Assembly: GCF_035930445.1 (NCBI RefSeq)
Contig: NZ_CP142394.1
Location: 2,203,501-2,267,500 of the forward strand
Direction of reading: 5' to 3'
DNA from: Sphingopyxis chilensis
GTDB lineage: Bacteria > Pseudomonadota > Alphaproteobacteria > Sphingomonadales > Sphingomonadaceae
Length of the DNA stretch: 64,000 bases
Shown: piece after piece, positions 1 to 64,000 of the stretch
Position numbering within the stretch: position 1 is the first letter of the stretch
How the letters are laid out: every line of letters starts with the position of its first letter
Program-made: the position numbers and the translations under genes
Notes under the pieces: generated by a model
What the model was told of the DNA's origin: nothing
The model's input: the letters and a program-made list of their open reading frames with translations, nothing else
The model's database searches: none

Positions 1-2136
1 ATCGGCGGGGGCATGTTTTTCGAGCAATTTCCGGGCGGGCCAGTCGAGCAGGCCCATCAGCGCGTCGGCGAGCCTGCGGTCGCCGATGTCGCGCAGTCCG
101 CGGCAGCCGGTGAGCAACGGTTCGAGCCAGATTTCGAGGCTATCGCCGAGCGCACTGGTGGACAGCGCATCGAGCCCGGCGAAGGATGCCCGCTGGCGCA
201 GCGCCTGCGACACCGGCCCCCAGCCGATCAGCCCGAGCCCCTTGCCCCGCACCGCTTCCATCCGCACCGCGACATCGTCCTCGGCATTTTCGCCGCGGCC
301 CGCCTGCCCGCTCGTCAGCGCGATCGCGCCGAGCCGCCGCTCGCGGCGATGATCGACGCGGTCGTTCGCGGCGTCATAGCTGCTCGCCGAATGCTGGACG
401 ATGCGATCGGCGAACAGCGCCTCGACCTCGGCCCCCGCGATCGGCGCCGCGGATAGGATACGCACCCCCGCCGCATGTCCCTGCGCATCGGCGATCGCGA
501 GCCATTCGCTGCCCGCAAGCGGATCGACCGGGTCGATGCGATAGGCGCGGCCGCCGACGCTCAGATATTCGCCGCGCTGTCCCGCGCGCTGCCGCGCGAC
601 GCGGTCGGGCCATGCGGTCGCGATCCAGCCGCCGATCGAGCGCGGCAGCATGTCGCCCGCCCCCGACGCCAGTTTCTCGCCGATCGTTGCGAACCGCCGC
701 GCAAGGCGCCACGCGCCCTCCGAGCGTTCATTGCGCTGCCCGCGCCAGCGCCCAAGCCGCGCCTCGACATCGACCCCGCGGCCGCCGAGTCCGGGCTCGG
801 TGAGCAGTACCGCGAGCCGACCGGCCATCTCGCCCTCGCCCGCACGCGCCGCGTCGAGCAGCATGTGCGCGAGCGGCACCGGCAGCGGGATCGCGGCGAG
901 TGCCTTGCCGTGCGCGGTGATCCGGCCATCGTCGGCGAGCGCGCCGATCGCCTGCAACCGCGTCTTCGCTTCGGCAATCGCGGCGGGTGACGGCGGGTCG
1001 AGCCAGCCCAATTGGCGCGGATCGACGATCCCCCAGCTCGCGCAGTCGAGCACCACCGGCATCAGGTCATTCTCGTGGATTTCGGGCGGATCGAACGGCG
1101 GCATGCCCGCGGTCGCCGCCGCTTCCCACAGGCGATAGGCGACGCCCGGCCCCTGCCGCGCCGCGCGGCCCGCGCGCTGCGTCGCCGACGCCTGGCTCGC
1201 GCGTTCGGTCACGAGGCGGGCGATGCCGGCCGCCTTGTCGAAGCGCGGGCGCCGCGACAGGCCGGCGTCGATGACGATGCGCACGCCGTCGATCGTCAGG
1301 CTGGTTTCGGCGATGCTCGTCGCGAGGATCAACTTGCGCCGCCCCTCCTCATCGCGGAGGAGCGCCTTGCGCTGGAGCGCCGGATCGATCTGGCCGTGGA
1401 GGCGATGGAGGGCGAGCGGCAGGCGTGCGTCCTCGACCGCCGTCGCCGCGCGTTCGATGTCGGCCGCGCCGGGCAGGAAGGCGAGGATGTCGCCTTCGGC
1501 TTCGTCGGCGAGCGCCTGCCGCACCGCCGCGAGCACCGACGCTTCGAGCCGGTCTTCGGCGCGCCGGCCGATATGGCGGAGATCGAGCGGCCAGATCTTG
1601 CCTTCGCTCTTCACCACCGGCGCATTGCCCAGCAAGGCCCCGAAACGCGCGCCGTCGAGCGTTGCCGACATGGCAACGATGCGGAGGTCGTCGCGGAGCC
1701 CCTGCTGCGCGTCGATCGCCAGCGCCAGCGCGAAATCGCCGTCGAGACTGCGTTCGTGGACCTCGTCGAACAAGACCGCCGACACGCCCTGAAGCTCCGG
1801 GTCGGCGAGGATGCGGTTGCGGAAGAGCCCCGGCGTCATCACCAGCAGCCGCGTCGCCGCCGACTGCTTGCTGTCGAGCCGCGTCGCATAGCCGACGCGC
1901 CCGCCGACCGCCTCGCCCATCTCCTCGGCGATCCGTTCGGCCGCACCGCGCGCCGCGAGGCGGCGCGGCGAGAGCAGCCACACCGCCCCCGTGCACCAAG
2001 GCTGGTCGAGCAGCGCGGGGGCGACACGCGTCGTCTTGCCTGCGCCCGGCGGCGCGACGACGACGGCGTTGGGCTTGAGCACCAGCGCCGCCATGATATC
2101 GGGCAGCACGGCATCGATCGGCAGCGAAACGGTCAT
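1..2136 (-). CDS. hrpB: ATP-dependent helicase HrpB, C-terminus cut by window edge
   Basis: This is a DEAH-family RNA helicase-like ATPase of the HrpB type. The reading frame stays open from the ATG at 2136 down to base 1, giving 712 codons without a stop. HrpB proteins are usually a little over 800 residues, so roughly the last hundred are outside the window. The Walker A motif (PPGAGKTT, about residues 29-36) and the Walker B box (DEVH, about 124-127) are clear. The SAT motif and the RAGRAARQG motif VI follow, and then an HrpB-specific C-terminal region. The biological role of HrpB is poorly defined; it is a conserved housekeeping gene. It lies 25 bases downstream of the polyprenyl synthase gene on the same strand and could be co-transcribed with it. 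Several long frames on the opposite strand are high-G+C shadows. Confidence 0.93.
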   Translation of the reverse strand, partial: MTVSLPIDAVLPDIMAALVLKPNAVVVAPPGAGKTTRVAPALLDQPWCTGAVWLLSPRRLAARGAAERIAEEMGEAVGGRVGYATRLDSKQSAATRLLVMTPGLFRNRILADPELQGVSAVLFDEVHERSLDGDFALALAIDAQQGLRDDLRIVAMSATLDGARFGALLGNAPVVKSEGKIWPLDLRHIGRRAEDRLEASVLAAVRQALADEAEGDILAFLPGAADIERAATAVEDARLPLALHRLHGQIDPALQRKALLRDEEGRRKLILATSIAETSLTIDGVRIVIDAGLSRRPRFDKAAGIARLVTERASQASATQRAGRAARQGPGVAYRLWEAAATAGMPPFDPPEIHENDLMPVVLDCASWGIVDPRQLGWLDPPSPAAIAEAKTRLQAIGALADDGRITAHGKALAAIPLPVPLAHMLLDAARAGEGEMAGRLAVLLTEPGLGGRGVDVEARLGRWRGQRNERSEGAWRLARRFATIGEKLASGAGDMLPRSIGGWIATAWPDRVARQRAGQRGEYLSVGGRAYRIDPVDPLAGSEWLAIADAQGHAAGVRILSAAPIAGAEVEALFADRIVQHSASSYDAANDRVDHRRERRLGAIALTSGQAGRGENAEDDVAVRMEAVRGKGLGLIGWGPVSQALRQRASFAGLDALSTSALGDSLEIWLEPLLTGCRGLRDIGDRRLADALMGLLDWPARKLLEKHAPAD

Positions 2137-2161
2137 CGGATCGCTTCTGTCCCCGGAACGC

Positions 2162-3175
2162 TCAATAAGCGCGCGCGACCGCGAATGCGACCGCTTCGGT
2201 CAGCGCCGATTTCGCCTGGCTGGCGCGGAAGCCGCCGATCGCGTCAACCGCGCGCTGTCCATAATGACGCGCGCGTGCGAGCGTGTCGATGATCGTATCA
2301 TGTTTGTGGAGCAGCGACGTCGCGTAGGCGAGATCTTCATCCGAGGTCCGGTGGCCGACGATCGCCTGCTTCCAGAATTCACGTTCCTCGGCACTGCCGC
2401 GGGCGTATGCGAGGATGACAGGCAAGGTGACCTTGCCGTCGCGAAAATCGTCGCCGACGCCCTTCCCCATCGTTTCGGCGTCCGAAACATAATCGATCGC
2501 ATCGTCGACGAGCTGGAAGGCTATGCCGAGATTGCGCCCATAAGCGTCGAGCGCGGCTTCGGTCGCCTCGTCGCGCTCGGCAACCACCGCGGCGATCTTG
2601 CACGCGGCGGCGAACAGTTCGGCGGTCTTCGCGTTGATGATTGCGAGATACTGATCCTCGCTCGTCTCGATCCGTCGCTGCGCCGAGAGCTGGTTGACCT
2701 CGCCCTCGGCGATCACCGCCGACGCGCGCGACAGGATCTTGAGCACCTTGAGCGAACCGTCCTCGACCATCACCTCGAACGCGCGGCTGAACAGGAAGTC
2801 GCCGACGAGCACCGAGGCGCTGTTGCCCCAGATCATGTTCGCGGTCTTGCGGCCGCGACGCAGGTCCGACTTGTCGACGACATCGTCGTGGAGCAGGGTC
2901 GCAGTGTGGATGAACTCGACCGCTGCGGCGAGCTTGCAATGCCGCCGCCCCGGATAGTCGAGCAGCTTGCCGCACGCCAATGTCAGCATCGGGCGCATCC
3001 GCTTGCCGCCGCCTGCGATCAGATGCCCCGCAAGTTCGGGGATCAATGGCACTTCGGACTGCATCCGGTCGAGAATGACCGAATTCACCTCGTTCATGTC
3101 GGCGGCGACGAGCGCCATCATCGGGTCGAGCGAGGGCGGACGGTCGCCGTGCAGCTGGTGGATTTCGGCAGTCAT
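2162..3175 (-). CDS. ispB: Long-chain polyprenyl diphosphate synthase (octaprenyl/decaprenyl type)
   Basis: This enzyme condenses isopentenyl diphosphate units onto an allylic primer to make the all-trans side chain of ubiquinone. The 337-residue length is normal for the family. Both aspartate-rich metal-binding motifs are present: DDVVD in the context LLHDDVVD, and DDAID in the context QLVDDAIDY. The GGGKRMRP segment that binds the diphosphate also fits. The frame is open upstream, but the ATG at 3175 gives the normal N-terminus (MTAEIHQLHG), and a start further up would run into the divergent chorismate mutase gene. Chain length cannot be read with certainty from the sequence. Sphingomonads use ubiquinone-10, so decaprenyl is likely by inference. 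Confidence 0.93.
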   Translation of the reverse strand: MTAEIHQLHGDRPPSLDPMMALVAADMNEVNSVILDRMQSEVPLIPELAGHLIAGGGKRMRPMLTLACGKLLDYPGRRHCKLAAAVEFIHTATLLHDDVVDKSDLRRGRKTANMIWGNSASVLVGDFLFSRAFEVMVEDGSLKVLKILSRASAVIAEGEVNQLSAQRRIETSEDQYLAIINAKTAELFAAACKIAAVVAERDEATEAALDAYGRNLGIAFQLVDDAIDYVSDAETMGKGVGDDFRDGKVTLPVILAYARGSAEEREFWKQAIVGHRTSDEDLAYATSLLHKHDTIIDTLARARHYGQRAVDAIGGFRASQAKSALTEAVAFAVARAY

Positions 3176-3283
3176 GACGGGGCGACCCTTGGCTGGAGGG
3201 CCACAAATTTGCAACGACTTTCGGCTTGCATGACGCCCCCCGCCGGTGCCAAGCGTGCCGGAGCTAAGAGGAGCCGCGTACCC

Positions 3284-3571
3284 ATGGACGATCAGCTGAG
3301 CCGTTACCGTCAGAGCATCGACAATATCGACGCGGCGCTCGTCTATATGCTCGCCGAGCGGTTCAAGGTGACCAAGGCGGTCGGCGAACTGAAGGCACGC
3401 GAAGGCCTGCCCCCCGCCGACCCCGGCCGCGAGGAGCGCCAGATCGAACGGCTGCGTGCGCTGGCCCGCGACGCCGACCTCGACCCCGATTTCACCGAGA
3501 AGTTCCTGCGCTTCATCATCGACGAGGTGATCCGCCATCACCAGCAGGCAAAGCGCGAGCAGAGCGCATGA
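3284..3571 (+). CDS. Chorismate mutase, AroQ type
   Basis: A 95-residue all-helical chorismate mutase, which converts chorismate to prephenate for phenylalanine and tyrosine synthesis. The sequence has the typical AroQ layout. It opens with a helix containing RQSIDNIDAALVYMLAERF, followed by KVTKAVGELKA and a C-terminal helix with RFIIDEVIRHHQ. The start at 3284 is supported by an AAGAGGAG Shine-Dalgarno sequence ending about 10 bases upstream. The stop overlaps the start of the GST gene (ATGA), so the two are probably translated together. It is a monofunctional enzyme with no fused dehydratase or dehydrogenase. A second chorismate mutase gene lies at 28347-28661. Confidence 0.88.
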   Translation: MDDQLSRYRQSIDNIDAALVYMLAERFKVTKAVGELKAREGLPPADPGREERQIERLRALARDADLDPDFTEKFLRFIIDEVIRHHQQAKREQSA

Positions 3572-4263
3572 CCCTCGATCACCCGATCTTCGCGCGCTGG
3601 CCCGCACAGCATCCGGACCGGCTCCAGCTTTTTTCGGCGCCGACGCCGAACGGCGTGAAGGTGGGGATCATGCTCGAAGAGACGGGCCTTCCCTATGAAC
3701 CGCACCGGATCGATATCATGGCGAACGAAAGCCATGACCCGGCGTTCCTCGCGCTCAATCCGAACGGCAAGATCCCGGCGATCTACGACCCCGCGGGGCC
3801 CGGCGGAAAGCCGCTCGCCCTGTTCGAATCGGGCGCGATCCTGATCTATCTCGCCGACAAGAGCGGACGGTTCCTTTCGGCCGATCCCGCGATGCGTTAT
3901 GAGACGATCCAGTGGGTGATGTGGCAGATGGGCGGCGTCGGCCCGATGTTCGGCCAGCTCGGCTTCTTCCACAAATTCGCCGGCCGTGAATATGAGGACA
4001 AGCGCCCGCGCGACCGCTACGCGGCCGAATCGGCGCGGTTGCTCGGCGTGCTCGACGCGCGGCTCGAGGACCGGGCATGGATCATGGGCGATGATTACAG
4101 CATCGCCGACATCTCCCTGCTCGGCTGGGTTCGCAACCTGATCGGTTTTTACGAAGCACGCGAGATCGTCGGGTTCGATCGCTTTGCGCATGTCCAGCGC
4201 TGGCTGGATGCGGGGCTCGCACGGTCAGGCGTGCAGCGCGGATTGGACGTGACGGCGGCCTGA
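3568..4263 (+). CDS. Glutathione S-transferase family protein (Nu-class/YfcG-like)
   Basis: A 231-residue cytosolic GST. The N-terminal thioredoxin-fold domain holds FSAPTPNGVKV near residue 23, where the active-site region lies. The cis-proline segment NPNGKIPAI and the glutathione gamma-glutamyl contact FESGAILIYLA follow. The C-terminal helical domain carries the usual IADISLLGWV stretch. The Thr-Pro-Asn arrangement at the active site resembles the E. coli YfcG/YghU group, which have disulfide-bond reductase activity. The true substrate is unknown. The gene overlaps the chorismate mutase stop by four bases. It is followed by an intergenic inverted repeat and then the converging histidine kinase gene. 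Confidence 0.88.
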   Translation: MTLDHPIFARWPAQHPDRLQLFSAPTPNGVKVGIMLEETGLPYEPHRIDIMANESHDPAFLALNPNGKIPAIYDPAGPGGKPLALFESGAILIYLADKSGRFLSADPAMRYETIQWVMWQMGGVGPMFGQLGFFHKFAGREYEDKRPRDRYAAESARLLGVLDARLEDRAWIMGDDYSIADISLLGWVRNLIGFYEAREIVGFDRFAHVQRWLDAGLARSGVQRGLDVTAA

Positions 4264-4300
4264 CGTCGGGTTTCGACCTAAGGCTGCCCGATCTATCATC

Positions 4301-4372
4301 GTCATCCCGGACTTGATCCGGGATCCATGGACGCAACGGTAGCTGTTGACCCCGGATCAAGTCCGGGGTGAC
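4301..4372. repeat. Intergenic inverted repeat, 22-bp arms
   Basis: Bases 4301-4322 (starting gtcatcccggacttgatc) pair with 4351-4372 with one mismatch across a 28-base spacer. The element sits exactly between two converging genes. It may act as a bidirectional terminator or be a dispersed sphingomonad palindrome. Its outer core gtcatcccgg recurs in the hairpin at 34450-34485. Confidence 0.8.
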
Positions 4373-4420
4373 GAAGGTGAGTTACGCACCGTCCGCTCCC
4401 CACCCCAAAGCAACCGGCCC

Positions 4421-5827
4421 CTACCCCGCCGGTAGCCGCAGCCGGACGAGCAATCCGCCCAGATCCTCGCTCTCTTCCAGCACAATATTGCCACCGTAAA
4501 TCTCCGCGACGTCGCGCACGATCGCAAGTCCGAGTCCGGTGCCGGGCTTGCCGCTGTCGAGCCGCACGCCGCGGTCGAAGATTCGCGACCGGTCGGCGGG
4601 CGAGATGCCGGCGCCATCGTCCTCGACCAGTATCTCGGCCATATCGCCTGCGCGCCCGATCGTGACGAAGATGCTGCCGCCGCCATATTTCGCGGCATTT
4701 TCGAGCAGATTGCCGATGAGTTCGTCGAGGTCCTGCCGCTCGACGCGCGCGATGAGGTCCTTGTCACCCGCGGCATCGAGCCGCACGTCGGGGTAGAGCG
4801 CGGCGACCGCGCGCGAGACGCTTTCGACGCTGTCGCGCACCACCGCGCGCGCCTGCGCCGCGCCGCGTCGTCCGACGGCGCGCGCGCGCGCAAGGTGATG
4901 GTCGACCTGCCGCTGCATCGTCGCCGCCTCACGCCGCACCGTTTCGGCAAGCTCGCTATTCGAACTGGTTGCGCTGTTGACGAGGACGGTGAGCGGCGTC
5001 TTCAGCGCGTGGGCGAGGTTGCCTGCGTGAAGCCGCGCCTCCTCGGCCTGTTTCTCGTTATGCGCGAGCAGCGCGTTGAGTTCGTCGACCATGGGCTGCA
5101 CCTCAAGCGGCAGGGGCGCATCGACCCGGCGGTTCTGCCCGCCGCGCATCGCCGCGATCGCGCGGCGGATATGGCGCAGCGGCCAGAGGCCGTAGAAGGT
5201 CTGGAGCGCCGCGAGGATGATGAGGCCGAGCCCGAGCAGCGCGAGGCTGGGGATCAGCGTCTGCCGGACCGCGCTGACCTGTGCATCGAGCGCCTCGCGC
5301 GACTGCGCGATCTGGTACCGCCAGTTGGTCCTGCTTCCCGGCAGGATGACATTGCGTTCGAGCACCCGCAATTCCTCGTCGGGAAACTGGTTGCTGTCAT
5401 AGGTGTGGATCTGGTTATCAATATGCGGCGCCGGCGCCTTCAGCGTCCGTTCCCACAGCGAACGCGAGCGATAGGGTTCCTGGTTGCCGCCGCTGATCTG
5501 CCAATAGAGGCCGCTGTACGGTTCGAGGAAACGCTGGTCGCCGAGCGGCTCGATCAGCCGCACCTCCCCGTCGGGCCCGATCTCCGACGAGCGGATCATC
5601 GCGATCAGCACATATTCGAGGCCCGAATCGAAATTGCGCGTGATCGCGGTCTTCAGCACCTGATCGAGCGCAAAACCGCCGCCGATCAGCAGCACCGAAA
5701 TCCAGAGCGCCGCAATCGCGATCATGCGCCGCGCCAGCGAGCCCGTGATCCGTTTCGACGTGGCTAGGGGCTTGGTTGCCGCGTCCGGGCCGGTTTCGAC
5801 CGCCGGGGCGACGTCGGCCTTTGACAT
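4421..5827 (-). CDS. Sensor histidine kinase, PhoQ-like
   Basis: A 468-residue membrane sensor kinase. A transmembrane segment lies near residues 30-55 (RRMIAIAALWISVLLIGG). A periplasmic sensor region of about 130 residues follows, then a second membrane segment around 190-215 and a HAMP-like linker. The phosphoacceptor histidine is in the HALKTPLT motif. The N box (LLENAAKYGGG), G1 box (EDDGAGISP) and G2 box (GTGLGLAIV) are all intact, so it should be an active kinase. It begins three bases after the stop of the response regulator and is the last gene of a PepSY-regulator-kinase unit. The overall design resembles PhoQ, but the signal cannot be read from the sequence. Confidence 0.9.
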   Translation of the reverse strand: MSKADVAPAVETGPDAATKPLATSKRITGSLARRMIAIAALWISVLLIGGGFALDQVLKTAITRNFDSGLEYVLIAMIRSSEIGPDGEVRLIEPLGDQRFLEPYSGLYWQISGGNQEPYRSRSLWERTLKAPAPHIDNQIHTYDSNQFPDEELRVLERNVILPGSRTNWRYQIAQSREALDAQVSAVRQTLIPSLALLGLGLIILAALQTFYGLWPLRHIRRAIAAMRGGQNRRVDAPLPLEVQPMVDELNALLAHNEKQAEEARLHAGNLAHALKTPLTVLVNSATSSNSELAETVRREAATMQRQVDHHLARARAVGRRGAAQARAVVRDSVESVSRAVAALYPDVRLDAAGDKDLIARVERQDLDELIGNLLENAAKYGGGSIFVTIGRAGDMAEILVEDDGAGISPADRSRIFDRGVRLDSGKPGTGLGLAIVRDVAEIYGGNIVLEESEDLGGLLVRLRLPAG

Positions 5828-5830
5828 GGT

Positions 5831-6493
5831 CTATTGCGGATCGTCGAGTTGGTAGCCCAGCCCGCGGATCGTCGTGATGATATCGGCGCCAAGCTTTTTG
5901 CGAATGCGCGTGACGAACACCTCGATCGTATTCGAATCGCGGTCGAAATCCTGATCGTAGATATGCTCGATCAGTTCGGTGCGCGACACGACCTTGCCCT
6001 TGTGGTGGAGCAGATAGGACAGCAATTTATATTCCTGCGCGGTCAGCTTCACCGGCTCTCCGGCGAGCGTGACGCGGCCCGACCGCGTGTCGAGGCGAAC
6101 GTCGCCCGCGATCAACTCGCTCGACGCGTTGCCCGAAGCGCGGCGGATCAGCGCGCGCAGCCGCGCGATCAATTCCTCGGTCTGGAAGGGCTTTGCCAGA
6201 TAGTCGTCGGCACCCGCATCCAGCCCGGCCACCTTGTCGGACCAGCTGTCGCGCGCGGTCAGGACGAGCACCGGAAAATTCCGCTTTTCGCGGCGCCAGC
6301 GGTCGAGCACGGTCAGCCCGTCGATTTCGGGGAGGCCGAGATCGAGGATCGCCGCGTCATAGGTTTCGGTCGAACCCAGGAAATGCCCGTCCTCGCCATC
6401 GGTCGCGAGATCGACGGCATAACCCGCCCCCTCCAGCGTCGCCTTGAGCTGCGGGCCCAGCGTGGGTTCGTCCTCGACAATCAAAATCCGCAT
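5831..6493 (-). CDS. OmpR-family response regulator, PhoP-like
   Basis: A 220-residue two-component regulator. The receiver domain (residues 1-115) has the acidic pocket EDE near residue 7, the phosphorylation aspartate in ILDLGLPEIDG, the conserved threonine in VLTARD and the lysine in YLAKPF. The C-terminal winged-helix DNA-binding domain (about 125-218) includes LTAQEYKLLSYLL and ends with the usual TIRGLGYQL. The ATG at 6493 has an AGG-rich Shine-Dalgarno sequence about 7 bases upstream. It is paired with the kinase gene 3 bases downstream. The PepSY gene ends about 116 bases upstream on the same strand. Confidence 0.93.
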   Translation of the reverse strand: MRILIVEDEPTLGPQLKATLEGAGYAVDLATDGEDGHFLGSTETYDAAILDLGLPEIDGLTVLDRWRREKRNFPVLVLTARDSWSDKVAGLDAGADDYLAKPFQTEELIARLRALIRRASGNASSELIAGDVRLDTRSGRVTLAGEPVKLTAQEYKLLSYLLHHKGKVVSRTELIEHIYDQDFDRDSNTIEVFVTRIRKKLGADIITTIRGLGYQLDDPQ

Positions 6494-6609
6494 TCAGGCG
6501 CCTTTCCTTTGCGAAACCGAACAGGACGGCCGCATGTTTCGACTGTGTATCAAGTCCGAACGTTCATCGCAAAATCTCGTTGCGACGAAACGTGCGGGCT
6601 CTGGAATTG

Positions 6610-6918
6610 TCAGGGTTTGCGGCCGACGATCCGGCCGGTGCGGGCATCGACATAGACGACGACGACCTGGCTGCCGTCCATGAACTTGAGCTTGTAGATC
6701 ATCCGCCCGGCATCGAACTGCGGTCCGCCAAGATAGGTCATGTCGTCATAGGGCGGGCGCGAACGGATGTCGGCGATCAGCTTGCCCAGCGGCACCACCT
6801 GTCCCTGTGCGGCCGCCTGACGCAGATGGTCCTGGTCGCGATCGCCGCGGGCGATCGCGGGCGACCCTGCCGACAGGAGCAGGGCGGAGATCATCGAAAG
6901 GGTCAGGGTGCGGGTCAT
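6610..6918 (-). CDS. Exported PepSY-domain protein
   Basis: A 102-residue protein with a cleavable signal peptide (MTRTLTLSMISALLLSAG, probable cut after AIA near residue 23). A single PepSY-like domain follows, with the typical YKLKFMDGSQVVVVYVDARTGRIV ending read in parts. PepSY domains are thought to inhibit proteases or to sense in the periplasm. It is first in line upstream of the response regulator and kinase on the same strand, an arrangement often seen for PhoPQ-like systems in alphaproteobacteria. It is therefore a good candidate for the target or modulator of the sensor, though this is inference. Confidence 0.8.
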   Translation of the reverse strand: MTRTLTLSMISALLLSAGSPAIARGDRDQDHLRQAAAQGQVVPLGKLIADIRSRPPYDDMTYLGGPQFDAGRMIYKLKFMDGSQVVVVYVDARTGRIVGRKP

Positions 6919-7008
6919 GGCCGTTTCTCTAACGCGAAAGCATTGAATAGGCGATGAATGGGCGGGTCAGCCCCGGTATTGGTTCCGCCACGGCCCGTGG
7001 GGCCATGG

Positions 7009-7080
7009 TGGGCGCGACAGGGATTGAACCTGTGACCCCACCCGTGTGAAGGGTGTGCTCTACCGCTGAGCTACGCGCCC
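7009..7080 (-). tRNA. tRNA-Val (anticodon CAC)
   Basis: Read on the minus strand the sequence folds as a full cloverleaf. The acceptor stem GGGCGCG pairs with CGCGCCC and is followed by discriminator A. The D arm is GCTC/GAGC, the anticodon stem CACCC/GGGTG and the T arm ACAGG-TTCAATC-CCTGT. The seven-base anticodon loop TTCACAC gives CAC, which reads the GUG valine codon. The 3' CCA is not encoded. Confidence 0.95.
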
Positions 7081-7174
7081 GTTCCGACCTGAACCGGGGT
7101 CCAAGCTTCGAAAGCCGGACGTCCATAGCCGCTGCGGCGATGATTGCAACGGGCATTTGCTCGATCTTCACGCA

Positions 7175-7212
7175 CAAATACAAATCGGGCCGCAGCTTGC
7201 GCCGCGGCCCGA
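7175..7212 (-). terminator. Probable rho-independent terminator of the HU gene
   Basis: On the minus strand, TCGGGCCGC and GCGGCCCGA form a 9-bp G+C-rich stem (7185-7212). A T-rich stretch (TTTGTATTTG) follows. It lies about 30 bases after the HU stop codon. Confidence 0.65.
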
Positions 7213-7241
7213 GATGTTTTTACCAAAAGGCGCGGGCCAAC

Positions 7242-7514
7242 TTAGTTGACGGCGTCCTTGAGGGCCTTGCCGGCCTTGAACTTCGGCTGGTTCGACGCCG
7301 CGATGGTCATCGTTTCGCCGGTGCGCGGGTTGCGACCGGTCGATGCCTTGCGCTTGCTGACCGCGAAGGTGCCGAAGCCGACGAGACGGACTTCGCCGCC
7401 CTTCTTCAGCGAACCCGTGATCGCGTCGAAGACGGCTTCCACGGCCTTGCTGGCATCACCCTTGGTCAGGCCGCTCGAATCGGCGACGGCGGCGATCAGG
7501 TCTTGTTTGTTCAT
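7242..7514 (-). CDS. hup: DNA-binding protein HU
   Basis: A 90-residue HU/IHF-family nucleoid protein that bends and compacts DNA non-specifically. The N-terminal helices (MNKQDLIAAVADSSGL) and the family signature GFGTFAVSKRKASTGRNP are present. The beta-arm proline lies in GRNPRTGE. The length matches HU-beta. It is a single-gene unit with its own terminator at 7175-7212 and a candidate sigma-70 promoter at 7574-7603. lon lies upstream on the same strand, and the lon-hup adjacency is common in proteobacteria. Confidence 0.95.
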   Translation of the reverse strand: MNKQDLIAAVADSSGLTKGDASKAVEAVFDAITGSLKKGGEVRLVGFGTFAVSKRKASTGRNPRTGETMTIAASNQPKFKAGKALKDAVN

Positions 7515-7573
7515 GCCTAAGGAACCCCTGCATTATGGTTGAATGATTCTCATGGCCCGAAGCCATGGCGCGC

Positions 7574-7603
7574 CACTAACGATGTTTGCCCCTGTCTTGT
7601 CAA
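7574..7603 (-). promoter_or_regulatory. Candidate sigma-70 promoter for HU
   Basis: On the minus strand a TTGACA hexamer (7598-7603) is followed after 18 bases by TTAGTG (7574-7579), 60 bases before the HU start. The -35 is perfect but the -10 is weak. Confidence 0.45.
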
Positions 7604-7682
7604 AGCAAAAAAGGGCGAAAAACGTCCCAAAACATCGATTTTGCGACGAATTTGGGGTGAAACGCCATCAAGCGGCGGCCCC

Positions 7683-10079
7683 TTAGTGCCGAATCGCCGT
7701 TTCGGGGTCGCTTCCGGGGTGTACCGGCGGCGACGCGGCGAGCTCGTCGGCCTCGGTCCATTCGATGGGCACGACCGGCGACACCAGCGCCTCGGCCAGC
7801 ACCTGATCGACATGGCTGACGGGGATGATCTTCAGCCCGCTCGTGATATTCGCCGGGATTTCAACGAGGTCCTTTTCATTTTCCTCGGGGATCAGCACCG
7901 TCTTGATGCCGCCGCGCAGCGCGGCGAGCAGCTTTTCCTTGAGGCCCCCGATCGCGAGCACGCGCCCGCGCAGCGTGACTTCGCCGGTCATCGCGACATC
8001 GCGGCGGACCGCGATCCCGGTCAGCGTCGAGATCATCGCTGTGACCATGCCGACGCCCGCCGACGGGCCGTCCTTGGGCACCGCGCCTTCGGGCAAATGG
8101 ATGTGGATGTCCTTGCGCGCGAACAAGCTGGGCTTGATGCCATAGGCGGGCGCGCGCGCCTTCACGAACGACAGCGCCGCCTGAACCGACTCGGTCATTA
8201 CTTCGCCGAGCTTGCCGGTGGTGCGAACCTGGCCCTTGCCCGACGCGGTAACCGCCTCGATCGTCAGCAATTCGCCGCCGACCTCGGTCCACGCGAGCCC
8301 GGTGACAGCACCGACCTGATCCTCGAGGTCGCCCATGCCGTGGCGGAACTTGCGCACGCCCGCGAATTCAGAGAGGTTTTCCGGCGTAACAGTGACGCTG
8401 GTCGCCTTGCCTTCGAGGATACGGCGCAGCGCCTTGCGCGCCAGCCGCGCAATCTCGCGCTCGAGCGTACGAACGCCCGCTTCGCGGGTGTAATAGCGGA
8501 TCAGGTCGCGCAGTCCCTCTTCGGTCAGCTCGAACTCGCCGTCTTTCAGACCGTGTGCCTCGACCTGCTTGGCGATCAGGTGAAGCTTGGCGATCTCGAC
8601 CTTCTCGTCCTCGGTATAGCCTTCGAGCCGGATGATCTCCATGCGGTCGAGCAGCGGCTGCGGCAGGTTGAGCGAGTTGGCCGTGGTCACGAACATCACG
8701 TCCGACAGATCGACATCGACCTCCAGATAATGATCCTGGAACTTGCCATTCTGTTCTGGGTCGAGCACCTCGAGCAGCGCCGAGGCGGGATCGCCGCGGA
8801 AATCCTGGCCAAGCTTGTCGATTTCGTCGAGCAGGAACAGCGGGTTCATCGTGCCGGCCTTTTTGAGGTTGGTCACGATCTTGCCCGGCAGCGAGCCAAT
8901 GTAGGTACGGCGGTGGCCGCGGATTTCGGCCTCGTCACGCACGCCGCCCAGCGACTGGCGCACGAATTCGCGGCCCGTCGCCTTCGCGATGCTGCGGCCG
9001 AGCGAGGTCTTGCCGACGCCCGGAGGGCCGACGAGGCAAAGGATCGGGCCCTTCAGCTTGTTGGTGCGTGCCTGCACGGCGAGATATTCGACGATCCGGT
9101 CCTTGACCTTTTCGAGCGCATAATGGTCGTCGTCGAGGACAGCCTGCGCCTTGGCGATATCCTTTTTGAGCTTCGACTTCTTGCCCCACGGCAGGCCGAT
9201 CAGCGTGTCGAGATAGTTGCGCACGACGGTGGCTTCGGCCGACATCGGCGCCATCGCGCGCAGCTTCTTGAGCTCCGCCTGCGCCTTCGCCTTGGCTTCC
9301 TTCGACATTTTGAGGCTGTCGATCTTGAGCTGCAACTCGGCGAGGTCGTCGCCGCCCTCGCCATTGTCGTTGCCGAGCTCGCGCTGGATCGCCTTCAACT
9401 GTTCGTTGAGATAATATTCGCGCTGGCTCTTTTCCATCTGGCGCTTCACGCGGCCGCGGATCTTCTTTTCGACCTGCAGCACGCCAAGCTCGCCCTCCAT
9501 GAAGGCGAAAACCATTTCGAGCCGCTTCGACGGCGCATCCTCGACGAGCAAGGCCTGCTTGTCCGAGACCTTGATGTTGAGATTGCCCGCAACCGAATCG
9601 GCGAGACGCGAGGCGTCCTCGATCTGCGACAGCTGCACCGCGGTTTCGGCGGGCATCTTCTTGTTGAGCTTGGCGTAATTTTCGAACTGGTCGACGACGG
9701 AGCGCATCAGCGCGGCGGTGTCGACGCTGTCGTCGGCGGTGTCGGCGATCGGCTTGACGCTCGCCATCACGGCCTTGTCTTCGGTGGCGAGGCCGAGCAG
9801 CTTCGCGCGCTCCTTGCCCTCGACCAGCACGCGGACGGTGCCGTCGGGCAGCTTCAGCAGCTGAAGCACCGTCGCGATCACGCCGACGTCGTAGAGATCG
9901 TCGCGCTGCGGATCGTCTTCGCCCGGATCGAGCTGGGCGACGAGGAAGATTTCCTTGTCGCTTTCCATCGCGGCTTCGAGCGCGGCGACCGAACGGTCGC
10001 GGCCGACGAACAGCGGCACGATCATGTGCGGGAAAACGACGATGTCACGCAGCGGAAGAAGGGGATAAGATTGCGTCAT
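7683..10079 (-). CDS. lon: ATP-dependent protease Lon
   Basis: A 798-residue cytosolic AAA+ serine protease that degrades misfolded and regulatory proteins. The N-terminal substrate-binding domain begins [13 protein letters not shown]. The AAA module has Walker [10 protein letters not shown] and Walker B FLLDEIDK. The proteolytic domain at the C-terminus carries the Ser of PKDGPSAGV and the Lys of [10 protein letters not shown], forming the Ser-Lys dyad. The length and all motifs are those of the classic LonA type. The gene lies between ybaB and hup, all on the minus strand. A TTGAAT-16-CATATT element upstream (10142-10169) could be a heat-shock-type promoter. The very long frame on the opposite strand is a codon-bias shadow. 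Confidence 0.97.
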
Positions 10080-10141
10080 TACGGCTCCTGGACGGGCCCC
10101 GCGACCGGGCGCACCGCCCTTCTTATAGGTGGTTCGTCGCT

Positions 10142-10169
10142 AATATGGCGTAACTTCGCACGCATTCAA
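10142..10169 (-). promoter_or_regulatory. Candidate lon promoter, possibly heat-shock type
   Basis: On the minus strand TTGAAT (10164-10169) and CATATT (10142-10147) are separated by 16 bases and lie 63 bases before the lon start. The pattern partly matches RpoH promoters (CTTGAA and CCATAT-like boxes). Confidence 0.35.
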
Positions 10170-10203
10170 TGTCGCTGCGCTGAACAGCGTGGTCAAAGCC
10201 CGC

Positions 10204-10539
10204 TCAGAACGGCAGCTTGAAACCCGGGGGGAGCGGCAGGCCGCTTGTCATCTTGCCCATTTCTTCGTTGCTCGCGGCATCGGCCTTTTCGCGCGCGTCG
10301 TTGAACGCGGCGGCAAGCAAATCCTCGAGCATCTGCTTGTCGGCGGGAACGATCAGGCTGTCATCGATGTGGATCGCCTTGATGCGGCCTTTGGCGGTCG
10401 CGGTGATCTTGACGAGCCCGCCGCCCGAGACGCCTTCGACCTCGACGCTGTCGAGCTTCGCCTGCGCCTCCTGCATCTGAGCCTGCACGGTGGCGGCCGC
10501 CTCCTGCGCCGCCTTCATCATTTCTTCGATCGATTTCAT
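10204..10539 (-). CDS. YbaB/EbfC family nucleoid-associated protein
   Basis: A 111-residue small DNA-binding protein of the YbaB/EbfC family, which forms dimers and binds DNA as a tweezer-like fold. The N-terminal helix is rich in Gln, Ala and Glu (MKAAQEAAATVQAQMQEAQ) and is probably coiled coil. The family core VSGGGLVKITATAKGRIK follows. The start overlaps the dnaX stop by four bases, a linkage conserved across bacteria (dnaX-ybaB-recR). recR itself does not follow here; the next gene on this strand is lon. Confidence 0.93.
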   Translation of the reverse strand: MKSIEEMMKAAQEAAATVQAQMQEAQAKLDSVEVEGVSGGGLVKITATAKGRIKAIHIDDSLIVPADKQMLEDLLAAAFNDAREKADAASNEEMGKMTSGLPLPPGFKLPF

Positions 10540-12239
10540 GGGTTCGACCTATGGCGGTTGTCGTCGTCCTCGACAAGCCTTGCATCGGGAAAAGCGGCCA
10601 GGGCGGCCTTTACGACGGGCAATTCGCGAATCCGCGCGTCATTGTCGGCGAGCTTCGCAGCCTTCATTTGCCCGAGACTCGGGCGCGCATCGCCTTCGCC
10701 GACGCGAACCTGCCAGCGGCTTCCCGTCTCCTTGAGCAGCACCTCGCCCAGCTTGCGCGCAAAATCGCCGTCGAGCGCGGGCGCCGGCGCATAAACGATC
10801 AAGCCGGGTTCGAGTTCGAGAAGCTGGAGATGATCATAAACTTGCAGCGCAAGCTGATGATTACCCGAGCTTTCGAGAAGCTGATGGATCTGCGCGATCG
10901 TCAGCGCCGAAGCGGGAGTTTCGGCTGCTGGCGCGTCGACCGGCTGCGCGGCGGCGGTGTCGCCCTGCGCCGCGGGCGCTGCGGGAGCGACCATCGGCGT
11001 CGTCGGCAGGCCACCCTTTTCGAGCAGCTTCGCAAGCTCGCCCGGATCGGGCATCGACGCGGCATAGATGACGCGCAGCAGCAGCATTTCGAGATGTTCG
11101 AGCGGGTTGTTCGCGCGCAGCACCTCGTCATGCCCCTTGAGCAAGAGCTGCCAGAGGCGGTTCAACGGCGCAAAACCGAGTTTCTGCGCCCAGTCGCCGA
11201 TGCGTTCGCGATCCGATGCGGCGAGCGCGGGGTCGTCGTGGCGCGATACCTTGGCAAGCGTGATCGCATGGGTCAGGTCCATGAGGCCGCGCACCATCGC
11301 GACGGGCTCGATCCCGAGCGCATATTGCGCCCGCGCCAAGTCGATCGCGCCGCCCGCGTCACCATCGAGGATCGTCGCCATCAACTGCGCGATCGAACTG
11401 CGGTCGGAGAGGCCGAGCATGACGCGCACCTGATCGGCGCTGATCTTGCCGCCGCCGTCGAGGTCGGCGTGCGCGATCGCCTGATCGAGAATCGACAGGC
11501 CGTCGCGCACCGAGCCTTCGGCGGCATTGGCGATCAGCCAGATCGCGGGCGCCTCGGCCTCGACGCCCTCTTTCTGCAAAATCGAGCTGAAATGCGCGAA
11601 CAGCATGTCGGGGGTGATGCGGCGAAGGTCGAAGCGCTGGCAGCGCGACAGCACCGTTACCGGCACCTTGTTGACCTCGGTCGTCGCGAACAGGAATTTG
11701 ACGTGCGGCGGCGGTTCTTCGAGCGTTTTCAGCAGCGCATTGAAGGCATTACGCGACAACATATGCACTTCGTCGATGATGTAGATCTTGTAGCGCGCGG
11801 ACACTGCGGCATAGCGCACCGCCTCGATGATCTCGCGCACATCGTCGACGCCGGTGTTCGAGGCGGCGTCCATCTCGATCACATCGATATGGCGCCCCTC
11901 GGTGATCGCGCGGCACGGTTCGCACACCCCGCACGGGTCGATCGTCGGCCCGCCCTGCCCGTCGGGACCGATACAGTTCAATGCCTTGGCGATCAGGCGC
12001 GCGGTCGATGTCTTGCCGACCCCGCGCACCCCGGTCATCAGGAAAGCATGCGCCAGCCGGTCGCGCGCGATCGCATTGCCGAGCGTGCGGACCATCGCAT
12101 CCTGACCGATCAGTTCGGCGAAGGTTTGCGGGCGATATTTGCGGGCGAGAACGCGGTAAGGGCCGCTCGATGCCTGCGGCGTCACCTCGGGCAAGTCCAT
12201 TCCCAGCATCGGGGTATCGTCGTCGGCGGAATCATCCAT
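10536..12239 (-). CDS. dnaX: DNA polymerase III subunits gamma/tau
   Basis: A 567-residue clamp-loader ATPase. The Walker A motif GVRGVGKTS is at about residues 70-77. A zinc-binding module follows with cysteines in ALNCIGP and DPCGVCEPC. The DEVH box lies in YIIDEVHMLS, and the sensor/arginine-finger region SRCQRFDLRRI is intact. The C-terminal third is rich in Ala and Pro and then gives a tau-like domain. Whether a shorter gamma form is made by frameshifting cannot be told, as I did not find an obvious slippery A-run. The gene overlaps ybaB at its 3' end, and the SRP RNA gene lies 49 bases upstream on the same strand. Confidence 0.95.
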   Translation of the reverse strand: MDDSADDDTPMLGMDLPEVTPQASSGPYRVLARKYRPQTFAELIGQDAMVRTLGNAIARDRLAHAFLMTGVRGVGKTSTARLIAKALNCIGPDGQGGPTIDPCGVCEPCRAITEGRHIDVIEMDAASNTGVDDVREIIEAVRYAAVSARYKIYIIDEVHMLSRNAFNALLKTLEEPPPHVKFLFATTEVNKVPVTVLSRCQRFDLRRITPDMLFAHFSSILQKEGVEAEAPAIWLIANAAEGSVRDGLSILDQAIAHADLDGGGKISADQVRVMLGLSDRSSIAQLMATILDGDAGGAIDLARAQYALGIEPVAMVRGLMDLTHAITLAKVSRHDDPALAASDRERIGDWAQKLGFAPLNRLWQLLLKGHDEVLRANNPLEHLEMLLLRVIYAASMPDPGELAKLLEKGGLPTTPMVAPAAPAAQGDTAAAQPVDAPAAETPASALTIAQIHQLLESSGNHQLALQVYDHLQLLELEPGLIVYAPAPALDGDFARKLGEVLLKETGSRWQVRVGEGDARPSLGQMKAAKLADNDARIRELPVVKAALAAFPDARLVEDDDNRHRSNP

Positions 12240-12288
12240 GGCCCCGTCTTAGGGGCGCGTCGCTGTCTTGTCGAAGGGGGAAATGGGT

Positions 12289-12377
12289 GGGAGCCGGAAC
12301 GACCCGCAGCGAATTCGTTGCGGCTGCTTCCTTCCGGACCTGACCGGGTTGGCGAAGACTGCGTCCGCCCGACTCCC
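12289..12377 (-). ncRNA. ffs: Bacterial SRP RNA (4.5S type)
   Basis: On the minus strand the sequence contains the universally conserved apical domain GGTCAGGTCCGGAAGGAAGC. This includes the GGAA tetraloop and the asymmetric bulge that bind Ffh. The ends pair as GGGAG...CTCCC, giving the single long hairpin of the small alphaproteobacterial form. Exact ends may differ by a few bases. It lies just upstream of dnaX in the same orientation, as in many bacteria. A well-spaced promoter precedes it at 12384-12412. Confidence 0.93.
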
Positions 12378-12383
12378 GCGGCG

Positions 12384-12412
12384 CATATGGCGGCAGACGA
12401 GTCCAAATGCAA
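12384..12412 (-). promoter_or_regulatory. ffs: Candidate promoter for the SRP RNA
   Basis: On the minus strand TTGCAT (12407-12412), a 17-base spacer and CATATG (12384-12389) precede the proposed RNA 5' end by about 6 bases. That is correct geometry for a stable-RNA promoter. Confidence 0.55.
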
Positions 12413-12508
12413 GATCGACGCGATCAACCGCCAAGATGCCGGCTTGGGGTGGGAAGCGGACACGGCAAATAGATGAAAGAGGGGCCGTTTCCGATCGTAT
12501 CGCGACGC

Positions 12509-13069
12509 TCAGCGCCGCCGCGCCTTCCACGCACGCACCGCCGCCATCGTCTTTTCGACATGCGCCTGCGGCTTGCTGTCGGTGTAGCTGAGCAGGATCG
12601 TCCCGTTCGGCGCGATGACATAGGATGTCCGGTTCGACAACATCGACCCGTCGGGGCGCTGCATCGTCGAATCATATTTCGCCGCGACCTTCGCGCCCGG
12701 GTCGGCGGCGACGGCGAATTTGTCGCGGCATTCGGATTTCGAAAATTCGGCGACGCGCTCGATATTGCCCGCGGTCACGCCGACGACGCGCGCGCCCAGC
12801 CTGTTGAAATCGTCGCTCGCCTCGGCGAACAGATGCGCCTCCATCGTGCAGCCGGGGGTGAAGGCGGCGGGGAAGAAATAGAGCACGACCGGCCCCTTCT
12901 TCAGCGTCTGCTTCAGCGACAGGCTGAACGGCTTGCCCCCCTGCGCGGCGTTCAGCGTAAAATCGGGCGCCTTCGCGCCTTGCTTGAGCGCGGCGATGCC
13001 CTGCGGCGCGATAACGGCCAGCGACAGGCCCAGGCCGGCCGCCACCGCGAATTTTGCCGGGAATTTCAT
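12509..13069 (-). CDS. Exported peroxiredoxin (PrxQ/BCP-like)
   Basis: A 185-residue thiol peroxidase that reduces peroxides. An N-terminal signal sequence (AVAAGLGLSLAVIAPQGIAA) indicates export to the periplasm, which is unusual for the mostly cytosolic BCP group. The peroxidatic cysteine is Cys74 in the motif FTPGCT. A likely resolving cysteine is Cys114 (SECRDKF). The start at 13069 was preferred over an in-frame ATG 15 bases upstream because GGAGG lies 6 bases before it. Its reductant in the periplasm is unknown. The next gene upstream on the strand is the glycine-zipper protein. Confidence 0.88.
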   Translation of the reverse strand: MKFPAKFAVAAGLGLSLAVIAPQGIAALKQGAKAPDFTLNAAQGGKPFSLSLKQTLKKGPVVLYFFPAAFTPGCTMEAHLFAEASDDFNRLGARVVGVTAGNIERVAEFSKSECRDKFAVAADPGAKVAAKYDSTMQRPDGSMLSNRTSYVIAPNGTILLSYTDSKPQAHVEKTMAAVRAWKARRR

Positions 13070-13221
13070 CAGCGGCCTCCACACGAACGGCGGGACTATT
13101 TTCCGCCGGGAGCCATTCTACTGCCTTATTCGCATACCGCAATCGCCCGACCGGCTGGCGCGCGCCGCCACGACCCCTCGGGTCCCTGCGGCGCACGCCA
13201 GCCGGCGGTGGTCATCGCCGA

Positions 13222-13599
13222 TCAGCAGCGGCGGCCGCCGCGATCGATCTCGCGGCCGAGCAGCGCGCCCGCGGCGCCGCCGATGATCGTGCCGGGCAGG
13301 CGGTCGCCATAACGGTCGACCTCGCGGCCTAGCAGGGCGCCTGCGGCACCCCCGACGATCAGGCCGGTGGTTCCGCTGCCGCGCCGGCAATAATAGCGGC
13401 GGTCCCCGCGATAATGGTTGCGCCGGTAATCGCGGCGATGGTCGCGGCGATAGTCGCGCCGGTAATCGCGGTAATCGCCGCGGTCGCCATAATAGCCATG
13501 GCGGTGGTGCCGGTCGCGCGCCTCCGCCTCGGCGGGCAATGCCGCTACGGTGCTGGCGCCGATCAACGCCGCCAACGCCAGTTTCTTGAACAGGACCAT
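13222..13599 (-). CDS. Glycine-zipper outer-membrane-type small protein
   Basis: A 125-residue exported protein with a signal peptide (MVLFKKLALAALIGASTVAALPAEA read in parts). A low-complexity Arg/Tyr/Asp/His-rich region follows, about residues 28-75, with repeated YRRDHRR-like units. Two glycine-zipper segments come next, GLIVGGAAGALLGREVD and GTIIGGAAGALLGREID. Such zippers occur in 17-kDa surface antigen/RcnB-like membrane proteins and pack helices in membranes. The function is not known. The duplicated zipper and the strongly basic/aromatic region are the main visible features. It ends with a cysteine. Confidence 0.8.
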   Translation of the reverse strand: MVLFKKLALAALIGASTVAALPAEAEARDRHHRHGYYGDRGDYRDYRRDYRRDHRRDYRRNHYRGDRRYYCRRGSGTTGLIVGGAAGALLGREVDRYGDRLPGTIIGGAAGALLGREIDRGGRRC

Positions 13600-13764
13600 C
13601 TGTCTTCTCCGTCTTGTCCCCCGCGGATCAGATTAGGGCCGCAAAGATGGCGCCCCGCTGAACTGCCGTTACCCCGGCGTGCCGCGCGCATCGGTTCGGC
13701 GATCTTTCGGGGCGTTCCGTCGCCCCCGATTGACCCCGCGCGCCGATCGGCGCAGCATCGCGCC

Positions 13765-14607
13765 ATGACGCTCACCATCACTCCCAGCGGCCAGGCGTGC
13801 GGCGCGCGTGTCACCGGCGTCGACCTGACGCGGCCGCTCGATCCCGGCACCGTCGCCGAAATTCGCTCGGCGTGGCTCGACCATCATGTTCTCGCCTTTC
13901 CGAACCAGAAAATGAACGACGAGGACCTCGAGCGCTTCACCTTTTCTTTCGGCGGCTTCGGCGATGATCCGTTCATCCGGCCGATCCCGGGCCGCGAGCA
14001 CATCATCGCGGTGAAGCGCGGAGCCCACGAGACCGCGCCGCTCTTCGCCGAAAACTGGCACAGCGACTGGAGCTTTCAGGCCCGCCCGCCTGCGGGCACG
14101 TGCCTTTTCGGCATCACCATCCCGGCCGTGGGCGGCAACACCGAATTTTCGAATCAGCACGCCGCGCTCGACGCGATGCCCGTCGATCTCCGCGCTCGCG
14201 TCGAGGAGTTGCAGGCGATCCACAGCGCGCGTGCAGGCTATGCGCCGCAGGGGATGTACGGCGCGAAAGACAAGAATCGCAGCATGGATATCCGCTCGGG
14301 GGACGAGGCGCTCGAAACGCAGCTTCATCCCTTCATCCGCGCGCATCCCGAGACCGGCCGCCTCGGCCTGTTCGGCTGCGCGGGCTACATCATCGGTTTC
14401 GACGGGCTCGACGACGACGAAGCCCTGCCCTTGCTCTACGAACTCATCCAGTGGCAGGGGCGCGAGGAGTTTCGCTATACGCACGTCTGGGAACCCGACA
14501 TGCTCGTGATGTGGGACAATCGCTCGGTCCTTCATCGCGCGACCGGCGGCTATGACGGCCACGACCGCCTGCTCCACCGCACGACGATCGCAGCGTGGGA
14601 CGGATAG
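13765..14607 (+). CDS. TauD/TfdA-family 2-oxoglutarate/Fe(II) dioxygenase
   Basis: A 280-residue non-haem iron dioxygenase. The facial triad is visible as His99 and Asp101 (WHSDWSF) and His257 (SVLHRAT). The 2-oxoglutarate-binding arginine is in the DRLLHRTTI segment near the end. The family includes taurine dioxygenase and phenoxyalkanoate (2,4-D, dichlorprop) dioxygenases known from sphingomonads. No sulfonate transport or herbicide genes lie nearby, so the substrate cannot be assigned. The ATG at 13765 gives the standard N-terminus; an upstream in-frame extension overlaps the glycine-zipper gene and is not credible. Confidence 0.87.
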   Translation: MTLTITPSGQACGARVTGVDLTRPLDPGTVAEIRSAWLDHHVLAFPNQKMNDEDLERFTFSFGGFGDDPFIRPIPGREHIIAVKRGAHETAPLFAENWHSDWSFQARPPAGTCLFGITIPAVGGNTEFSNQHAALDAMPVDLRARVEELQAIHSARAGYAPQGMYGAKDKNRSMDIRSGDEALETQLHPFIRAHPETGRLGLFGCAGYIIGFDGLDDDEALPLLYELIQWQGREEFRYTHVWEPDMLVMWDNRSVLHRATGGYDGHDRLLHRTTIAAWDG

Positions 14608-14658
14608 CGAAACTTCGCACCGGACCCGCGCGTTGCTCACGAAGAAGGAGCAAGAAAC

Positions 14659-15120
14659 ATGACTCTCCCCAACAACACCCTCGTCCTCGTCGCCGATGGC
14701 CGCAAGGCGCTGTTCCTGCGCAATCAGGGTGACGAGCAACAGATCGACCTGCGCACGGCCTCGCACCGGGAGCGCGAGGATCGCAAGGATAGCGACATCA
14801 AGACCGACGCCGCGGGCCGATCGAGCCGTCCGGCCGGTGCCGGGGGCTTTCAGGACACGATGGAGGAACCCGATTTCCACCAGCAGGAAGAGGATCGCTT
14901 CGCTCGCGAGCTGGCGGAAAAGGTCAATGCGATGGCGCTCGCCGGCAAGTTCGACGCGCTTGTGGTGATCGCGCCCGCGCGCACGATGGGCGAACTTCGC
15001 CCGCTCTGGCACAAGGAGGTCGGCGCGCGCCTCGTCGGCGAGCATGTCAAGGAGATGACCGACCGCCCGATCCCCGATATCGAGGCGTTGCTCGTCGGCG
15101 AGGCCGCGCCGCCTTCCTGA
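14659..15120 (+). CDS. Host-attachment-type protein (eRF1-like fold family)
   Basis: A 153-residue protein of the family named in databases as required for attachment to host cells (Pfam Host_attach). The N-terminal strand VLVADGRKALFL and the central segment DALVVIAPARTMGELR are typical. A GAAGGAGCAAG sequence precedes the ATG. The fold is related to the middle domain of release factor eRF1, and the attachment role comes from one study of Agrobacterium-type bacteria. A general RNA- or ribosome-related role is just as possible. Its stop abuts the stop of the converging lysoplasmalogenase-like gene with no spacer. Confidence 0.75.
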   Translation: MTLPNNTLVLVADGRKALFLRNQGDEQQIDLRTASHREREDRKDSDIKTDAAGRSSRPAGAGGFQDTMEEPDFHQQEEDRFARELAEKVNAMALAGKFDALVVIAPARTMGELRPLWHKEVGARLVGEHVKEMTDRPIPDIEALLVGEAAPPS

Positions 15121-15786
15121 TCAGGCGCGCGCTTCCTTGGCGAGCGTGCCCACCACGCCCCACGCGATCAGCGCCTGTCCCGCGAAATAGAGCGGCCAGA
15201 CGAGCCACATGGTGACATCCTTGCCCAGCACCCCGCCCTCGCCCGCGAAGATGAACAGGTCGCTCGCGAGAAACAGCATCGCGCCGATGCCGGTACGATA
15301 GCGCGGAAAGCGGCTGGTCCATGCCGCAGCCGCCATCGCCGCGACGAACAGCGAATAGACGGCGGCGTGCCACCAGCCGGCCGCGGGGCTCAGCATGCCC
15401 CAGACAATCGCGAGCGTTGCGGGCATCGTCAGCCAGCCGAGCAGGCGCTGCGACGGCGTCGTCTGCGTGCGCCGGTTCATCATATACAGGGCGATGGCGA
15501 CGACATGCCCCAGCGCAAAGGCCGCCGCACCCGCGACAAGCCCCTTCGCATCGAGCAGATAATCGCCAAGCGCGCCGAACGCGAGGGCCGCCGCGATCAG
15601 CCAGCCGCGCCTCTCGCGCGCGTTCGCCGCAGCCCACAGCGCCAGAAAACCGACCCCCGTCGTCTTCCAGGCCCAGATCGCCGGCCCGTCGAGCCGCTGC
15701 ACCACCGCGAGCATGAAACTGACGCCCCCGGCCAGCGCCAGCAGCCAAAGCCAGCGCGCGCGATCCCAGCCCCGTTCCCCCGTCAT
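15121..15786 (-). CDS. YhhN/TMEM86-family lysoplasmalogenase-like membrane protein
   Basis: A 221-residue integral membrane protein with about eight hydrophobic segments. The family motifs ALGDYLLDAKG and LFLASDLFIFA contain the conserved aspartates thought to be catalytic in lysoplasmalogenases, which cleave the vinyl-ether bond of lysoplasmalogens. Most bacteria with this gene make no plasmalogens, so the real substrate is uncertain. The gene is monocistronic and converges on the host-attachment-type gene. Confidence 0.8.
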   Translation of the reverse strand: MTGERGWDRARWLWLLALAGGVSFMLAVVQRLDGPAIWAWKTTGVGFLALWAAANARERRGWLIAAALAFGALGDYLLDAKGLVAGAAAFALGHVVAIALYMMNRRTQTTPSQRLLGWLTMPATLAIVWGMLSPAAGWWHAAVYSLFVAAMAAAAWTSRFPRYRTGIGAMLFLASDLFIFAGEGGVLGKDVTMWLVWPLYFAGQALIAWGVVGTLAKEARA

Positions 15787-15864
15787 AAACCGCCGCCCCT
15801 TTGCATCTTGCGTCCAACCGGACTAGTGCGCGCCGAACGAACGGCAAGTCAACGGACACGGTAA

Positions 15865-17211
15865 ATGACGCACGACATTCACATCATCGGCGGCGGCCTC
15901 GCGGGTTCCGAAGCCACATGGCAACTCGCCGAGGCCGGCTATCGCGTGCGCCTGTCCGAAATGCGCGGCGGCGGCGACATGACCCCGGCGCATCAGGGCG
16001 ACACGCTCGCCGAGATGGTCTGCTCGAACAGCTTTCGCAGCGACGACGGCGACAGCAATGCGGTCGGTCTCCTCCACCGCGAGATGCGGGAGCTGGGCTC
16101 GATCATCATGCGCGAAGCCGACGCGACGAAAGTTCCCGCCGGATCGGCTCTCGCGGTCGACCGCGACCTCTTCTCGGGCGGCGTGACCAGGGCGCTGGCG
16201 GAGCATCCCAACGTCACCATCGTCCGCGAACGCATCGACACGCTGCCGAACGAGGGCCCGACCATCGTTGCCACCGGCCCGCTCACCGCCGCATCGCTGG
16301 CGGAAAGCATCGGCGTCGCGACCGGAAAGGACGCGCTCGCCTTTTTCGATGCGATCGCCCCGATCGTTTATCGCGACAGCGTCGACATGGATATCGCCTG
16401 GATGGCGAGCCGCTGGGACAAGGTCGGGCCGATCGGCGACGGCAAGGATTACATCAACTGCCCGATGGACAAGGAGCAGTATTACGCCTTCGTCCAGGGG
16501 CTGATCGACGGCGACAAGACCGACTTCAAGGACTGGGAAAAGGACACCCCCTATTTCGAGGGCTGCATGCCGATCGAGGTGATGGCCGAGCGCGGCGTCG
16601 AAACGCTGCGCTTCGGTCCGATGAAGGGCGTCGGGCTCGACAATCCGCGCACCGGACGCTGGCCCTATGCGGTCGTCCAGCTGCGGCAGGATAATGCGCT
16701 CGGCACGCTCTGGAACATGGTCGGATTCCAGACCAAGCTCAAACATTCGGCGCAAGTCGAGCTGTTCCGCACCATTCCGGGGCTCGAAAAGGCCGAATTC
16801 GCGCGCCTCGGCGGCCTCCATCGCAACAGCTTCATCCGTTCACCCGAGCTGCTCGACGATCAGCTTCGCCTCAAATCGGCGCCGCATATCCGCTTTGCGG
16901 GTCAGATCACCGGCTGCGAAGGCTATGTCGAAAGCGCCGCGATCGGCCTCGTCGCCGCGCGCTTTGCCGCCGCAGAGCTGGGCGGCCGGAGCTTGCTCCC
17001 GCCACCGCCCGAAACCGCTCTGGGCGCGCTGCTCGGCCACATCACCGGCGGCGCCGACGCCGCATCCTACCAGCCGATGAACGTCAATTTCGGCCTCTTC
17101 CCACCGCTGGCGGAAGATGTCCGCAAGAAGGATCGGAAGCTCGGTTATACGCAGCGCGCCGGGACGAAGCTCGCGGAGTGGATCAAGCAGGCCGAAGGTG
17201 TGGCAGCCTGA
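15865..17211 (+). CDS. trmFO: tRNA (uracil-54-C5)-methyltransferase TrmFO, folate-dependent
   Basis: A 448-residue flavoprotein that methylates U54 in the T loop of tRNAs using methylenetetrahydrofolate and FADH2. The N-terminal dinucleotide-binding motif is [12 protein letters not shown]. The family signatures [21 protein letters not shown] and [12 protein letters not shown] are present, as is a C-terminal FAD-binding GCEGYVESA. The length is standard. It is monocistronic and followed by an inverted repeat and a converging EF-hand gene. Confidence 0.95.
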
Positions 17212-17217
17212 CCCGAT

Positions 17218-17277
17218 GTGATCCCCGGCGAAAGCCTGGTTTCATACCCATGGGCCCCGGCTTTCGCCGGAGATCAC
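17218..17277. repeat. Intergenic inverted repeat, about 22-bp arms
   Basis: Bases 17218-17239 (gtgatccccggcgaaagcc...) pair with about 17256-17277 with two mismatches. The element sits between converging trmFO and EF-hand genes. It is probably a dispersed palindrome doubling as a transcript end. Confidence 0.75.
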
Positions 17278-17287
17278 CAACCTCGGA

Positions 17288-17755
17288 TCAACAGCTGCAC
17301 TTCGCTTTCACCGACCGCTTCGGCGCCGTCGTCGCGAACTCGGCGCGGGTCAAATCGCCCGACTTGTCGTTATCGGCTCCGGCGAAGCGATCGCCGGTCG
17401 CCACCGCCCATTCCTCGAAAGTCAGCAGATTATTGCCGTCCCGGTCGAGCTTGCGAAACGCCGCGGTGCGCGACGACATCAGCTCGACGCGGCTGATCCT
17501 GTCATTGCGGTCGCGGTCGAAGCGGTTGAACCGCCGCTCCTCGCGCGAAGCTTCCTTTGCGGCGGGCAGCGCGGGCGGCGCGGGGCCCCGTTTCGGCGCA
17601 TTCGCCGCCGCCACGGGAATGGCGGGCAAGGCCGGGGGCGGGTCCGGCAGCACCTCCACTTCGGCGACCTGCGTATAGCCCTTCCACATGAACAGCCCGC
17701 CGGTGAGGAGCAGCGCGCTCGCAACGCCGCCGATCAGGAACCGCGAAACCGCCAT
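17288..17755 (-). CDS. Membrane-anchored EF-hand protein
   Basis: A 155-residue protein with an N-terminal hydrophobic segment (FLIGGVASALLLTGGLFMW). A Pro/Ala-rich linker to about residue 70 follows, then three EF-hand calcium-binding loops at about 80-91 (DRDRNDRISRVE), 104-115 (DRDGNNLLTFEE) and 128-139 (DNDKSGDLTRAE). The second and third loops keep the usual acidic ligands at positions 1, 3, 5 and 12. The first has Arg at position 7 but still looks usable. The ATG at 17755 was chosen because GGGGGAG lies 6 bases upstream, although an ATG two codons earlier is possible. It probably projects into the periplasm. It is divergent from oxyR. Confidence 0.82.
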   Translation of the reverse strand: MAVSRFLIGGVASALLLTGGLFMWKGYTQVAEVEVLPDPPPALPAIPVAAANAPKRGPAPPALPAAKEASREERRFNRFDRDRNDRISRVELMSSRTAAFRKLDRDGNNLLTFEEWAVATGDRFAGADNDKSGDLTRAEFATTAPKRSVKAKCSC

Positions 17756-17887
17756 ACGCATCTCCCCCGTTACCGCCCCCTCGCTATCACGGCGCCTTCG
17801 GCGCGCCAACAAACGCCGCCATAATGGTTACGAATTATAATCGAAAGGCCCTCTCGAAATTGCTCGAATGATTGCTACATTCGATCA

Positions 17888-18793
17888 ATGCAAAATTACC
17901 TCCCCTCGCTGAAGCAGATGCAATATCTCGTCGCGCTCCACGAGCATGGGCATTTCGGCCGCGCCGCCGACGCCTGCAACGTCACCCAGTCGACCTTGTC
18001 CGCCGGCATTCGCGAGCTCGAAACCCTGCTCGGCCAGACGCTCGTCGAGCGCACCCGCCGCGTCGTCCGCTTCACCGTGCTCGGCAACGCCATTGTCGAA
18101 AAGGCGCACCGCGTGCTCCGCGAGGCCGAGGAACTCGCCGATATGGCGGCCGCCGCCTCGGCTCCGCTCGTCGGCGAGCTGCGGATGAGCGTCATCCCGA
18201 CGATCGCGCCCTTTCTCCTCCCAGGCCTGCTTCCGCGCCTTCGCAAGGAACGCCCCGCGCTGAAGCTGTTCCTGCGCGAAGAACCGAGCGCGCAGGCGTG
18301 CGAGTCGCTGCACCACGGCACCGTCGATTGCGTGCTGCTCGCGCTCCCCTATGCGTGCGGCGATGTCGAGAGCGAGAAATTGTTCGATGACGCGCTGTTC
18401 GTCGCCTTTCCCGGCGACCAGAGCGAAGACCTGCCCGCGATGGTCAGCGCCGACCAGCTCGACCCCGCGCAGATGCTGATGCTCGAAGACGGGCATTGCC
18501 TGAAGGACCATGTCCTCGCCGCGTGCAACCGCCCCGAGCTGCGCGCGGGCGCACGCATGATGGGCACGTCGCTCCACACGCTCGTGCAGATGGTCGATAA
18601 CGGCCTCGGCATCACGATGCTGCCGCAAATGGCGATCGAGGCGGGCATCCTCGATCACACCGACATCGATACGCGCCCGCTCGATTCGGAGCACGACTGG
18701 CGCACGATCGCGCTCGTCTGGCGCAAGGGCAGCCCGCGCGCCGAGGAGTTCCGCATGCTCGCGGACATTTTCAGGAAGCATCAGGCGAATTAA
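17888..18793 (+). CDS. oxyR: Hydrogen-peroxide-sensing LysR-type regulator OxyR
   Basis: A 301-residue LysR-type regulator. The N-terminal winged helix-turn-helix includes GRAADACNVTQSTLSAGI. The redox pair that defines OxyR is conserved as Cys204 and Cys213 in the context LEDGHCLKDHVLAAC, with the same nine-residue spacing as Cys199/Cys208 of E. coli. It should form an intramolecular disulfide on peroxide exposure and activate antioxidant genes. No catalase or ahpC gene is adjacent. The intergenic region with the divergent EF-hand gene is A+T-rich and probably holds its promoter. Confidence 0.92.
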   Translation: MQNYLPSLKQMQYLVALHEHGHFGRAADACNVTQSTLSAGIRELETLLGQTLVERTRRVVRFTVLGNAIVEKAHRVLREAEELADMAAAASAPLVGELRMSVIPTIAPFLLPGLLPRLRKERPALKLFLREEPSAQACESLHHGTVDCVLLALPYACGDVESEKLFDDALFVAFPGDQSEDLPAMVSADQLDPAQMLMLEDGHCLKDHVLAACNRPELRAGARMMGTSLHTLVQMVDNGLGITMLPQMAIEAGILDHTDIDTRPLDSEHDWRTIALVWRKGSPRAEEFRMLADIFRKHQAN

Positions 18794-18886
18794 CCGTCCG
18801 TTTCATCGGCAGGAAACGACCGGTTGCCGACGTTGACGAAGGCAGCAATATTCCACTGGCAGAGCAATGGATAGGAGAGGAATACG

Positions 18887-19456
18887 ATGGCGATTGATCG
18901 TAGAGAAGCGATCGCATTAACGACGGGCCTTGTAGCCGCATCAGCAGTCCAAACTCGCGCTGAGGCATGCACGCAGGTGACGCTGATGTTCTCATCGACA
19001 AAACGAGACAACGAGCGAATGATTGAAAAATTTGAAGCGTTGCGCCGTCACTGGAACGAAGACACCTTAGACGAATTTTTTAGCGAGCATTGTATTTCCG
19101 GCATTCAAGCCATCTATCGTCTGGACGGGAGGGGGAAATATTGGGGGGGCGCGGCGCCTCTGGCCCCTCTTCATGATCGCTATCCAAAGATAATCGGGGA
19201 TTTTAGTGGCTATATGTTCCATCCATTTTTCCCCGCAGTGTATTCCATGGGGGCTTTCGAAGCTGGCCCAAATCGACCCCGCCCTGATTACAATTGCGGC
19301 ACAGGATTATGGCCCCCGGTATTAGCAGTCGGCATGCATTTTAAAGTGGATAGGGCTGCGAGCGGAGCCACCCTCAGCGGTGGGTCAAAAATCGTGACGG
19401 GGCTCATGTTTCAAGAAGGTGACGCCATTCGTAGAGCCTTCAATCTGGACATGTAG
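18887..19456 (+). CDS. Exported protein of unknown function, lower G+C
   Basis: A 189-residue protein I do not recognise. The N-terminus (DRREAIALTTGLVAASAVQ) looks like a signal peptide with a twin-arginine pair, with a probable cleavage site near TRAEA. The following region (FEALRRHWNEDTLDEFFSEHC) is somewhat like the start of a SnoaL/NTF2-like fold, which is a guess. The gene has visibly lower G+C and different codon use from its neighbours, which suggests recent acquisition. A GGAGAGGAAT ribosome-binding site precedes the ATG. It is flanked by oxyR and moaE and has no partner genes. Confidence 0.65.
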   Translation: MAIDRREAIALTTGLVAASAVQTRAEACTQVTLMFSSTKRDNERMIEKFEALRRHWNEDTLDEFFSEHCISGIQAIYRLDGRGKYWGGAAPLAPLHDRYPKIIGDFSGYMFHPFFPAVYSMGAFEAGPNRPRPDYNCGTGLWPPVLAVGMHFKVDRAASGATLSGGSKIVTGLMFQEGDAIRRAFNLDM

Positions 19457-19505
19457 AGACGGCCGCTTCCCACCCCATATCGGCCGTCCGCTTTCGCCCG
19501 ATCAG

Positions 19506-19946
19506 TCAATCCCACCGCTCCGCCCGCGTCTGATCCGTATCACGCTCCTCGACCCACCGAACGCGCCCGTCGGCAAAGCTCTCGCGCTTCCACAGCATCA
19601 CGTCGGTCTTCAGCCGGTCGATCAGAAACTCGACCGCCGCGAGCGCCTCGGCGCGATGCGGGCTGCTGGCGAGCACGAGCACGATCGTCTCGCCCGACGC
19701 CATCGCGCCGACGCGGTGGATCAGCGTCAGTGCCGACAGTTTCCAGCGATCGGACGCTGCGTGAGCGAGCGCGGCGAGCCCCGCTTCGGTCATGTGCGGA
19801 TGATGCTCGAGGAACAGCTCGGTCAGCCCGTCGCCGCCGCGGACCCGGCCGACAAAACTCGCGCTCGCGCCATGCTCCCCCGCATCGTGCACATCGAATT
19901 CGGCGGACACATCGATTGGCGCCGATTGCACGGACACGCGGATCAT
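19506..19946 (-). CDS. moaE: Molybdopterin synthase catalytic subunit MoaE
   Basis: A 146-residue large subunit of molybdopterin synthase, which inserts sulfur into precursor Z (cPMP) during molybdenum cofactor synthesis. The family segments ASASFVGRVRG, LEHHPHMTE and IHRVG are present, and the catalytic lysine lies in VMLWKRESF. The start overlaps the moaD stop (ATGA), so the two subunits are translationally coupled in the order moaD-moaE. A longer upstream frame is an artefact. Confidence 0.92.
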   Translation of the reverse strand: MIRVSVQSAPIDVSAEFDVHDAGEHGASASFVGRVRGGDGLTELFLEHHPHMTEAGLAALAHAASDRWKLSALTLIHRVGAMASGETIVLVLASSPHRAEALAAVEFLIDRLKTDVMLWKRESFADGRVRWVEERDTDQTRAERWD

Positions 19947-20200
19947 CCGCCGGTGACCGGCGGAAACAGTGCCACCTCGCGCGCGTCCAACAGCGGAGCG
20001 TCGGCGCCGATCATTACGCCGTCGATCGCGGCGCGGATGCGGTGCGGCTCGGCAAACGCCAGCGCGCCGCGCTCGTCGCGCGCGGCCAGCCATCCGATCA
20101 GCGCGCCGACGTCGCCGATGCCCGCCGGCACGTCGACCACTTCATCGGCCACCCCCATCCGTTCGCGGACCCACGAAAAATAGGCTATGTTCAGCGCCAT
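19943..20200 (-). CDS. moaD: Molybdopterin synthase sulfur carrier subunit MoaD
   Basis: An 85-residue ubiquitin-fold sulfur carrier. The C-terminus ends PPVTGG, with the double glycine that is adenylated and thiocarboxylated. It is immediately upstream of and overlaps moaE, and lies 10 bases after pgsA on the same strand. It therefore probably sits in a pgsA-moaD-moaE transcription unit, a grouping often seen in sphingomonads and other alphaproteobacteria. Confidence 0.92.
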   Translation of the reverse strand: MALNIAYFSWVRERMGVADEVVDVPAGIGDVGALIGWLAARDERGALAFAEPHRIRAAIDGVMIGADAPLLDAREVALFPPVTGG

Positions 20201-20210
20201 CGGCCCGGCC

Positions 20211-20783
20211 TCAATCCATATGCTTCAGGCCGACGCGCAGATAATCCCAGCCGGTGATCAGCGTCAGCACCGCGGCGCCCCACAGCGAGACGAGCCCGAC
20301 GCTCTTGATCCAGACCATCGCGGGCAAGGCGCCCGCCAGGATCAGCGCGCCGAATGCGACGAGCTGAAAGGTCGTCTTCCACTTCGCGAGCTGCGTCACC
20401 GGCATCGACACCTGCAGCGTCGCCAGGAATTCGCGCAGCCCCGACACGATGATCTCGCGCAGCAGGATCATCAGCGCCGCAATGACGTGATAACCCGCAA
20501 TGTCGCGCGTGAAGACGAGCAACAGAATGACCGCCGCGATCATGATCTTGTCGGCGATCGGATCGAGAAAGGCGCCCAGCCGCGACACGATCCCGCGCGA
20601 GCGTGCAACATAGCCGTCAAAATAGTCGGTAATGCCCATCAGGCAGTAAAGACCGAAGGCGAGCGCATAGTCGATCGGCTTGGGCTGGTGCGATCCCTCG
20701 ACCACCCCCGGCCACAGCAGGAAAAGCAGGATGGGAACCGCCAGGATCCGCGAAAGGGTCAGGATGTTGGGAAGGCTGAGCAT
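20211..20783 (-). CDS. pgsA: CDP-diacylglycerol-glycerol-3-phosphate 3-phosphatidyltransferase
   Basis: A 190-residue inner-membrane enzyme that makes phosphatidylglycerol phosphate. The CDP-alcohol phosphotransferase signature D-G-x2-A-R-x8-G-x3-D-x3-D is exact (from Asp56, with the last aspartates at 74 and 78). Several hydrophobic helices surround it. The ATG at 20783 gives the usual N-terminus MLSLPNILTLSRI. It heads the pgsA-moaD-moaE unit and is divergent from the LplT-like transporter, another phospholipid-related gene. Confidence 0.93.
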   Translation of the reverse strand: MLSLPNILTLSRILAVPILLFLLWPGVVEGSHQPKPIDYALAFGLYCLMGITDYFDGYVARSRGIVSRLGAFLDPIADKIMIAAVILLLVFTRDIAGYHVIAALMILLREIIVSGLREFLATLQVSMPVTQLAKWKTTFQLVAFGALILAGALPAMVWIKSVGLVSLWGAAVLTLITGWDYLRVGLKHMD

Positions 20784-20916
20784 GATCCCCGTCGATATAA
20801 GCGGTCCAAAATGACCTTTGACCGTATCCGCCCTAGCCGATAAGTCCCCCGGGCGACAACCAAATTGCCCGCGATTTGCGTGGTGACCGAACAAGTTTGA
20901 AGAGATTGGACCACGC

Positions 20917-22212
20917 ATGACCGGCTCCTTTGCGCTATTGAAGCAACGCCGGTTCCTGCCTCTTTTCGTCACCCAGCTCCTCGGCGCGTTCAACGACAAT
21001 CTGTTCAAGAACGCGATGGTGCTGTTCGTCGTCTATGGCGTTTTCAACGACGAGGCGTCCGAAACGCTGTTCAGCGCGGTCGCGACGGGGCTGTTCATCC
21101 TGCCCTTCTTCCTGCTTTCGGCGCTCGCGGGCCAGCTCGCCGATACGCGCGACAAGGCGCGGATCATCCGCATCGTCAAATTCTGCGAAATCCTCATCAT
21201 GTTCGTCGGCGGGCTCGGTCTCGTCCTTGCCTGGATGGGCTTTGCAGTCCACCTGATCGCGATCCCGCTGATGATGCTCGCGCTCTTCGCGATGGGCATC
21301 CACTCGACCTTCTTCGGCCCGATCAAATATGCGATCCTGCCGCAGCACCTCGAAAGCGACGAGGTGCTCGCCGGCACCGGGCTCGTCGAGGCGGGCACCT
21401 ATATCGCGATCCTCGCGGGCACGATCCTCGCCGGCGTGATCGACGTCGAATGGGCGGCGCTCGGCGTCGTGCTGGTGGCTGGCCTCGGCTATTGGACCGG
21501 TCGCAAGGTACCGCCCGCGCCGCCCGAACATGAGGAAACGGGGATCGACTGGCACATCATCCGCTCGTCGGTCGCGCTCGTCCGCGGCACGATGCACATT
21601 CCGCGCCTCTATCTCGCGATCCTTTCGATCAGCTTCTTCTGGACGATCGGCGCGGTGCTGTTCATCCAGTTCCCGCCGCTGGTGAAGAACATCCTCCATG
21701 CCGACAAGAGCGTCGCCAGCCTGTTCCTCGCCATCTTCTCGATCGGCATCGCGATCGGCTCGGTCGCGGTCAACCGACTGCTCAAGGGGCAGGTGTCGGC
21801 GCGCTACAGCCCCGCCAGCGTCATCGTCATGGGCGTCTTCGTTCTCGCCTTCTATTGGGTTTGCCGCAACTGGGAGCATGATCCGTCGGGCGTGATGTAC
21901 GGGATCGAAGGCTTCCTCGGGCACGCCGACGTCATCCCGCTGCTCGCCGCGCTGCTCGGCATCGCGATCAGCGGCGGCATGTTCGTCGTGCCGCTTTATG
22001 CCTTCCTCACCACCACGGTTCCCAAGGACCAGACCGCACGCACCGTCGCCGCGAACAATATCGTCAATTCGGGCGCGATGGTCGCGGGTTCGCTGCTCGC
22101 GATGGGGCTCGGTTTCGCCGGGGTCGGGGTCGTCGATCAGCTGTTGATGAGCGCCGCGATGTGCCTCATCTCCGCCTGGCTCGCGGTCAAGCTGCACCGC
22201 GCCTGCGACTGA
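20917..22212 (+). CDS. MFS transporter, LplT/Aas-type lysophospholipid flippase-like
   Basis: A 431-residue twelve-helix major facilitator protein. The N-terminal signature LLGAFNDNLFKNA is characteristic of LplT and of the transporter half of fused Aas acyltransferases. These flip lysophospholipids across the inner membrane for re-acylation. The segments GQLADTRDKARI and FFGPIKYAILP are also typical of the family. No acyltransferase domain is fused to it or encoded next to it, so it is a stand-alone version. It is divergent from pgsA with a shared 133-bp promoter region. Confidence 0.83.
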   Translation: MTGSFALLKQRRFLPLFVTQLLGAFNDNLFKNAMVLFVVYGVFNDEASETLFSAVATGLFILPFFLLSALAGQLADTRDKARIIRIVKFCEILIMFVGGLGLVLAWMGFAVHLIAIPLMMLALFAMGIHSTFFGPIKYAILPQHLESDEVLAGTGLVEAGTYIAILAGTILAGVIDVEWAALGVVLVAGLGYWTGRKVPPAPPEHEETGIDWHIIRSSVALVRGTMHIPRLYLAILSISFFWTIGAVLFIQFPPLVKNILHADKSVASLFLAIFSIGIAIGSVAVNRLLKGQVSARYSPASVIVMGVFVLAFYWVCRNWEHDPSGVMYGIEGFLGHADVIPLLAALLGIAISGGMFVVPLYAFLTTTVPKDQTARTVAANNIVNSGAMVAGSLLAMGLGFAGVGVVDQLLMSAAMCLISAWLAVKLHRACD

Positions 22213-22277
22213 CCGAGCCCGCGACGGCGGCTGTTTCCGCTTCGGGGTGGTGAGCGACCGCCTCCGGTAGAAACCGG

Positions 22278-22613
22278 TCAGCGCGGCCCTTGCATGTTGC
22301 GGCTTTCCGCCGGGATATGCACGGTCATCCCATCCATATCCGCCGTCAGGACGATCTGGCACGACAGCCGGCTGGTCCGCCGCACCCCCGCGGCGAGGTC
22401 GAGCATATCCTCTTCCATCTCGCTCGCGGGCGGCAGGCGGTCGAAATCCTCCTTCGCCACGATGACGTGGCAGGTCGAACAGGCCATCTGGCCTTCGCAT
22501 GTCCCTTCGAGCGGCATCATATGCGCCTGCGCGACGTCGAGCAGGATATCGCCGGGCTGCGCCTCGGCCTCGGTGCGCTGCTTGCCATCGGCGTGGATGA
22601 AGGTGACGCGCAT
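22278..22613 (-). CDS. 2Fe-2S ferredoxin, adrenodoxin type
   Basis: A 111-residue [2Fe-2S] ferredoxin. The cluster ligands are Cys39, Cys45 and Cys48 (CEGQMACSTC) with Cys85 (SRLSCQIVL), the spacing of the adrenodoxin/putidaredoxin group. It is the electron donor type used in Fe-S assembly or by cytochrome P450s. Its start overlaps the stop of the cysteine desulfurase by one base (TGATG), so a role in Fe-S cluster assembly is likely. No P450 gene is in the window. Confidence 0.9.
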   Translation of the reverse strand: MRVTFIHADGKQRTEAEAQPGDILLDVAQAHMMPLEGTCEGQMACSTCHVIVAKEDFDRLPPASEMEEDMLDLAAGVRRTSRLSCQIVLTADMDGMTVHIPAESRNMQGPR

Positions 22614-23704
22614 CAGTTCACCCCCTGCAGCCGCGCCGCCGCCTTGATCGCTGTCAGGCCCGCGCGCAAGTCCTGCTCGCTGGTGTATCGCCCCCAGCCG
22701 AGGCGGATCGAGGCGCGGGCGTCGGCTTCGCTGACGCCCATCGCGCGCAGCACATGGCTGACCTTGCCCGAACCGCTGCCGCACGCGCTACCGAGCGAGA
22801 AGGCGATTTCGCGTGCGTCGGACATCAGGCGCAGGCCGTTCACGCCTTCGCGCCGGATGTTGAGATTGCCGTGGTAGCGGCGGTTGGCATCGCCATTGAT
22901 CGTCCATTCGGGGAGCATATCGAGCGCGAGCGACCAGAGCCGCTCGACATGGCTTGCGTCCTTGTCGAACCGCTCGGCGGCGAGCGCCGCCGCAGCGCCG
23001 AACCCGGCACAGAGCGCAGGCGACACGGTGCCCGATCGCATCCCCTGCTCCTGCGCGCCGCCGAACATCAGCGGCGGCAGGTCGACGCCGTCCCTGACCC
23101 ACAGCGCGCCGATACCCTTGGGCCCGTGGATCTTGTGCGCCGACAGCGCGATCAGGTCGGCACCGTCGGGGATGGCGACGCGGCCGTAACCCTGCACCGC
23201 GTCGCAGAGCAGCAGGCTGTTTTTCGCATGGGCGGCGGCGGCGAAATCGGCGACGGGCTGGATCGTGCCGACCTCGTTGTTCACCAGCATCGTCGCGACG
23301 ATGCCGTTATGGGGGATCATCGCATCATCAGGCGACAGCGCCAGCCCCTTGTCATCGACCGGCAGGATCGCCGCGTTCAACCGCTCGAGACATTGCAGCG
23401 AGGCGGCATGTTCGATGCTGAGCCCCGCGACGCCGCCGGGCATCGACTCGGCGCCGCGCAGCAGGGCCCAGTTGAGCGCCTCGGTCGCACCCGAGGTGAA
23501 GAAGAGGCGGCCGCCTTTGGGGAGCAGCGCCGCAACCTGGTCGCGCGCGACCTCGACCGCGGCGGCTGCGGCGCGGCCGGCCTTGTGCGTGCTCGATGGA
23601 TTCGCAAAACCATCCTCCCCGTCCGGCCCCTCTAGCCAGCGCAGCATCGCCTCGCGCGCTTCAGGAGCGAGCGGCGTAGTGGCTTGATAGTCGAGGTAAA
23701 TCAT
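22613..23704 (-). CDS. Cysteine desulfurase (NifS/IscS family)
   Basis: A 363-residue PLP enzyme that takes sulfur from cysteine for Fe-S clusters or thionucleosides. The PLP-binding lysine lies in LSAHKIHGPKG and the active-site cysteine loop is GSACGSGSGKVSHVL. The N-terminus YLDYQATTPL is canonical once the ATG at 23704 is used. The ferredoxin follows with a one-base overlap. Compared with E. coli IscS the protein is shorter, as is typical for group I desulfurases of alphaproteobacteria. No scaffold (IscU/SufU) gene is adjacent. Confidence 0.92.
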   Translation of the reverse strand: MIYLDYQATTPLAPEAREAMLRWLEGPDGEDGFANPSSTHKAGRAAAAAVEVARDQVAALLPKGGRLFFTSGATEALNWALLRGAESMPGGVAGLSIEHAASLQCLERLNAAILPVDDKGLALSPDDAMIPHNGIVATMLVNNEVGTIQPVADFAAAAHAKNSLLLCDAVQGYGRVAIPDGADLIALSAHKIHGPKGIGALWVRDGVDLPPLMFGGAQEQGMRSGTVSPALCAGFGAAAALAAERFDKDASHVERLWSLALDMLPEWTINGDANRRYHGNLNIRREGVNGLRLMSDAREIAFSLGSACGSGSGKVSHVLRAMGVSEADARASIRLGWGRYTSEQDLRAGLTAIKAAARLQGVN

Positions 23705-23844
23705 CCGGGGCGAAAATCCTTGTTGCGAGCGATTCGCAAAAGTTGCAAGTTGCGACCTATTTTCTATATAGGCGCCATCTTCGCTCCGCCACCCTGCCAA
23801 CCCGGCGATTCGGCGGCCAGCCATAAAAGATAAGAGGTGCTCCC

Positions 23845-24501
23845 ATGCCCGACGTTATTTTCCCCGGCCCCGAAGGCCGCATCGAAGGCCGTTTCTCGCC
23901 CCCGCCGCGCCCGCGCGCGCCGGTCGCGCTGATTCTCCACCCGCATCCGCAGGGCGGCGGCACGATGAACGACCGCATCACGCAGGCGATGTACAAGAGC
24001 TTCGTCGCGCGCGGTTTCGCGGTGCTGCGCTTCAACTTCCGCGGCGTCGGCCGCAGCCAGGGCACGTTCGACAACGGCATCGGCGAGCTTAGCGACGCCG
24101 CATCGGCGCTCGACTGGGTCCAGTCGATCCATCCCGAGGCGCAGACGACCTGGGTCGCGGGCTTCAGCTTCGGCGCGTGGATCGGCATGCAGCTTTTGAT
24201 GCGCCGTCCCGAAATCCGCGGCTTCCTTTCGGTCGCGCCGCCGGCGAACATGTACGACTTCAGCTTCCTCGCCCCCTGCCCCTCGTCGGGCATCATCGTC
24301 GCGGGCGGGCAGGACGAGATCGTGCCGCCGAGCGCGGTGCAGAAGCTGGTCGACAAGCTGCGCACGCAAAAGGGCATCACGATCCATCACGACGAGATCC
24401 CGCGCGCCAACCATTTCTTCGAGCATGAGCTCGACCAGTTGATGAAGTCGCTCGACAATTATCTGGATATGCGGCTCGCGCCCGATTCGCCGATCCGTTA
24501 A
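23845..24501 (+). CDS. Alpha/beta hydrolase (COG2945 type)
   Basis: A 218-residue serine hydrolase. The nucleophile elbow is GFSFGAW, the acid is likely the aspartate of GGQDEIVPP, and the histidine lies in RANHFFEHE. The N-terminal HPHPQGGGTMND and FNFRGVGRSQG form the oxyanion and substrate-side loops typical of this small bacterial family. Its natural substrate is unknown. It is divergent from the cysteine desulfurase gene, an arrangement commonly kept in sphingomonads. An inverted repeat follows the stop. Confidence 0.85.
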   Translation: MPDVIFPGPEGRIEGRFSPPPRPRAPVALILHPHPQGGGTMNDRITQAMYKSFVARGFAVLRFNFRGVGRSQGTFDNGIGELSDAASALDWVQSIHPEAQTTWVAGFSFGAWIGMQLLMRRPEIRGFLSVAPPANMYDFSFLAPCPSSGIIVAGGQDEIVPPSAVQKLVDKLRTQKGITIHHDEIPRANHFFEHELDQLMKSLDNYLDMRLAPDSPIR

Positions 24502-24504
24502 ACC

Positions 24505-24597
24505 CGTCATCGCGAGGAGCAAAGCGACGACGCGATCTCCAGCGTGCGGCAGTTCACGCCGATGGCTGGAGATTGCTTCGCTGCGCTTGTAATGACG
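24505..24597. repeat. Intergenic imperfect inverted repeat (cgtcat...atgacg)
   Basis: The left arm 24505-24543 (cgtcatcgcgaggagcaaag... to ctccagc) pairs imperfectly with the right arm 24565-24597 (gctggagattgcttcgctgc... to atgacg). The element type, with a core related to gcgaagcaatctccagc, is distinct from the gtcatcccgg type. It lies between converging genes. Confidence 0.75.
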
Positions 24598-24602
24598 AAG
24601 TG

Positions 24603-24767
24603 CTATTTCACCGGCATCAGCCAGATCGCGACATTCGCGAACATCACCAGCGCAGCGACCAGCATCAGCAGCGCGCGGCGGCGGTCGCCCTTGCGAAAAA
24701 CAAGGACGGCACCGCCAGTCAGCAGCACGCCGGTCAGCATCAGGATGGACATGATCGTGTCGGACAT
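24603..24767 (-). CDS. Small membrane protein, 54 residues
   Basis: A short frame reads MSDTIMSILMLTGVLLTGG, then AVLVFRKGDRRRALLMLVAA, and ends FANVAIWLMPVK. It has two hydrophobic stretches separated by a basic turn (RKGDRRR), a typical two-helix inner-membrane miniprotein. GC3 bias matches neighbouring genes, which argues that it is real. The strand is opposite to rpiB. The stop lies just outside the inverted repeat that also follows the hydrolase gene. The function is unknown. Confidence 0.6.
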   Translation of the reverse strand: MSDTIMSILMLTGVLLTGGAVLVFRKGDRRRALLMLVAALVMFANVAIWLMPVK

Positions 24768-24879
24768 GGGGCGGCTTTATCGGCGCCGTCACAAATTTGC
24801 CACCTCGCTTATGGCCAATCCGCATGGCTTGGCCTAAAGGGCCGACATCGATTCCCTTATGCCCTGCGGGAGCCGCACC

Positions 24880-25332
24880 ATGCGCATCGCCATCGCCTCC
24901 GACCACGCCGCTTACGAACTGAAAGCCCTGCTTGCCGACTGGCTGCGCGAAAAGGGGCATGAAGTTGAAGACCTCGGCACCAACGGTCCCGACAGCGTCG
25001 ATTATCCCGATTATGGCTATCGCCTCGCCGAAGCGATCGCCGATGGCCGTGCGGAACGCGGCGTGGCGCTGTGCGGATCGGGCATCGGCATTTCTATCTC
25101 GGTCAACCGCAACCCCGCCGCGCGCTGCGCGCTGGTGTCCGAACCGCTGTCGGCGAAGCTCGCGCGCGAGCATAATGACGCGAACGTCATCGCGATGGGC
25201 GCACGCCTGACGGGTATCGACATGGCCAAGGCGTGCCTCGACGCCTTCCTGATCACCGATTTCGCCGGCGACCGCCACGCGCGCCGCGTCGACAAGCTTT
25301 CGAATCCGCCTCAACTGGAGACCAGCCGATGA
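24880..25332 (+). CDS. rpiB: Ribose-5-phosphate isomerase B
   Basis: A 150-residue RpiB that interconverts ribose 5-phosphate and ribulose 5-phosphate. The N-terminal [13 protein letters not shown] and the active-site segment [14 protein letters not shown] with its cysteine are conserved. The start at 24880 (GGGAG six bases upstream) was preferred over an ATG seven codons earlier. The stop overlaps the glyA start (ATGA). The rpiB-glyA-(small protein)-nrdR-trmJ order is a conserved alphaproteobacterial transcription unit. Confidence 0.94.
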
Positions 25333-26636
25333 CCACAGAAACGCTCGCCAAGCCCATCAAATCGGCCGGCTATTTCACCGATGGTGTCGGCACGGTAGAC
25401 CCTGCGGTTGCCGCGGCAATGAAGCACGAACTCGAACGCGAACAACATCAGATCGAACTGATCGCGAGCGAGAATATCGTTTCGAAAGCGGTGCTCGAAG
25501 CGCAGGGCAGCGTCTTCACCAACAAATATGCCGAGGGCTACCCCGGCCGCCGCTATTATCAGGGCTGCGCTCCGTCGGACGAGGTCGAAACCCTCGCGAT
25601 CGACCGCGCGAAGCAGCTTTTCGATTGCGGCTATGCGAACGTCCAGCCGCATTCGGGGGCGCAGGCGAACGGCGCGGTGATGCTCGCGCTGACCAAGCCC
25701 GGCGCGACGATCCTCGGCATGAGCCTCGACGCCGGCGGCCACCTGACCCACGGCGCGCCGCCTGCGATGTCGGGCAAATGGTTCAACGCGGTTCAGTACG
25801 GCGTGCGTGCCGACGACCATCTCGTCGATTTCGACCAGGTCGAGACGCTGGCGAGGGAGCATCGCCCGTCGCTGATCATCGCGGGCGGTTCGGCCTATCC
25901 GCGCACGCTCGACTTCGCGCGCTTCCGAGCCATCGCCGATGACGTCGGCGCGCTGCTGATGGTCGACATGGCGCATTTCGCTGGCCTCGTCGCCGGTGGC
26001 GCGCACCCCTCGCCGATGGAACATGCGCATGTCGTCACCACGACGACGCACAAGACGCTGCGCGGCCCGCGCGGCGGCATGATCCTGACCAACGACGAAG
26101 CGATCGCCAAGCGCATCAACTCGGCGGTCTTCCCCGGCCTTCAGGGCGGCCCGCTGATGCACGTCATCGCCGCGAAAGCCGTGGCGTTCGGCGAAGCGCT
26201 GCGTCCCGAATTCAAGGATTATGCGAAGGCGACGATCGCCAATGCGCAGGCGCTGGCGAACCGGCTGAAGGCGCGCGGCGCCGACATCGTCGCGGGCGGC
26301 ACCGACACGCACCTTGCCCTCATCGACCTCCGCCCGCTCGGCGTCACCGGGCGCGACGCCGACGAGGCGCTCGAGCGCAGCGCGATCACCTGCAACAAGA
26401 ACGGCATCCCCTTCGACCCGCTGCCGCCGGTCAAGACCAGCGGCATCCGCGTTGGATCGCCCGCGGGCACGACGCGCGGTTTCGGCATCGCCGAGTTCGA
26501 GGAAATCGGCGACATGGTCGCCGACGTGCTCGAGGCGCTGCGCGACAAGGGCGAGCATGGCGATGCCGACGTCGAAGCGAATGTCCGCGGCCGCGTGCGC
26601 GCGCTGTGCGAGCGCTTCCCCATCTATCAGGGATAA
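25329..26636 (+). CDS. glyA: Serine hydroxymethyltransferase
   Basis: A 435-residue PLP enzyme converting serine and tetrahydrofolate to glycine and methylenetetrahydrofolate. The substrate motifs [10 protein letters not shown] and [10 protein letters not shown] are present. The PLP lysine lies in [16 protein letters not shown]. Length and motif order are normal. The start at 25329 overlaps the rpiB stop. A frame starting upstream is an artefact. The methylenetetrahydrofolate made here also feeds TrmFO, encoded elsewhere in the window. Confidence 0.97.
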
Positions 26637-26640
26637 AACA

Positions 26641-26859
26641 ATGGCGCGGCAGCACCCCGAGGAACCGACGCTCGTTGAACTCTCGATCGAAGAGGTCAAG
26701 GCGATGGGCAAGCAGGGGATGAACCATCCCTCGACACGCCCCGTCCTGACCGGCGGCGTCGTCGGCGCGATCGCGGGTGCGGTGCTGCCCGTCGTGACAT
26801 GGCCGGTCGGCCTGTTCGCGGGCGCCGCCATCGCGCTTTACAGCCGGGTGAAGCGCTGA
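26641..26859 (+). CDS. Small membrane protein, 72 residues
   Basis: A 72-residue protein that starts four bases after the glyA stop and ends three bases before nrdR, so it is clearly part of the same operon. The N-terminal half is polar and acidic (EEPTLVELSIEEVKAMGKQ). The C-terminal half has a hydrophobic, glycine-rich stretch (TGGVVGAIAGAVLPVVTW and VGLFAGAAIALYSRVK) that could form a helical hairpin in the membrane. The function is unknown. Confidence 0.75.
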   Translation: MARQHPEEPTLVELSIEEVKAMGKQGMNHPSTRPVLTGGVVGAIAGAVLPVVTWPVGLFAGAAIALYSRVKR

Positions 26860-26862
26860 CCC

Positions 26863-27330
26863 ATGCGCTGCCCCTATTGCGGACATGAAGACAGCCAGGT
26901 GAAGGACAGCCGTCCGACCGAGGACGGCGCCGCCATCCGCCGCCGCCGCCAGTGCGAGGATTGCGGCGCGCGCTTCACGACCTTCGAGCGCATCCAGCTC
27001 CGCGAGGTCGCCGTGCTCAAGGCGGGTGGGACGCGCGAACCCTTTGACCGCGAGAAATTGATGCGCAGCGTCCAGATCGCTTGCCGCAAGCGCCCGATCG
27101 ACGGCGCGCGGATCGAGCGCCTCGTGTCGGGCATTCAGCGCCAGCTCGAAACTTCGGGCGAGAATGAGGTGCAGGCGTCGCAAATCGGCGCGATGGTGAT
27201 GGAAGCGCTCAAGGGCTTCGACAATGTCGCCTATATCCGCTTCGCCAGCGTCTATCGCGATTTCACCGAAGCCAAGGATTTCGAGGAATTCGCCTCGACG
27301 ATCACCGAGGCGGCCCGGCCGATCAAATGA
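26863..27330 (+). CDS. nrdR: Ribonucleotide reductase repressor NrdR
   Basis: A 155-residue regulator that represses ribonucleotide reductase genes according to dATP/ATP. The N-terminal zinc ribbon uses Cys3, Cys6, Cys31 and Cys34 (CPYC and CEDC), followed by RRRQCE and FTTFERI. The ATP-cone domain follows ([17 protein letters not shown]). The length is standard. The gene overlaps trmJ by four bases. Confidence 0.95.
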
Positions 27331-28052
27331 CCGCGGCTCCGCCCCCCGTCATCGTCCTCGTCCGTCCGCAGCTTGGTGAGAATATCGGCAAGGCGGCGCG
27401 CGCGATGCTCAATTTCGGGCTGACCGAAATGCGCCTCGTCGCCCCGCGCGACGGCTGGCCCAATCCCGATGCGGGGCCCGCGGCGTCGGGCGCCGACACC
27501 GTGCTGGCCGAAGCGCAGGTTTTCGACACGCTCGCCGACGCCGTCGCCGACTGCACGACCATCTATGCCACCACGGTTCGCAAGCGCGGCGTGACCAAGC
27601 CGGTGCTGACCCCGGAGGCGGCGGCGGGCGAGGTCCATGGCAGCGCGGGGCGTTCGGCCTATGTCTTCGGCCCCGAACGTTCGGGGCTCGAGACCGACGA
27701 TGTCACGCTGGCGCACAAGATCGTCACCGTGCCGATCAACCCAGAATTCGCCTCGCTCAATCTTGCGCAGGCGGTGATTCTGCTCGCCTATGAATGGTCG
27801 AAGGGCGTCGCGCTGGCGAGCCCGCCCGAGGTCCCGCTCGATCCCCCGGCCGAACATGGCGTGCTGGAAGAATTCATCGAGCATCTGGTCCGCGACCTCG
27901 ACAAGAGCGGATATTTCTTTCCGCCCGAACGACGCGAAATGACGCTGCGCACCTTGCGCACCGCGCTGACCAAGGCGGGCTGGTCGTATAATGACGTCCG
28001 TATGATGCACGGCATTATTACGGCGCTTGGCCGCACCCCAAGAGCGCGTTGA
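27327..28052 (+). CDS. trmJ: tRNA/rRNA 2'-O-methyltransferase, SpoU class (TrmJ-like)
   Basis: A 241-residue SPOUT methyltransferase. SpoU motif 1 is [18 protein letters not shown], with the catalytic Asn-Ile-Gly-Ala/Lys region. Motif 2 is [11 protein letters not shown] and motif 3 is [14 protein letters not shown]. TrmJ methylates nucleotide 32 of tRNAs in E. coli. The C-terminal extension resembles TrmJ rather than TrmH, but the exact target is not proven by sequence. It is the last gene of the rpiB operon. Confidence 0.88.
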
Positions 28053-28119
28053 GTATCGACCTCGACAATCGCGCATCGCGCTCTTAGAAGGCACGGTCCT
28101 TCAAGGAGCGAATAGCTTT

Positions 28120-28344
28120 ATGATTTCCGCAATACTTTCCCTGGCCTTGGCCATGACCGCCGCCAGCGGGACCGACACCCCTCCGGCCAAAGCGGCAAAG
28201 CCCAAAAAGGTCTGTACGAAGATCGAGGTCACCGGAAGCACGGTACCGAAGCGCGTGTGCCGCACCGTGGCAGAGCCCGCGAAACCCAAAGAAGAGACAG
28301 AACAGGCGGCGACCGACGCACCGCCCGCCGGCGCCACCAACTAG
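28120..28344 (+). CDS. Small exported Lys/Pro/Ala-rich protein
   Basis: A 74-residue protein with a short signal peptide (MISAILSLALAMTAASG). A basic region with two cysteines follows (KKVCTKIEVTGSTVPKRVC) and then an acidic, Pro- and Ala-rich tail. The two cysteines could form a disulfide in the periplasm. Small sphingomonad proteins of this kind are common and uncharacterised. AAGGAG lies about 11 bases before the ATG. It converges on the second chorismate mutase gene with a two-base gap. Confidence 0.65.
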   Translation: MISAILSLALAMTAASGTDTPPAKAAKPKKVCTKIEVTGSTVPKRVCRTVAEPAKPKEETEQAATDAPPAGATN

Positions 28345-28346
28345 GA

Positions 28347-28661
28347 TCAGCGACCGGCGCGCAGACGATCCCATTCGGTCGCCTCATAGGCGATCGACTG
28401 TTCGACCAGCTCGTTCCACACCGCGCGCAGCCGCTCGGGCTCCAGTCCGGCGGCCTCGGCCTCACGCGCCACGTTGGCCAGCACCTCGGCCTTGCGCGCT
28501 TCGTCGCGGACGGCATTGCGGTCGGCCTTGATGCGCGCGGCCGCGTCCATATAGCCGAAGCGGCGGACGAGCAGCGCGACGAGTTCGCGGTCGACCTGAT
28601 CGACCCCGGCGCGGACTTCGGTCATCGTTTCGCATCGTTCGGGAAGTTTGGCGGACGTCAT
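28347..28661 (-). CDS. Second AroQ-type chorismate mutase
   Basis: A 104-residue helical protein of the chorismate mutase II family. The core reads [19 protein letters not shown], then [20 protein letters not shown], and ends [11 protein letters not shown]. Key contacts (Arg in LLVRRF and Lys in RIKADR) are kept. The sequence is close to the PchB-like subgroup, which includes isochorismate pyruvate lyases, and activity on chorismate versus isochorismate cannot be separated by eye. No siderophore or salicylate genes are nearby. An alternative start lies 12 codons downstream. It is divergent from rpsD. Confidence 0.82.
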
Positions 28662-28713
28662 GCGCGCAGCCTTTAGCGGCTTTTTCGCCGCTGTCGAGCG
28701 GCGGGCTTGCGGC

Positions 28714-28742
28714 TTGACTTTCCGCCCCTCCCCGTCTAACCG
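28714..28742 (+). promoter_or_regulatory. rpsD: Candidate sigma-70 promoter for rpsD
   Basis: TTGACT (28714-28719), a 17-base spacer and TAACCG (28737-28742) lie about 120 bases before rpsD. The roughly 115-base leader could carry S4 autoregulation, but no specific structure was recognised. Confidence 0.45.
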
Positions 28743-28863
28743 CGCGCCTTCGCAATGGACCCCGCACCCCGGTGAAGCGGCGGTCGCATATGGCATCCCG
28801 TCCATATGGTGCGACCCGGGAACCGCCGAAATCCTTCGGCAAACAGCATATTGGAGACGACAT

Positions 28864-29475
28864 ATGTCGAAGCGCCAGAGCGCCAAGTATAAACTCGACC
28901 GCCGGATGGGCGAAAACATCTGGGGGCGTCCGAAAAGCCCGGTCAACCGCCGCGAATATGGCCCCGGCCAGCACGGCCAGCGCCGCAAGGGCAAGATGTC
29001 CGACTTCGGTATCCAGCTCCGCGCGAAGCAGAAGCTGAAGGGCTATTACGGCGACATCACCGAAAAGCAGTTCAAGAAGAACTATTTCGAAGCATCGCGC
29101 ATGAAGGGCGACACCGGCCAGAACCTGATCGGCCTGCTCGAGCGCCGCCTCGACGCCGTGGTCTATCGCTCGAAGTTCACCCCGACGATCTTCTCGGCGC
29201 GTCAGCTCGTCAGCCATGGTCACGTCTATGTGAACGGCGTGAAGTGCAACGTCGCGAGCCGCCTCGTGAAGCCGGGCGACGAAGTCACCCTCGGCAAGAA
29301 GGCGCAGGAAATGGCGCTGGTCGCCGAAGCGCAGAGCCTGCCCGAGCGCGACCTGCCCGAATATCTGTCGGTTGACGGCACCAAGTCGACCTATGTCCGC
29401 GTCCCGACACTCGACGAAGTGCCCTATCCGGTGAAGATGGAACCGAACCTGGTCGTCGAATTCTATTCGCGCTGA
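28864..29475 (+). CDS. rpsD: 30S ribosomal protein S4
   Basis: A 203-residue primary 16S rRNA-binding protein of the small subunit. The N-terminus ([15 protein letters not shown]) is the alphaproteobacterial form and lacks the zinc-ribbon cysteines. The S4 RNA-binding domain lies at about residues 95-155 ([12 protein letters not shown], then [14 protein letters not shown]). The gene stands alone as in other alphaproteobacteria, with its own promoter candidate and a strong terminator. Confidence 0.97.
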
Positions 29476-29498
29476 TCGGTTCGATTGCGAAATTGCGA

Positions 29499-29529
29499 GG
29501 GGCGGTCCGGAAACGGACCGCCCCTTTTT
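29499..29529 (+). terminator. rpsD: Rho-independent terminator of rpsD
   Basis: A perfect stem ggggcggtccg/cggaccgcccc closes a three-base loop and is followed by TTTTT. The arms span 29499-29524 and the T-run is 29525-29529. It also sits against the end of the converging peptidase gene. Confidence 0.9.
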
Positions 29530-29532
29530 CGT

Positions 29533-31494
29533 TCAGTGTGGCAGGAACCGCGTAATCTGCGCGAGCATCGCTGTGCGCGTGTCGCTGTCGCTCAGGCCGT
29601 GCGCAAGGCCGGGATATTCGACCAGCTCAACCTTCTTTCCGGCGGAGGCCAACGCACCGCGCATGATCCGCGACTGGTCGATATCGACATTCTGGTCCAG
29701 CGTTCCGTGGAACATGAGCACCGGCGCTACGATGCGGCCGGCATTCTGGGCCGGCGACCCCTCGCGGATGTGGGGACCCGAACCGATGAAATCGCGAACG
29801 ATCGCGCCGCTGGTATAGCGGGCACTTTCGGTCTTCAATCTGCTGAGATCGGTCACCGGTGCGATCGCGACAATCGCACGGAACAGGTCGGGCGCGACGA
29901 CACCCGACTGCAACGCGGCATAGCCGCCATAGGACCAGCCGACGATCGACAATTTGGCGGGATCGGCCCCTTGGGCCAATATCCACCGGCCGGCGTCGCT
30001 CACATCGCCGATCGCGACCTTCCACGACTGGAACCCATTGTTCTGATACCATTGGTCGCCATAGCCCGACGATCCGCGGTAATTGGGCTGGACGACCGCG
30101 AAGCCTTCTTGGGCGAAATATTGCGCGAGCCAGTCGAACCCCCATTCGTCGCGCGAAGACGGCCCGCCATGCGGCATGACGATCGCCGGCAGGCCCTTGG
30201 CATCGCTGCGTCCCGGAGGGAGCGTCAGATAACCGGGGATCATCGTACCGTCGGACGCAGGATAGCGTACCGCCTTGACCGGCGCGAGCGTCAGTCCCGA
30301 CAACAAGGGCCGGTCTTCAAGCAGCGGGCGCAGCTGTTTTAGCGCGGGTGTATAACGATAATAGCGCCCCGGATCGACGTCCGATCCGGCCCACAGCAAC
30401 CAATGCGATTCATCGGCCGACGCATCGACGAAATAAACCTGGCGGCCACCAAGCGCGCGTGACAAGGAGTTGGCCATCGCCGCGACCTGGGGGTCGGTCG
30501 TCACCATCTGGCGGCGATCGGTGGCATAAGTCGCACCCACCACGCGCTGATCGCGGCCGACACGAACCAGCGCATCGACATCGACTTCGGGATGGCGATA
30601 GAGGGTTTCGCCCTTCCCCGTTCCATCAAGCTTCACCGCCATGACCGCAAGGCGCCCGTCGATCTTGCCGAAGCCGATCGCACGATCGGTCGCCGCGTCA
30701 ACCGTCCAGGGCTCAAATCCCTCGCGCGACAATGTGTCAATCGACGATAACTGCTGCCAGTCACCGCCACCTGCAGGCTTGTAGAAATAACGCACGATCC
30801 GGCTGAGGTTGTCCGTCCGTCCTTCCATCGGCTGGGTGCCCATGATGCGCACTTCGCCTTTGCCGTCGGTGATATATTCGATGGTGTCGCGCCGGGGTTT
30901 CTCGACGACCTTCACCGAGCCTTCGATGACATTCACCAGGTCGACCCCCATCCCCTCCTCATCCTTGGTGATCAGGGAAGCCGTACGGCGGTTCGCCTCG
31001 GGAACATGGCTGCGCATCATCAATACGCTGCCCGGCGGTCCCGGCTGCCAGTCGATGACGCTGCCACCGCGGAAATCGATCCCCAGCGCATTGTCGCCGC
31101 GCCGGATGCTCAGCGACTTGACGTTGCCGCCCGCGGCATCGACGCCCAGCAGCGATGAAAAGCCATAGATGAACTCGCCCACCTTCTCCCGGCCGCCGAT
31201 CTGGCAGACCAGCCGCGCGTCGGTCGCCCATCTGCACCAGCGCAGGATTTCGGGGTCGCCGCTTGCGCGCAAGATGCGGCGGGGCAAGGCCCCGTCGGCA
31301 ATATCGACGACGAACAGATCGTTCGCCTGTCCCTTGTTCGGGGCCAGAAAGGCAAGGCGCTGCCCGTCAGGCGACAAGCTGACCTGCGTGACGCCGTCAA
31401 GCGTACCGAAGCGGCGTGCGACGTCTCCCTCCTGTGCGTGCGCGGCCCCCGCGGCAATCCCCAAACCCAGCAAATATAGCCAGCGCCCCCGCAT
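29533..31494 (-). CDS. Exported S9-family prolyl oligopeptidase-like peptidase
   Basis: A 653-residue exported serine peptidase of the S9C/dipeptidyl aminopeptidase-acylaminoacyl peptidase type. A signal peptide (GRWLYLLGLGIAAGAAHAQ) is followed by a beta-propeller region with WD40-like repeats, and then the C-terminal alpha/beta hydrolase domain from about residue 400. The nucleophile elbow is GWSYGGYAAL, the aspartate lies in FHGTLDQNV and the histidine in PGLAHGLSD. The second in-frame ATG (31494) was chosen because AGGGGG lies 6 bases before it. The gene is divergent from another exported peptidase (M28), suggesting a shared role in extracellular or periplasmic peptide breakdown. Confidence 0.88.
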   Translation of the reverse strand: MRGRWLYLLGLGIAAGAAHAQEGDVARRFGTLDGVTQVSLSPDGQRLAFLAPNKGQANDLFVVDIADGALPRRILRASGDPEILRWCRWATDARLVCQIGGREKVGEFIYGFSSLLGVDAAGGNVKSLSIRRGDNALGIDFRGGSVIDWQPGPPGSVLMMRSHVPEANRRTASLITKDEEGMGVDLVNVIEGSVKVVEKPRRDTIEYITDGKGEVRIMGTQPMEGRTDNLSRIVRYFYKPAGGGDWQQLSSIDTLSREGFEPWTVDAATDRAIGFGKIDGRLAVMAVKLDGTGKGETLYRHPEVDVDALVRVGRDQRVVGATYATDRRQMVTTDPQVAAMANSLSRALGGRQVYFVDASADESHWLLWAGSDVDPGRYYRYTPALKQLRPLLEDRPLLSGLTLAPVKAVRYPASDGTMIPGYLTLPPGRSDAKGLPAIVMPHGGPSSRDEWGFDWLAQYFAQEGFAVVQPNYRGSSGYGDQWYQNNGFQSWKVAIGDVSDAGRWILAQGADPAKLSIVGWSYGGYAALQSGVVAPDLFRAIVAIAPVTDLSRLKTESARYTSGAIVRDFIGSGPHIREGSPAQNAGRIVAPVLMFHGTLDQNVDIDQSRIMRGALASAGKKVELVEYPGLAHGLSDSDTRTAMLAQITRFLPH

Positions 31495-31644
31495 ATCCAT
31501 CCCCCTGTTATTCGGTCCCCTTTTGCTTCTCTAAAAGCCGGCGTCCGCTTTTCCAAGCGCTGAAAGTCCCACAAGCGGCGCTTGCACCCTCCGCACCGGG
31601 CTGGCACAAGCCCGCGGTCGAATACGAAAACCCGAGGAATTTCC

Positions 31645-33330
31645 ATGCTTCGCTTCCCCCGCTCGACCGCAGCCCTTGCGGTTCTTCTGACCGTTGCCGC
31701 GTGCAATGCGTCGGACAAGACAGCCACGTCGACCGTTACGATCCCCGACGTCGAGATCCCCGAACTGTCGCTCGCGACGTTGCAGGAGGTGACCAAGGAA
31801 TTGTCGTCGGACGCCTATGAGGGCCGCGCGCCCGGCACCGCGGGCGAGGAAAAGACCGTCGCCTATATCATCAAGAAATATGAGGAAGCGGGGCTGAAGC
31901 CCGGGAACAACGGCAGCTGGACGCAGGATGTTCCGCTGGTCGAAATCACCGCGAAAAATGCGACACCGCTCACCTTCACCGGCAGCAAGACGCCGGTCAC
32001 CGCGCAATATGCGAAAGACTATGTCGCGTTCAGCTATCGCGTCCAGCCGAAGACCGAGGTCAAGGACAGCGACGTCGTCTTCGTCGGCTATGGCATCAAC
32101 GCCCCCGAAAAGGGCTGGAACGACTATGCCGGGCTCGATGTGAAGGGGAAGACCGTCGTCGTCCTCGTTAACGATCCCGACTGGCAGACCAAGGAAGCCA
32201 AGGGCGAGTTCAACGGCCGCGCGATGACCTATTACGGCCGTTGGAGCTATAAATATGAGGAAGCCGCGCGGCAGGGCGCCGCGGCGGTGCTGATCGTCCA
32301 CGACACCGAACCCGCCGCCTATGGCTGGAACGTTGTCGAATCGAGCAACACCGGCACGCAATATCTGGCCGACAGCAAGAATGGCGGCGCCGACCAGACG
32401 GTCGCCAACGGCTGGATCCAGCTTCCCAAGGCGAAGGAATTGTTCGCAAGCGCGGGCCAGGACTTCGACAAGCTGCGCGAGGCCGCCAAGAAGAAGGGGT
32501 TCAAGCCCGTCGCGCTGACCGGCGTGAAGGCGAACTTCAACTTCGATAATGCGATTTCGAAGAAGATGTCGCGCAACGTCATCGGCGTCCTGCCGGGCAC
32601 CAAACGTCCCGACGAATATGTTCTCTACACCGGCCACTGGGATCACCTCGGCCGCTGCACGCCCGTCGCCGGCGACGACATCTGCAACGGTGCGGTCGAC
32701 AATGCGAGCGGCATCGCCGGTCTGGTGACGCTGGCGCAGGCGTTCCAGAAGGTCGGCGCGCCCGATCGCAGCATCGTCTTCCTTGCCGTAACGGCCGAGG
32801 AATCGGGTCTGCTCGGCTCGAAATATTATGCCGAAAACCCGATCTTCCCGCTCGCGCAGACGGTGGGCGGCGTGAACATGGACGCATTGAACGCGAGCGG
32901 TCCGGCGAAGGACATCGTCGTCGTGGGCGGCGGCAAGTCCGAACTCGACGCCTATGTCGAAAAACTCGCCAAGATGGAGGCCCGCACGGTCAAGGCCGAG
33001 CCGACCCCCGAAAAGGGCTTCTATTATCGTTCCGACCACTTCAGCTTCGCCAAGCTCGGCGTGCCGATGTTCAACTTCGGCAGCGGCGAGGATCTCGTCG
33101 AAGGCGGGGTCGAAGCCGGCCAGAAGGCGTCGGAAGATTATGAGAAGAACCGCTATCATGCGCCGGGCGACGAGTATGAGGCGATCACCAACTGGGGCGG
33201 CATGATGTCGGACCTGCGCCTCTATTATGCCGCAGGGCGGATGCTCGCGATGACCGACGCGTGGCCGAACTGGGTCGAGGGCGACGAATTCCGCGCCGCC
33301 CGCGACAAGTCGCGCGCCGCAGCGAAATAA
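31645..33330 (+). CDS. Lipoprotein M28-family zinc aminopeptidase
   Basis: A 561-residue zinc peptidase. The N-terminus has a lipobox (LTVAAC), so the mature protein should be lipid-anchored at about Cys19. A PA-type insert domain lies in the middle (about residues 150-260). The metal ligands follow the M28 order: His in TGHWDHLG, Asp in GAVDNASG, the Glu pair in TAEESGLLG, Asp in GVNMDAL and His in RYHAPGDE. The start at 31645 has CGAGGAAT upstream; an earlier in-frame ATG gives no signal sequence. It probably trims peptides outside the cytoplasm together with the divergent S9 peptidase. Confidence 0.9.
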   Translation: MLRFPRSTAALAVLLTVAACNASDKTATSTVTIPDVEIPELSLATLQEVTKELSSDAYEGRAPGTAGEEKTVAYIIKKYEEAGLKPGNNGSWTQDVPLVEITAKNATPLTFTGSKTPVTAQYAKDYVAFSYRVQPKTEVKDSDVVFVGYGINAPEKGWNDYAGLDVKGKTVVVLVNDPDWQTKEAKGEFNGRAMTYYGRWSYKYEEAARQGAAAVLIVHDTEPAAYGWNVVESSNTGTQYLADSKNGGADQTVANGWIQLPKAKELFASAGQDFDKLREAAKKKGFKPVALTGVKANFNFDNAISKKMSRNVIGVLPGTKRPDEYVLYTGHWDHLGRCTPVAGDDICNGAVDNASGIAGLVTLAQAFQKVGAPDRSIVFLAVTAEESGLLGSKYYAENPIFPLAQTVGGVNMDALNASGPAKDIVVVGGGKSELDAYVEKLAKMEARTVKAEPTPEKGFYYRSDHFSFAKLGVPMFNFGSGEDLVEGGVEAGQKASEDYEKNRYHAPGDEYEAITNWGGMMSDLRLYYAAGRMLAMTDAWPNWVEGDEFRAARDKSRAAAK

Positions 33331-33344
33331 GACATCCCTTTTCC

Positions 33345-33426
33345 CGTTCGTGCTGAGCCTGTCGAAGCACCGTTCTTATTCGACGCCGAAAGAAAGAACG
33401 GCCCTTCGACAGGCTCAGGGCGAACG
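33345..33426. repeat. Intergenic inverted repeat with 33-bp arms
   Basis: Arms 33345-33377 (cgttcgtgctgagcctgtcg...) and 33394-33426 pair with only four mismatches around a 16-base loop. The core gagcctgtcgaag is a recurrent sphingomonad intergenic motif. It lies between two genes of the same direction and ends 34 bases before the aguA start, so it would be in the aguA leader if transcription comes from upstream. Confidence 0.85.
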
Positions 33427-33460
33427 GAGTTTGGTGAGCTTTAAAAAAGCGAGAAGTCAG

Positions 33461-34444
33461 ATGACGCTGAAAATGCCTGCTGAATGGGCGCCGCACGACG
33501 CCGTCTGGATTGGCTTCCCGCACCTCGAAGACGAGTGGGCGGGACAGATCGACGCGGCGCGTCGGGATGTCGCGGCCTTCGCCAACGCCGTCCACGACGG
33601 CGGGCGCGGGGAGAAGGTGCACCTTCTCGTTCGCGACCATGAAAATGCCGACATCGCTGAGGCACTCGTCGACGAGGGTGTGCAGTTGTTCGTGGCTCCC
33701 TTTGGCGATATCTGGCTGCGTGACACGGGCCCTATCATCGTCGGCACCGGCCCCGAACGCGAGGCGCGCAATTTCGACTTCAATTGGTGGGGCAACAAGT
33801 TCGTGATGCCCGGCGACCGGGAGATCGGGGCGATCCTGGCCGCGCACGCGGACCTGCCGACGCAGCATCTCGACTGGGTGCTCGAAGGCGGGGCGATCGA
33901 CGTCGATGGCACCGGCCTGTGCGTCACCACCGAGGAATGCCTGCTCAACCCCAACCGCAATCCGACGCTAACGCGCGAGGATATCGCGGTGCGGCTCCGC
34001 CAGTCGCTCGGCATCGACCGGCTGCTGTGGCTGGGCAAAGGGCTCGTCGGTGACCATACCGACGGCCATGTCGACAATCTCGCGCGCTTCGTCGGCGAGG
34101 GCCGCCTCGCGCTGCCCGTCGCGGCGGGGAAGGATGATCCCAACGCGCATATCTATGCCGACGCGCGCGCACGCACTGCGGCGTTCGGCGGCGTCGAAAT
34201 CGTCGACCTGCCCTCGCCCGGCCGCGTGGAAGTGGGCGGAGAGATCGCGGCGGCGAGCTATATGAACTTCTACATTGGCAACAGCGTTGTCGTCGTGCCG
34301 ACCTATGGCGTTCCCAACGATCAGGCAGCAGTCGACACGCTCGCCGCGCTCTTCCCCGATCGCCGCGCGGTCGGCGTGCCCGCGCGGGGGATCATCGTTG
34401 GCGGCGGGAGCTTCCACTGTTCCAGCCAGCAGCTTCCCAGTTGA
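33461..34444 (+). CDS. aguA: Agmatine deiminase
   Basis: A 327-residue guanidino-modifying enzyme that converts agmatine to N-carbamoylputrescine and ammonia. The N-terminal MPAEWAPHDAVWIGFP is characteristic. Active-site segments are DIWLRDTGP, LEGGAIDVDG and GDHTDGHVDN. The nucleophilic cysteine is Cys320 in GGSFHCSSQQ. The start at 33461 leaves the inverted repeat in the leader, whereas an upstream in-frame ATG would translate the repeat and is not credible. With aguB it forms a route from arginine-derived agmatine to putrescine. Confidence 0.93.
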   Translation: MTLKMPAEWAPHDAVWIGFPHLEDEWAGQIDAARRDVAAFANAVHDGGRGEKVHLLVRDHENADIAEALVDEGVQLFVAPFGDIWLRDTGPIIVGTGPEREARNFDFNWWGNKFVMPGDREIGAILAAHADLPTQHLDWVLEGGAIDVDGTGLCVTTEECLLNPNRNPTLTREDIAVRLRQSLGIDRLLWLGKGLVGDHTDGHVDNLARFVGEGRLALPVAAGKDDPNAHIYADARARTAAFGGVEIVDLPSPGRVEVGGEIAAASYMNFYIGNSVVVVPTYGVPNDQAAVDTLAALFPDRRAVGVPARGIIVGGGSFHCSSQQLPS

Positions 34445-34449
34445 TCTTC

Positions 34450-34485
34450 TTCACGTCATCCCGGCGAAGGCCGGGATGACGTGAA
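34450..34485. repeat. Perfect intergenic hairpin, 16-bp arms
   Basis: The bases ttcacgtcatcccggc (34450-34465) pair perfectly with 34470-34485 around a GAAG loop. It lies between aguA and aguB and carries the same gtcatcccgg core as the element at 4301-4372. It could stabilise the upstream mRNA or attenuate aguB. Confidence 0.85.
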
Positions 34486-34540
34486 CGGGTCGCGGGCTTT
34501 TGCTCTGGCAAGATGCGCGGGCTCGCTTATATCCAGCCCC

Positions 34541-35392
34541 ATGACCCGCACCATCACCGTCGCCGCGTTACAGCTTCCCCTGCCCGGCCCTGTCCAGCCC
34601 AACATCGAGGCCGTGTCAGCGCTCGTCGAAGAAGCCGCGGGACAAGGCGCGCAAATCATCCTGCCGCCCGAACTCTTCGAAGGCCCCTATTTCTGCCAGG
34701 TCGAGGACGAGGAACTGTTCGCGACCGCCCGCCCGACGACCGAGCATCCGAGCGTCGTCGCGATGCAGGCGCTCGCCATCAAACTGAAGGTCGCGATTCC
34801 GACGAGCTTCTTCGAGAAGGACGGGCCGCATTATTACAACACGCTCGCGATGATCGGCCCCGACGGGGCGATCATGGGGACGTATCGCAAAAGCCACATT
34901 CCCGACGGGCCCGGATATGAAGAGAAATATTATTTCCGCCCCGGCAACACGGGCTTCAAGGTCTGGGACGTGTTCGGCACGCGCATCGGCGTCGGCGTCT
35001 GCTGGGACCAATGGTATCCCGAATGCGCGCGCGCGATGGCGCTGATGGGGGCCGAACTGCTTTTCTATCCAACCGCGATCGGCAGCGAACCCTATGATGC
35101 CGACCTCGACACCAGCCGCATGTGGCGCCGCGCGATGCAGGGGCACAGCGTGTCGAACTGCATGCCGGTGATCGCGGCGAACCGCATCGGGACCGAAGGC
35201 GACGCCAATTTCTATGGCCACAGCTTCATCACCGACGAATGGGGCGACATGACGCAGGCGTTCGGCGCGAGCGAGACGGGTGTGCTCACCCAGACGATCG
35301 ATCTCGACCGCGCCGCAAAACACCGCGCCGGCATGGGCTTCTTCCGCGACCGCCGGCCGCAGCTTTACGGGCGACTGGTCGAGGACATCTGA
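34541..35392 (+). CDS. aguB: N-carbamoylputrescine amidase
   Basis: A 283-residue nitrilase-superfamily amidase that releases putrescine, CO2 and ammonia from N-carbamoylputrescine. The catalytic triad is Glu44 (LPPELFEG), Lys117 (TYRKSHIPD) and Cys154 (GVCWDQWYPE). The CWDQW pentad is typical of this subfamily. The position directly after aguA supports the assignment. The ATG at 34541 begins MTRTITVAALQL; a start 20 codons earlier would reach into the hairpin. Confidence 0.93.
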   Translation: MTRTITVAALQLPLPGPVQPNIEAVSALVEEAAGQGAQIILPPELFEGPYFCQVEDEELFATARPTTEHPSVVAMQALAIKLKVAIPTSFFEKDGPHYYNTLAMIGPDGAIMGTYRKSHIPDGPGYEEKYYFRPGNTGFKVWDVFGTRIGVGVCWDQWYPECARAMALMGAELLFYPTAIGSEPYDADLDTSRMWRRAMQGHSVSNCMPVIAANRIGTEGDANFYGHSFITDEWGDMTQAFGASETGVLTQTIDLDRAAKHRAGMGFFRDRRPQLYGRLVEDI

Positions 35393-35414
35393 TCGCCGTC
35401 GAAGGGGGAAAGCG

Positions 35415-36059
35415 ATGGAAATACCCGACGATATCTTCACCGAGCCCGAGGACGTCGATCCCGAAACGCTCGCCAATCTCGGCCCCCTGCGGCGGCTGGC
35501 GGGCATCTGGGAGGGGCAACGCGGGGTCGATATCAACCCCAAGGCCGACGGCCCCGAGACGCGCCAATATTATGAGCGGATCGAGATGCAGCCGATCGAC
35601 CCGCAGGCGAACGGACCGCAACTCTTCTACGGCCTGCGCTATCACCAGCACGTCAACACGCGCGAGGAGGATATCAGCTTCCACGACCAGGTCGGTTACT
35701 GGCTTTACGAGGCGTCGACCGGCCTGATCCTGCAAACGCTGGCGATCCCGCGCGGACAAATTGCCATCGCATCGGGTCACGCCGAGCCCGATAGCAAGCG
35801 CCTCGTCGTCAAGGCGGAACGCGGTCAAACCGAATATGGCATCTGTTCGACGAGCTTTCTCGACCTCGCCTTTCGCACCGACGCCTATCAACTGACGGTC
35901 GATTTCCACGACGATGGGTCGTGGAGCTATGTGTCCGACACGACATTGACGGTGAAGGGCCGCGACGAGCCCTTCCTGCACCGCGACCGCAACAGGCTGG
36001 TCAAGATCGCCGAACCCGACCTCAATCCATGGGCCAGGATCGTGCGGAGCGCGGCCTAG
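35415..36059 (+). CDS. FABP/nitrobindin-like beta-barrel protein
   Basis: A 214-residue protein starting 23 bases after aguB with a GGGGG ribosome-binding site. After about 25 acidic residues it has GPLRRLAGIWEGQRG, the hallmark of the ten-stranded lipocalin/FABP-like fold seen in nitrobindins and related haem-binding proteins. The body is rich in alternating beta segments with an internal HGxxAxxSGHAEP-like region (IAIASGHAEPD). The distal histidine ligand of nitrobindin cannot be assigned with certainty. Co-orientation with aguA/aguB suggests co-transcription, but a link to polyamines is not established. Confidence 0.7.
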   Translation: MEIPDDIFTEPEDVDPETLANLGPLRRLAGIWEGQRGVDINPKADGPETRQYYERIEMQPIDPQANGPQLFYGLRYHQHVNTREEDISFHDQVGYWLYEASTGLILQTLAIPRGQIAIASGHAEPDSKRLVVKAERGQTEYGICSTSFLDLAFRTDAYQLTVDFHDDGSWSYVSDTTLTVKGRDEPFLHRDRNRLVKIAEPDLNPWARIVRSAA

Positions 36060-36061
36060 CT

Positions 36062-36685
36062 TCAGCTTTCGAAGCGGCGGATGCTTTCAAGGTCGGCACG
36101 GTCGAGCGGCTGCGTCAGCCACAGGCCACCGCGCCCGCCGCGCGACCAGCGCACGATCGCACGGCGCTTGACGTCGCCCGCGAGCACTAGGTTGAATTCC
36201 TTGCCGACCTCGAGATGCCCGTCGTGGACGAAACCGGCGCCATTCTGCGACAGGTCCACCAGTTCGATATCGGTCGCCGCGCCTTCGTCGGTCACCGCCT
36301 GCGCCTTCGTGTGCACCTGCAGGCGGGGTTGGCGATAGCCGGTGGCGCGCTGTTCGGCCGCCAATTTCTTGAGCACGTCGGCGACATCGACTTCCTTGTC
36401 GAACGAAACGCCGCATCGGCCCGCGTCCGACCAGACGACCTCCCCACGGATCATAACGGTATCCGAAAGCGCAACCTCCAGCTTTTCGCCGACGGCGATC
36501 GGGACGTCGGCCGCGAGCATCATGCCGCGATCGGAAATATTGCGGACCCGCCACAAGCCCGCGTCACCGTTGCGCATCACCTTGGCGATCCGCCAGACCG
36601 TGCGATAGCGATCGCCTTCGCGGCGATCGGCGGCGGCGGCGATATCCCGCTCCTCTGCCGGATCCGAGAAGCGATGCTGGTTCAT
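36062..36685 (-). CDS. Tandem PilZ-domain protein
   Basis: A 207-residue cytosolic protein with two PilZ-like barrels. The first (about 20-105) carries both parts of the c-di-GMP signature: RREGDRYR for RxxxR and NISDRG for D/NxSxxG. The second (about 125-200) keeps DLSQNG but lacks a clear RxxxR at its start, so it probably does not bind the nucleotide alone. The ATG at 36685 has AAGGTGG six bases upstream; an earlier ATG lies in A+T-rich intergenic DNA. It converges on the nitrobindin-like gene with a two-base gap. The target could be motility, polysaccharide or polar development. Confidence 0.78.
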   Translation of the reverse strand: MNQHRFSDPAEERDIAAAADRREGDRYRTVWRIAKVMRNGDAGLWRVRNISDRGMMLAADVPIAVGEKLEVALSDTVMIRGEVVWSDAGRCGVSFDKEVDVADVLKKLAAEQRATGYRQPRLQVHTKAQAVTDEGAATDIELVDLSQNGAGFVHDGHLEVGKEFNLVLAGDVKRRAIVRWSRGGRGGLWLTQPLDRADLESIRRFES

Positions 36686-36934
36686 GCCGTCCACCTTATC
36701 GAAGCAGCAAAACAAGCATAAGTGTTTGTCTATACTGCAAATACACAATCCCCACGTCATCAAAATACTAGAATTAGTCTTACAATTCAATCATGTTGCG
36801 GATCATAGTTAACATTATCATCGGCAAGGTCCGGAAAAACGCGCGCACTCGTTGGGGGTGAATGTCGCATTTTGCATAATTTACGGCGGCGCGATTGCGG
36901 AATTAAGCGCCAGATTGGCAGGATCGGTATCGGC
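36686..36934. other. A+T-rich intergenic region without a recognised gene
   Basis: About 250 bases between the PilZ gene and the end of the kyn operon. The stretch from about 36710 to 36880 is strikingly A+T-rich for this genome. It probably contains the PilZ promoter. No frame with coding character was found. Confidence 0.6.
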
Positions 36935-37687
36935 TCAATAACGGCCGGAAAGCAGCGCGCCGGCGCCCGGAACCCGCGTCGAAAGCCCAAGCCGCGCGAG
37001 CATCTGGTGCGCCGTGCAAATCGCCGCCGATATCACGGGTTTGCCGATGGCGTCCTCGACCCTCTGCACCGCCGGCAACGAAGGCATCTGCACGCACGCC
37101 GAGAGAACGAGCGCGTCGATCCCGGAAAGGTCGAGCCGCTTGTAATGGTCGAGCAAATTCGCGGGATCCTGCGCCGCCACCTCGAGGTTGTCGGGAATTT
37201 CGAGCGCGAGCGAGTCGGCGACCTCGACCCCCTCCTTCGCGATATAGCCGACGACCATCTCGGTCAGCGGCTTCATATAGGGCGCGACGAGCGCGATACG
37301 CTTCGCGTGCAACGTCTTGAGCCCCTCGACCAGCGCACCCGCGCTGGTGACGACCGGCGCGGCGTGGCCGTTATCGACCGTGCGCTGGTGCAGCCGCGCC
37401 TCCGATACCCGGTGGTAGCCCTCGCCCATGCTCATGATCGCGACGAGGCAGGCATAGCCGAGCACATCGACCGCAGCGTCGGACAGTTCGAGCGCGCAGC
37501 GGTCGGAGTCCGCGTCCATCGCCGCGAGTTCCTCTTTCGTGACCTGCTTCATCCGCATCCGCGACGAATGGAAGGTGAAGCGTTCGGGCGCGATGGCCTC
37601 GCGCGCGCGGAGCAGCGCCGGAATTTCGGTTTCCATCGTGACGTTCGAACTGGGCACGATCTGCCCGATACGGATGGGTCGGGTCAT
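36935..37687 (-). CDS. maiA: Maleate cis-trans isomerase
   Basis: A 250-residue Asp/Glu racemase-superfamily enzyme converting maleate to fumarate without cofactor. The segment IGQIVPSSNVTMETEIPALL and the stretch FTFHSSRMRMKQV match characterised maleate isomerases closely, as far as I can recall their sequences. The two catalytic cysteines are Cys80 (LGYACLVA) and Cys198 (LSACVQMPS). The C-terminus PGAGALLSG also fits. It is the last gene of the eight-gene kyn operon, 10 bases after the FAH-family gene. Its presence shows that the pathway ends in maleate, as in the gentisate (maleylpyruvate hydrolase branch) or maleamate pathways. Confidence 0.92.
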   Translation of the reverse strand: MTRPIRIGQIVPSSNVTMETEIPALLRAREAIAPERFTFHSSRMRMKQVTKEELAAMDADSDRCALELSDAAVDVLGYACLVAIMSMGEGYHRVSEARLHQRTVDNGHAAPVVTSAGALVEGLKTLHAKRIALVAPYMKPLTEMVVGYIAKEGVEVADSLALEIPDNLEVAAQDPANLLDHYKRLDLSGIDALVLSACVQMPSLPAVQRVEDAIGKPVISAAICTAHQMLARLGLSTRVPGAGALLSGRY

Positions 37688-37697
37688 CGTGGGCGCC

Positions 37698-38606
37698 TTA
37701 GACCGCGACGATCGGGTTGCGGAGCGTGCCGATGCCCTCGACGGTGCATTCGACGACGTCACCCGGCCACATGAACTCCTGCGGATCGCGCCCCGCGCCG
37801 ACCCCGGCTGGGGTTCCGGTCGCGATAATGTCGCCAGGTTCGAGCGTCATCACGCTCGAAATATCGGAGATCAACTGATTGATATTGAACAGCATGAAGC
37901 GCGTGTTGCTGTTCTGCTTTTCCACCCCGTTCACATGGGTGAGGATATTGAGATTATGCGGGTCGCCGATTTCGTCGGCGGTGACGATGCACGGCCCCAT
38001 CGGCGCAAAGCTGTCCTGGCCCTTCGACACGATCCATTGCCCGGCGCGGCGGCAGTCGCGCGCTGAGACGTCGTTGATCACCGTATAGCCGAACACATGG
38101 TCCAGCGCGTCGGCTTCGGCGACGTCACGCGCCGTGCTGCCGATGATCACTGCCAGCTCGGTTTCCCAGTCGAGTTGCTGCGTCACCTTCGCATTGTGCC
38201 GGATCGGATCGTTCCACGCGACGACTGCGGTCGGCGGCTTCGAGAAGATCACCGGCTGCTGCGGCAGCTCGTTCGACGTGTCGAGACTGCGCGCAGATTC
38301 AGCAACATGCTCAGTATAGTTCAGACCGATTCCGAAGATATTCTTGCGCGGGCGAGGGATCGGTGCGAGCAGGGTGACATTTCCCTCGGGCAGCGAGGTG
38401 CCGATGAGGTCGGCGGTCGTCGCCGACGCGACGGCTTCCTGCAGGAAGCGCAGCGCGACGGGCCCCAGGTCGATGAAATCGAGCATCGTCGCGGGCAAAT
38501 CCTGCCCGATCGCGTCGCCGAAATATTCGACGTCGATCACGAGGCCGCCATGGAGAACGCCGAGCCGCGGCTCGGTGTCCACCGTGCGATATGTCACGAA
38601 GCGCAT
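37698..38606 (-). CDS. Fumarylacetoacetate hydrolase-family protein (maleylpyruvate/maleamylpyruvate hydrolase candidate)
   Basis: A 302-residue metal-dependent C-C hydrolase. Metal ligands are Glu148 and Glu150 (LDWETELAVIIG) and Asp179 (VINDVSARD). Upstream, GIGLNYTEHVAES is the usual catalytic His region of the family. The gene is 22 bases after the dioxygenase gene with a CAGGAC ribosome-binding site for the ATG at 38606. By context it should split the ring-opened product to pyruvate plus a C4 acid. In the gentisate route that acid is maleate; in the route proposed here it would be maleamate. The family is broad and the substrate is inference. Confidence 0.85.
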   Translation of the reverse strand: MRFVTYRTVDTEPRLGVLHGGLVIDVEYFGDAIGQDLPATMLDFIDLGPVALRFLQEAVASATTADLIGTSLPEGNVTLLAPIPRPRKNIFGIGLNYTEHVAESARSLDTSNELPQQPVIFSKPPTAVVAWNDPIRHNAKVTQQLDWETELAVIIGSTARDVAEADALDHVFGYTVINDVSARDCRRAGQWIVSKGQDSFAPMGPCIVTADEIGDPHNLNILTHVNGVEKQNSNTRFMLFNINQLISDISSVMTLEPGDIIATGTPAGVGAGRDPQEFMWPGDVVECTVEGIGTLRNPIVAV

Positions 38607-38628
38607 AAATAGTCCTGTCTGCTGCAAG

Positions 38629-39762
38629 TCAGGCGGGCTGGTGGCCGCCATGGTCGGGATAGGCTTCCTCGATCCGGACGCCGAGCGCCTCCATCACGGG
38701 GAAATCGTTGAACGAGAAAAGGAAGGCCTCTTCGGACGCGTCGAGATTGACATGCTCGTGCCACACCCACGCGGGAACGCAGAAAATGTCGTGCGTGCCC
38801 CAGTCGAAGCGCTGGCCGCCGATGATCGAATAGCCGCGGCCGCCCGCGACATTATAGACGACATTGCCGGTGTGGCGGTGCGCAAGCCCGCGAAAACCGG
38901 GCTTCAGCATCTGCATATGCGCGCCCATCGTCTGCAGCGCCCAACCGCCGGTCAGCGGGTTCGAGTAACGCACCATATGCCCGTCGAAGGGCGACCCGTC
39001 GGACACTTTCGCGAGGTTCCACAAGGCGTCACGCGTCGCGTCCCAGCGATAGACCATCACCGGCGAATAGGGCTTTTCCCATGCACCGATGCCTTCGGGC
39101 CGCAGCGCCCCCCCGCCATAGGTCAGTGGCAGGTCGTCAGTCGGAAACGCCGCCGCCTGTGCGGGCTGGTCATAAACCGCGTAGAAATTGGTCTCGAGGC
39201 TGTTCATCAGCGGAATGTCGAGCCCGTCCTGCCAGATCGACACTTCGCCGTCAGCAACGACGCCATGGTCGTGCCAGCAGCCGCCCGGCGTCAGCACATA
39301 ATCATTGGCGCCGAGCGTGATGTGATGGCCATCGACGACGGTATAGGCGCCCTTCCCCTCCATGATGAAGCGGTGCGCCGAGGCGGTGTGGCGGTGCGCG
39401 GGGGTGATCTCGCCGGGACGCATCGCCTGCATGCCACTGAACAGCCAGCCGCATACGGCGACATTCTCGCGCCCCGCGTCGCTGTCGTTGAGCAGGGTCA
39501 CGACGCGGCGCCCCGCTTCCTCGGGCTTCACCAGATCGAGCGCGCGGAGGCACATGTCGCGCATCTCGGAATAGCGCCAGAGCGTCGGGCGATAGCGCGT
39601 TTCGGGCTCCCACGGCTCGATCGCATTGGCGCGCTTCCAGAAGGCGCCGGCATTGCGCGCGGCAAGCTCTTGATAAAAGGCTTCGAGTTCAGGGGTATCG
39701 GTGACGCGCGACCGTCCGAGCACATCGTCGCGCGGGTCGATCATCGTGCTATTGCCTGTCAT
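38629..39762 (-). CDS. Gentisate 1,2-dioxygenase-family bicupin (ring-cleavage enzyme)
   Basis: A 377-residue double-cupin Fe(II) dioxygenase. The N-terminal cupin carries His123 and His125 (TPAHRHTASAH) with a third ligand probably at His164 (CWHDHG). The C-terminal cupin has HRHTGNVVYN and PAWVWHEH. The family includes gentisate, salicylate and aminosalicylate/hydroxyanthranilate ring-cleaving enzymes, which cut between the carboxyl-bearing carbon and the neighbouring OH- or NH2-bearing carbon. The start overlaps the nitrilase-family stop (ATGA). With kynU three genes upstream supplying an anthranilate, a 5-hydroxyanthranilate substrate is attractive. The exact substrate cannot be read from sequence. 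Confidence 0.88.
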   Translation of the reverse strand: MTGNSTMIDPRDDVLGRSRVTDTPELEAFYQELAARNAGAFWKRANAIEPWEPETRYRPTLWRYSEMRDMCLRALDLVKPEEAGRRVVTLLNDSDAGRENVAVCGWLFSGMQAMRPGEITPAHRHTASAHRFIMEGKGAYTVVDGHHITLGANDYVLTPGGCWHDHGVVADGEVSIWQDGLDIPLMNSLETNFYAVYDQPAQAAAFPTDDLPLTYGGGALRPEGIGAWEKPYSPVMVYRWDATRDALWNLAKVSDGSPFDGHMVRYSNPLTGGWALQTMGAHMQMLKPGFRGLAHRHTGNVVYNVAGGRGYSIIGGQRFDWGTHDIFCVPAWVWHEHVNLDASEEAFLFSFNDFPVMEALGVRIEEAYPDHGGHQPA

Positions 39763-40775
39763 GGCGGCGTCTCCTCGTCGGCATCGGCGGGCTGGGGCTC
39801 GTCGATGAACAGGGCCGACGCGCGGGGCGTCCGGTCGACCGTCAGGTTGAAGATGTCGAAGCGATTATAGCCGCCGATGATGTCGTGCATCAGCTTGGGC
39901 CTTATGCATTCGCCCAGGTCGATGTCGGCATAGACGATGCCCTCGACGTCGATCAGCGCGTCGCCGACCAGATTGCCGTGCGGATCGATCACGCCCGACC
40001 AGGCGCTGTTCGGGCGCGAGAGCAGATCGCGGTTCTGCGGGCGGTCGGCGCTCATCGCGGCGACGATCTCCTCGCTCACCGTCGAGCAGGCGACGATCGT
40101 GAAGACCTTGCCCTCGAAACTGTGCGCGGTCGCGCGGATCTTGATCGCCTCGGCCATATTGTACGACGCGGGCGCAACGGGGAGCGCGATATAATTGGCG
40201 ACATGGACGAGCTCGCCCTGTGACAGCAGCGCGAAGCGCGCGAGCGTATTGGTATTCTCGCCGCATGCAAGCGTGCCGAGCGGCCCGACCGGCGTGTCAT
40301 AGACGCGGATCGAGCTGCCGTCGCCGCCCGCCCAGGTCAGCTTCTCGGCCCAGGTCGGCACCAGCTTGCGGTGGCGTCCGAGCAGGCTACCGTCGGCGCC
40401 GATAATGAGGTTCGCGTTGTAGAGCGTGCCGACGCTGACCGGGTCGCGTTCGTTGATCCCGATCACGACGGTGCAGCCATGGTCGCGCGCGGCGGCGCAC
40501 AGCGCGGCAACCTCGGGCCCGTCGATCAGGAGCGACGCGCGGTAGAGGCGCTCGTGCCATTCGGCGCCCTCGATCGGCGTCATCAGCCAGTTCCAGTAGG
40601 GATAGGCGGCGACGAACACCTCCGGAAAGGCGACCAGCTGCGCGCCATTGACGGCCGCCTCGGCGATCAGCGCGCACGCCTTGTCGATCGTCGCCGCCGG
40701 GTCGAGGAAGACCGGCGCGGCCTGCACCGCGGCGACGCGCGACCTGGGCAGGAGGGGCGCCGACACGTCGCTCAT
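39759..40775 (-). CDS. Nitrilase-superfamily C-N hydrolase (nitrilase branch)
   Basis: A 338-residue enzyme with the catalytic triad Glu52 (FPEVFVAAYPYW), Lys137 (RHRKLVPT) and Cys171 (LACGENTNTLAR). The CGEN context is that of true nitrilases rather than of aliphatic amidases, and the length also fits nitrilases. Members of the family hydrolyse nitriles and, in some cases, amides. The start at 40775 overlaps the kynU stop, and the gene overlaps the dioxygenase start, so it is embedded in the kyn operon. In the proposed pathway it would remove ammonia from maleamate. The alternative is indole-3-acetonitrile or another nitrile. Confidence 0.85.
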   Translation of the reverse strand: MSDVSAPLLPRSRVAAVQAAPVFLDPAATIDKACALIAEAAVNGAQLVAFPEVFVAAYPYWNWLMTPIEGAEWHERLYRASLLIDGPEVAALCAAARDHGCTVVIGINERDPVSVGTLYNANLIIGADGSLLGRHRKLVPTWAEKLTWAGGDGSSIRVYDTPVGPLGTLACGENTNTLARFALLSQGELVHVANYIALPVAPASYNMAEAIKIRATAHSFEGKVFTIVACSTVSEEIVAAMSADRPQNRDLLSRPNSAWSGVIDPHGNLVGDALIDVEGIVYADIDLGECIRPKLMHDIIGGYNRFDIFNLTVDRTPRASALFIDEPQPADADEETPP

Positions 40776-42013
40776 GTCACCGCCGCCCGCTGGTGATATT
40801 GCGGTTTGTCCCATGCGCGCGTCGCGCAGACTGTTTCGAGCCGATCGACCGTTTCGACGATGTCGCGATAACGCAGGTAAAGCGGCGTCAGTCCGAAGCG
40901 CAAAATGTCGGGCGCGCGGAAGTCGGCGATGACGTCATATTCCTTGAGCGCCTGCACGATCTGATAGCCCTGCGGGTGCGCATAGGCGACCTGACTGCCG
41001 CGCGTCGCATGGTCCTCCGGGCTGATCAGTTCGAAACCATAGGCTTCGCACAGAGGCCGCATCTGCTCGATGAACAGGTCGCCGAGTGCGAGCGACTTGC
41101 GGCGGATTTCGGCCATATCGGCTTCGAGCATCAGGTCGACGCCGACCTCGAGCGCCGACAGGCCGAGCACCGGCGGCGTCCCGCACTGGAAGCGCTCGAT
41201 CCCGGCGGCAGGATCATAATCCTCCTCGAAAGCGAAGGGCCGCGCGTGGCCGAACCAGCCCGACAGCACCGGCGTCGCCGAATGGTGCCGCGCCGCCGCG
41301 AACAGATAGGCCGGCGCGCCGGGCCCGCCGTTGAGGAATTTATAGCCGCAGCCAATAGCAAAATCGGCGTTTGCGCCGTTGAGGTCGACCGGGATCGCGC
41401 CCGCGCTGTGGCTCAGGTCCCAGACGACGAGCGCGCCAGCATCGTGCGCGGCGCGCGTGATCGCCGCCATGTCGCGAACGCGGCCCGACTTGTAATGCAC
41501 CTGCGTCAGCAGCAGCACCGCGACATCGTCGTTCAGCGCCTCGACGATATCGTCGGGCGCGACGGTCGCCGCCTTGACGCGTCCGCCCGAAAAGGCCTCG
41601 ATGCCCTGCATCATATAGACGTCGGTTGGGAAATTGGTCGCTTCGGACAGGATCACCGTCCGTTCACGCCGCAACGAAAGCGCGGCCGTCAACGCCTTGA
41701 AGATATTGACGGAAGTCGAATCACTCGCGACGATCTCGCCGGGGTTGGCGCCGATCAGCCGGCCGATCTTGTCGCCGATGCGCCGCGGCGCGGTCGACCA
41801 TAAGGCTTCGAGCCACGAGGTAATCAGCCCCTCGCCCCATTCTTCGCCGATCACCCCCGCCAGCCGGTCGCTCGTCGCTTTGGGCAGCGCGCCGAGCGAA
41901 TTGCCGTCGAGATAGATCATCCCCTTGCGCAGATGGAAACGCTCGCGAAAATGGGCGAGCGGATCCGAAGCATCGAGCGCCTGCACATCGGTGACGGTCA
42001 TCGTGTCGGTCAT
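40772..42013 (-). CDS. kynU: Kynureninase
   Basis: A 413-residue PLP enzyme that cleaves kynurenine to anthranilate and alanine. The N-terminal IYLDGNSLGALP is diagnostic. The cofactor aspartate lies in VWDLSHSAGAIP (Asp199) and the PLP lysine is Lys225 in GCGYKFLNGGPG. The length is standard. Its start overlaps the kynB stop and its stop overlaps the nitrilase-family start, both as ATGA, so translation is coupled. Kynureninases usually tolerate ring hydroxylation, so 5-hydroxykynurenine is a plausible substrate. Confidence 0.95.
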   Translation of the reverse strand: MTDTMTVTDVQALDASDPLAHFRERFHLRKGMIYLDGNSLGALPKATSDRLAGVIGEEWGEGLITSWLEALWSTAPRRIGDKIGRLIGANPGEIVASDSTSVNIFKALTAALSLRRERTVILSEATNFPTDVYMMQGIEAFSGGRVKAATVAPDDIVEALNDDVAVLLLTQVHYKSGRVRDMAAITRAAHDAGALVVWDLSHSAGAIPVDLNGANADFAIGCGYKFLNGGPGAPAYLFAAARHHSATPVLSGWFGHARPFAFEEDYDPAAGIERFQCGTPPVLGLSALEVGVDLMLEADMAEIRRKSLALGDLFIEQMRPLCEAYGFELISPEDHATRGSQVAYAHPQGYQIVQALKEYDVIADFRAPDILRFGLTPLYLRYRDIVETVDRLETVCATRAWDKPQYHQRAAVT

Positions 42014-42639
42014 GCGATTTCCCTCAGGATGGCGCGCACCGGGCTGGCATCGGCGCCGACGATGCGCAGCGGCAGCGCAACAAGTTCGTACCGGCCGGAC
42101 GGCACGTCATCGAGCACCAGCCCCTCCAATATCCGCATGTCGGCCGCCTTCACCGCCTGATGCGCGTCGAGCGTCTTCGACTGTTCGGGGTCGAGCGACG
42201 CCGCATCGGTGCCGATCAGGCGCACGCCCATTGCGCCGAGCCTCGCGATCACATCGTTGGCGATGGCGGTGAAATCGCTATCCCATCGATCGTGCGGAAA
42301 ATGTTCGTAGGTCCGCAGCAGCACACGCTCGGCGCCTTCGATCGCGGTCCAGTCCACATCCGCAATCTCGACCCGCCCGCGCGCATGGCGCATGTCGAGC
42401 AGCACGCACGGCCCGATATAGGCACCCAGATCGCAGTCGGCCGACGACGCGCCGTCATTGGCATAGTGCAGCGGCGCATCGCCATGCGTCCCGGCGTGCA
42501 GCGGCGTGAACATGCCCCCGACGTTGACCGGGCAGCCTTCGCCGATCACCGCATGGCTGTGGAGCGCGAAGGCCGGCTCGCCCGGCCACACCGGCACAGC
42601 GGCGTGGAGCGGCTGCGAAATGTCCCAGATCCGGCTCAT
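42010..42639 (-). CDS. kynB: Kynurenine formamidase (cyclase family)
   Basis: A 209-residue bacterial formamidase that removes formate from N-formylkynurenine. The metal-binding signature HxGTHxDxPxH is present (HAGTHGDAPLH, His48 to His58). The opening IWDISQPLHAAVPVWPG and the end segment LPLRIVGADASPVRAIL are typical of KynB. The start at 42639 overlaps the kynA stop. A longer upstream frame is out of context with the coupled operon. Confidence 0.94.
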   Translation of the reverse strand: MSRIWDISQPLHAAVPVWPGEPAFALHSHAVIGEGCPVNVGGMFTPLHAGTHGDAPLHYANDGASSADCDLGAYIGPCVLLDMRHARGRVEIADVDWTAIEGAERVLLRTYEHFPHDRWDSDFTAIANDVIARLGAMGVRLIGTDAASLDPEQSKTLDAHQAVKAADMRILEGLVLDDVPSGRYELVALPLRIVGADASPVRAILREIA

Positions 42640-43541
42640 TTGCGCTCCCCCGCCGCATAGTCCCCACCCTCGCGCGGCGCGACCATTTCGGTGCGCATCG
42701 ACCAGAGTTCGGGAAAGAAACTGAGGCTCAGCGCCTTGACGAGATAATTGACCCCCGACGAGCCGCCGGTCCCCGGCTTGTGCCCGATCACGCGCGCGAC
42801 GGTCTTCATGTGCTTGAAGCGCCATTCCTGGAAATAATATTCGAGCGCGGTGACCTTTTCGGCGAGCGTGTAGAGATCCCAGTGCCGGTCAGGGTCGGTG
42901 TAGATCGCCAGCCACGCCTTTTCGACCGCCTCGGACGCTTCATAGGGCTTGGTCCAGTCGCGCTCCAGATGATCGGCGGGAATGGCGAACCCGCGCCGCG
43001 CGAGGAGCCGCAGCAGTTCGTCATAGAGCGACGGCGCCTCGAACGTCGCGCGCAGCCGCTCCGTGGCCTCTGGGTCGTCCTTATGGACGATCATCATATC
43101 CTCGCGCTTGTTGCCGAGCAGATATTCAAGCTCGCGATATTGCTGCGACTGGAACCCCGACGCGCGACGCAGGAAGCCGCGGAAAGTCAGGAAATCATGC
43201 GGCGTCAGCGTCGCGAGCACCTCCCAGCTGTGGATCATGTGCCGCTGGATCGTCGCGATGCGGTCGAGCCCCTTGCCTGCAATTTCCAGCCGGTCGGCCT
43301 GGATCGCGTCAAGGACCAGCCGCGCCTCATGCAGCACCAGCTTGATCCACAGCTCCATCGTCTGGTGCATGATGATGAACAGCATCTCGTCGGGCTTGTC
43401 CGACACCGGCACCTGTGCCGACAAGAGCTGCGCGGTCTGGAGATGCCGAGCGTAAGTGAGCCCATTGTCCCACTGGATCGTCTCGCCGTCGATCTCGGTC
43501 TCGAAGATGTCGGTGCCGCCGTCGCGCGTCTGCCTGATCAT
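42636..43541 (-). CDS. kynA: Tryptophan 2,3-dioxygenase
   Basis: A 301-residue haem enzyme that opens the indole ring of tryptophan to N-formylkynurenine. The active-site histidine is His59 in IIMHQTMELW, and the axial haem ligand is His244 in RFKHMKTVAR. The substrate loop GTGGSSGVNYL is intact. The start overlaps the stop of the hydroxylase gene by four bases. Whether it accepts 5-hydroxytryptophan is an open question central to the proposed pathway; TDOs vary in tolerance to 5-substitution. Confidence 0.95.
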   Translation of the reverse strand: MIRQTRDGGTDIFETEIDGETIQWDNGLTYARHLQTAQLLSAQVPVSDKPDEMLFIIMHQTMELWIKLVLHEARLVLDAIQADRLEIAGKGLDRIATIQRHMIHSWEVLATLTPHDFLTFRGFLRRASGFQSQQYRELEYLLGNKREDMMIVHKDDPEATERLRATFEAPSLYDELLRLLARRGFAIPADHLERDWTKPYEASEAVEKAWLAIYTDPDRHWDLYTLAEKVTALEYYFQEWRFKHMKTVARVIGHKPGTGGSSGVNYLVKALSLSFFPELWSMRTEMVAPREGGDYAAGERK

Positions 43542-44410
43542 GGGAATGCCTCTCCGCTTGCCGGACGGGCCGGCAGGCGTCCTTCATAGGCGACATCGCC
43601 CGGACAGGCATCCCCCGGTTCAAGCGCGGGCTCGTTCGCTATCTTGCGATAGACGCTCGCAAAGTCGGTTTCCTCGGTCGCGCGCAGCAATTGCTCGAAC
43701 CCCGCGACGACGAAATAGGTCTGCTGCAACTGGTCGAAATGATATCTGGTCCGCATAACCCGCTCGATATCGAGCCAGAGGCGCCGCGGTTCGGGCGCGG
43801 TCAGCGCCGACAGGGTTTCGGCAAAGCTCGACATCAGCCCGCCACCAAAAGCGCGAAGCTCGCCATCCTCGACGACGAGGCCGAACTCGACCGTGTAAAG
43901 CCACAGCCGCCCGAGATAGTCCGATGCCCCAAGCTTTTCGGCGCGCAATCCCGCCTCGCCATAAGCGACCAGAAAGTCCGAAAAGGCCGGATCGGTGAGC
44001 ATCGGGACATGGCCGAATATGTCGTGAAACATATCGGGCTCTTCGCTGTACGCGATCTGCTCGGGCGGGCGGACGAAATTGGCGGCGGGAAAGCGCCGGT
44101 TCGCCAGATGCCGGAAAAAGGGCTCGTTCGGAATCCAGCCCGGCACCGCCACGACCTCCCACCCCGACACGGGTTTGAGCAGCGCGTTGAGTTCGGTGAA
44201 GTCGGGAACCCCCGGTTTCAGCTTGCGAAGAATGTCGAGCCCGCCGAGGAACGACCGGCACGCATAACCGTCGAGCACCGCCGACTGCCGATCGAACAGC
44301 GACCGCCAGGTCTCATGTTGTTCGGCCGTGAAGGCACGCCAATTTTGCGGCATCGTCCAATCGGCCCCGACACCTTCGGGCGGTGCGTCGAAAATATGTG
44401 TCGCGGCCAT
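43538..44410 (-). CDS. phhA: Pterin-dependent aromatic amino acid hydroxylase (annotated type: phenylalanine 4-hydroxylase)
   Basis: A 290-residue tetrahydrobiopterin-dependent iron hydroxylase lacking any regulatory domain, as usual in bacteria. Iron ligands are His129 and His134 (FHDIFGHVP) and Glu175 (YTVEFG). The residue four before the iron glutamate is Leu171. As I recall, phenylalanine hydroxylases have Trp there (human Trp326) and tryptophan hydroxylases have Phe (human TPH1 Phe313). The change enlarges the pocket and, with the tryptophan-degrading genes that follow, makes a tryptophan 5-hydroxylase function possible. It is first in the operon, with GGAGAGAG about 4 bases before the start. 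No pterin dehydratase gene is nearby. Confidence 0.88.
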   Translation of the reverse strand: MAATHIFDAPPEGVGADWTMPQNWRAFTAEQHETWRSLFDRQSAVLDGYACRSFLGGLDILRKLKPGVPDFTELNALLKPVSGWEVVAVPGWIPNEPFFRHLANRRFPAANFVRPPEQIAYSEEPDMFHDIFGHVPMLTDPAFSDFLVAYGEAGLRAEKLGASDYLGRLWLYTVEFGLVVEDGELRAFGGGLMSSFAETLSALTAPEPRRLWLDIERVMRTRYHFDQLQQTYFVVAGFEQLLRATEETDFASVYRKIANEPALEPGDACPGDVAYEGRLPARPASGEAFP

Positions 44411-44468
44411 CGGTCTCTCTCCAAACCTTCGGCCGCAAGACTAGCCCCCGTGCGCGCGAACATTGTCC

Positions 44469-44487
44469 GGATTTGTTGTTCAAATCC
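44469..44487. promoter_or_regulatory. Inverted repeat GGATTTG-N5-CAAATCC, candidate Lrp operator
   Basis: A perfect 7-bp palindrome with a 5-base spacer lies in the 187-bp region between the operon and the divergent Lrp-type gene. It sits in an A+T-rich stretch. It is the strongest dyad there and a natural binding site for the regulator. Confidence 0.5.
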
Positions 44488-44597
44488 GATCGAAACCAAC
44501 CTATTGTTCTGCCATTATCACTAAATGAAGGATTTTGTTCTTCTCCCGTGCGACTTGCTCCCCTATTGCTGCCTGAACACGATATAGGACGGAACGC

Positions 44598-45074
44598 ATG
44601 GACAAGCTCGACTGGAAGATCGCCGCCGCGCTCGAGAGCGACGGCCGCCAATCCTACGCCGACCTTGGCGACCGGGTCGGTCTGTCGAAGTCGCCCTGCT
44701 GGTCGCGCGTGAAAAATCTTGAGGAAAGCGGCGTGATCGACGGTTATGCCGCGCGCCTCGATCCGATCGCGATCGGGCTTGCCGTGCAAAGTTTTGTCGA
44801 GGTGCAGATCCGTTTCGACGCGCATATCGAGTTCGAGGCCGCGGTTCTCGCGCATCCGGCCGTGGTCGAGTGCCACACCACCGCGGGCGAGAGCGACTAT
44901 CTGCTCAAGATTTTTGCGCGATCGGCCGATCATCTCGACGAGCTGCTCCGCCATAATTTGTCGAAGCTGCCCGGCGTCCAGCGGTTGAAAACCGTCGTGT
45001 GCCTCAAGACGATCAAACGACACGGGCCGCTTGCCGAATGGGCCCGCACCACCGAGGCGCGCGCGCCGCGCTAG
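44598..45074 (+). CDS. Lrp/AsnC-family transcriptional regulator
   Basis: A 158-residue regulator. The N-terminal helix-turn-helix includes SYADLGDRVGLSKSPCWSRVK and the C-terminal RAM ligand-binding domain follows (VECHTTAGESDYLLKIF). The arrangement, divergent from an aromatic amino acid catabolic operon, matches known local Lrp activators that sense the substrate amino acid, such as phenylalanine or tryptophan. Its stop codon and that of the converging TonB receptor gene share the palindrome CTAG at 45071-45074. Confidence 0.9.
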   Translation: MDKLDWKIAAALESDGRQSYADLGDRVGLSKSPCWSRVKNLEESGVIDGYAARLDPIAIGLAVQSFVEVQIRFDAHIEFEAAVLAHPAVVECHTTAGESDYLLKIFARSADHLDELLRHNLSKLPGVQRLKTVVCLKTIKRHGPLAEWARTTEARAPR

Positions 45075-47296
45075 AAACGTTTGCGGAGCGACAACTGGAC
45101 CGTACGGCCGAGCGGGTCGACTTCATAGCGTTCATAGCCCGCCGGCACGGTGCCGTCGCTCAGCACGACGCGCCGATAGCTGTCGAACAGGTTCCGGATA
45201 TCGAGCGCAATATTCAGGTCCGCGAGCCACGCGGGCTTCTCCTGCATTCGCAGCAAGCGCTCTGGCTCGGCGAACAGGCGAAGGTTCAGCGCCGTCACGG
45301 CACGGTGGCGATAGTCCTGCTGGCCGTCGACGCGGAGGCGGAAGGGGCTTTGCCAGGTCCCGTCGAGCGTCAACCCCGCCCCGGCGCGACCGGCGACGAG
45401 CTGGAACGTGAGGCTATGCCGCGATTGCGCGGTGTCGCCGCGCAGCCGGTCGATGGCGGGGACACCGGGGCGGGTCAGCAATTCGCTGCGGAGCGTCCAT
45501 CCATGGTTGATCGACAACGTCATCTGCCAGGGGCTGGCTTGGGGCGGAGCGCCGACTTCTGCGCCAGCCCGGCCCCCGGTGGAAAAGGAGACCACAAGGC
45601 CGCTGTCGAGCCGTTCGCTGATGTCGCGCGCGATCCGGATCGGGCGCGCATCGACCGAGACGAGCCGGCCAGCAGCATCGCGCACGACGCGCTCCGGAAA
45701 CGCATCCTCGACTGCGGGCGTCAGCGTCGGGAATAGTCCGGCGCCGCCGGTCGCCGATTGTCGCTGATATTGCGATGTGATCGAGATTTGCGGATCGGCG
45801 AAGGGCGTCAGGCTGGCGCGCAGCGAATAGCTGCGCTGCCGCCCGCGGCCGAGGTCGGGATTGCCCCCGGTTATCCATCGCGGTTCGGCGATCTCCTGCC
45901 GGCGATAGTCATAGATGCGCCTGACCTCCTCGACATAGGGGCCGCCCAATTGATCGGCGCTCGGTATCAGCTGCGCAAAGCCCGCCGTGGCGGTGAGCTG
46001 AAGCAGGGGGAAAGGCGTCCAGTTCAATCCGAAATCGAACCGTTCCTGCAGCGGCGAGCCCGAAGCCTCGCTCACGCCGCCGGCGATATCGACCGACAGG
46101 TCGCCGAGCGCCGAAAAACGGTCGGAAACCGATGAGGAGATCGGGACGCCGAGCGAGAGCCGCGCGTCCCATTGCCGGCGCCGGAATTCGAACCCGGCAG
46201 GAATATCCCCCTCCCCCGACCCGCGACTTTGGGTCCAGTCGCGGGCCGCGCCGAACGAAATGTTCGATGTTACCATGCCGGCTGGAAGCGTCAGGACCGG
46301 CCGGTTGAGATTGACCTGGGCCGACAACCCCTCGCTGCGCGAACGCGTCCGGTCGATCCGGATTTCGGGCCCGGCGGCCACGCGTTCGAGCGCGTTGGTG
46401 GACCAGGAGCGCGTGTAGCGGGCGATGATATTCGATTGCCAGCCGGCGAGCGGGCCGCCCAAAAGCGCCGACAATCCGAGGCTTGTCGAATCCTGATCGC
46501 CGCGAAGCGGATCCCCGCCACCGCCAGCGGGCACGGGCGCCGGGCCGAGCAACTGGCGCGTGTCGCGCCGGGCGACATCGATACCGAATGTGCCGCTGAA
46601 CCGCCCCAGCGGCCGCGTCAGGCCAAGATTCATCGTCAGCCTGTCCGAAGCGGGCAGCAGCGTGCGGCTGGCATCGGAGGCGTCGAGGTCGCCTGCACCG
46701 CTGCGCGCGCTCTTGAGCAGGTGATTGTCGTGCGAGGCGTCGACGCGCGCGCTCCAGCGGGATTTGCCGTCGATCACGAAGCGGCCGAGCGACAGCTGCC
46801 CGCTTTCGCGCCCGCCCGCCGTCGCGATTTGCACGCCGGCTTCGCCCTGCCACGACGCGAAGCTCTTTTTGAGCACGAGGTTCACCACCCGCTGCCCGGG
46901 CGGATAGCCATATCGCTCCGCCGCCTCCGAGCGCAGGATGGCGATCCGCGCCAGTGCTTCAGGCGGGAAACCGTTGATTCCGGTTGCGCCATCGGCGCGC
47001 TCGCCGTTGATGAGGATGATCGGGCGTTCGTCCGGCCGCCCGGTGAGCGGGGCGATTAGCGAGACAAGGTCGCCGATCGAATTCGCGCCATAAGCGTCGA
47101 TTTCGGCCTCGCCGAGTTCGGTTTCGGACTCGACCAGCGCGGCGCCCCACTGGGCGGTGACCACGATCTCGTCGATTTCGGGCGATAGGGGCGAGGAGGA
47201 TTCGACCGCGGGAGCCTGAGCCTGGGCCGGGACGTCCAGCAGGGTGAGCAGCACGCCAATCGCGCCGGCAAATCCCCCGTCTATCCCCGCATTCAT
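45071..47296 (-). CDS. TonB-dependent receptor-like outer membrane protein
   Basis: A 741-residue outer membrane protein. A signal peptide (FAGAIGVLLTLLDVPAQAQA) precedes a region with EIDEIVVTAQW, a TonB-box-like segment. A short plug domain (about 70-160, with ERPIILINGERAD and QRVVNLVLKK) follows, then a long beta barrel ending in phenylalanine (LSLRKRF). The plug is small and divergent from classical receptors, and the ligand is unknown. The start at 47296 yields the signal peptide, while the upstream in-frame ATG does not. A large perfect hairpin separates it from the secreted protein gene upstream on the same strand. Confidence 0.8.
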   Translation of the reverse strand: MNAGIDGGFAGAIGVLLTLLDVPAQAQAPAVESSSPLSPEIDEIVVTAQWGAALVESETELGEAEIDAYGANSIGDLVSLIAPLTGRPDERPIILINGERADGATGINGFPPEALARIAILRSEAAERYGYPPGQRVVNLVLKKSFASWQGEAGVQIATAGGRESGQLSLGRFVIDGKSRWSARVDASHDNHLLKSARSGAGDLDASDASRTLLPASDRLTMNLGLTRPLGRFSGTFGIDVARRDTRQLLGPAPVPAGGGGDPLRGDQDSTSLGLSALLGGPLAGWQSNIIARYTRSWSTNALERVAAGPEIRIDRTRSRSEGLSAQVNLNRPVLTLPAGMVTSNISFGAARDWTQSRGSGEGDIPAGFEFRRRQWDARLSLGVPISSSVSDRFSALGDLSVDIAGGVSEASGSPLQERFDFGLNWTPFPLLQLTATAGFAQLIPSADQLGGPYVEEVRRIYDYRRQEIAEPRWITGGNPDLGRGRQRSYSLRASLTPFADPQISITSQYQRQSATGGAGLFPTLTPAVEDAFPERVVRDAAGRLVSVDARPIRIARDISERLDSGLVVSFSTGGRAGAEVGAPPQASPWQMTLSINHGWTLRSELLTRPGVPAIDRLRGDTAQSRHSLTFQLVAGRAGAGLTLDGTWQSPFRLRVDGQQDYRHRAVTALNLRLFAEPERLLRMQEKPAWLADLNIALDIRNLFDSYRRVVLSDGTVPAGYERYEVDPLGRTVQLSLRKRF

Positions 47297-47359
47297 CGTT
47301 CCGTCACCCGTCCTGCAGCCTCGAAACCCCGCCGCGCCCGTCCCTTCCCCCCGCAAGCC

Positions 47360-47400
47360 GATGAAGACCGGAAGGCAAAATGCCTTCCGGTCTTCATCGT
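47360..47400. terminator. Perfect 19-bp hairpin, possible terminator or attenuator
   Basis: Bases 47360-47378 pair perfectly with 47382-47400 around a three-base loop. Neither side has a run of T's beyond TTT (plus strand). It lies after the 47500-47994 gene and 64 bases before the receptor start, both on the minus strand. It may stop or reduce read-through. Confidence 0.55.
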
Positions 47401-47499
47401 TTCAGCTGTTGGCAGACCGTGGGGAGGGAGGGAGGGGTTACCCCGATCCTGCCTGCCCCATAGGGACAGGCAGGGGACGGTCTGGTTGCCAACGGCCGA

Positions 47500-47994
47500 T
47501 CAGGGATAGGTGTAGGATGCCGTCGGGCTGGTCGAGACATTGTTCTGCATGCTGCACGCCGAGCCACCGGGCGGGTCAGAGGGGATGGTGTTGGCGTGGG
47601 TGAACTGGAGGACGCCGCCGACCAGCTTGGCGCGGAGGTTTCCGCGGCAATTGCCGGTGATGCCGACGACGCGCACATCGTTGATCACGACATCGGTCGC
47701 GTTCAGCGTCGTGATGTCATACGGAAAACCGCTGAACGAAACCGCACCGCAGAGGCCGCCGGTCAGCGAAATGCCGGTGATTTTGGTGCCGCTGGGAACC
47801 GTGGTCGAAATGGTGCCGTTCGAATTGGTGGTGGCGGTGAGCGTGCAGGTCAGCGTGATGCCTTTCTTCACCTCCACCGTGCTGGGACCGGCGCCACCCG
47901 TACCCGCAGGCGAATAGGTTCCCGCGAGCGCGGCGGTAGGAAGCATGGCGAGCGCAGCCACGGTGCCGACGAATATCTTCTTGAGATTGTTCAT
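47500..47994 (-). CDS. Secreted protein of unknown function with four cysteines
   Basis: A 164-residue exported protein. A clear signal peptide (KKIFVGTVAALAMLPTAALA) ends near Ala24. The mature part is rich in Thr, Ser, Gly and Val, with predicted beta strands and four cysteines (in LTCTLT, GGLCGAV, GNCRGN and SACSMQ), likely two disulfides. There are no catalytic motifs. The composition suggests a surface or fimbrial-like beta protein. I do not recognise a named family. Possible partner of the TonB receptor downstream. Confidence 0.75.
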   Translation of the reverse strand: MNNLKKIFVGTVAALAMLPTAALAGTYSPAGTGGAGPSTVEVKKGITLTCTLTATTNSNGTISTTVPSGTKITGISLTGGLCGAVSFSGFPYDITTLNATDVVINDVRVVGITGNCRGNLRAKLVGGVLQFTHANTIPSDPPGGSACSMQNNVSTSPTASYTYP

Positions 47995-48122
47995 GACTTA
48001 TCCTCTCCGTTTATTGCTTTGCATTGCGGGAAACTATTCTGATTTCCCTTACCCATAGACGCGCGCGCGATCGGACAGGGGGGATAAGGCATCGAAATTT
48101 TTCGGTGAATCCGATCGTTCGT

Positions 48123-48151
48123 AAAAAAAGGGCGCGTTCGAAAACGCGCCC
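48123..48151 (-). terminator. Rho-independent terminator of the STN-type receptor gene
   Basis: On the minus strand GGGCGCGTTTTCGAACGCGCCC (48130-48151, described here by its two arms GGGCGCG and CGCGCCC) is followed by seven T's (48123-48129). It sits 26 bases after the receptor stop. Confidence 0.9.
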
Positions 48152-48176
48152 GAGGGAGGACCTTGCGTCGTGCCGA

Positions 48177-51100
48177 TCAGAAACGCTTGGTCACACTGAA
48201 ACCGATGATGCGCGGATCGAGCGTGAAGATATTCGCGCTGAGCCCCGTGTCGTCGCTGTTCGTGAAAGTGTTGGTTATCGGCGTGTCGTTGAACAGATTC
48301 TTGACATAAAGCTGCATCGCGAACTGCGATTCCGGCCGTTCCAGCGTCACCGCCAGATTGGCATTGTCCCACGCCTTCAGCCGGTCATATTCGGTGTTGT
48401 AAACGCGCGCATAGCTTTTCGCCTGGCGGTAATAATCGCCGCGAAACGTCAGATTCCAGTCGTCGATGAAGAAGGTATATTGGGCGCCGACATTGAAGGT
48501 GAAGCGCGGCGAATTGGGCAACTCGTTCCCTTCCAGATCGGCATAGAAACCGCGCCCGCCGTTCGGCGCGTCGGTGAGCGGATCGTAAGTGAAACCCAGA
48601 AACTGATCGTAGCGCAGATTGGTCTCGACATTCGGATTGAAGCTGCCGTAGCGCGCCGATCCCGCGCACATCGCGGACAGCATCAAATCTCCCAGCCCGC
48701 CAGGACCGGCAAAAAAGGAATTGAGGATCGTCTCGACCTTGTCGCGCGGTGCGATGCAGTTCGACGGCACGCCAAGCTGCGGACGCAGCACGACCCAGTC
48801 CTCATTCCCCTGCGTCCGGTCCATCACATCGATCGATTGCGCCCCCTTTCCGATCCGCGTGCGCAAATAGCCGAAGTTGGAATCGACCCGGAAATTGCGC
48901 GATGGCTGCCACGCCGCCTCCAGCTCCAGCCCCCAGCTTTGCGCATCGAAATTTTCGTTGAGCGAAATGCGGTCGACGATCTGCGACACTTGATAATCGG
49001 TATAGTCATAGAAAAAGGCGGTGGCGTTGAGCGTCATCCTGCCACCGGCGAAACTGTTCTTCGTGCCGATTTCGAACGCATTGACATACTCGGGTTTGAA
49101 CGTCTCGGCGAGCGGCTGATACTGGATCACCTTGGGGTCGATATCGACGCGCGGCGGGTTCGAACCGCCCCCTTTGTACCCGTGCGAAAAGGACGCATAG
49201 ACCAATGTGTCGTCTGAAAAGGAGGTTTCGGGTTTCCAGTCGACGACCAACCGTCCGGTGAAGGCGTCCCACTGCTGGTCGATCGGCGGCAGCGCCGGGT
49301 AACCGATGCTGACGCGGCCGCCGCTCGATGCGCCGCTCTCGGTTCCGAAATTCTGCGCGCCGAGCAAAAGTTGGCTGGGAATCGGTGTCGAGGTCTTCTT
49401 GTCGTTGGTATAGCGCGCGCCGGCGGTGATCTTTACATCGTCCGACACATTCCAATAGGCCTCACCGAACAGCGCCCACGACCGCGTCTGCACGACATTC
49501 TTGCTGCGGAAATAATTATGCCCCTGCCCGTCGATCTGGTCGATAGGATTCGGATCGACATAGATGCATTCACGAAACTCCTGGCCCGGATTGCAATTGC
49601 GCGTTCCCGTGCCGATTTCGCCCGGCGCGTCCTCGCGGTTGTAAAAATACTCCCCAAGCAGGCTGAATAAATTGCTGAAGACGTAATAATCGTCCTGCGA
49701 CTTGAAGTTCAGCGCATTGGCGCCGATGCTGAAATTAAATGGCCCCGAAAAATCGGATTGCAGCCGCAGCTCCTGCGTCCATTGCGTGTTGCGCGACTGA
49801 CTGACATCGACCGCGAGCATCCGGTCCGAGGGCCCGAGTTGCGGATCGGTATAGACGCCACCCGGAGTCGGCCCGGGGATATTATTCGGCCGTCCCAGAC
49901 CATCGATCAACCCCGGGTCGCTCGAATCGTTGAAAATCGGAACCGAAACGAAGCGATTATAATCCTGCGACGAATAGTAACGATCCCGCGAATAGGCGGT
50001 CTGCGAGATCAGCTTCAAGTCGCCCACCCCTGCCTCGAGATTGAGCTGGAACACATCATTCTTGGCGCGGAAGACCGGATCATAGCTGGTAGCGATCTCA
50101 CGCAGGTTCCGGGATTGCCGGATGCCGGCATAGGGGTCGAGGTCCGGGTCAATCAGCGGCACCACCGCGACACCCAATATGGGGTCGGGAACAAAGCCGA
50201 CGCCGATCAGCTTTGCCGTGTAGACGAACGCAAAGCTCGACGCATTCGGCGCGCCGAAAGCCGCGTCGCTGTAAAGCGATCCCGGCTTGCAGCCTTGGCT
50301 CAGCTTCGGACGCAGATAGTCCGGGACGACCGTCGTGCCCAGCATCGCCGGCCCGTCGTCGCGCGTGCAAAGCTGCTTGCCGGTGCGCGAACGCTGATCG
50401 TCCTCCTCGAAATGCTGCCAGATGAAGCTCGCCTTCAGATCGTCGGTGGGTTCCCACTGCGCCGACACGCGCGTCGACCACAGGTCGCGATCGTTGACGC
50501 GCTGTTGGGTGAAACTGTTGAAATCGAAACCGTCGCGCTTGGTCATCGCGCCGGCCGCGCGGACCGCCAGCGTGTCGGTCAGCGGAACGTTGATCATCCC
50601 GCTCAGCCGGCGCGTCGAAAAATTCCCGACTTCGCCCTTCGCCATCCCCTCGAACTCGTCGCTCGGCATCGCCGGAATGACATTGACCACCCCGCCCGTG
50701 GCGTTCCGGCCATATAGCGTCCCTTGCGGGCCGCGGAGCACCTCGACGCGCTCAAGGTCGAAAAACTCTGCTTCGAACAGGCGGTTGCGGATCAGCGGCG
50801 TGTTGTTGAAGCTGACCGCGACGGCGGGATCGCTCGACGCGGAAATCGCCTTGGTTCCGATGCCGCGGATCGTGAAATCATAACCGCTGAAGTTGCCCTT
50901 CGAAAAATTGACATTGGGAACCGCGCGAACCAGTTCCGCCCCGCTTTCGACCTTGCGGTCGTCGAGACCCTTGGGCGTGAAGGCGCTGATCGCGATCGGC
51001 ACGTCGCTGATCTTTTCCTCGCGCTTCTGCGCCGTGACGACGATTTCATTATCGTCCTCGATTTCATCGCCGGCGGCGAGCGGGGTCGCGTTTCCCTCCC

Positions 51101-51416
51101 GCGTCACCACGAAGACGTTGCCGTCGCGGCGATAGCCGAGCCCGGTTCCGAGCAGCAGCGAGCGCAGCGCCGTTTCGGGGTCCGAACGTTTGCTGTGCCC
51201 GGCGGTGCGCTTGCCGTTGACGACCGACGCATCGACCAGAATCGTCACGCCGCTTTGCACGCCGAAATCGCGCAGCGCGCGATCGAGCGACTGCGCCGGA
51301 ATGCGGTAATTTGTAACATGCTCGCGCGCCAGCGCCGCATTGCCCGAAAACGCCAGGCAGCCGATCGCCGCACCACTCAACAGAAATTTGCGCAAATTGC
51401 ATGCACGAACCCGCAT
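48177..51416 (-). CDS. TonB-dependent receptor with N-terminal STN signalling domain
   Basis: A 1079-residue outer membrane receptor. The signal peptide (FLLSGAAIGCLAFSGNAALA) is followed by an STN/secretin-TonB domain at about 38-108 (IPAQSLDRALRDFGVQSG), as in FecA- and FpvA-type transducers. A TonB-box-like segment (DNEIVVTAQKREEK), a plug with VEVLRGPQGTLYGRNATGG, and a 22-strand-type barrel ending in phenylalanine (GFSVTKRF) follow. The STN domain and the divergent sigma/FecR genes point to cell-surface signalling on ligand binding. The ligand is unknown and no iron-specific gene is close. A strong terminator ends the transcript. Confidence 0.92.
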   Translation of the reverse strand: MRVRACNLRKFLLSGAAIGCLAFSGNAALAREHVTNYRIPAQSLDRALRDFGVQSGVTILVDASVVNGKRTAGHSKRSDPETALRSLLLGTGLGYRRDGNVFVVTREGNATPLAAGDEIEDDNEIVVTAQKREEKISDVPIAISAFTPKGLDDRKVESGAELVRAVPNVNFSKGNFSGYDFTIRGIGTKAISASSDPAVAVSFNNTPLIRNRLFEAEFFDLERVEVLRGPQGTLYGRNATGGVVNVIPAMPSDEFEGMAKGEVGNFSTRRLSGMINVPLTDTLAVRAAGAMTKRDGFDFNSFTQQRVNDRDLWSTRVSAQWEPTDDLKASFIWQHFEEDDQRSRTGKQLCTRDDGPAMLGTTVVPDYLRPKLSQGCKPGSLYSDAAFGAPNASSFAFVYTAKLIGVGFVPDPILGVAVVPLIDPDLDPYAGIRQSRNLREIATSYDPVFRAKNDVFQLNLEAGVGDLKLISQTAYSRDRYYSSQDYNRFVSVPIFNDSSDPGLIDGLGRPNNIPGPTPGGVYTDPQLGPSDRMLAVDVSQSRNTQWTQELRLQSDFSGPFNFSIGANALNFKSQDDYYVFSNLFSLLGEYFYNREDAPGEIGTGTRNCNPGQEFRECIYVDPNPIDQIDGQGHNYFRSKNVVQTRSWALFGEAYWNVSDDVKITAGARYTNDKKTSTPIPSQLLLGAQNFGTESGASSGGRVSIGYPALPPIDQQWDAFTGRLVVDWKPETSFSDDTLVYASFSHGYKGGGSNPPRVDIDPKVIQYQPLAETFKPEYVNAFEIGTKNSFAGGRMTLNATAFFYDYTDYQVSQIVDRISLNENFDAQSWGLELEAAWQPSRNFRVDSNFGYLRTRIGKGAQSIDVMDRTQGNEDWVVLRPQLGVPSNCIAPRDKVETILNSFFAGPGGLGDLMLSAMCAGSARYGSFNPNVETNLRYDQFLGFTYDPLTDAPNGGRGFYADLEGNELPNSPRFTFNVGAQYTFFIDDWNLTFRGDYYRQAKSYARVYNTEYDRLKAWDNANLAVTLERPESQFAMQLYVKNLFNDTPITNTFTNSDDTGLSANIFTLDPRIIGFSVTKRF

Positions 51417-51719
51417 GTCCCCTCTCCCTCATCCTGTCGTGCGGGATTCATGTCCCGCTGTTCCGGCGTTCGATGCGACGCCATTCGGATAGACGCCCCA
51501 TTTTCGGACATGGGGGGATCGTCGAATAAAATTTTCAACGATGTTAATATCTACGCCAGTGAACGGAGCGTTAGGAAAATTCGTCGGCCGGTGCGATTTT
51601 CATCCCCCCTCTTGCGAGTTTCCTGCGTCTACCCTGTTAACTCCAGCACGAAAATGGAGCCGCGATGACCGTTTTGGGAATGATGCCGGGATGACGCGTA
51701 GGGTTGGGAGCATCTCGCA
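51417..51719. other. Divergent promoter region between receptor and sigma gene
   Basis: About 300 bases with no credible coding frame. An A+T-rich tract lies around 51520-51560 (aataaaattttcaacgatg and ttaatatc). It should hold the promoters of the STN receptor and of the ECF sigma operon. A specific ECF promoter could not be assigned by eye. Confidence 0.6.
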
Positions 51720-52262
51720 ATGCCTGTTTTATCGGGAGCGTTATTGACGATGGCCGTCCCGCATCAGGACCGGGATCTGGCCGCGTGGATGGCGACCTAT
51801 GGCCCCGGCCTGCGCCGTTATTTTCGGCGCCGTGCCGACGATGCCGATGTCGACGACCTGGTGCAGGAAGTTTTCCTGCGCCTGCAATCGGCACAGCTGA
51901 GCGCGCCGATCGACAATGTCGAACGCTATCTGTTCACCGCCGCGCGCAACGCGCTGATCAGCCGCCACCGCCGGCAAAAGGCGCGCGCGACGGCGCTACA
52001 CGACGAGTTCGAAGACGGCATCGAAATCGCCGAGCAACGATCGCCCGAACGCATCGTGATCGGGCAACAGGAATATCGCCGCGTGCTCGAGGCGATCCAG
52101 AACCTTCCGCCCCGCGCGCGCGAGGCTTTTCAATATCACCGGTTCGAAAACCTCACCTATCAGGCCATCGCCCAGCGGATGGGCATTTCCAAGGAGGCGG
52201 TGAAGGAACTGATGCACCGCGCCCTCGTGCGCATCGTCGAAGAAATGGAGCCCGACCTGTGA
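51720..52262 (+). CDS. ECF sigma factor, FecI-like
   Basis: A 180-residue extracytoplasmic-function sigma factor. Region 2 (about 25-85) has DADVDDLVQEVFLRL and NVERYLFTAARN. Region 4 (about 125-175) has LPPRAREAF and the recognition helix LTYQAIAQRMGISKEAVKEL. No anti-sigma domain is fused. The start could be the ATG at 51720 or one at 51750; both have GGAG-type sites. The stop overlaps the GTG start of fecR. Together with the divergent STN receptor it forms a FecI-FecR-FecA-like signalling unit. Confidence 0.9.
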   Translation: MPVLSGALLTMAVPHQDRDLAAWMATYGPGLRRYFRRRADDADVDDLVQEVFLRLQSAQLSAPIDNVERYLFTAARNALISRHRRQKARATALHDEFEDGIEIAEQRSPERIVIGQQEYRRVLEAIQNLPPRAREAFQYHRFENLTYQAIAQRMGISKEAVKELMHRALVRIVEEMEPDL

Positions 52263-53254
52263 GCGGCAACGACGCCTTCGCCCGCGCCGCGCTTCGCGCA
52301 GAGGCGGTGCAATGGTTCAACCTCGAACGATCGGGCGACATGACGATCGACGACGAGCTGCGCTTCATCGAGTGGCTCGACGAATCCGACGCGCATCGCG
52401 ACACCTATCGGCTCGTTGAACGCGCGTGGCTGATCGCGGGAACGATCCCGCAGGAACCCGAAATGCTCGCCCCGCCCGCGTTCGATACCGAAGGGGGGAA
52501 GCAGCGATCCGGCTGGCGCCGCCATCTGGCGCTGGCAGCATCGCTTTTGCTCGTCGTCACGCTCGGCTGGTCGGTCTATCAACACGCTTTTCCGGGCTTC
52601 GGCACCACGCAGGATCAGCATTTCCGCACCGGGGTCGGCCAGACGACCACCGTTACCCTTCCCGAAGGCTCGGTCGTGACGCTCGATGCCGAAACCGAGA
52701 TGCGGATGCGCGAAACGCCGCGCGAGCGCCGCGTCGATCTTCTCGGCGGGCGGGCCTTCTTCCGCGTCGCATCCGATCCGTCGCGTCCCTTCACCGTCAA
52801 CGCCGGCGGCAAGAGCGTGCGTGCGATCGGCACCGCCTTTGAGGTCAGCTTCGAACATGGCAACATGGTCGTCACGCTCGCCGAAGGAAAGGTGCGCGTC
52901 GAGGAGACGGGTTCGGATCCGGGCAGCGGCACCGACATGGCGCCCGGCGGCCAGCTCGTCATCGGCGCCGACCGCAACTGGACGCTCAGCCGGGTCGACG
53001 TGGCGAAGGAAACGAGCTGGACCGAGGGGCGCCTGATCTTCATGCGCGACCCCCTGTCGGAAGCGGTTGCCGAAATGAACCGCTATTCGCCGCGAAAGCT
53101 CGTCTTCAAGGACGGCAAGATTCCCGAAAAGCAGGTCGTCGGCGTGTTCCAGGCCGGCGACGTCGACGGGTTCGTCAAAGCGATGGAATTGAACGGCACC
53201 GCCCGCCGGATATCGGCGACCGACGACCATATCCTCCTGTCGGGCGGCGAATAG
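52259..53254 (+). CDS. FecR-family anti-sigma/signal transducer
   Basis: A 331-residue inner-membrane regulator beginning with GTG that overlaps the sigma stop (GTGA). The N-terminal cytosolic part (about 1-86) holds the DUF4880-like segment WFNLERSGDMTIDDELRFIEWL. One membrane helix follows (about 88-106, LALAASLLLVVTLGW). The periplasmic FecR domain (about 120-240) carries TVTLPEGSVVTLDAET and GRAFFRVASDPSRPFTV. A C-terminal STN-binding region with LSEAVAEMNRYSPRKL completes it. It should pass the receptor signal to the sigma factor. Confidence 0.92.
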   Translation: MSGNDAFARAALRAEAVQWFNLERSGDMTIDDELRFIEWLDESDAHRDTYRLVERAWLIAGTIPQEPEMLAPPAFDTEGGKQRSGWRRHLALAASLLLVVTLGWSVYQHAFPGFGTTQDQHFRTGVGQTTTVTLPEGSVVTLDAETEMRMRETPRERRVDLLGGRAFFRVASDPSRPFTVNAGGKSVRAIGTAFEVSFEHGNMVVTLAEGKVRVEETGSDPGSGTDMAPGGQLVIGADRNWTLSRVDVAKETSWTEGRLIFMRDPLSEAVAEMNRYSPRKLVFKDGKIPEKQVVGVFQAGDVDGFVKAMELNGTARRISATDDHILLSGGE

Positions 53255-53266
53255 GGCCGGCGCCGT

Positions 53267-53893
53267 TCAGGGCGCGGCCGGGGGAATTCCCGTCGGGATC
53301 AGGAACAGCGGCAGGATGCGCGCGATCAGGTCGCGCATCGCGTCGTCGGGCTGGTCGAGCATATCGCGGACATGCGGCCCGATCACCGCGTCGCCAAAGG
53401 CGCTGACCGCCATCATCAGCACCGCCGCGCGCACCCGGTCGGGCGCGGCTTCGTCGGTCGACTGGCCGACGATCGCCTCTACGAGCGCGCGCACCGCGGC
53501 GCGCACGGGTTCGAGTTGTTCGACATCGCCCGACAGGATGATCCATGCCGCGAGTGGCCCCGCCCCGCCCTTGTCGAAAGCGTCGAATACGCGGTCGGCC
53601 ACCGCGCGCGGCGCCGCGCTGTCGGTCTTCATCAGTTCGACGACATTGCCGAGCGCGTCGGTGAGGTCGCGTATCATCGATTCCATCAGCGCCGACTGTA
53701 AGCCCGCCGCCGATCCGAAATGGTGGAGCACATTGGCATGCGACATGCCGATCGCCTGGCCGATGTTGGCGAGCGTCACCGCTGCAGGGCCGCGATCGAG
53801 AAGCAGCGCACGCGCCGCCGCCAGCCCTTCCTCGCGAACCTCGTCCCCTGAACGCTTGCGCCTTTTCTGGTGCGGCCGCGCTTGCTTGTACAT
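53267..53893 (-). CDS. TetR-family transcriptional regulator
   Basis: A 208-residue repressor-type regulator. The N-terminal basic stretch (KQARPHQKRRKRSG) precedes the helix-turn-helix TLANIGQAIGMSHANVLHHFG. The C-terminal ligand domain is all helical (about 80-205). The ATG at 53893 was chosen; a much longer frame continues upstream antisense to the next gene and is not credible. It is divergent from the hydrolase gene at 54056, with an inverted repeat between them that is a likely operator. Confidence 0.88.
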   Translation of the reverse strand: MYKQARPHQKRRKRSGDEVREEGLAAARALLLDRGPAAVTLANIGQAIGMSHANVLHHFGSAAGLQSALMESMIRDLTDALGNVVELMKTDSAAPRAVADRVFDAFDKGGAGPLAAWIILSGDVEQLEPVRAAVRALVEAIVGQSTDEAAPDRVRAAVLMMAVSAFGDAVIGPHVRDMLDQPDDAMRDLIARILPLFLIPTGIPPAAP

Positions 53894-54012
53894 CAATCTT
53901 TCCTTGCGGCCGTCGCGCCCCGCTACGGCCTTCGTGCCGGAAGCCTTACCCGAAAGCGGTGGATTGTCACCCTTATCGTCCCGCTTGCCGTTCCGGAAAA
54001 CGCATGATATAA

Positions 54013-54028
54013 ACATTGATGTTAATGT
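54013..54028. promoter_or_regulatory. Inverted repeat ACATT-N6-AATGT, candidate TetR operator
   Basis: A 5-bp perfect palindrome in A+T-rich sequence 28 bases before the hydrolase start, in the intergenic region with the divergent TetR gene. Position and symmetry fit autoregulation and control of the hydrolase pair. Confidence 0.45.
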
Positions 54029-54055
54029 AACTTTGATTTGCAGAAAGGTTGCACG

Positions 54056-54913
54056 ATGTCTACGCCGCTCCACACCCCCGCCGATATCCGGATCGAAAAG
54101 CGCGACCTCAAATTCGGTCGCGAGAACCCGCCGCCGCGCTGGTGGCACAGCGGCGACGCCGGTCGCACCGCCTTTTTCAACGCGCTGTCCTCGACCTTCC
54201 CGGTCGGCGAGAAATTCTTCATGACCTCGGTGCGCCATTATCGCGAGGGCACGCCGCAGCCGCTGCGCGGGCAGATCGACGATTTCCTTTACCAGGAATC
54301 GATGCACAGCCGCGAACATGTCGTATTCAACCGCCAGGCCGAGGACGCGGGCTTCGACATCGCGGCGGCCGAGGATCGCGCGCGGCGGACGATCGCCTGG
54401 GTCAAGCGCCGCTCGCCGATCCAGCAGCTCGCCGCGACCTGCGCGCTCGAACATTTCACCGCGACGCTCGCGCATGATGCGCTCGCCAACCCGGCGCATC
54501 TGGGCGGCGCCGCCGAGGAGGCGCGGCAATTGTGGCGCTGGCACGCGATCGAGGAAATCGAGCACAAGGCCGTCGCCTTCGATACCTATCTCCACGCCGC
54601 GCGAACGATGACCCCGCTGCGCCGCTGGCTGAAGCGCAGCACGGTGATGTGCGTGACGACGATGCGCTTCCACTATGTCATCTTTCGCAACACCGCCGAT
54701 CTGCTCGCGCAGGACGGCCGCAATAATTGGGCGACGTGGAAGGGCCTCTTGGCATGGCTTTATGGCCGCGACGGGCTGATGCGTGCGCTGCTGCGCGGCG
54801 TCTTCACCTATATGAAGCCGGGATTCCACCCGTGGGAACTCGACGACCGGCCGCTGCTCGAAGAGGCGCTCCGCCTGCTCGAAGGCGGCAAGGCCAAGGA
54901 GCTGGCCGCATGA
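54056..54913 (+). CDS. Metal-dependent hydrolase-like protein (COG3687 family)
   Basis: A 285-residue helical protein of the family annotated as predicted metal-dependent hydrolases (Pfam Metal_hydrol). It resembles a ferritin-like helical bundle with conserved acids and histidines: DDFLYQESMHSREH, ALEHFTATLAHD, and WHAIEEIEHKAVAFDTY. These could bind a di-metal centre. The biochemical function is not established. The start at 54056 has AAAGG about 8 bases upstream, better than an earlier ATG. It overlaps the next gene by four bases and is probably repressed by the divergent TetR protein. Confidence 0.82.
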   Translation: MSTPLHTPADIRIEKRDLKFGRENPPPRWWHSGDAGRTAFFNALSSTFPVGEKFFMTSVRHYREGTPQPLRGQIDDFLYQESMHSREHVVFNRQAEDAGFDIAAAEDRARRTIAWVKRRSPIQQLAATCALEHFTATLAHDALANPAHLGGAAEEARQLWRWHAIEEIEHKAVAFDTYLHAARTMTPLRRWLKRSTVMCVTTMRFHYVIFRNTADLLAQDGRNNWATWKGLLAWLYGRDGLMRALLRGVFTYMKPGFHPWELDDRPLLEEALRLLEGGKAKELAA

Positions 54914-55323
54914 GGCGGACGCTGCTCCTTCTGGCCGCCGCGACCGTCGCCACGCCCGCCGCCGCCGCCGATATCACGGGCGTCTGGGCGACGGGCAGCG
55001 AGGGCGGGCGCGTCGAAATCTACCGCTGCGGCAAGGCGCTGTGCGGCAAGGTGGTCGATGCAAAGCGGCTGCGCGCCAATCCCGACCTGCGCGACGTGCG
55101 CAATTCGGACCCCGAGCTCCGCCAGCGCAAGCTCAAGGGCCTCGTTGTCCTCAATGGCTTCACCGGCGGTCCGACCGAGTGGAAGGGCGGCCCTGTCTAC
55201 GACCCGGAAACCGGCGACGGCGCCGCGAAGGGCCAGCTCAAATTGCTCCCGAACGGCAAGCTCGAACTCAAGGGCTGCATCGCCTTTTTCTGCCGCACCA
55301 AGATCTGGACCCGCGCCGGCTGA
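54910..55323 (+). CDS. DUF2147 exported protein
   Basis: A 137-residue exported protein with a signal peptide (TLLLLAAATVATPAAAA). The DUF2147 domain follows, recognisable by ITGVWATG near the start, YRCGKALCGKVV in the middle and CIAFFCRTKIWTR at the end. Two cysteine pairs (YRCGKALC and GCIAFFC) suggest disulfides in the periplasm. The function of this domain is unknown. The gene overlaps the upstream hydrolase stop by four bases, so they form one unit. Confidence 0.85.
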   Translation: MRRTLLLLAAATVATPAAAADITGVWATGSEGGRVEIYRCGKALCGKVVDAKRLRANPDLRDVRNSDPELRQRKLKGLVVLNGFTGGPTEWKGGPVYDPETGDGAAKGQLKLLPNGKLELKGCIAFFCRTKIWTRAG

Positions 55324-55342
55324 TGCCATGCGCTTCGCCGGG

Positions 55343-56101
55343 TCAGTGTTTCAGATACTGGCTCGGCGGAACGCCGAAAGCGCGGCGGAACATCGCGGCG
55401 AACCCGCTGGGACTATCATATCCGACGTCATAGGTGACCTGCGTGATCGATGCGCCGGCCGCCAGCAGCGACAGCGCCTCCATCAGCCGCACCTGCTGCC
55501 GCCAGACGGCAAGCCCCATCCCCGTTTCCTGCTTGAAGCTGCGCGTGAAGGTTCGCCGCCCCATCGCAGCGAGCGCCGCCCAGTCGTCGATGTCGCGCGG
55601 GTCCGACGGATCGGCGATGATCGCGTTGCAGACGCGCAGCAGGCGCGGGTTGGACGGCATCGACACCTGATAGGGCGCGTTGGGCATCCGCCCGATCTCG
55701 TCGAGCAGCAGCGCGATGATCCGTCCCTCGCGCCCGTCGACATCGTAAAGCGCGGGAAAATCGACGACCTCGAGGATCAGCGATTTGACGAGGTTCGACA
55801 CCTCGAAGACGCGGCATTGCTGTTCATGCTCGTGCCCCGCGCACGGCAGGTAGAGCGTGCGGAGCGACACCGGCCCGCGGCACGCGACCTCATGCCGCGT
55901 CCCGGCGGGGAGCCACACCGCGCGCTGTGGCGGGATGACGAAACTCGTCTCGGGCGTGCGTACCGACATCACCCCCGCCGACGCATAGAGAATCTGGATA
56001 TGGTCGTGGCTGTGCATCGGATCGACGAAACCCGCGGGATATTCATCCTGCAGCGCCATCACCGGCCGGCCGGCCGTCAGGACATCGACACTATGTTTCA
56101 T
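55343..56101 (-). CDS. AraC-family transcriptional regulator with cupin sensor domain
   Basis: A 252-residue regulator. The N-terminal cupin-like sensor (about 15-100) has MHSHDHIQILY, GVMSV and PPQRAVWLPAGTRHE. The C-terminal AraC DNA-binding domain carries two helix-turn-helix motifs (WAALAAMGRRTFTRSFKQ and ITQVTYDVGYDSPSGFAAMF). The start at 56101 has GCGAGG 9 bases upstream. It is convergent to the DUF2147 gene and divergent from the esterase operon, which may be its target by position. Confidence 0.87.
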   Translation of the reverse strand: MKHSVDVLTAGRPVMALQDEYPAGFVDPMHSHDHIQILYASAGVMSVRTPETSFVIPPQRAVWLPAGTRHEVACRGPVSLRTLYLPCAGHEHEQQCRVFEVSNLVKSLILEVVDFPALYDVDGREGRIIALLLDEIGRMPNAPYQVSMPSNPRLLRVCNAIIADPSDPRDIDDWAALAAMGRRTFTRSFKQETGMGLAVWRQQVRLMEALSLLAAGASITQVTYDVGYDSPSGFAAMFRRAFGVPPSQYLKH

Positions 56102-56268
56102 GGCCCGATCCTCGCAAATACTGGACAAACACACAATATAGGCCGGGTACCCCACTGACCAGCCGCACGGCGCCCGCTGGCCTGTCCGCTGCGGTGATTG
56201 GCCCGTTTGGGCGATAGAGGCGATCGTGTAAAAGCTATCAGGCGATCAAAGGATCGTTTCGAGAGGAT

Positions 56269-57234
56269 ATGCCAATCATGTCAAAGGGCTTGAGCGCCAT
56301 GCAGGACGACATGGCCGACCCCGATATCCGCCGCTTTGTCGATGCCATCAATGCCGCCTACGCCGAACATGCCGCGCCCGCGGGCGCGAGCATGGCGACG
56401 CGCCGCGAGGTCGCCGAACGCGTGCGCCGGCCGTGGCGCGAAGGTGGCCCGATAATGGCGGAGACCCGCGAACTGGACATGGGCGGCGTCCGCCTGCGCC
56501 TCCACCGCCCGGTCGCGGACAAAATATTGCCCGTCATGCTCTATATCCATGGCGGCGGCTGGATGCTGTTCAGCGTCGACACGCACGACCGGCTGATGCG
56601 CGAATATGCGGCGCGCGCGGGTATCGCGGTGGTCGGCATCGATTACAGCCTGTCGCCCGAAAGCAAGTTTCCGGTCGCGCTGGAGGAGTGCGCCGCCGCG
56701 CTCGACTGGATCGCGTCGCAAGCCGAGGCGCTGAACCTCGACGCGAGCCGCCTGCTCATCGGCGGCGATTCCGCGGGCGCCAACCTCTCGGTCGCGACCT
56801 GTCTGTTGCAGCGCCAGCGCGGGCGCCCCCTGCCCGCGGCGATGCTGCTCAACTATGGCGCGTTCGACCCCGAACGCACGCCGAGCTATGCGCGCTTCGG
56901 CGCGGGCGACTATTCGCTCGAAGCCGACGAGATGGACGCATTCTGGGCTGCCTATGTCGATGGCGCCGAACAGCTTGCCGACCCGCTCGTCGCGCCGCTG
57001 CGCGCCGACCTCACCGGCCTCCCTCCCGCTTTTCTCGCGATCGCCGAATGCGACATCTTGGCCGACTGCAACCGCGCCTTCACCGGCAAGCTTGAAGCGG
57101 CCGGCGTCCCGACCCATGCGGTCACCTATAAGGGCGCGACCCACAGCTTCCTCGAAGCCATGTCGATCGCGCCGCTCGCAAACCGCGCGCTCGACGAGCA
57201 GGCCGCATGGATCCGTGATATCGTAAAGACATGA
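56269..57234 (+). CDS. Alpha/beta hydrolase fold esterase (HSL/acetyl esterase type)
   Basis: A 321-residue hormone-sensitive lipase-type esterase. The oxyanion-hole motif HGGGWM and the nucleophile elbow GGDSAGANL are typical. The aspartate is likely in ECDILADC and the histidine in GATHSF. Two starts are possible, ATG at 56269 or 56278, the second having GAGAGG at a more usual distance. It overlaps the PaiB-like gene (ATGA) and is first in a three-gene unit with the deacetylase gene. The substrate is probably a small ester, but unproven. Confidence 0.87.
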   Translation: MPIMSKGLSAMQDDMADPDIRRFVDAINAAYAEHAAPAGASMATRREVAERVRRPWREGGPIMAETRELDMGGVRLRLHRPVADKILPVMLYIHGGGWMLFSVDTHDRLMREYAARAGIAVVGIDYSLSPESKFPVALEECAAALDWIASQAEALNLDASRLLIGGDSAGANLSVATCLLQRQRGRPLPAAMLLNYGAFDPERTPSYARFGAGDYSLEADEMDAFWAAYVDGAEQLADPLVAPLRADLTGLPPAFLAIAECDILADCNRAFTGKLEAAGVPTHAVTYKGATHSFLEAMSIAPLANRALDEQAAWIRDIVKT

Positions 57235-57809
57235 CCTCGCCCTACGAACCGCGCGATGCCGCCGACATAAGCCAACTCGTCGCCGACTACCCGCTCGCCT
57301 GGCTCGTCTCGCGCGATTTTCACGCGAGCCCGTTGCCGCTGATCGCCGAGACCGATGCGAGTGGCGCGGTCGCGGCGCTCTTCGGCCATTGCGCGCTTCG
57401 CAACCCGCTCGTTGCCGATTTCCGCGCCGACCCGCGCGGGCTGGTGCTGTTCAACGGGCCGTCGGGCTACGTCCCGACCAGCCTGCTGTCGAAACCCGAT
57501 TGGGCCCCGACGTGGAATTATGCCGTGCTGCGCTTCGTCGTCGAGGTCGAGTTCGTCGAGGGCGAAACGAAGGACGCTATCGAGCAGCTCGTCGCCAGGA
57601 TGGAAGACGGCGGCTGGTCGACAGCGAGCCTGGGCACACGTTATGACACGATGCTCGATCAGATCATTGCCTTTCGCGCGCACGTCCGTTCGGCCGAGCA
57701 CAGCTTCAAGCTCGGGCAGGATGAAAGCCCGCAGGGCTTTGCCGAGATCGTCGCGGGGCACGGCGACCGGACGCTCGCGCTATGGATGGAAGGACAGGCA
57801 AAGAGGTGA
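57231..57809 (+). CDS. PaiB-family FMN-binding regulator
   Basis: A 192-residue protein of the PaiB family, which in Bacillus is linked to polyamine acetylation and sporulation control. The N-terminal split-barrel flavin fold shows LVADYPLAWLVSRD and SPLPLIAETD, with the typical GHCALRNPL and FNGPSGYVPTSL segments. The C-terminus ends in ALWMEGQ. Its stop overlaps the GTG start of the acetylpolyamine amidohydrolase gene, which strengthens a polyamine link. No PaiA acetyltransferase gene is adjacent. Confidence 0.87.
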   Translation: MTSPYEPRDAADISQLVADYPLAWLVSRDFHASPLPLIAETDASGAVAALFGHCALRNPLVADFRADPRGLVLFNGPSGYVPTSLLSKPDWAPTWNYAVLRFVVEVEFVEGETKDAIEQLVARMEDGGWSTASLGTRYDTMLDQIIAFRAHVRSAEHSFKLGQDESPQGFAEIVAGHGDRTLALWMEGQAKR

Positions 57810-58819
57810 AGCTTTTCTTCGACGATCGCCAGTTGGCCCACGCACCGTCGCGCGAGCTGCACAATGGCGACTGGGTGCCCTATGCCGAGAATGTCGAGCG
57901 CCCGCGTTCCATTGTCGATGCCTTCACCGACTGGCGCCCCGTGCGCGACTTCGGCATGGCGCCGCTGCTTGCCGTGCATGATGCCGACTATGTTGCTTTC
58001 CTCGAACGCGCGCATCGCGATTGGCTCGCAGCCGGACGCAGCGGCGATGCGATCGGCTATACCTTCCCGATCCGGCGGCGCCGGCCGCTCGCCTTCGGCC
58101 GCATCGACGCCGACCTTGGCGCTTACAGCTATGACGCCGGAACCCCCATCGCGGCCGGAACCTGGCAATCGGCCTATTGGTCGGCGCAGGGCGCGGTGAC
58201 CGCGCTCGACCATCTGGCGAACAGCGGCGAGGCGCATGCCTTCGCGCTGTGCCGCCCGCCCGGCCATCATGCCGGGCGCGACTATATGGGCGGCTATTGC
58301 TACCTCAACAACGCCGCGATCGCGGCGCGCGAGGCGCACAACCGCGGCCTTGGGCCGGTCGCGGTGCTCGATATCGACTATCACCACGGCAACGGCACGC
58401 AGGACATTTTCTACGAGGATCCGGGAGTCTTCTTTTGCTCGATCCATGCCGACCCGCGGACCGACTATCCCTTTTACTGGGGCCATGCCGACGAAACCGG
58501 CGAAAGTGCGGGCAAAGGCGCGACACTCAACCTCCCCCTGCCGCGCGGCACCGACGGACAAAGCTATGCGCCCGCGCTCGACACCGCGCTCGCCGCCATC
58601 TCGGACTGGGGCGCGCAATTCCTTGTCCTGTCGTTCGGTGCCGATACCCACAGCAGCGACCCGATCTCGAGCTTCGCGCTCGAACGCGAGGATTATGTGA
58701 CGCTGGCAAGCCGGATCGCCGCGCTCGGCATCCCGACGCTGATCGTGATGGAGGGCGGTTATGCCGTCGGCGACCTCGGCAAGAATGTCGCGGCGTTTCT
58801 ATCGGGCTTTCAGGCGTAA
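57806..58819 (+). CDS. Histone deacetylase-family acetylpolyamine amidohydrolase
   Basis: A 337-residue zinc deacetylase. The tandem histidines are His154 and His155 (RPPGHHAGRDYMGG). The zinc ligands are Asp191 and His193 (DIDYHHGNGTQ), with a further aspartate in FGADTHSSDP. The catalytic tyrosine lies in GGYAVGDLG. The GTG at 57806 was preferred because the protein then begins MKLFFDDRQL, lining up with characterised acetylpolyamine amidohydrolases, and overlaps the PaiB stop (GTGA). An ATG eight codons upstream is possible. It would release polyamines from acetylated forms. Confidence 0.88.
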   Translation: MKLFFDDRQLAHAPSRELHNGDWVPYAENVERPRSIVDAFTDWRPVRDFGMAPLLAVHDADYVAFLERAHRDWLAAGRSGDAIGYTFPIRRRRPLAFGRIDADLGAYSYDAGTPIAAGTWQSAYWSAQGAVTALDHLANSGEAHAFALCRPPGHHAGRDYMGGYCYLNNAAIAAREAHNRGLGPVAVLDIDYHHGNGTQDIFYEDPGVFFCSIHADPRTDYPFYWGHADETGESAGKGATLNLPLPRGTDGQSYAPALDTALAAISDWGAQFLVLSFGADTHSSDPISSFALEREDYVTLASRIAALGIPTLIVMEGGYAVGDLGKNVAAFLSGFQA

Positions 58820-58883
58820 CGCCCACTTTGGGGTGGGAAGACGCCGGCCGGCTTTCGATGCAAGACGATGAGTTATCAGACGG

Positions 58884-59270
58884 TCAGCACGGAGTGTCGG
58901 CAAACGGATATGCCACCACCTGATGCTGATCTTCGAACACGATATAGCCAGGGCGTTTGGTTCTGAGCATTGACACGCGCAGTCCATATTCCTCCAGAAC
59001 CCGCTGATACTCTCGCATCCGTTCGATGTGCTCGACCGCCGTGTCGCGAAACCAGCTTAACGCCTGGGCTTTCGCGTGAGGCTTCGAAGAAACCGCGAAA
59101 CGAGTCGGCACTGGAAGATTATTTCTGAACCAAGCACGCAGCACTTCCAGATATTCCAGATCACTCACAGCCATCTGGCCGCTCAAGACCAGAGTTTCCC
59201 CTGCTTGAAACAGCCCCTGCCGCCGACCTGAATCTTCATCCAATGAGCCAATTACAAACCTGATAAACAT
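58884..59270 (-). CDS. Orphan protein of unknown function, lower G+C
   Basis: A 128-residue cytosolic-looking protein with no recognised domain. It is rich in charged residues and predicted helices (IERMREYQRVLEEYGLRVS). The G+C and codon use are visibly lower than in neighbours, with more A/T-ending codons, which suggests recent acquisition. It begins near a TonB receptor gene terminator and ends between converging genes. No mobile element is visible beside it. Confidence 0.6.
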   Translation of the reverse strand: MFIRFVIGSLDEDSGRRQGLFQAGETLVLSGQMAVSDLEYLEVLRAWFRNNLPVPTRFAVSSKPHAKAQALSWFRDTAVEHIERMREYQRVLEEYGLRVSMLRTKRPGYIVFEDQHQVVAYPFADTPC

Positions 59271-59347
59271 CAGTCAGGCTTTAGCGGCATCTCGCCATAG
59301 CGTTAACGGCAAATTCCGGTCGTTTCCGATCGCTCTCAAGAATGACC

Positions 59348-59368
59348 GCCCCGCCTTGCCGGCGGGGC
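59348..59368 (-). terminator. Possible terminator hairpin after the TonB receptor gene
   Basis: GCCCCGCC and GGCGGGGC form an 8-bp stem, 16 bases after the receptor stop (minus strand). The following sequence (GGTCATTCTTG) has only a weak T content. Confidence 0.4.
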
Positions 59369-59383
59369 AGCCCTTCCCTGTCC

Positions 59384-61576
59384 TCAATCCAGGCTGAAGC
59401 GCAGGCTCGCGCCGATCGTGCGCGGCCGTGCGACCGACCCCGCGAACGCGAACGGCGCGTTCAAAATGCCATATTGGTTGAACAGATTCTTCGCAAAGAC
59501 GCTAAATTCGATCCGGTCGTTCACCGTGACCGACGCGTTGAGATCGACCAGATGAAAATCGCCCTTCTCCAGCGACCCGGCGAAATCGACCGGCGCGCTC
59601 GACAGATAGCGGTGCGCGATGCCGAACCGCGGCTTCATCGACATGTCGGGAAAGCTCAGGTCGAGCGAGTTCGACAGCGTCCATTCGGACGCCCCCGGCA
59701 GGCGCGTTCCCTTGGCATAACCGCCCCCCGGCGCAAAACTGTCGGGGAGCAGCGTCGACAGGCGCGCGTCATTATAGGCGATGTTCGACGAGAAGGTCAG
59801 GTTGCGCGTCGGACGCAGATTGAGGCTGATTTCAACGCCGTCGATATCGGCGCCGCCGCCATTCACCGTATAGGCGTTGAAATCGACCGGCGTGAACAGG
59901 CGCGCCTGCACATTGCCCCAGTCGATATGATAGGCGGTGACATCGACGCTCAGCGTCCGGTCGATCAGGTCGAACCGCGTCCCGACCTCGTAATTCTTTG
60001 TCGTGTCGCTTTCAAAGGTCAGCGGCAGGCCGGGCACCGCGGCCGAATAGACGTTGACGCCGCCGATGCGGAAACCTTCCGAATAGAGCGCATAGATCAT
60101 GAAGTCGTTCGATGGCTTGTACGTCAGCGAGACTTTCGGGATGAAATCCGAATCCTTGCTCGCCGCCGGGGCAAAATCGAACGGATCGACCAGATTGGCG
60201 TTAGGCAGATATTGCAGCCGCGGGCGCGAGCGATATTCGAACAGGCGCCCGCCGACCGTCAGCGTCAGCGCATCGACAATGTCGAACGACGCTTCGCCGA
60301 ATATCGCCTTTTCGGTCACGCGGTTGCTGCTGATCGTCCGCGTCGCGAGGTCGCCGGGAGCAAGCTCGCTGCCCGGCTGGCCGTCGAACTCGCCAGGGTT
60401 CGCGTCGATATAATCGGCGATGCCCTCGATAAAGGTGCCGTCGGTGTTGTTCGACCGCAGCCGCGTGTAATTGGCACCGATCAGCCAGCGGAAGCGTCCG
60501 CCGTCGGGCGAGGCGAGCCGGAGCTCGCCATATTCGGTCTTCGACTTGCCGTCGCTGCTCGCGAGTTCGGGCGTGTCGGTGCGCGGGTCGTTGCCGCCGA
60601 AGATCGAATTGTCGAACGCCAGGTTGGCTTTCTTCTCGGTATAGCTGCCGACCGCCGTCAAGGTCGCAAAGCCCAGATCCTGCTCGAGCCGCAGGCTGTG
60701 CATCATGAAGCTCGTGTCCTGAAACTCGGCCACGTTGGTCGCGCGGTCGAACGTCTTGGGCGGACCGAAGATCACATAGGTCTGATCGTCGAGATCATAT
60801 TCTTGATACATGCTGAGCGCCGAAATGCGCGTCGCCTCGGTCGGGGTGAAGACGATCGACCCGCGCAGGCCCCTGACCCGCAGGTCGTTGCTGCCGTCCT
60901 CGCCGAGCAGCGTGTTGTCGAGATAGCCCGCGTCGTAGCGCTGGAGCGCGACGAGGCGGACGGCGAGCTTGTCGGTCGCGATCGGCAGGTTGACCATCGC
61001 CTTCGCGGCATAGCTTGCCTCGCCAGCGCCCTTGGTCGTCGCAAGATTGCCCTCAAACCCCGCATCGAAACGGCTGGGATCGGCCTCGTTCACCACATAG
61101 TTGATAGCGCCGCCGAGCGATGACGATCCGAACAACGTGCCCTGCGGCCCGCGCAACACCTCGACGCGGCTGACGTCGAAGCTGTCGACATCGGGGATAA
61201 CGAGCGGGAAGCCGGGTTCGATCAGCGGGACTTCGTTGAGATAATAGCCCGTCGTCGCCTGGTTCGCTTCGTGATAGGTCGATGAGGCGACGCCGCGGAT
61301 TACGACTTCGGACACGCCGGGCTGATAATCGTTGAACACGACGCCGGGGACGCGCGTGATATAGTCGGAGAGACTTTGCGCGTTGAGCTTCTGCAGCGTC
61401 GCTTCGCTGACCGCGCTCACGGAACCGCTGACGTCGCGCACCGACTGTTCGCGCTTGGCGGCGGTGACGACGATCTCGCTGTCATCGGTTTCCTGCGCGG
61501 TCGCGCCCGTCGCGGACCCCAGCGCCAGGATCGAGATGCCGCACACGGCGACCCGCCGGATCGATGCAAACCCCAT
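59384..61576 (-). CDS. TonB-dependent receptor
   Basis: A 730-residue outer membrane receptor. The signal peptide (RVAVCGISILALGSATGATAQ) is followed by a TonB-box-like segment (DSEIVVTAAKREQS). The plug domain (about 45-160) has VIRGVASS and VEVLRGPQGTLFGSSSLGG. The beta barrel ends with an odd C-terminus, LRFSLD, where most receptors end in phenylalanine or tryptophan. There is no STN domain. It is divergent from a peptidase gene across a 257-bp intergenic region, so peptide-related uptake is possible by context. The real ligand is unknown. Confidence 0.9.
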   Translation of the reverse strand: MGFASIRRVAVCGISILALGSATGATAQETDDSEIVVTAAKREQSVRDVSGSVSAVSEATLQKLNAQSLSDYITRVPGVVFNDYQPGVSEVVIRGVASSTYHEANQATTGYYLNEVPLIEPGFPLVIPDVDSFDVSRVEVLRGPQGTLFGSSSLGGAINYVVNEADPSRFDAGFEGNLATTKGAGEASYAAKAMVNLPIATDKLAVRLVALQRYDAGYLDNTLLGEDGSNDLRVRGLRGSIVFTPTEATRISALSMYQEYDLDDQTYVIFGPPKTFDRATNVAEFQDTSFMMHSLRLEQDLGFATLTAVGSYTEKKANLAFDNSIFGGNDPRTDTPELASSDGKSKTEYGELRLASPDGGRFRWLIGANYTRLRSNNTDGTFIEGIADYIDANPGEFDGQPGSELAPGDLATRTISSNRVTEKAIFGEASFDIVDALTLTVGGRLFEYRSRPRLQYLPNANLVDPFDFAPAASKDSDFIPKVSLTYKPSNDFMIYALYSEGFRIGGVNVYSAAVPGLPLTFESDTTKNYEVGTRFDLIDRTLSVDVTAYHIDWGNVQARLFTPVDFNAYTVNGGGADIDGVEISLNLRPTRNLTFSSNIAYNDARLSTLLPDSFAPGGGYAKGTRLPGASEWTLSNSLDLSFPDMSMKPRFGIAHRYLSSAPVDFAGSLEKGDFHLVDLNASVTVNDRIEFSVFAKNLFNQYGILNAPFAFAGSVARPRTIGASLRFSLD

Positions 61577-61833
61577 TTTTGCCTCCCTTTTTTATAATGC
61601 CTATTGGTAGGAAAATCCGATGCTCAAGCTATCACGCGAAACTGGCGTGACGGCGATGGTCGGGCCATAATCCAGCCGGATCGGGCCAGCACCTGCACGC
61701 GGGAAAGCGCAGTTTCGCGAGGGCCAGCGGTCAAATTGCCCGATCGATGGATTGGGCGGCCTGATCGGCGCAGTAAGCCATTCGTGCCATCATAGACTGG
61801 ACGCGATATCCCCGCCGGTCGAAAGAGGGTCGC

Positions 61834-63999
61834 ATGCACAGCATCGAAAACAAAGGTCGGAGAGCGTTTATGGGCAGCGTCGCGGCGGCGGCACTTATGC
61901 TCGGGCATCGCGCTGGCTGGGCGCGCGAGGCGGGCGGACGCTGGCCCAAGATCACACCCCCGCAATCGCCGCGCATCTCGAACCCGATCGAGCAATTGGG
62001 CCGGTCGCGCGACGATTCCTACAGCTGGATGAAGTTCATCCCTGCGAGCGGCGAACGCAACCGGACCAACCTGCCCGCCCCGGTCGCGAAGATGCTGACC
62101 GGCGAAAACGCCTATGCCGACGCAATGCTGAAACCGACCGAAGCGATGCAGGCCGAACTGGTCCGCGCGATGCTCGCGCGAAGCGCCGGCGCGGTCGCGG
62201 CTCCGGCGCTCGAAAAGGACGGCTGGCGCTATTCATCGGCGATTTCCGAAGGCGAAACGCACGCGCGCTATAGCCGCCAGCGCGACGGCGGACAGGCCGA
62301 ACTGCTTGTCGACGAAGGCCTGCGCGCAAAGGGCCAGCCCTATTTTCGTAGCACCGGCCACCAGCCGAGCCCCGACCATCGCTGGTTCGCATGGGCCGAG
62401 GATGTCATCGGCAACGACCGCCACCGCATCTGTATCCGCGACAACGCGAGCGGCGCGATCCGCACGATCGTCGACAAGGACGCCTATGGTTATGGCGGGC
62501 TGGTCTTTTCGCCTTCGTCGCGCTGGCTATTCTGGATCTGGCGCGACGCGCGCAACCGGCCGACGCGGCTCTATCGGACCTCGGTCGACGGCAAGATCAC
62601 CGACCTCGTCTATGAGGAAAAGGACCCGGCGATCTTCATGTCGGTCAAGCGCACCGCCGCCGACGGCTTTGTGGCGCTGACGCTCGCGGGTCCCGAAACC
62701 GCCGAGGTTCGCCTTGTATCGGCAGCGAATGAAACCGCCGCCCCCACCACGGTCTGGCCGCGCAAGGCCGGCGTGCGGTACGAGATCGACGAGTGGGACG
62801 GCAGCCTCGTCGCGCTGACCGACCGGGACGATGCGTTCGACATGCAGCTCCTGCGGCTCGATCCCAGGGATTTCGGAACGCTTGCGACGCTCGTCCCGCA
62901 TCGCGCGGGGACCCCGATCCTGCAAATCCTGCCATTCAAGACGGCGCTGGTCCGGCTCGAACGCATCGAGGGACTGCACCGCCTCGTCATCCTCCGCCCC
63001 GACGGCTCCGAACAGGCGATCACCTTCGACGATCCCGCCTATGCGATCGAACTGCCGGGCGAGCAGGCGTATGACGCATCGTCAGCGATGATCGTCCATC
63101 AGTCGCCCAAGTCGCCGCCACGCTGGATCCGCGTCGATCTTTCGAACGGAGAACAAAGGGTCGTGCGGCAACAGACGATCGCGAACTTCGATCCGGACGA
63201 TTATGAAGTCGAACGCTTGGCCGCGCCCGCCCCCGACGGCGAGATGGTGCCGATCACCCTGCTCTCGCGCCGCGGCATGGCGCGGGACGGCAAGGCGCCG
63301 CTCCTCCAATATGGCTATGGCGCCTATGGCGTGCCGAGCGATCCGGAATTTTCGATCCCCGCGCTCGCGCTCGTCGACCGCGGCTGGCGCTATGCGATCG
63401 CGCATGTGCGCGGCGGGTCGGAGAAAGGGCGTCGCTGGTTCCTCGGTGGACGCAAATTCACCAAACGCAACAGCTTCACCGACTTCGTCGCCTGCGCCGA
63501 ACATCTCGCTGCCGAAGGCTATACCGCGAAGGGCAAGGTCGTCGCTTACGGCCTCTCGGCTGGCGGGCTGCTGGTCGGTGCGAGCATGAATATCGCCCCG
63601 ACGCTCTGGGGCGGCGTGATTGCGAAGGTGCCTTTCGTCGACATGCTCAACACGATGAGCGATGCAGCGCATCCGCTCGTCCCGCTGTTCCGGCCCGACT
63701 GGGGCGATCCGCTCGCCGATCCGAAGGCCTATGACTATATCGCCTCGATCTCGCCCTATGAGAATGTGCAGGCAGCCTCCTATCCGCCGCTGCTCTGCAC
63801 CGCGGGGCTGAAGGACGACCGCGTCGCCTATTGGGAGCCGGCGAAGCTCGTGGCGGAAGTGCGGCGGAGGTCGACGAGCGGCAATCCCGCGATGCTGATG
63901 ACCGACATGGACAGCGGCCACCAGGGCAGCGCCGATCTGGCGAGCGAATATAAGGAGAAGGCGCTCTTCTGGGCCTTCGCCATGCGCTGCGTCGCATAG
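61834..63999 (+). CDS. ptrB: Oligopeptidase B-like S9A serine peptidase, probably Tat-exported
   Basis: A 721-residue prolyl oligopeptidase-family enzyme. The N-terminus has a twin-arginine motif followed by a hydrophobic stretch (GRRAFMGSVAAAALMLGHRA), suggesting folded export by the Tat system. A seven-bladed propeller region follows (about 110-440). The catalytic domain has VAYGLSAGGLLVGAS (Ser), GLKDDRVAYWEP (Asp) and DSGHQGS (His). The HVRGGSEKGRRW segment is typical of oligopeptidase B, which cuts after Arg or Lys. Most known oligopeptidase B proteins are cytosolic, so an exported form is unusual. The stop is at 63997-63999. Confidence 0.88.
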   Translation: MHSIENKGRRAFMGSVAAAALMLGHRAGWAREAGGRWPKITPPQSPRISNPIEQLGRSRDDSYSWMKFIPASGERNRTNLPAPVAKMLTGENAYADAMLKPTEAMQAELVRAMLARSAGAVAAPALEKDGWRYSSAISEGETHARYSRQRDGGQAELLVDEGLRAKGQPYFRSTGHQPSPDHRWFAWAEDVIGNDRHRICIRDNASGAIRTIVDKDAYGYGGLVFSPSSRWLFWIWRDARNRPTRLYRTSVDGKITDLVYEEKDPAIFMSVKRTAADGFVALTLAGPETAEVRLVSAANETAAPTTVWPRKAGVRYEIDEWDGSLVALTDRDDAFDMQLLRLDPRDFGTLATLVPHRAGTPILQILPFKTALVRLERIEGLHRLVILRPDGSEQAITFDDPAYAIELPGEQAYDASSAMIVHQSPKSPPRWIRVDLSNGEQRVVRQQTIANFDPDDYEVERLAAPAPDGEMVPITLLSRRGMARDGKAPLLQYGYGAYGVPSDPEFSIPALALVDRGWRYAIAHVRGGSEKGRRWFLGGRKFTKRNSFTDFVACAEHLAAEGYTAKGKVVAYGLSAGGLLVGASMNIAPTLWGGVIAKVPFVDMLNTMSDAAHPLVPLFRPDWGDPLADPKAYDYIASISPYENVQAASYPPLLCTAGLKDDRVAYWEPAKLVAEVRRRSTSGNPAMLMTDMDSGHQGSADLASEYKEKALFWAFAMRCVA

Positions 64000-64000
64000 G

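Follow-up and report, generated by a model that had tools for sequence, protein, structure and literature searches.

An eight-gene operon of Sphingopyxis chilensis is proposed to degrade tryptophan via 5-hydroxytryptophan and 5-hydroxyanthranilate

Which compound is degraded by an operon in which kynurenine pathway genes stand between a gene of the phenylalanine hydroxylase family and a set of ring-cleavage enzymes? We studied such a locus in S. chilensis within a 64,000-nt window (the whole stretch of DNA analyzed) on contig NZ_CP142394.1 of the complete genome. All eight genes lie on the minus strand and read from ATG without an internal stop; ATGA overlaps join the first six genes (five junctions), and gaps of 22 and 10 bases precede the last two. 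The gene order, overlaps, and gaps given by an earlier sequence-only reading proved exact when the coordinates were re-checked. Longest-ORF starts lie farther upstream for kynB and the nitrilase, FAH, and isomerase genes, and the starts chosen in that reading are likelier. Enzyme families were assigned with NCBIfam and Pfam, plus PDB searches for all but kynB. The genome survey suggested alongside that reading was carried out on 80 loci selected by bicupin similarity (the best 80 of 570 relatives). All eight genes were within the retrieved DNA at 24 of these 80 loci, many of them close relatives of each other, and 19 of the 24 showed the window's gene order and strand; thus, the operon is not a chance arrangement. 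A divergent Lrp/AsnC-family gene (44598..45074, plus strand; PF01037 and PF13412, both over cut-off), which adjoins the operon in many relatives as well, is its probable regulator.

We consider it rather probable that the operon encodes a complete aerobic degradation of tryptophan via 5-hydroxytryptophan and 5-hydroxyanthranilate. The hydroxylase, with its altered pocket, would convert tryptophan to 5-hydroxytryptophan, from which KynA and KynB would form 5-hydroxykynurenine and formate, and KynU would then release alanine to leave 5-hydroxyanthranilate. The bicupin dioxygenase would cleave the ring of this compound at the C1-C2 bond, turning the ring nitrogen into an amide. In an order that we infer, the FAH-family enzyme would split the ring-cleavage product into pyruvate and maleamate, the nitrilase-superfamily amidase would convert maleamate to maleate and ammonia, and the isomerase would yield fumarate. 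The carbon of this route balances (11 = 1 + 3 + 3 + 4). Gene content, operon structure, pocket residues, their conservation, and the second context of the lower module are direct observations, to which the substrates were fitted. The route via 5-hydroxyanthranilate had been put forward in the sequence-only reading; it fits nearly all sequence evidence and was supported by both sequence and genomic context. That reading had known of no described pathway of this kind, and searches of open-access PubMed Central papers likewise yielded no published account of this combination of steps.

Judged by its sequence, the hydroxylase (43538..44410) is a member of the biopterin-dependent aromatic amino acid hydroxylases: it matched PF00351 (135 bits) and keeps H138, H143, and E184 (Chromobacterium numbering), a His/His/Glu set that we take to be the iron ligands. 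Its score against the phenylalanine 4-monooxygenase model TIGR01267 was over the cut-off (282.8 versus 264.75 bits), which counts against our main reading; it fell narrowly under a second curated model, NF008877 (245.9 versus 247), and failed the animal-type tryptophan 5-monooxygenase model TIGR01270 (99.3 bits; cut-off, 705.5). Despite this failure, we predict that it can work like a tryptophan 5-monooxygenase. The phenylalanine-4-monooxygenase pocket signature L101/W180, as found in the Chromobacterium enzyme, was absent from the operon hydroxylase, which has W101 and L180. Among 126 distinct family members collected, L180 occurred in 30, all from operons of the window's kind (for two of them, the window's own and that of G122, this context was established separately), and W180 occurred in the remaining 96, most of which were viewed with ∼1.5 kb of flank per side. 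The W180L change has a single evolutionary origin, so the 30 of 30 are not 30 independent cases. The S. chilensis genome carries a separate, ordinary hydroxylase copy outside the operon, at genome positions 3129608-3130420, and in all five genomes where such a second copy was retrieved, it was of the L101/W180 type. According to excerpts of a study of Chromobacterium phenylalanine hydroxylase, W180 is held to govern substrate affinity, and the double mutant L101Y-W180F had a 5.2-fold higher kcat for tryptophan (PMC4029321). The W180L change makes phenylalanine an improbable substrate, and we propose that the operon enzyme is a tryptophan 5-hydroxylase.

The next three genes are assigned to the upper part of the kynurenine pathway. 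KynA (tryptophan 2,3-dioxygenase; 42636..43541; PDB relative 2nox) matched PF03301 above the cut-off (206 bits) and TIGR03036 below it (357.8 versus 390.7 bits). KynB (kynurenine formamidase, or arylformamidase; 42010..42639) passed TIGR03035 (241.3 versus 223.05 bits), and KynU (kynureninase; 40772..42013) passed TIGR01814 (305 versus 246.4 bits) and matched PDB 1qz9 with 430.6 bits. These families are common to the kynurenine-anthranilate pathway of aerobic tryptophan degradation; unlike that pathway, the operon starts with a phenylalanine-hydroxylase-family gene and has a ring-cleavage module in place of AntABC and the catechol pathway. The operon KynA has His27, Phe113, and Ala123 (X. campestris numbering), whereas ordinary KynA has Tyr, Tyr, and Ser. 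We rejected this signature as evidence for 5-hydroxytryptophan because it is a clade trait, shared by module loci that have no hydroxylase and by two kynABU loci that have no module (L275 and L276).

The nitrilase-superfamily C-N hydrolase (39759..40775; PF00795, 135 bits) aligned with nitrilases but failed the true nitrilase (Nit6803 family) model TIGR04048 (224.4 bits; cut-off, 502.6). It lacks the CWE-type nitrilase motif and has CGENTN in its place, as did 64 of 72 nitrilase rows (CWENYM in 7, none found in 1). Its proposed role is that of an amidase whose substrate would be either maleamate or the amide formed by ring cleavage. The bicupin (38629..39762) has PDB 3bu7 as its nearest solved relative (521.6 bits) and failed both the gentisate 1,2-dioxygenase model TIGR02272 (291.3 bits; cut-off, 442.1) and the 5-aminosalicylate 1,2-dioxygenase MabB model NF049978 (254.1 bits; cut-off, 650). 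Its H123, H125, and H164, presumably the iron ligands, were invariant across 21 aligned sequences; by these residues and its similarity to 3bu7, it belongs to the fold family of gentisate 1,2-dioxygenases, with their three iron-binding histidines, and we propose that it is a 5-hydroxyanthranilate 1,2-dioxygenase. The FAH-family C-C hydrolase (37698..38606; PF01557, 239 bits; PDB relatives 1gtt, 8sky, and the maleylpyruvate hydrolase 6jvv) would, we propose, free pyruvate from the product of ring cleavage. The last enzyme (36935..37687) is assigned to the family of the maleate cis-trans isomerase 4fq7 (347.9 bits), with both cysteines, which we take to be functional, aligned; its matches included no curated model for maleate isomerase. 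We rejected the idea that the bicupin cleaves anthranilate lacking the hydroxyl group, since without oxygen at C5 the FAH and maleate reactions could not proceed. The lower nicotine/nicotinate pathway likewise runs from maleamate through maleate to fumarate by means of a maleamate amidase and a maleate isomerase; its amidase, NicF, is of the isochorismatase family, whereas that of the operon would be of the nitrilase superfamily.

The nitrilase, bicupin, FAH, and isomerase genes form a portable module. In other loci, no kyn genes accompany it; its frequent neighbors there are an indolepyruvate-oxidoreductase-like pair (iorA/iorB) and a thioesterase. Some of these loci also carry an isatin hydrolase (that of Shinella matched PDB 5nna with 336.5 bits) or, as in Caballeronia and Vibrio/Grimontia, a two-domain flavoenzyme resembling 2-aminobenzoyl-CoA 5-hydroxylase (ACMR), which was inside the retrieved DNA at 4 of 15 ior/ACMR loci. 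When NADH is limiting, ACMR reportedly produces 5-hydroxyanthraniloyl-CoA (PMC3534580, in excerpt). This second set of neighbors (ior, thioesterase, isatin hydrolase, and ACMR) suggests 5-hydroxyanthranilate as the point of convergence. Two hydroxylase-kyn operons hold a bicupin of the ior/ACMR group, which favors the main reading. Three observations weigh against it: ACMR was seen at so few of the ior/ACMR loci; at the loci closest to these swapped bicupins, the C-N hydrolase is another one (∼36%) and the maleate isomerase is missing; and, among the best 80 of 570 bicupin relatives, neither feeding set was within the retrieved DNA at 7 of the 57 loci where nitrilase and bicupin adjoin.

Since the gentisate pathway shares a bicupin dioxygenase (gentisate 1,2-dioxygenase) and an FAH-family enzyme (maleylpyruvate hydrolase) with the operon, 5-hydroxyanthranilate or another precursor might be deaminated first and the bicupin cleave gentisate, leaving the nitrilase another task. 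We regard this as improbable. Compared with that pathway, the operon adds a C-N hydrolase, for which a plain gentisate pathway would offer no obvious task, and a maleate isomerase, and its proposed ring-cleavage substrate bears an amino group at C2. Against a gentisate route, its bicupin scored 150 bits short of the TIGR02272 cut-off, and it has no separate deaminase. Nitrilase-superfamily enzymes are known to hydrolyze the C-N bonds found in amides and nitriles but not those of aryl amines; the nitrilase adjoins the bicupin in 57 of the 80 loci, though it is missing in 23 (best 80 of 570). What would fit gentisate, and so counts against our main reading, are two names: 3BU7, from the same module in Ruegeria pomeroyi, was published under a title calling it a gentisate dioxygenase, and NCBIfam names the ACMR-like enzyme salicylyl-CoA 5-hydroxylase. 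There is also a precedent, available in excerpt: Nocardia opaca is reported to degrade anthranilate via 5-hydroxyanthranilate and gentisate (Cain 1968, through PMC4539516). It shares the 5-hydroxyanthranilate intermediate with our proposal; in N. opaca, however, this is made from anthranilate and deaminated to gentisate before ring cleavage, whereas in the operon it would arise from 5-hydroxykynurenine and be cleaved with its nitrogen in place. The 2-aminobenzoyl-CoA pathway of Azoarcus evansii, as excerpted, also places oxygen at C5 of the anthranilate ring but, unlike the operon, is a CoA thioester route with a beta-oxidation-type lower part (PMC4539516, PMC3534580).

Two further alternatives concern the hydroxylation step. 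KynA and KynB might act first and the hydroxylase act on C5 of kynurenine, para to the amine, with KynU again giving 5-hydroxyanthranilate. This is a minor but real possibility, as W180L says only that phenylalanine is probably not the substrate, and KynA shows the same pocket signature in hydroxylase-less loci, in which it probably acts on plain tryptophan. Against it, the engineered precedent at position 180 is about tryptophan (excerpts of PMC4029321), and the hydroxylase gene comes first in the window and at 19 of the 80 loci (best 80 of 570), although this says little about the order of reactions. It also seems improbable to us that the first gene encodes a phenylalanine hydroxylase co-regulated with the rest and that plain anthranilate from KynU is hydroxylated at C5 by an unlinked enzyme before entering the module. 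The TIGR01267 score would agree with this, as would the full-length ACMR homologue found elsewhere in three of seven genomes with kynA-kynU-module loci but no hydroxylase match (G199, G200, and G206). However, an ordinary hydroxylase copy is already present in the S. chilensis genome, L180 was seen in these operons only (126 distinct hydroxylases), and the complete genome contains no full-length ACMR homologue (matches of 29-32%, confined to the C-terminal part) and no AntA (anthranilate 1,2-dioxygenase) over the cut-off (best, 87.2 versus 671.9 bits; control genomes were also under it). So far as the AntA and ACMR families go, the genome thus appears to offer no alternative anthranilate route, in keeping with the view of the sequence-only reading that no anthranilate hydroxylase is needed. 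The 3-hydroxyanthranilate dioxygenase family PF06052 had no matches in this or any control genome.

The wider interpretation, a dedicated bacterial tryptophan 5-hydroxylase derived a single time from phenylalanine hydroxylase together with a portable 5-hydroxyanthranilate module fed in other Proteobacteria by isatin and anthraniloyl-CoA, strikes us as evenly poised. If true, bacteria would have one more complete route of tryptophan degradation and a physiological tryptophan 5-hydroxylase, of use for making 5-hydroxytryptophan. A four-gene set of many Proteobacteria would gain a substrate, and its dioxygenase, already crystallized under another name (the "gentisate dioxygenase" 3BU7), would be a 5-hydroxyanthranilate 1,2-dioxygenase. 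The module would also provide the lower pathway for the breakdown of indole and auxin at its isatin end. Papers on auxin degradation, as excerpted, end at anthranilic acid; the interpretation would supply a hypothesis, open to testing, on the steps beyond anthraniloyl-CoA in the degradation of isatin and perhaps auxin.

Two genomes count against the main reading because the C5 oxygen would come from neither type of hydroxylase there. In Ruegeria sp. ANG-R (G208), the module is accompanied by iorA/iorB, and in a second genome (G201) by kynA and kynU, yet both lacked a hydroxylase match and a full-length ACMR. Sulfatase genes were seen near kynA at four loci (L057, L060, L063, and L068), two of which (L057 and L060) also have SNF-type symporters. 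These genes suggested uptake of a sulfated 5-hydroxy compound, an idea dropped as the main reading of this group, given the full-length ACMR homologue elsewhere in three of its seven genomes; it may apply in the remaining genomes of the sulfatase group.

The eight-gene layout of the minus-strand operon (36935..44410) was re-checked, and the gene order read from the sequence alone (hydroxylase, kynA, kynB, kynU, nitrilase, bicupin dioxygenase, FAH-family hydrolase, maleate isomerase), together with its coordinates, the ATGA overlaps at five junctions and the 22- and 10-base gaps at the other two, was borne out. A gene for an Lrp/AsnC-family regulator (44598-45074) is divergent from the operon. 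The source genome (G000) is complete (3.95 Mb), and Sphingopyxis sp. JAI108 (L082) carries a 99-100% identical gene set, its bicupin being matched in two pieces. For the 761-residue protein adjoining the regulator (45071-47356), the only match was to TonB Plug and fell below threshold (17.1 bits versus a cut-off of 23.9); the protein is possibly an outer-membrane receptor. At 33350-35392, an agmatine deiminase-family gene (PF04371) adjoins an N-carbamoylputrescine amidase gene (TIGR03381, over cut-off).

In the proposed chemistry, cleavage of 5-hydroxyanthranilate between C1 and C2 would turn the amino-bearing carbon into an amide, FAH-type hydrolysis of the resulting beta-diketone would yield pyruvate and maleamate, an omega-amidase-like reaction would convert maleamate to maleate, and the isomerase would form fumarate. 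The nitrilase superfamily includes omega-amidase-like enzymes. We consider a route via 5-hydroxyanthranilate, with hydroxylation in either order, quite likely; that tryptophan is degraded in the order of the sequence-only reading, with the hydroxylase acting first, is somewhat less certain but still probable. All the enzymes are of kinds already known; the novelty for tryptophan catabolism lies in how they are combined, with a pocket-changed hydroxylase at the head. No description of the combined pathway was found in the open-access literature searched, the nearest being the conversion of 5-hydroxyanthranilate to gentisate in Nocardia opaca (Cain 1968, as cited in PMC4539516). The accounts of auxin degradation in PMC9613470 and PMC12633357 go no further than anthranilic acid.

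The hydroxylase contains a PF00351 domain and exceeded the cut-off of the bacterial phenylalanine 4-monooxygenase model. Alignment to the Chromobacterium violaceum phenylalanine hydroxylase, whose numbering is used here, revealed that H138, H143 and E184 are retained, whereas residue 101 is Trp (Leu there) and residue 180 is Leu (Trp there). L180 occurred in 30 of 126 distinct family members collected, with W (20), V (8) or F (2) at position 101; the other 96 had W180, with L101 in 95 and one partial. This set takes in a class-wide sample of 29 (at least one repeating a family sequence), all of which were L101/W180. Among the 120 nearest listed large-database proteins, positions 101/180 were W/L in 118 and W/F in one, with one gapped at 180. 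All 30 L180 hydroxylases came from operons of this kind, 28 placed by the DNA around each locus and the remaining two being the window's own and that of G122, with its bicupin ∼4 kb away. The module of nitrilase, bicupin, FAH and isomerase genes was not seen around any of the 96 W180 hydroxylases, most of which were examined with only ∼1.5 kb per side. In a quick tree (98 rows; positions 101, 179 and 180 masked), L180 rows formed one clade with one change (SH-aLRT, 98), making this a single evolutionary event. In L283 (G021; 862-5866), where the module is absent, kynABU lies ∼2 kb away from a partial hydroxylase match with W180: proximity to kyn genes alone does not accompany the pocket change. 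A second hydroxylase copy was L101/W180 in all five L180 genomes in which it was examined (G000, G127, G149, G209 and G210), and G205 and G207 have W180 copies, the module elsewhere in the genome and no L180 copy.

The second copy in G000 (C1:3129608-3130420, within L033) has an AsnC-type regulator ∼4 kb away; homogentisate dioxygenase (HmgA) was not found in this genome by a search in which the control did give a match. G000 yielded one bicupin and one kynureninase match. For the anthranilate 1,2-dioxygenase component AntA, the best score in G000 was 87.2 bits versus a cut-off of 671.9, which was not exceeded in any of the control genomes either; the 3-hydroxyanthranilate dioxygenase search was silent in G000 and in the control genomes alike. 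A 2-aminobenzoyl-CoA monooxygenase/reductase (ACMR)-like query gave only 29-32% matches in G000, confined to the C-terminal part of the query.

Among 199 family genomes, the bicupin was matched at ≥53% identity in 12 (≥75% in four of these), and hydroxylase, kynU and bicupin were clustered in five (G000, G122, G127, G138 and G149). A wider scan, with genes counted in the DNA examined around the best 80 of 570 bicupin relatives, found the nitrilase (>50% identity) in 57 loci, 56 of which had FAH and 49 the isomerase. These 57 carried kyn genes plus hydroxylase (26), kyn genes alone (9, including L101 solely by a 37% kynA match), indolepyruvate-oxidoreductase-like iorA/iorB or ACMR (15), or neither (7). 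Of the 23 loci without this nitrilase, some end at contig edges, and a C-N hydrolase of another kind (∼35-36%) occurs in six.

The 15 ior/ACMR loci included a thioesterase in 13, an isatin-hydrolase-like gene in six and ACMR (>40%, within the DNA examined) in four (L069, L071, L073 and L087). Of eight plasmid regions examined, six (Ruegeria pomeroyi, Leisingera, Shinella, Sagittula, Sulfitobacter and Caballeronia) held the four module genes grouped together, without kyn genes, and all of these except Leisingera had iorA/iorB-like genes and a thioesterase. The Cupriavidus taiwanensis region combined ACMR with bicupin and FAH but lacked both nitrilase and isomerase, and the Aminobacter region had bicupin, FAH and another C-N hydrolase without isomerase. 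Caballeronia (L121) and Vibrio penaeicida (L243:1426-14725) combine iorA, iorB, thioesterase, ACMR-like, bicupin, FAH, nitrilase and isomerase genes, with an isatin-hydrolase-like gene nearby; the nearest relative of a "cyclase family protein" in Shinella (L117) was isatin hydrolase A (5nna, 336.5 bits). Isatin-hydrolase-like enzyme, iorA/iorB, thioesterase and module recur in L243, L121, L117 and L114, with the ACMR-like flavoenzyme in some, and the set looks like a route from isatin to 5-hydroxyanthranilate. Isatin hydrolase produces isatinate, which an ior-type 2-oxoacid oxidoreductase could convert to 2-aminobenzoyl-CoA. A thioesterase would then release 5-hydroxyanthranilate from 5-hydroxyanthraniloyl-CoA, reported as the ACMR product under NADH limitation (PMC3534580, citing Langkau 1990). 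Since the nitrogen would remain on the ring throughout this series, the C-N hydrolase would have work to do.

Gentisate is a competing but less likely candidate substrate. The NCBIfam name of the ACMR-like enzyme, bifunctional salicylyl-CoA 5-hydroxylase/oxidoreductase, would fit gentisate, and PDB 3BU7, identical over the 367 residues compared to the R. pomeroyi bicupin SPO_RS20405 encoded within a nitrilase-bicupin-FAH-isomerase module (L114:8992-10116), was published as a gentisate 1,2-dioxygenase; such activity would not exclude 5-hydroxyanthranilate as the natural substrate. A 5-nitrosalicylate dioxygenase is described in PMC10306065 as without activity on 5-hydroxyanthranilate. In a quick tree (90 rows), the bicupins of two hydroxylase-kyn loci, L111 and L162, were separated from the other 26. 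Together with those of Novosphingobium, Brevundimonas, Azospirillum and Niveispirillum, mostly from ior/ACMR loci, they made up a seven-member group with full support. This grouping suggests that operons of the L111/L162 type acquired their bicupin from the ior/ACMR context, which fits one substrate common to both contexts, a reading weakened by the neighboring loci in the tree, where the C-N hydrolase is of the other kind and the isomerase is missing from the DNA examined.

The order of hydroxylation may differ in some genomes where kyn genes and module occur without the hydroxylase. The hydroxylase had no match in the genomes behind L057-L061, L063, L068 and L070, several of which are small assemblies. 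Among the first seven of these, three (G199, G200 and G206) encode an ACMR homologue of full length at another site in the genome, with iorA and an isatin-hydrolase-like gene close by; in these three, the C5 oxygen may enter only after the KynU step. Neither hydroxylase nor full-length ACMR was found in G201 and Ruegeria ANG-R (G208), a result that neither source of the C5 oxygen accounts for. Sulfatase genes lie near the kynA-kynU-module sets of L057, L060, L063 and L068, with SNF-type symporters in L057 and L060. The kynA genes of the operons and of L275 and L276 encode tryptophan dioxygenases of one clade, marked by His27, Phe113 and Ala123 (X. campestris numbering) in place of Tyr, Tyr and Ser; this clade also occurs in kynABU loci without the module.
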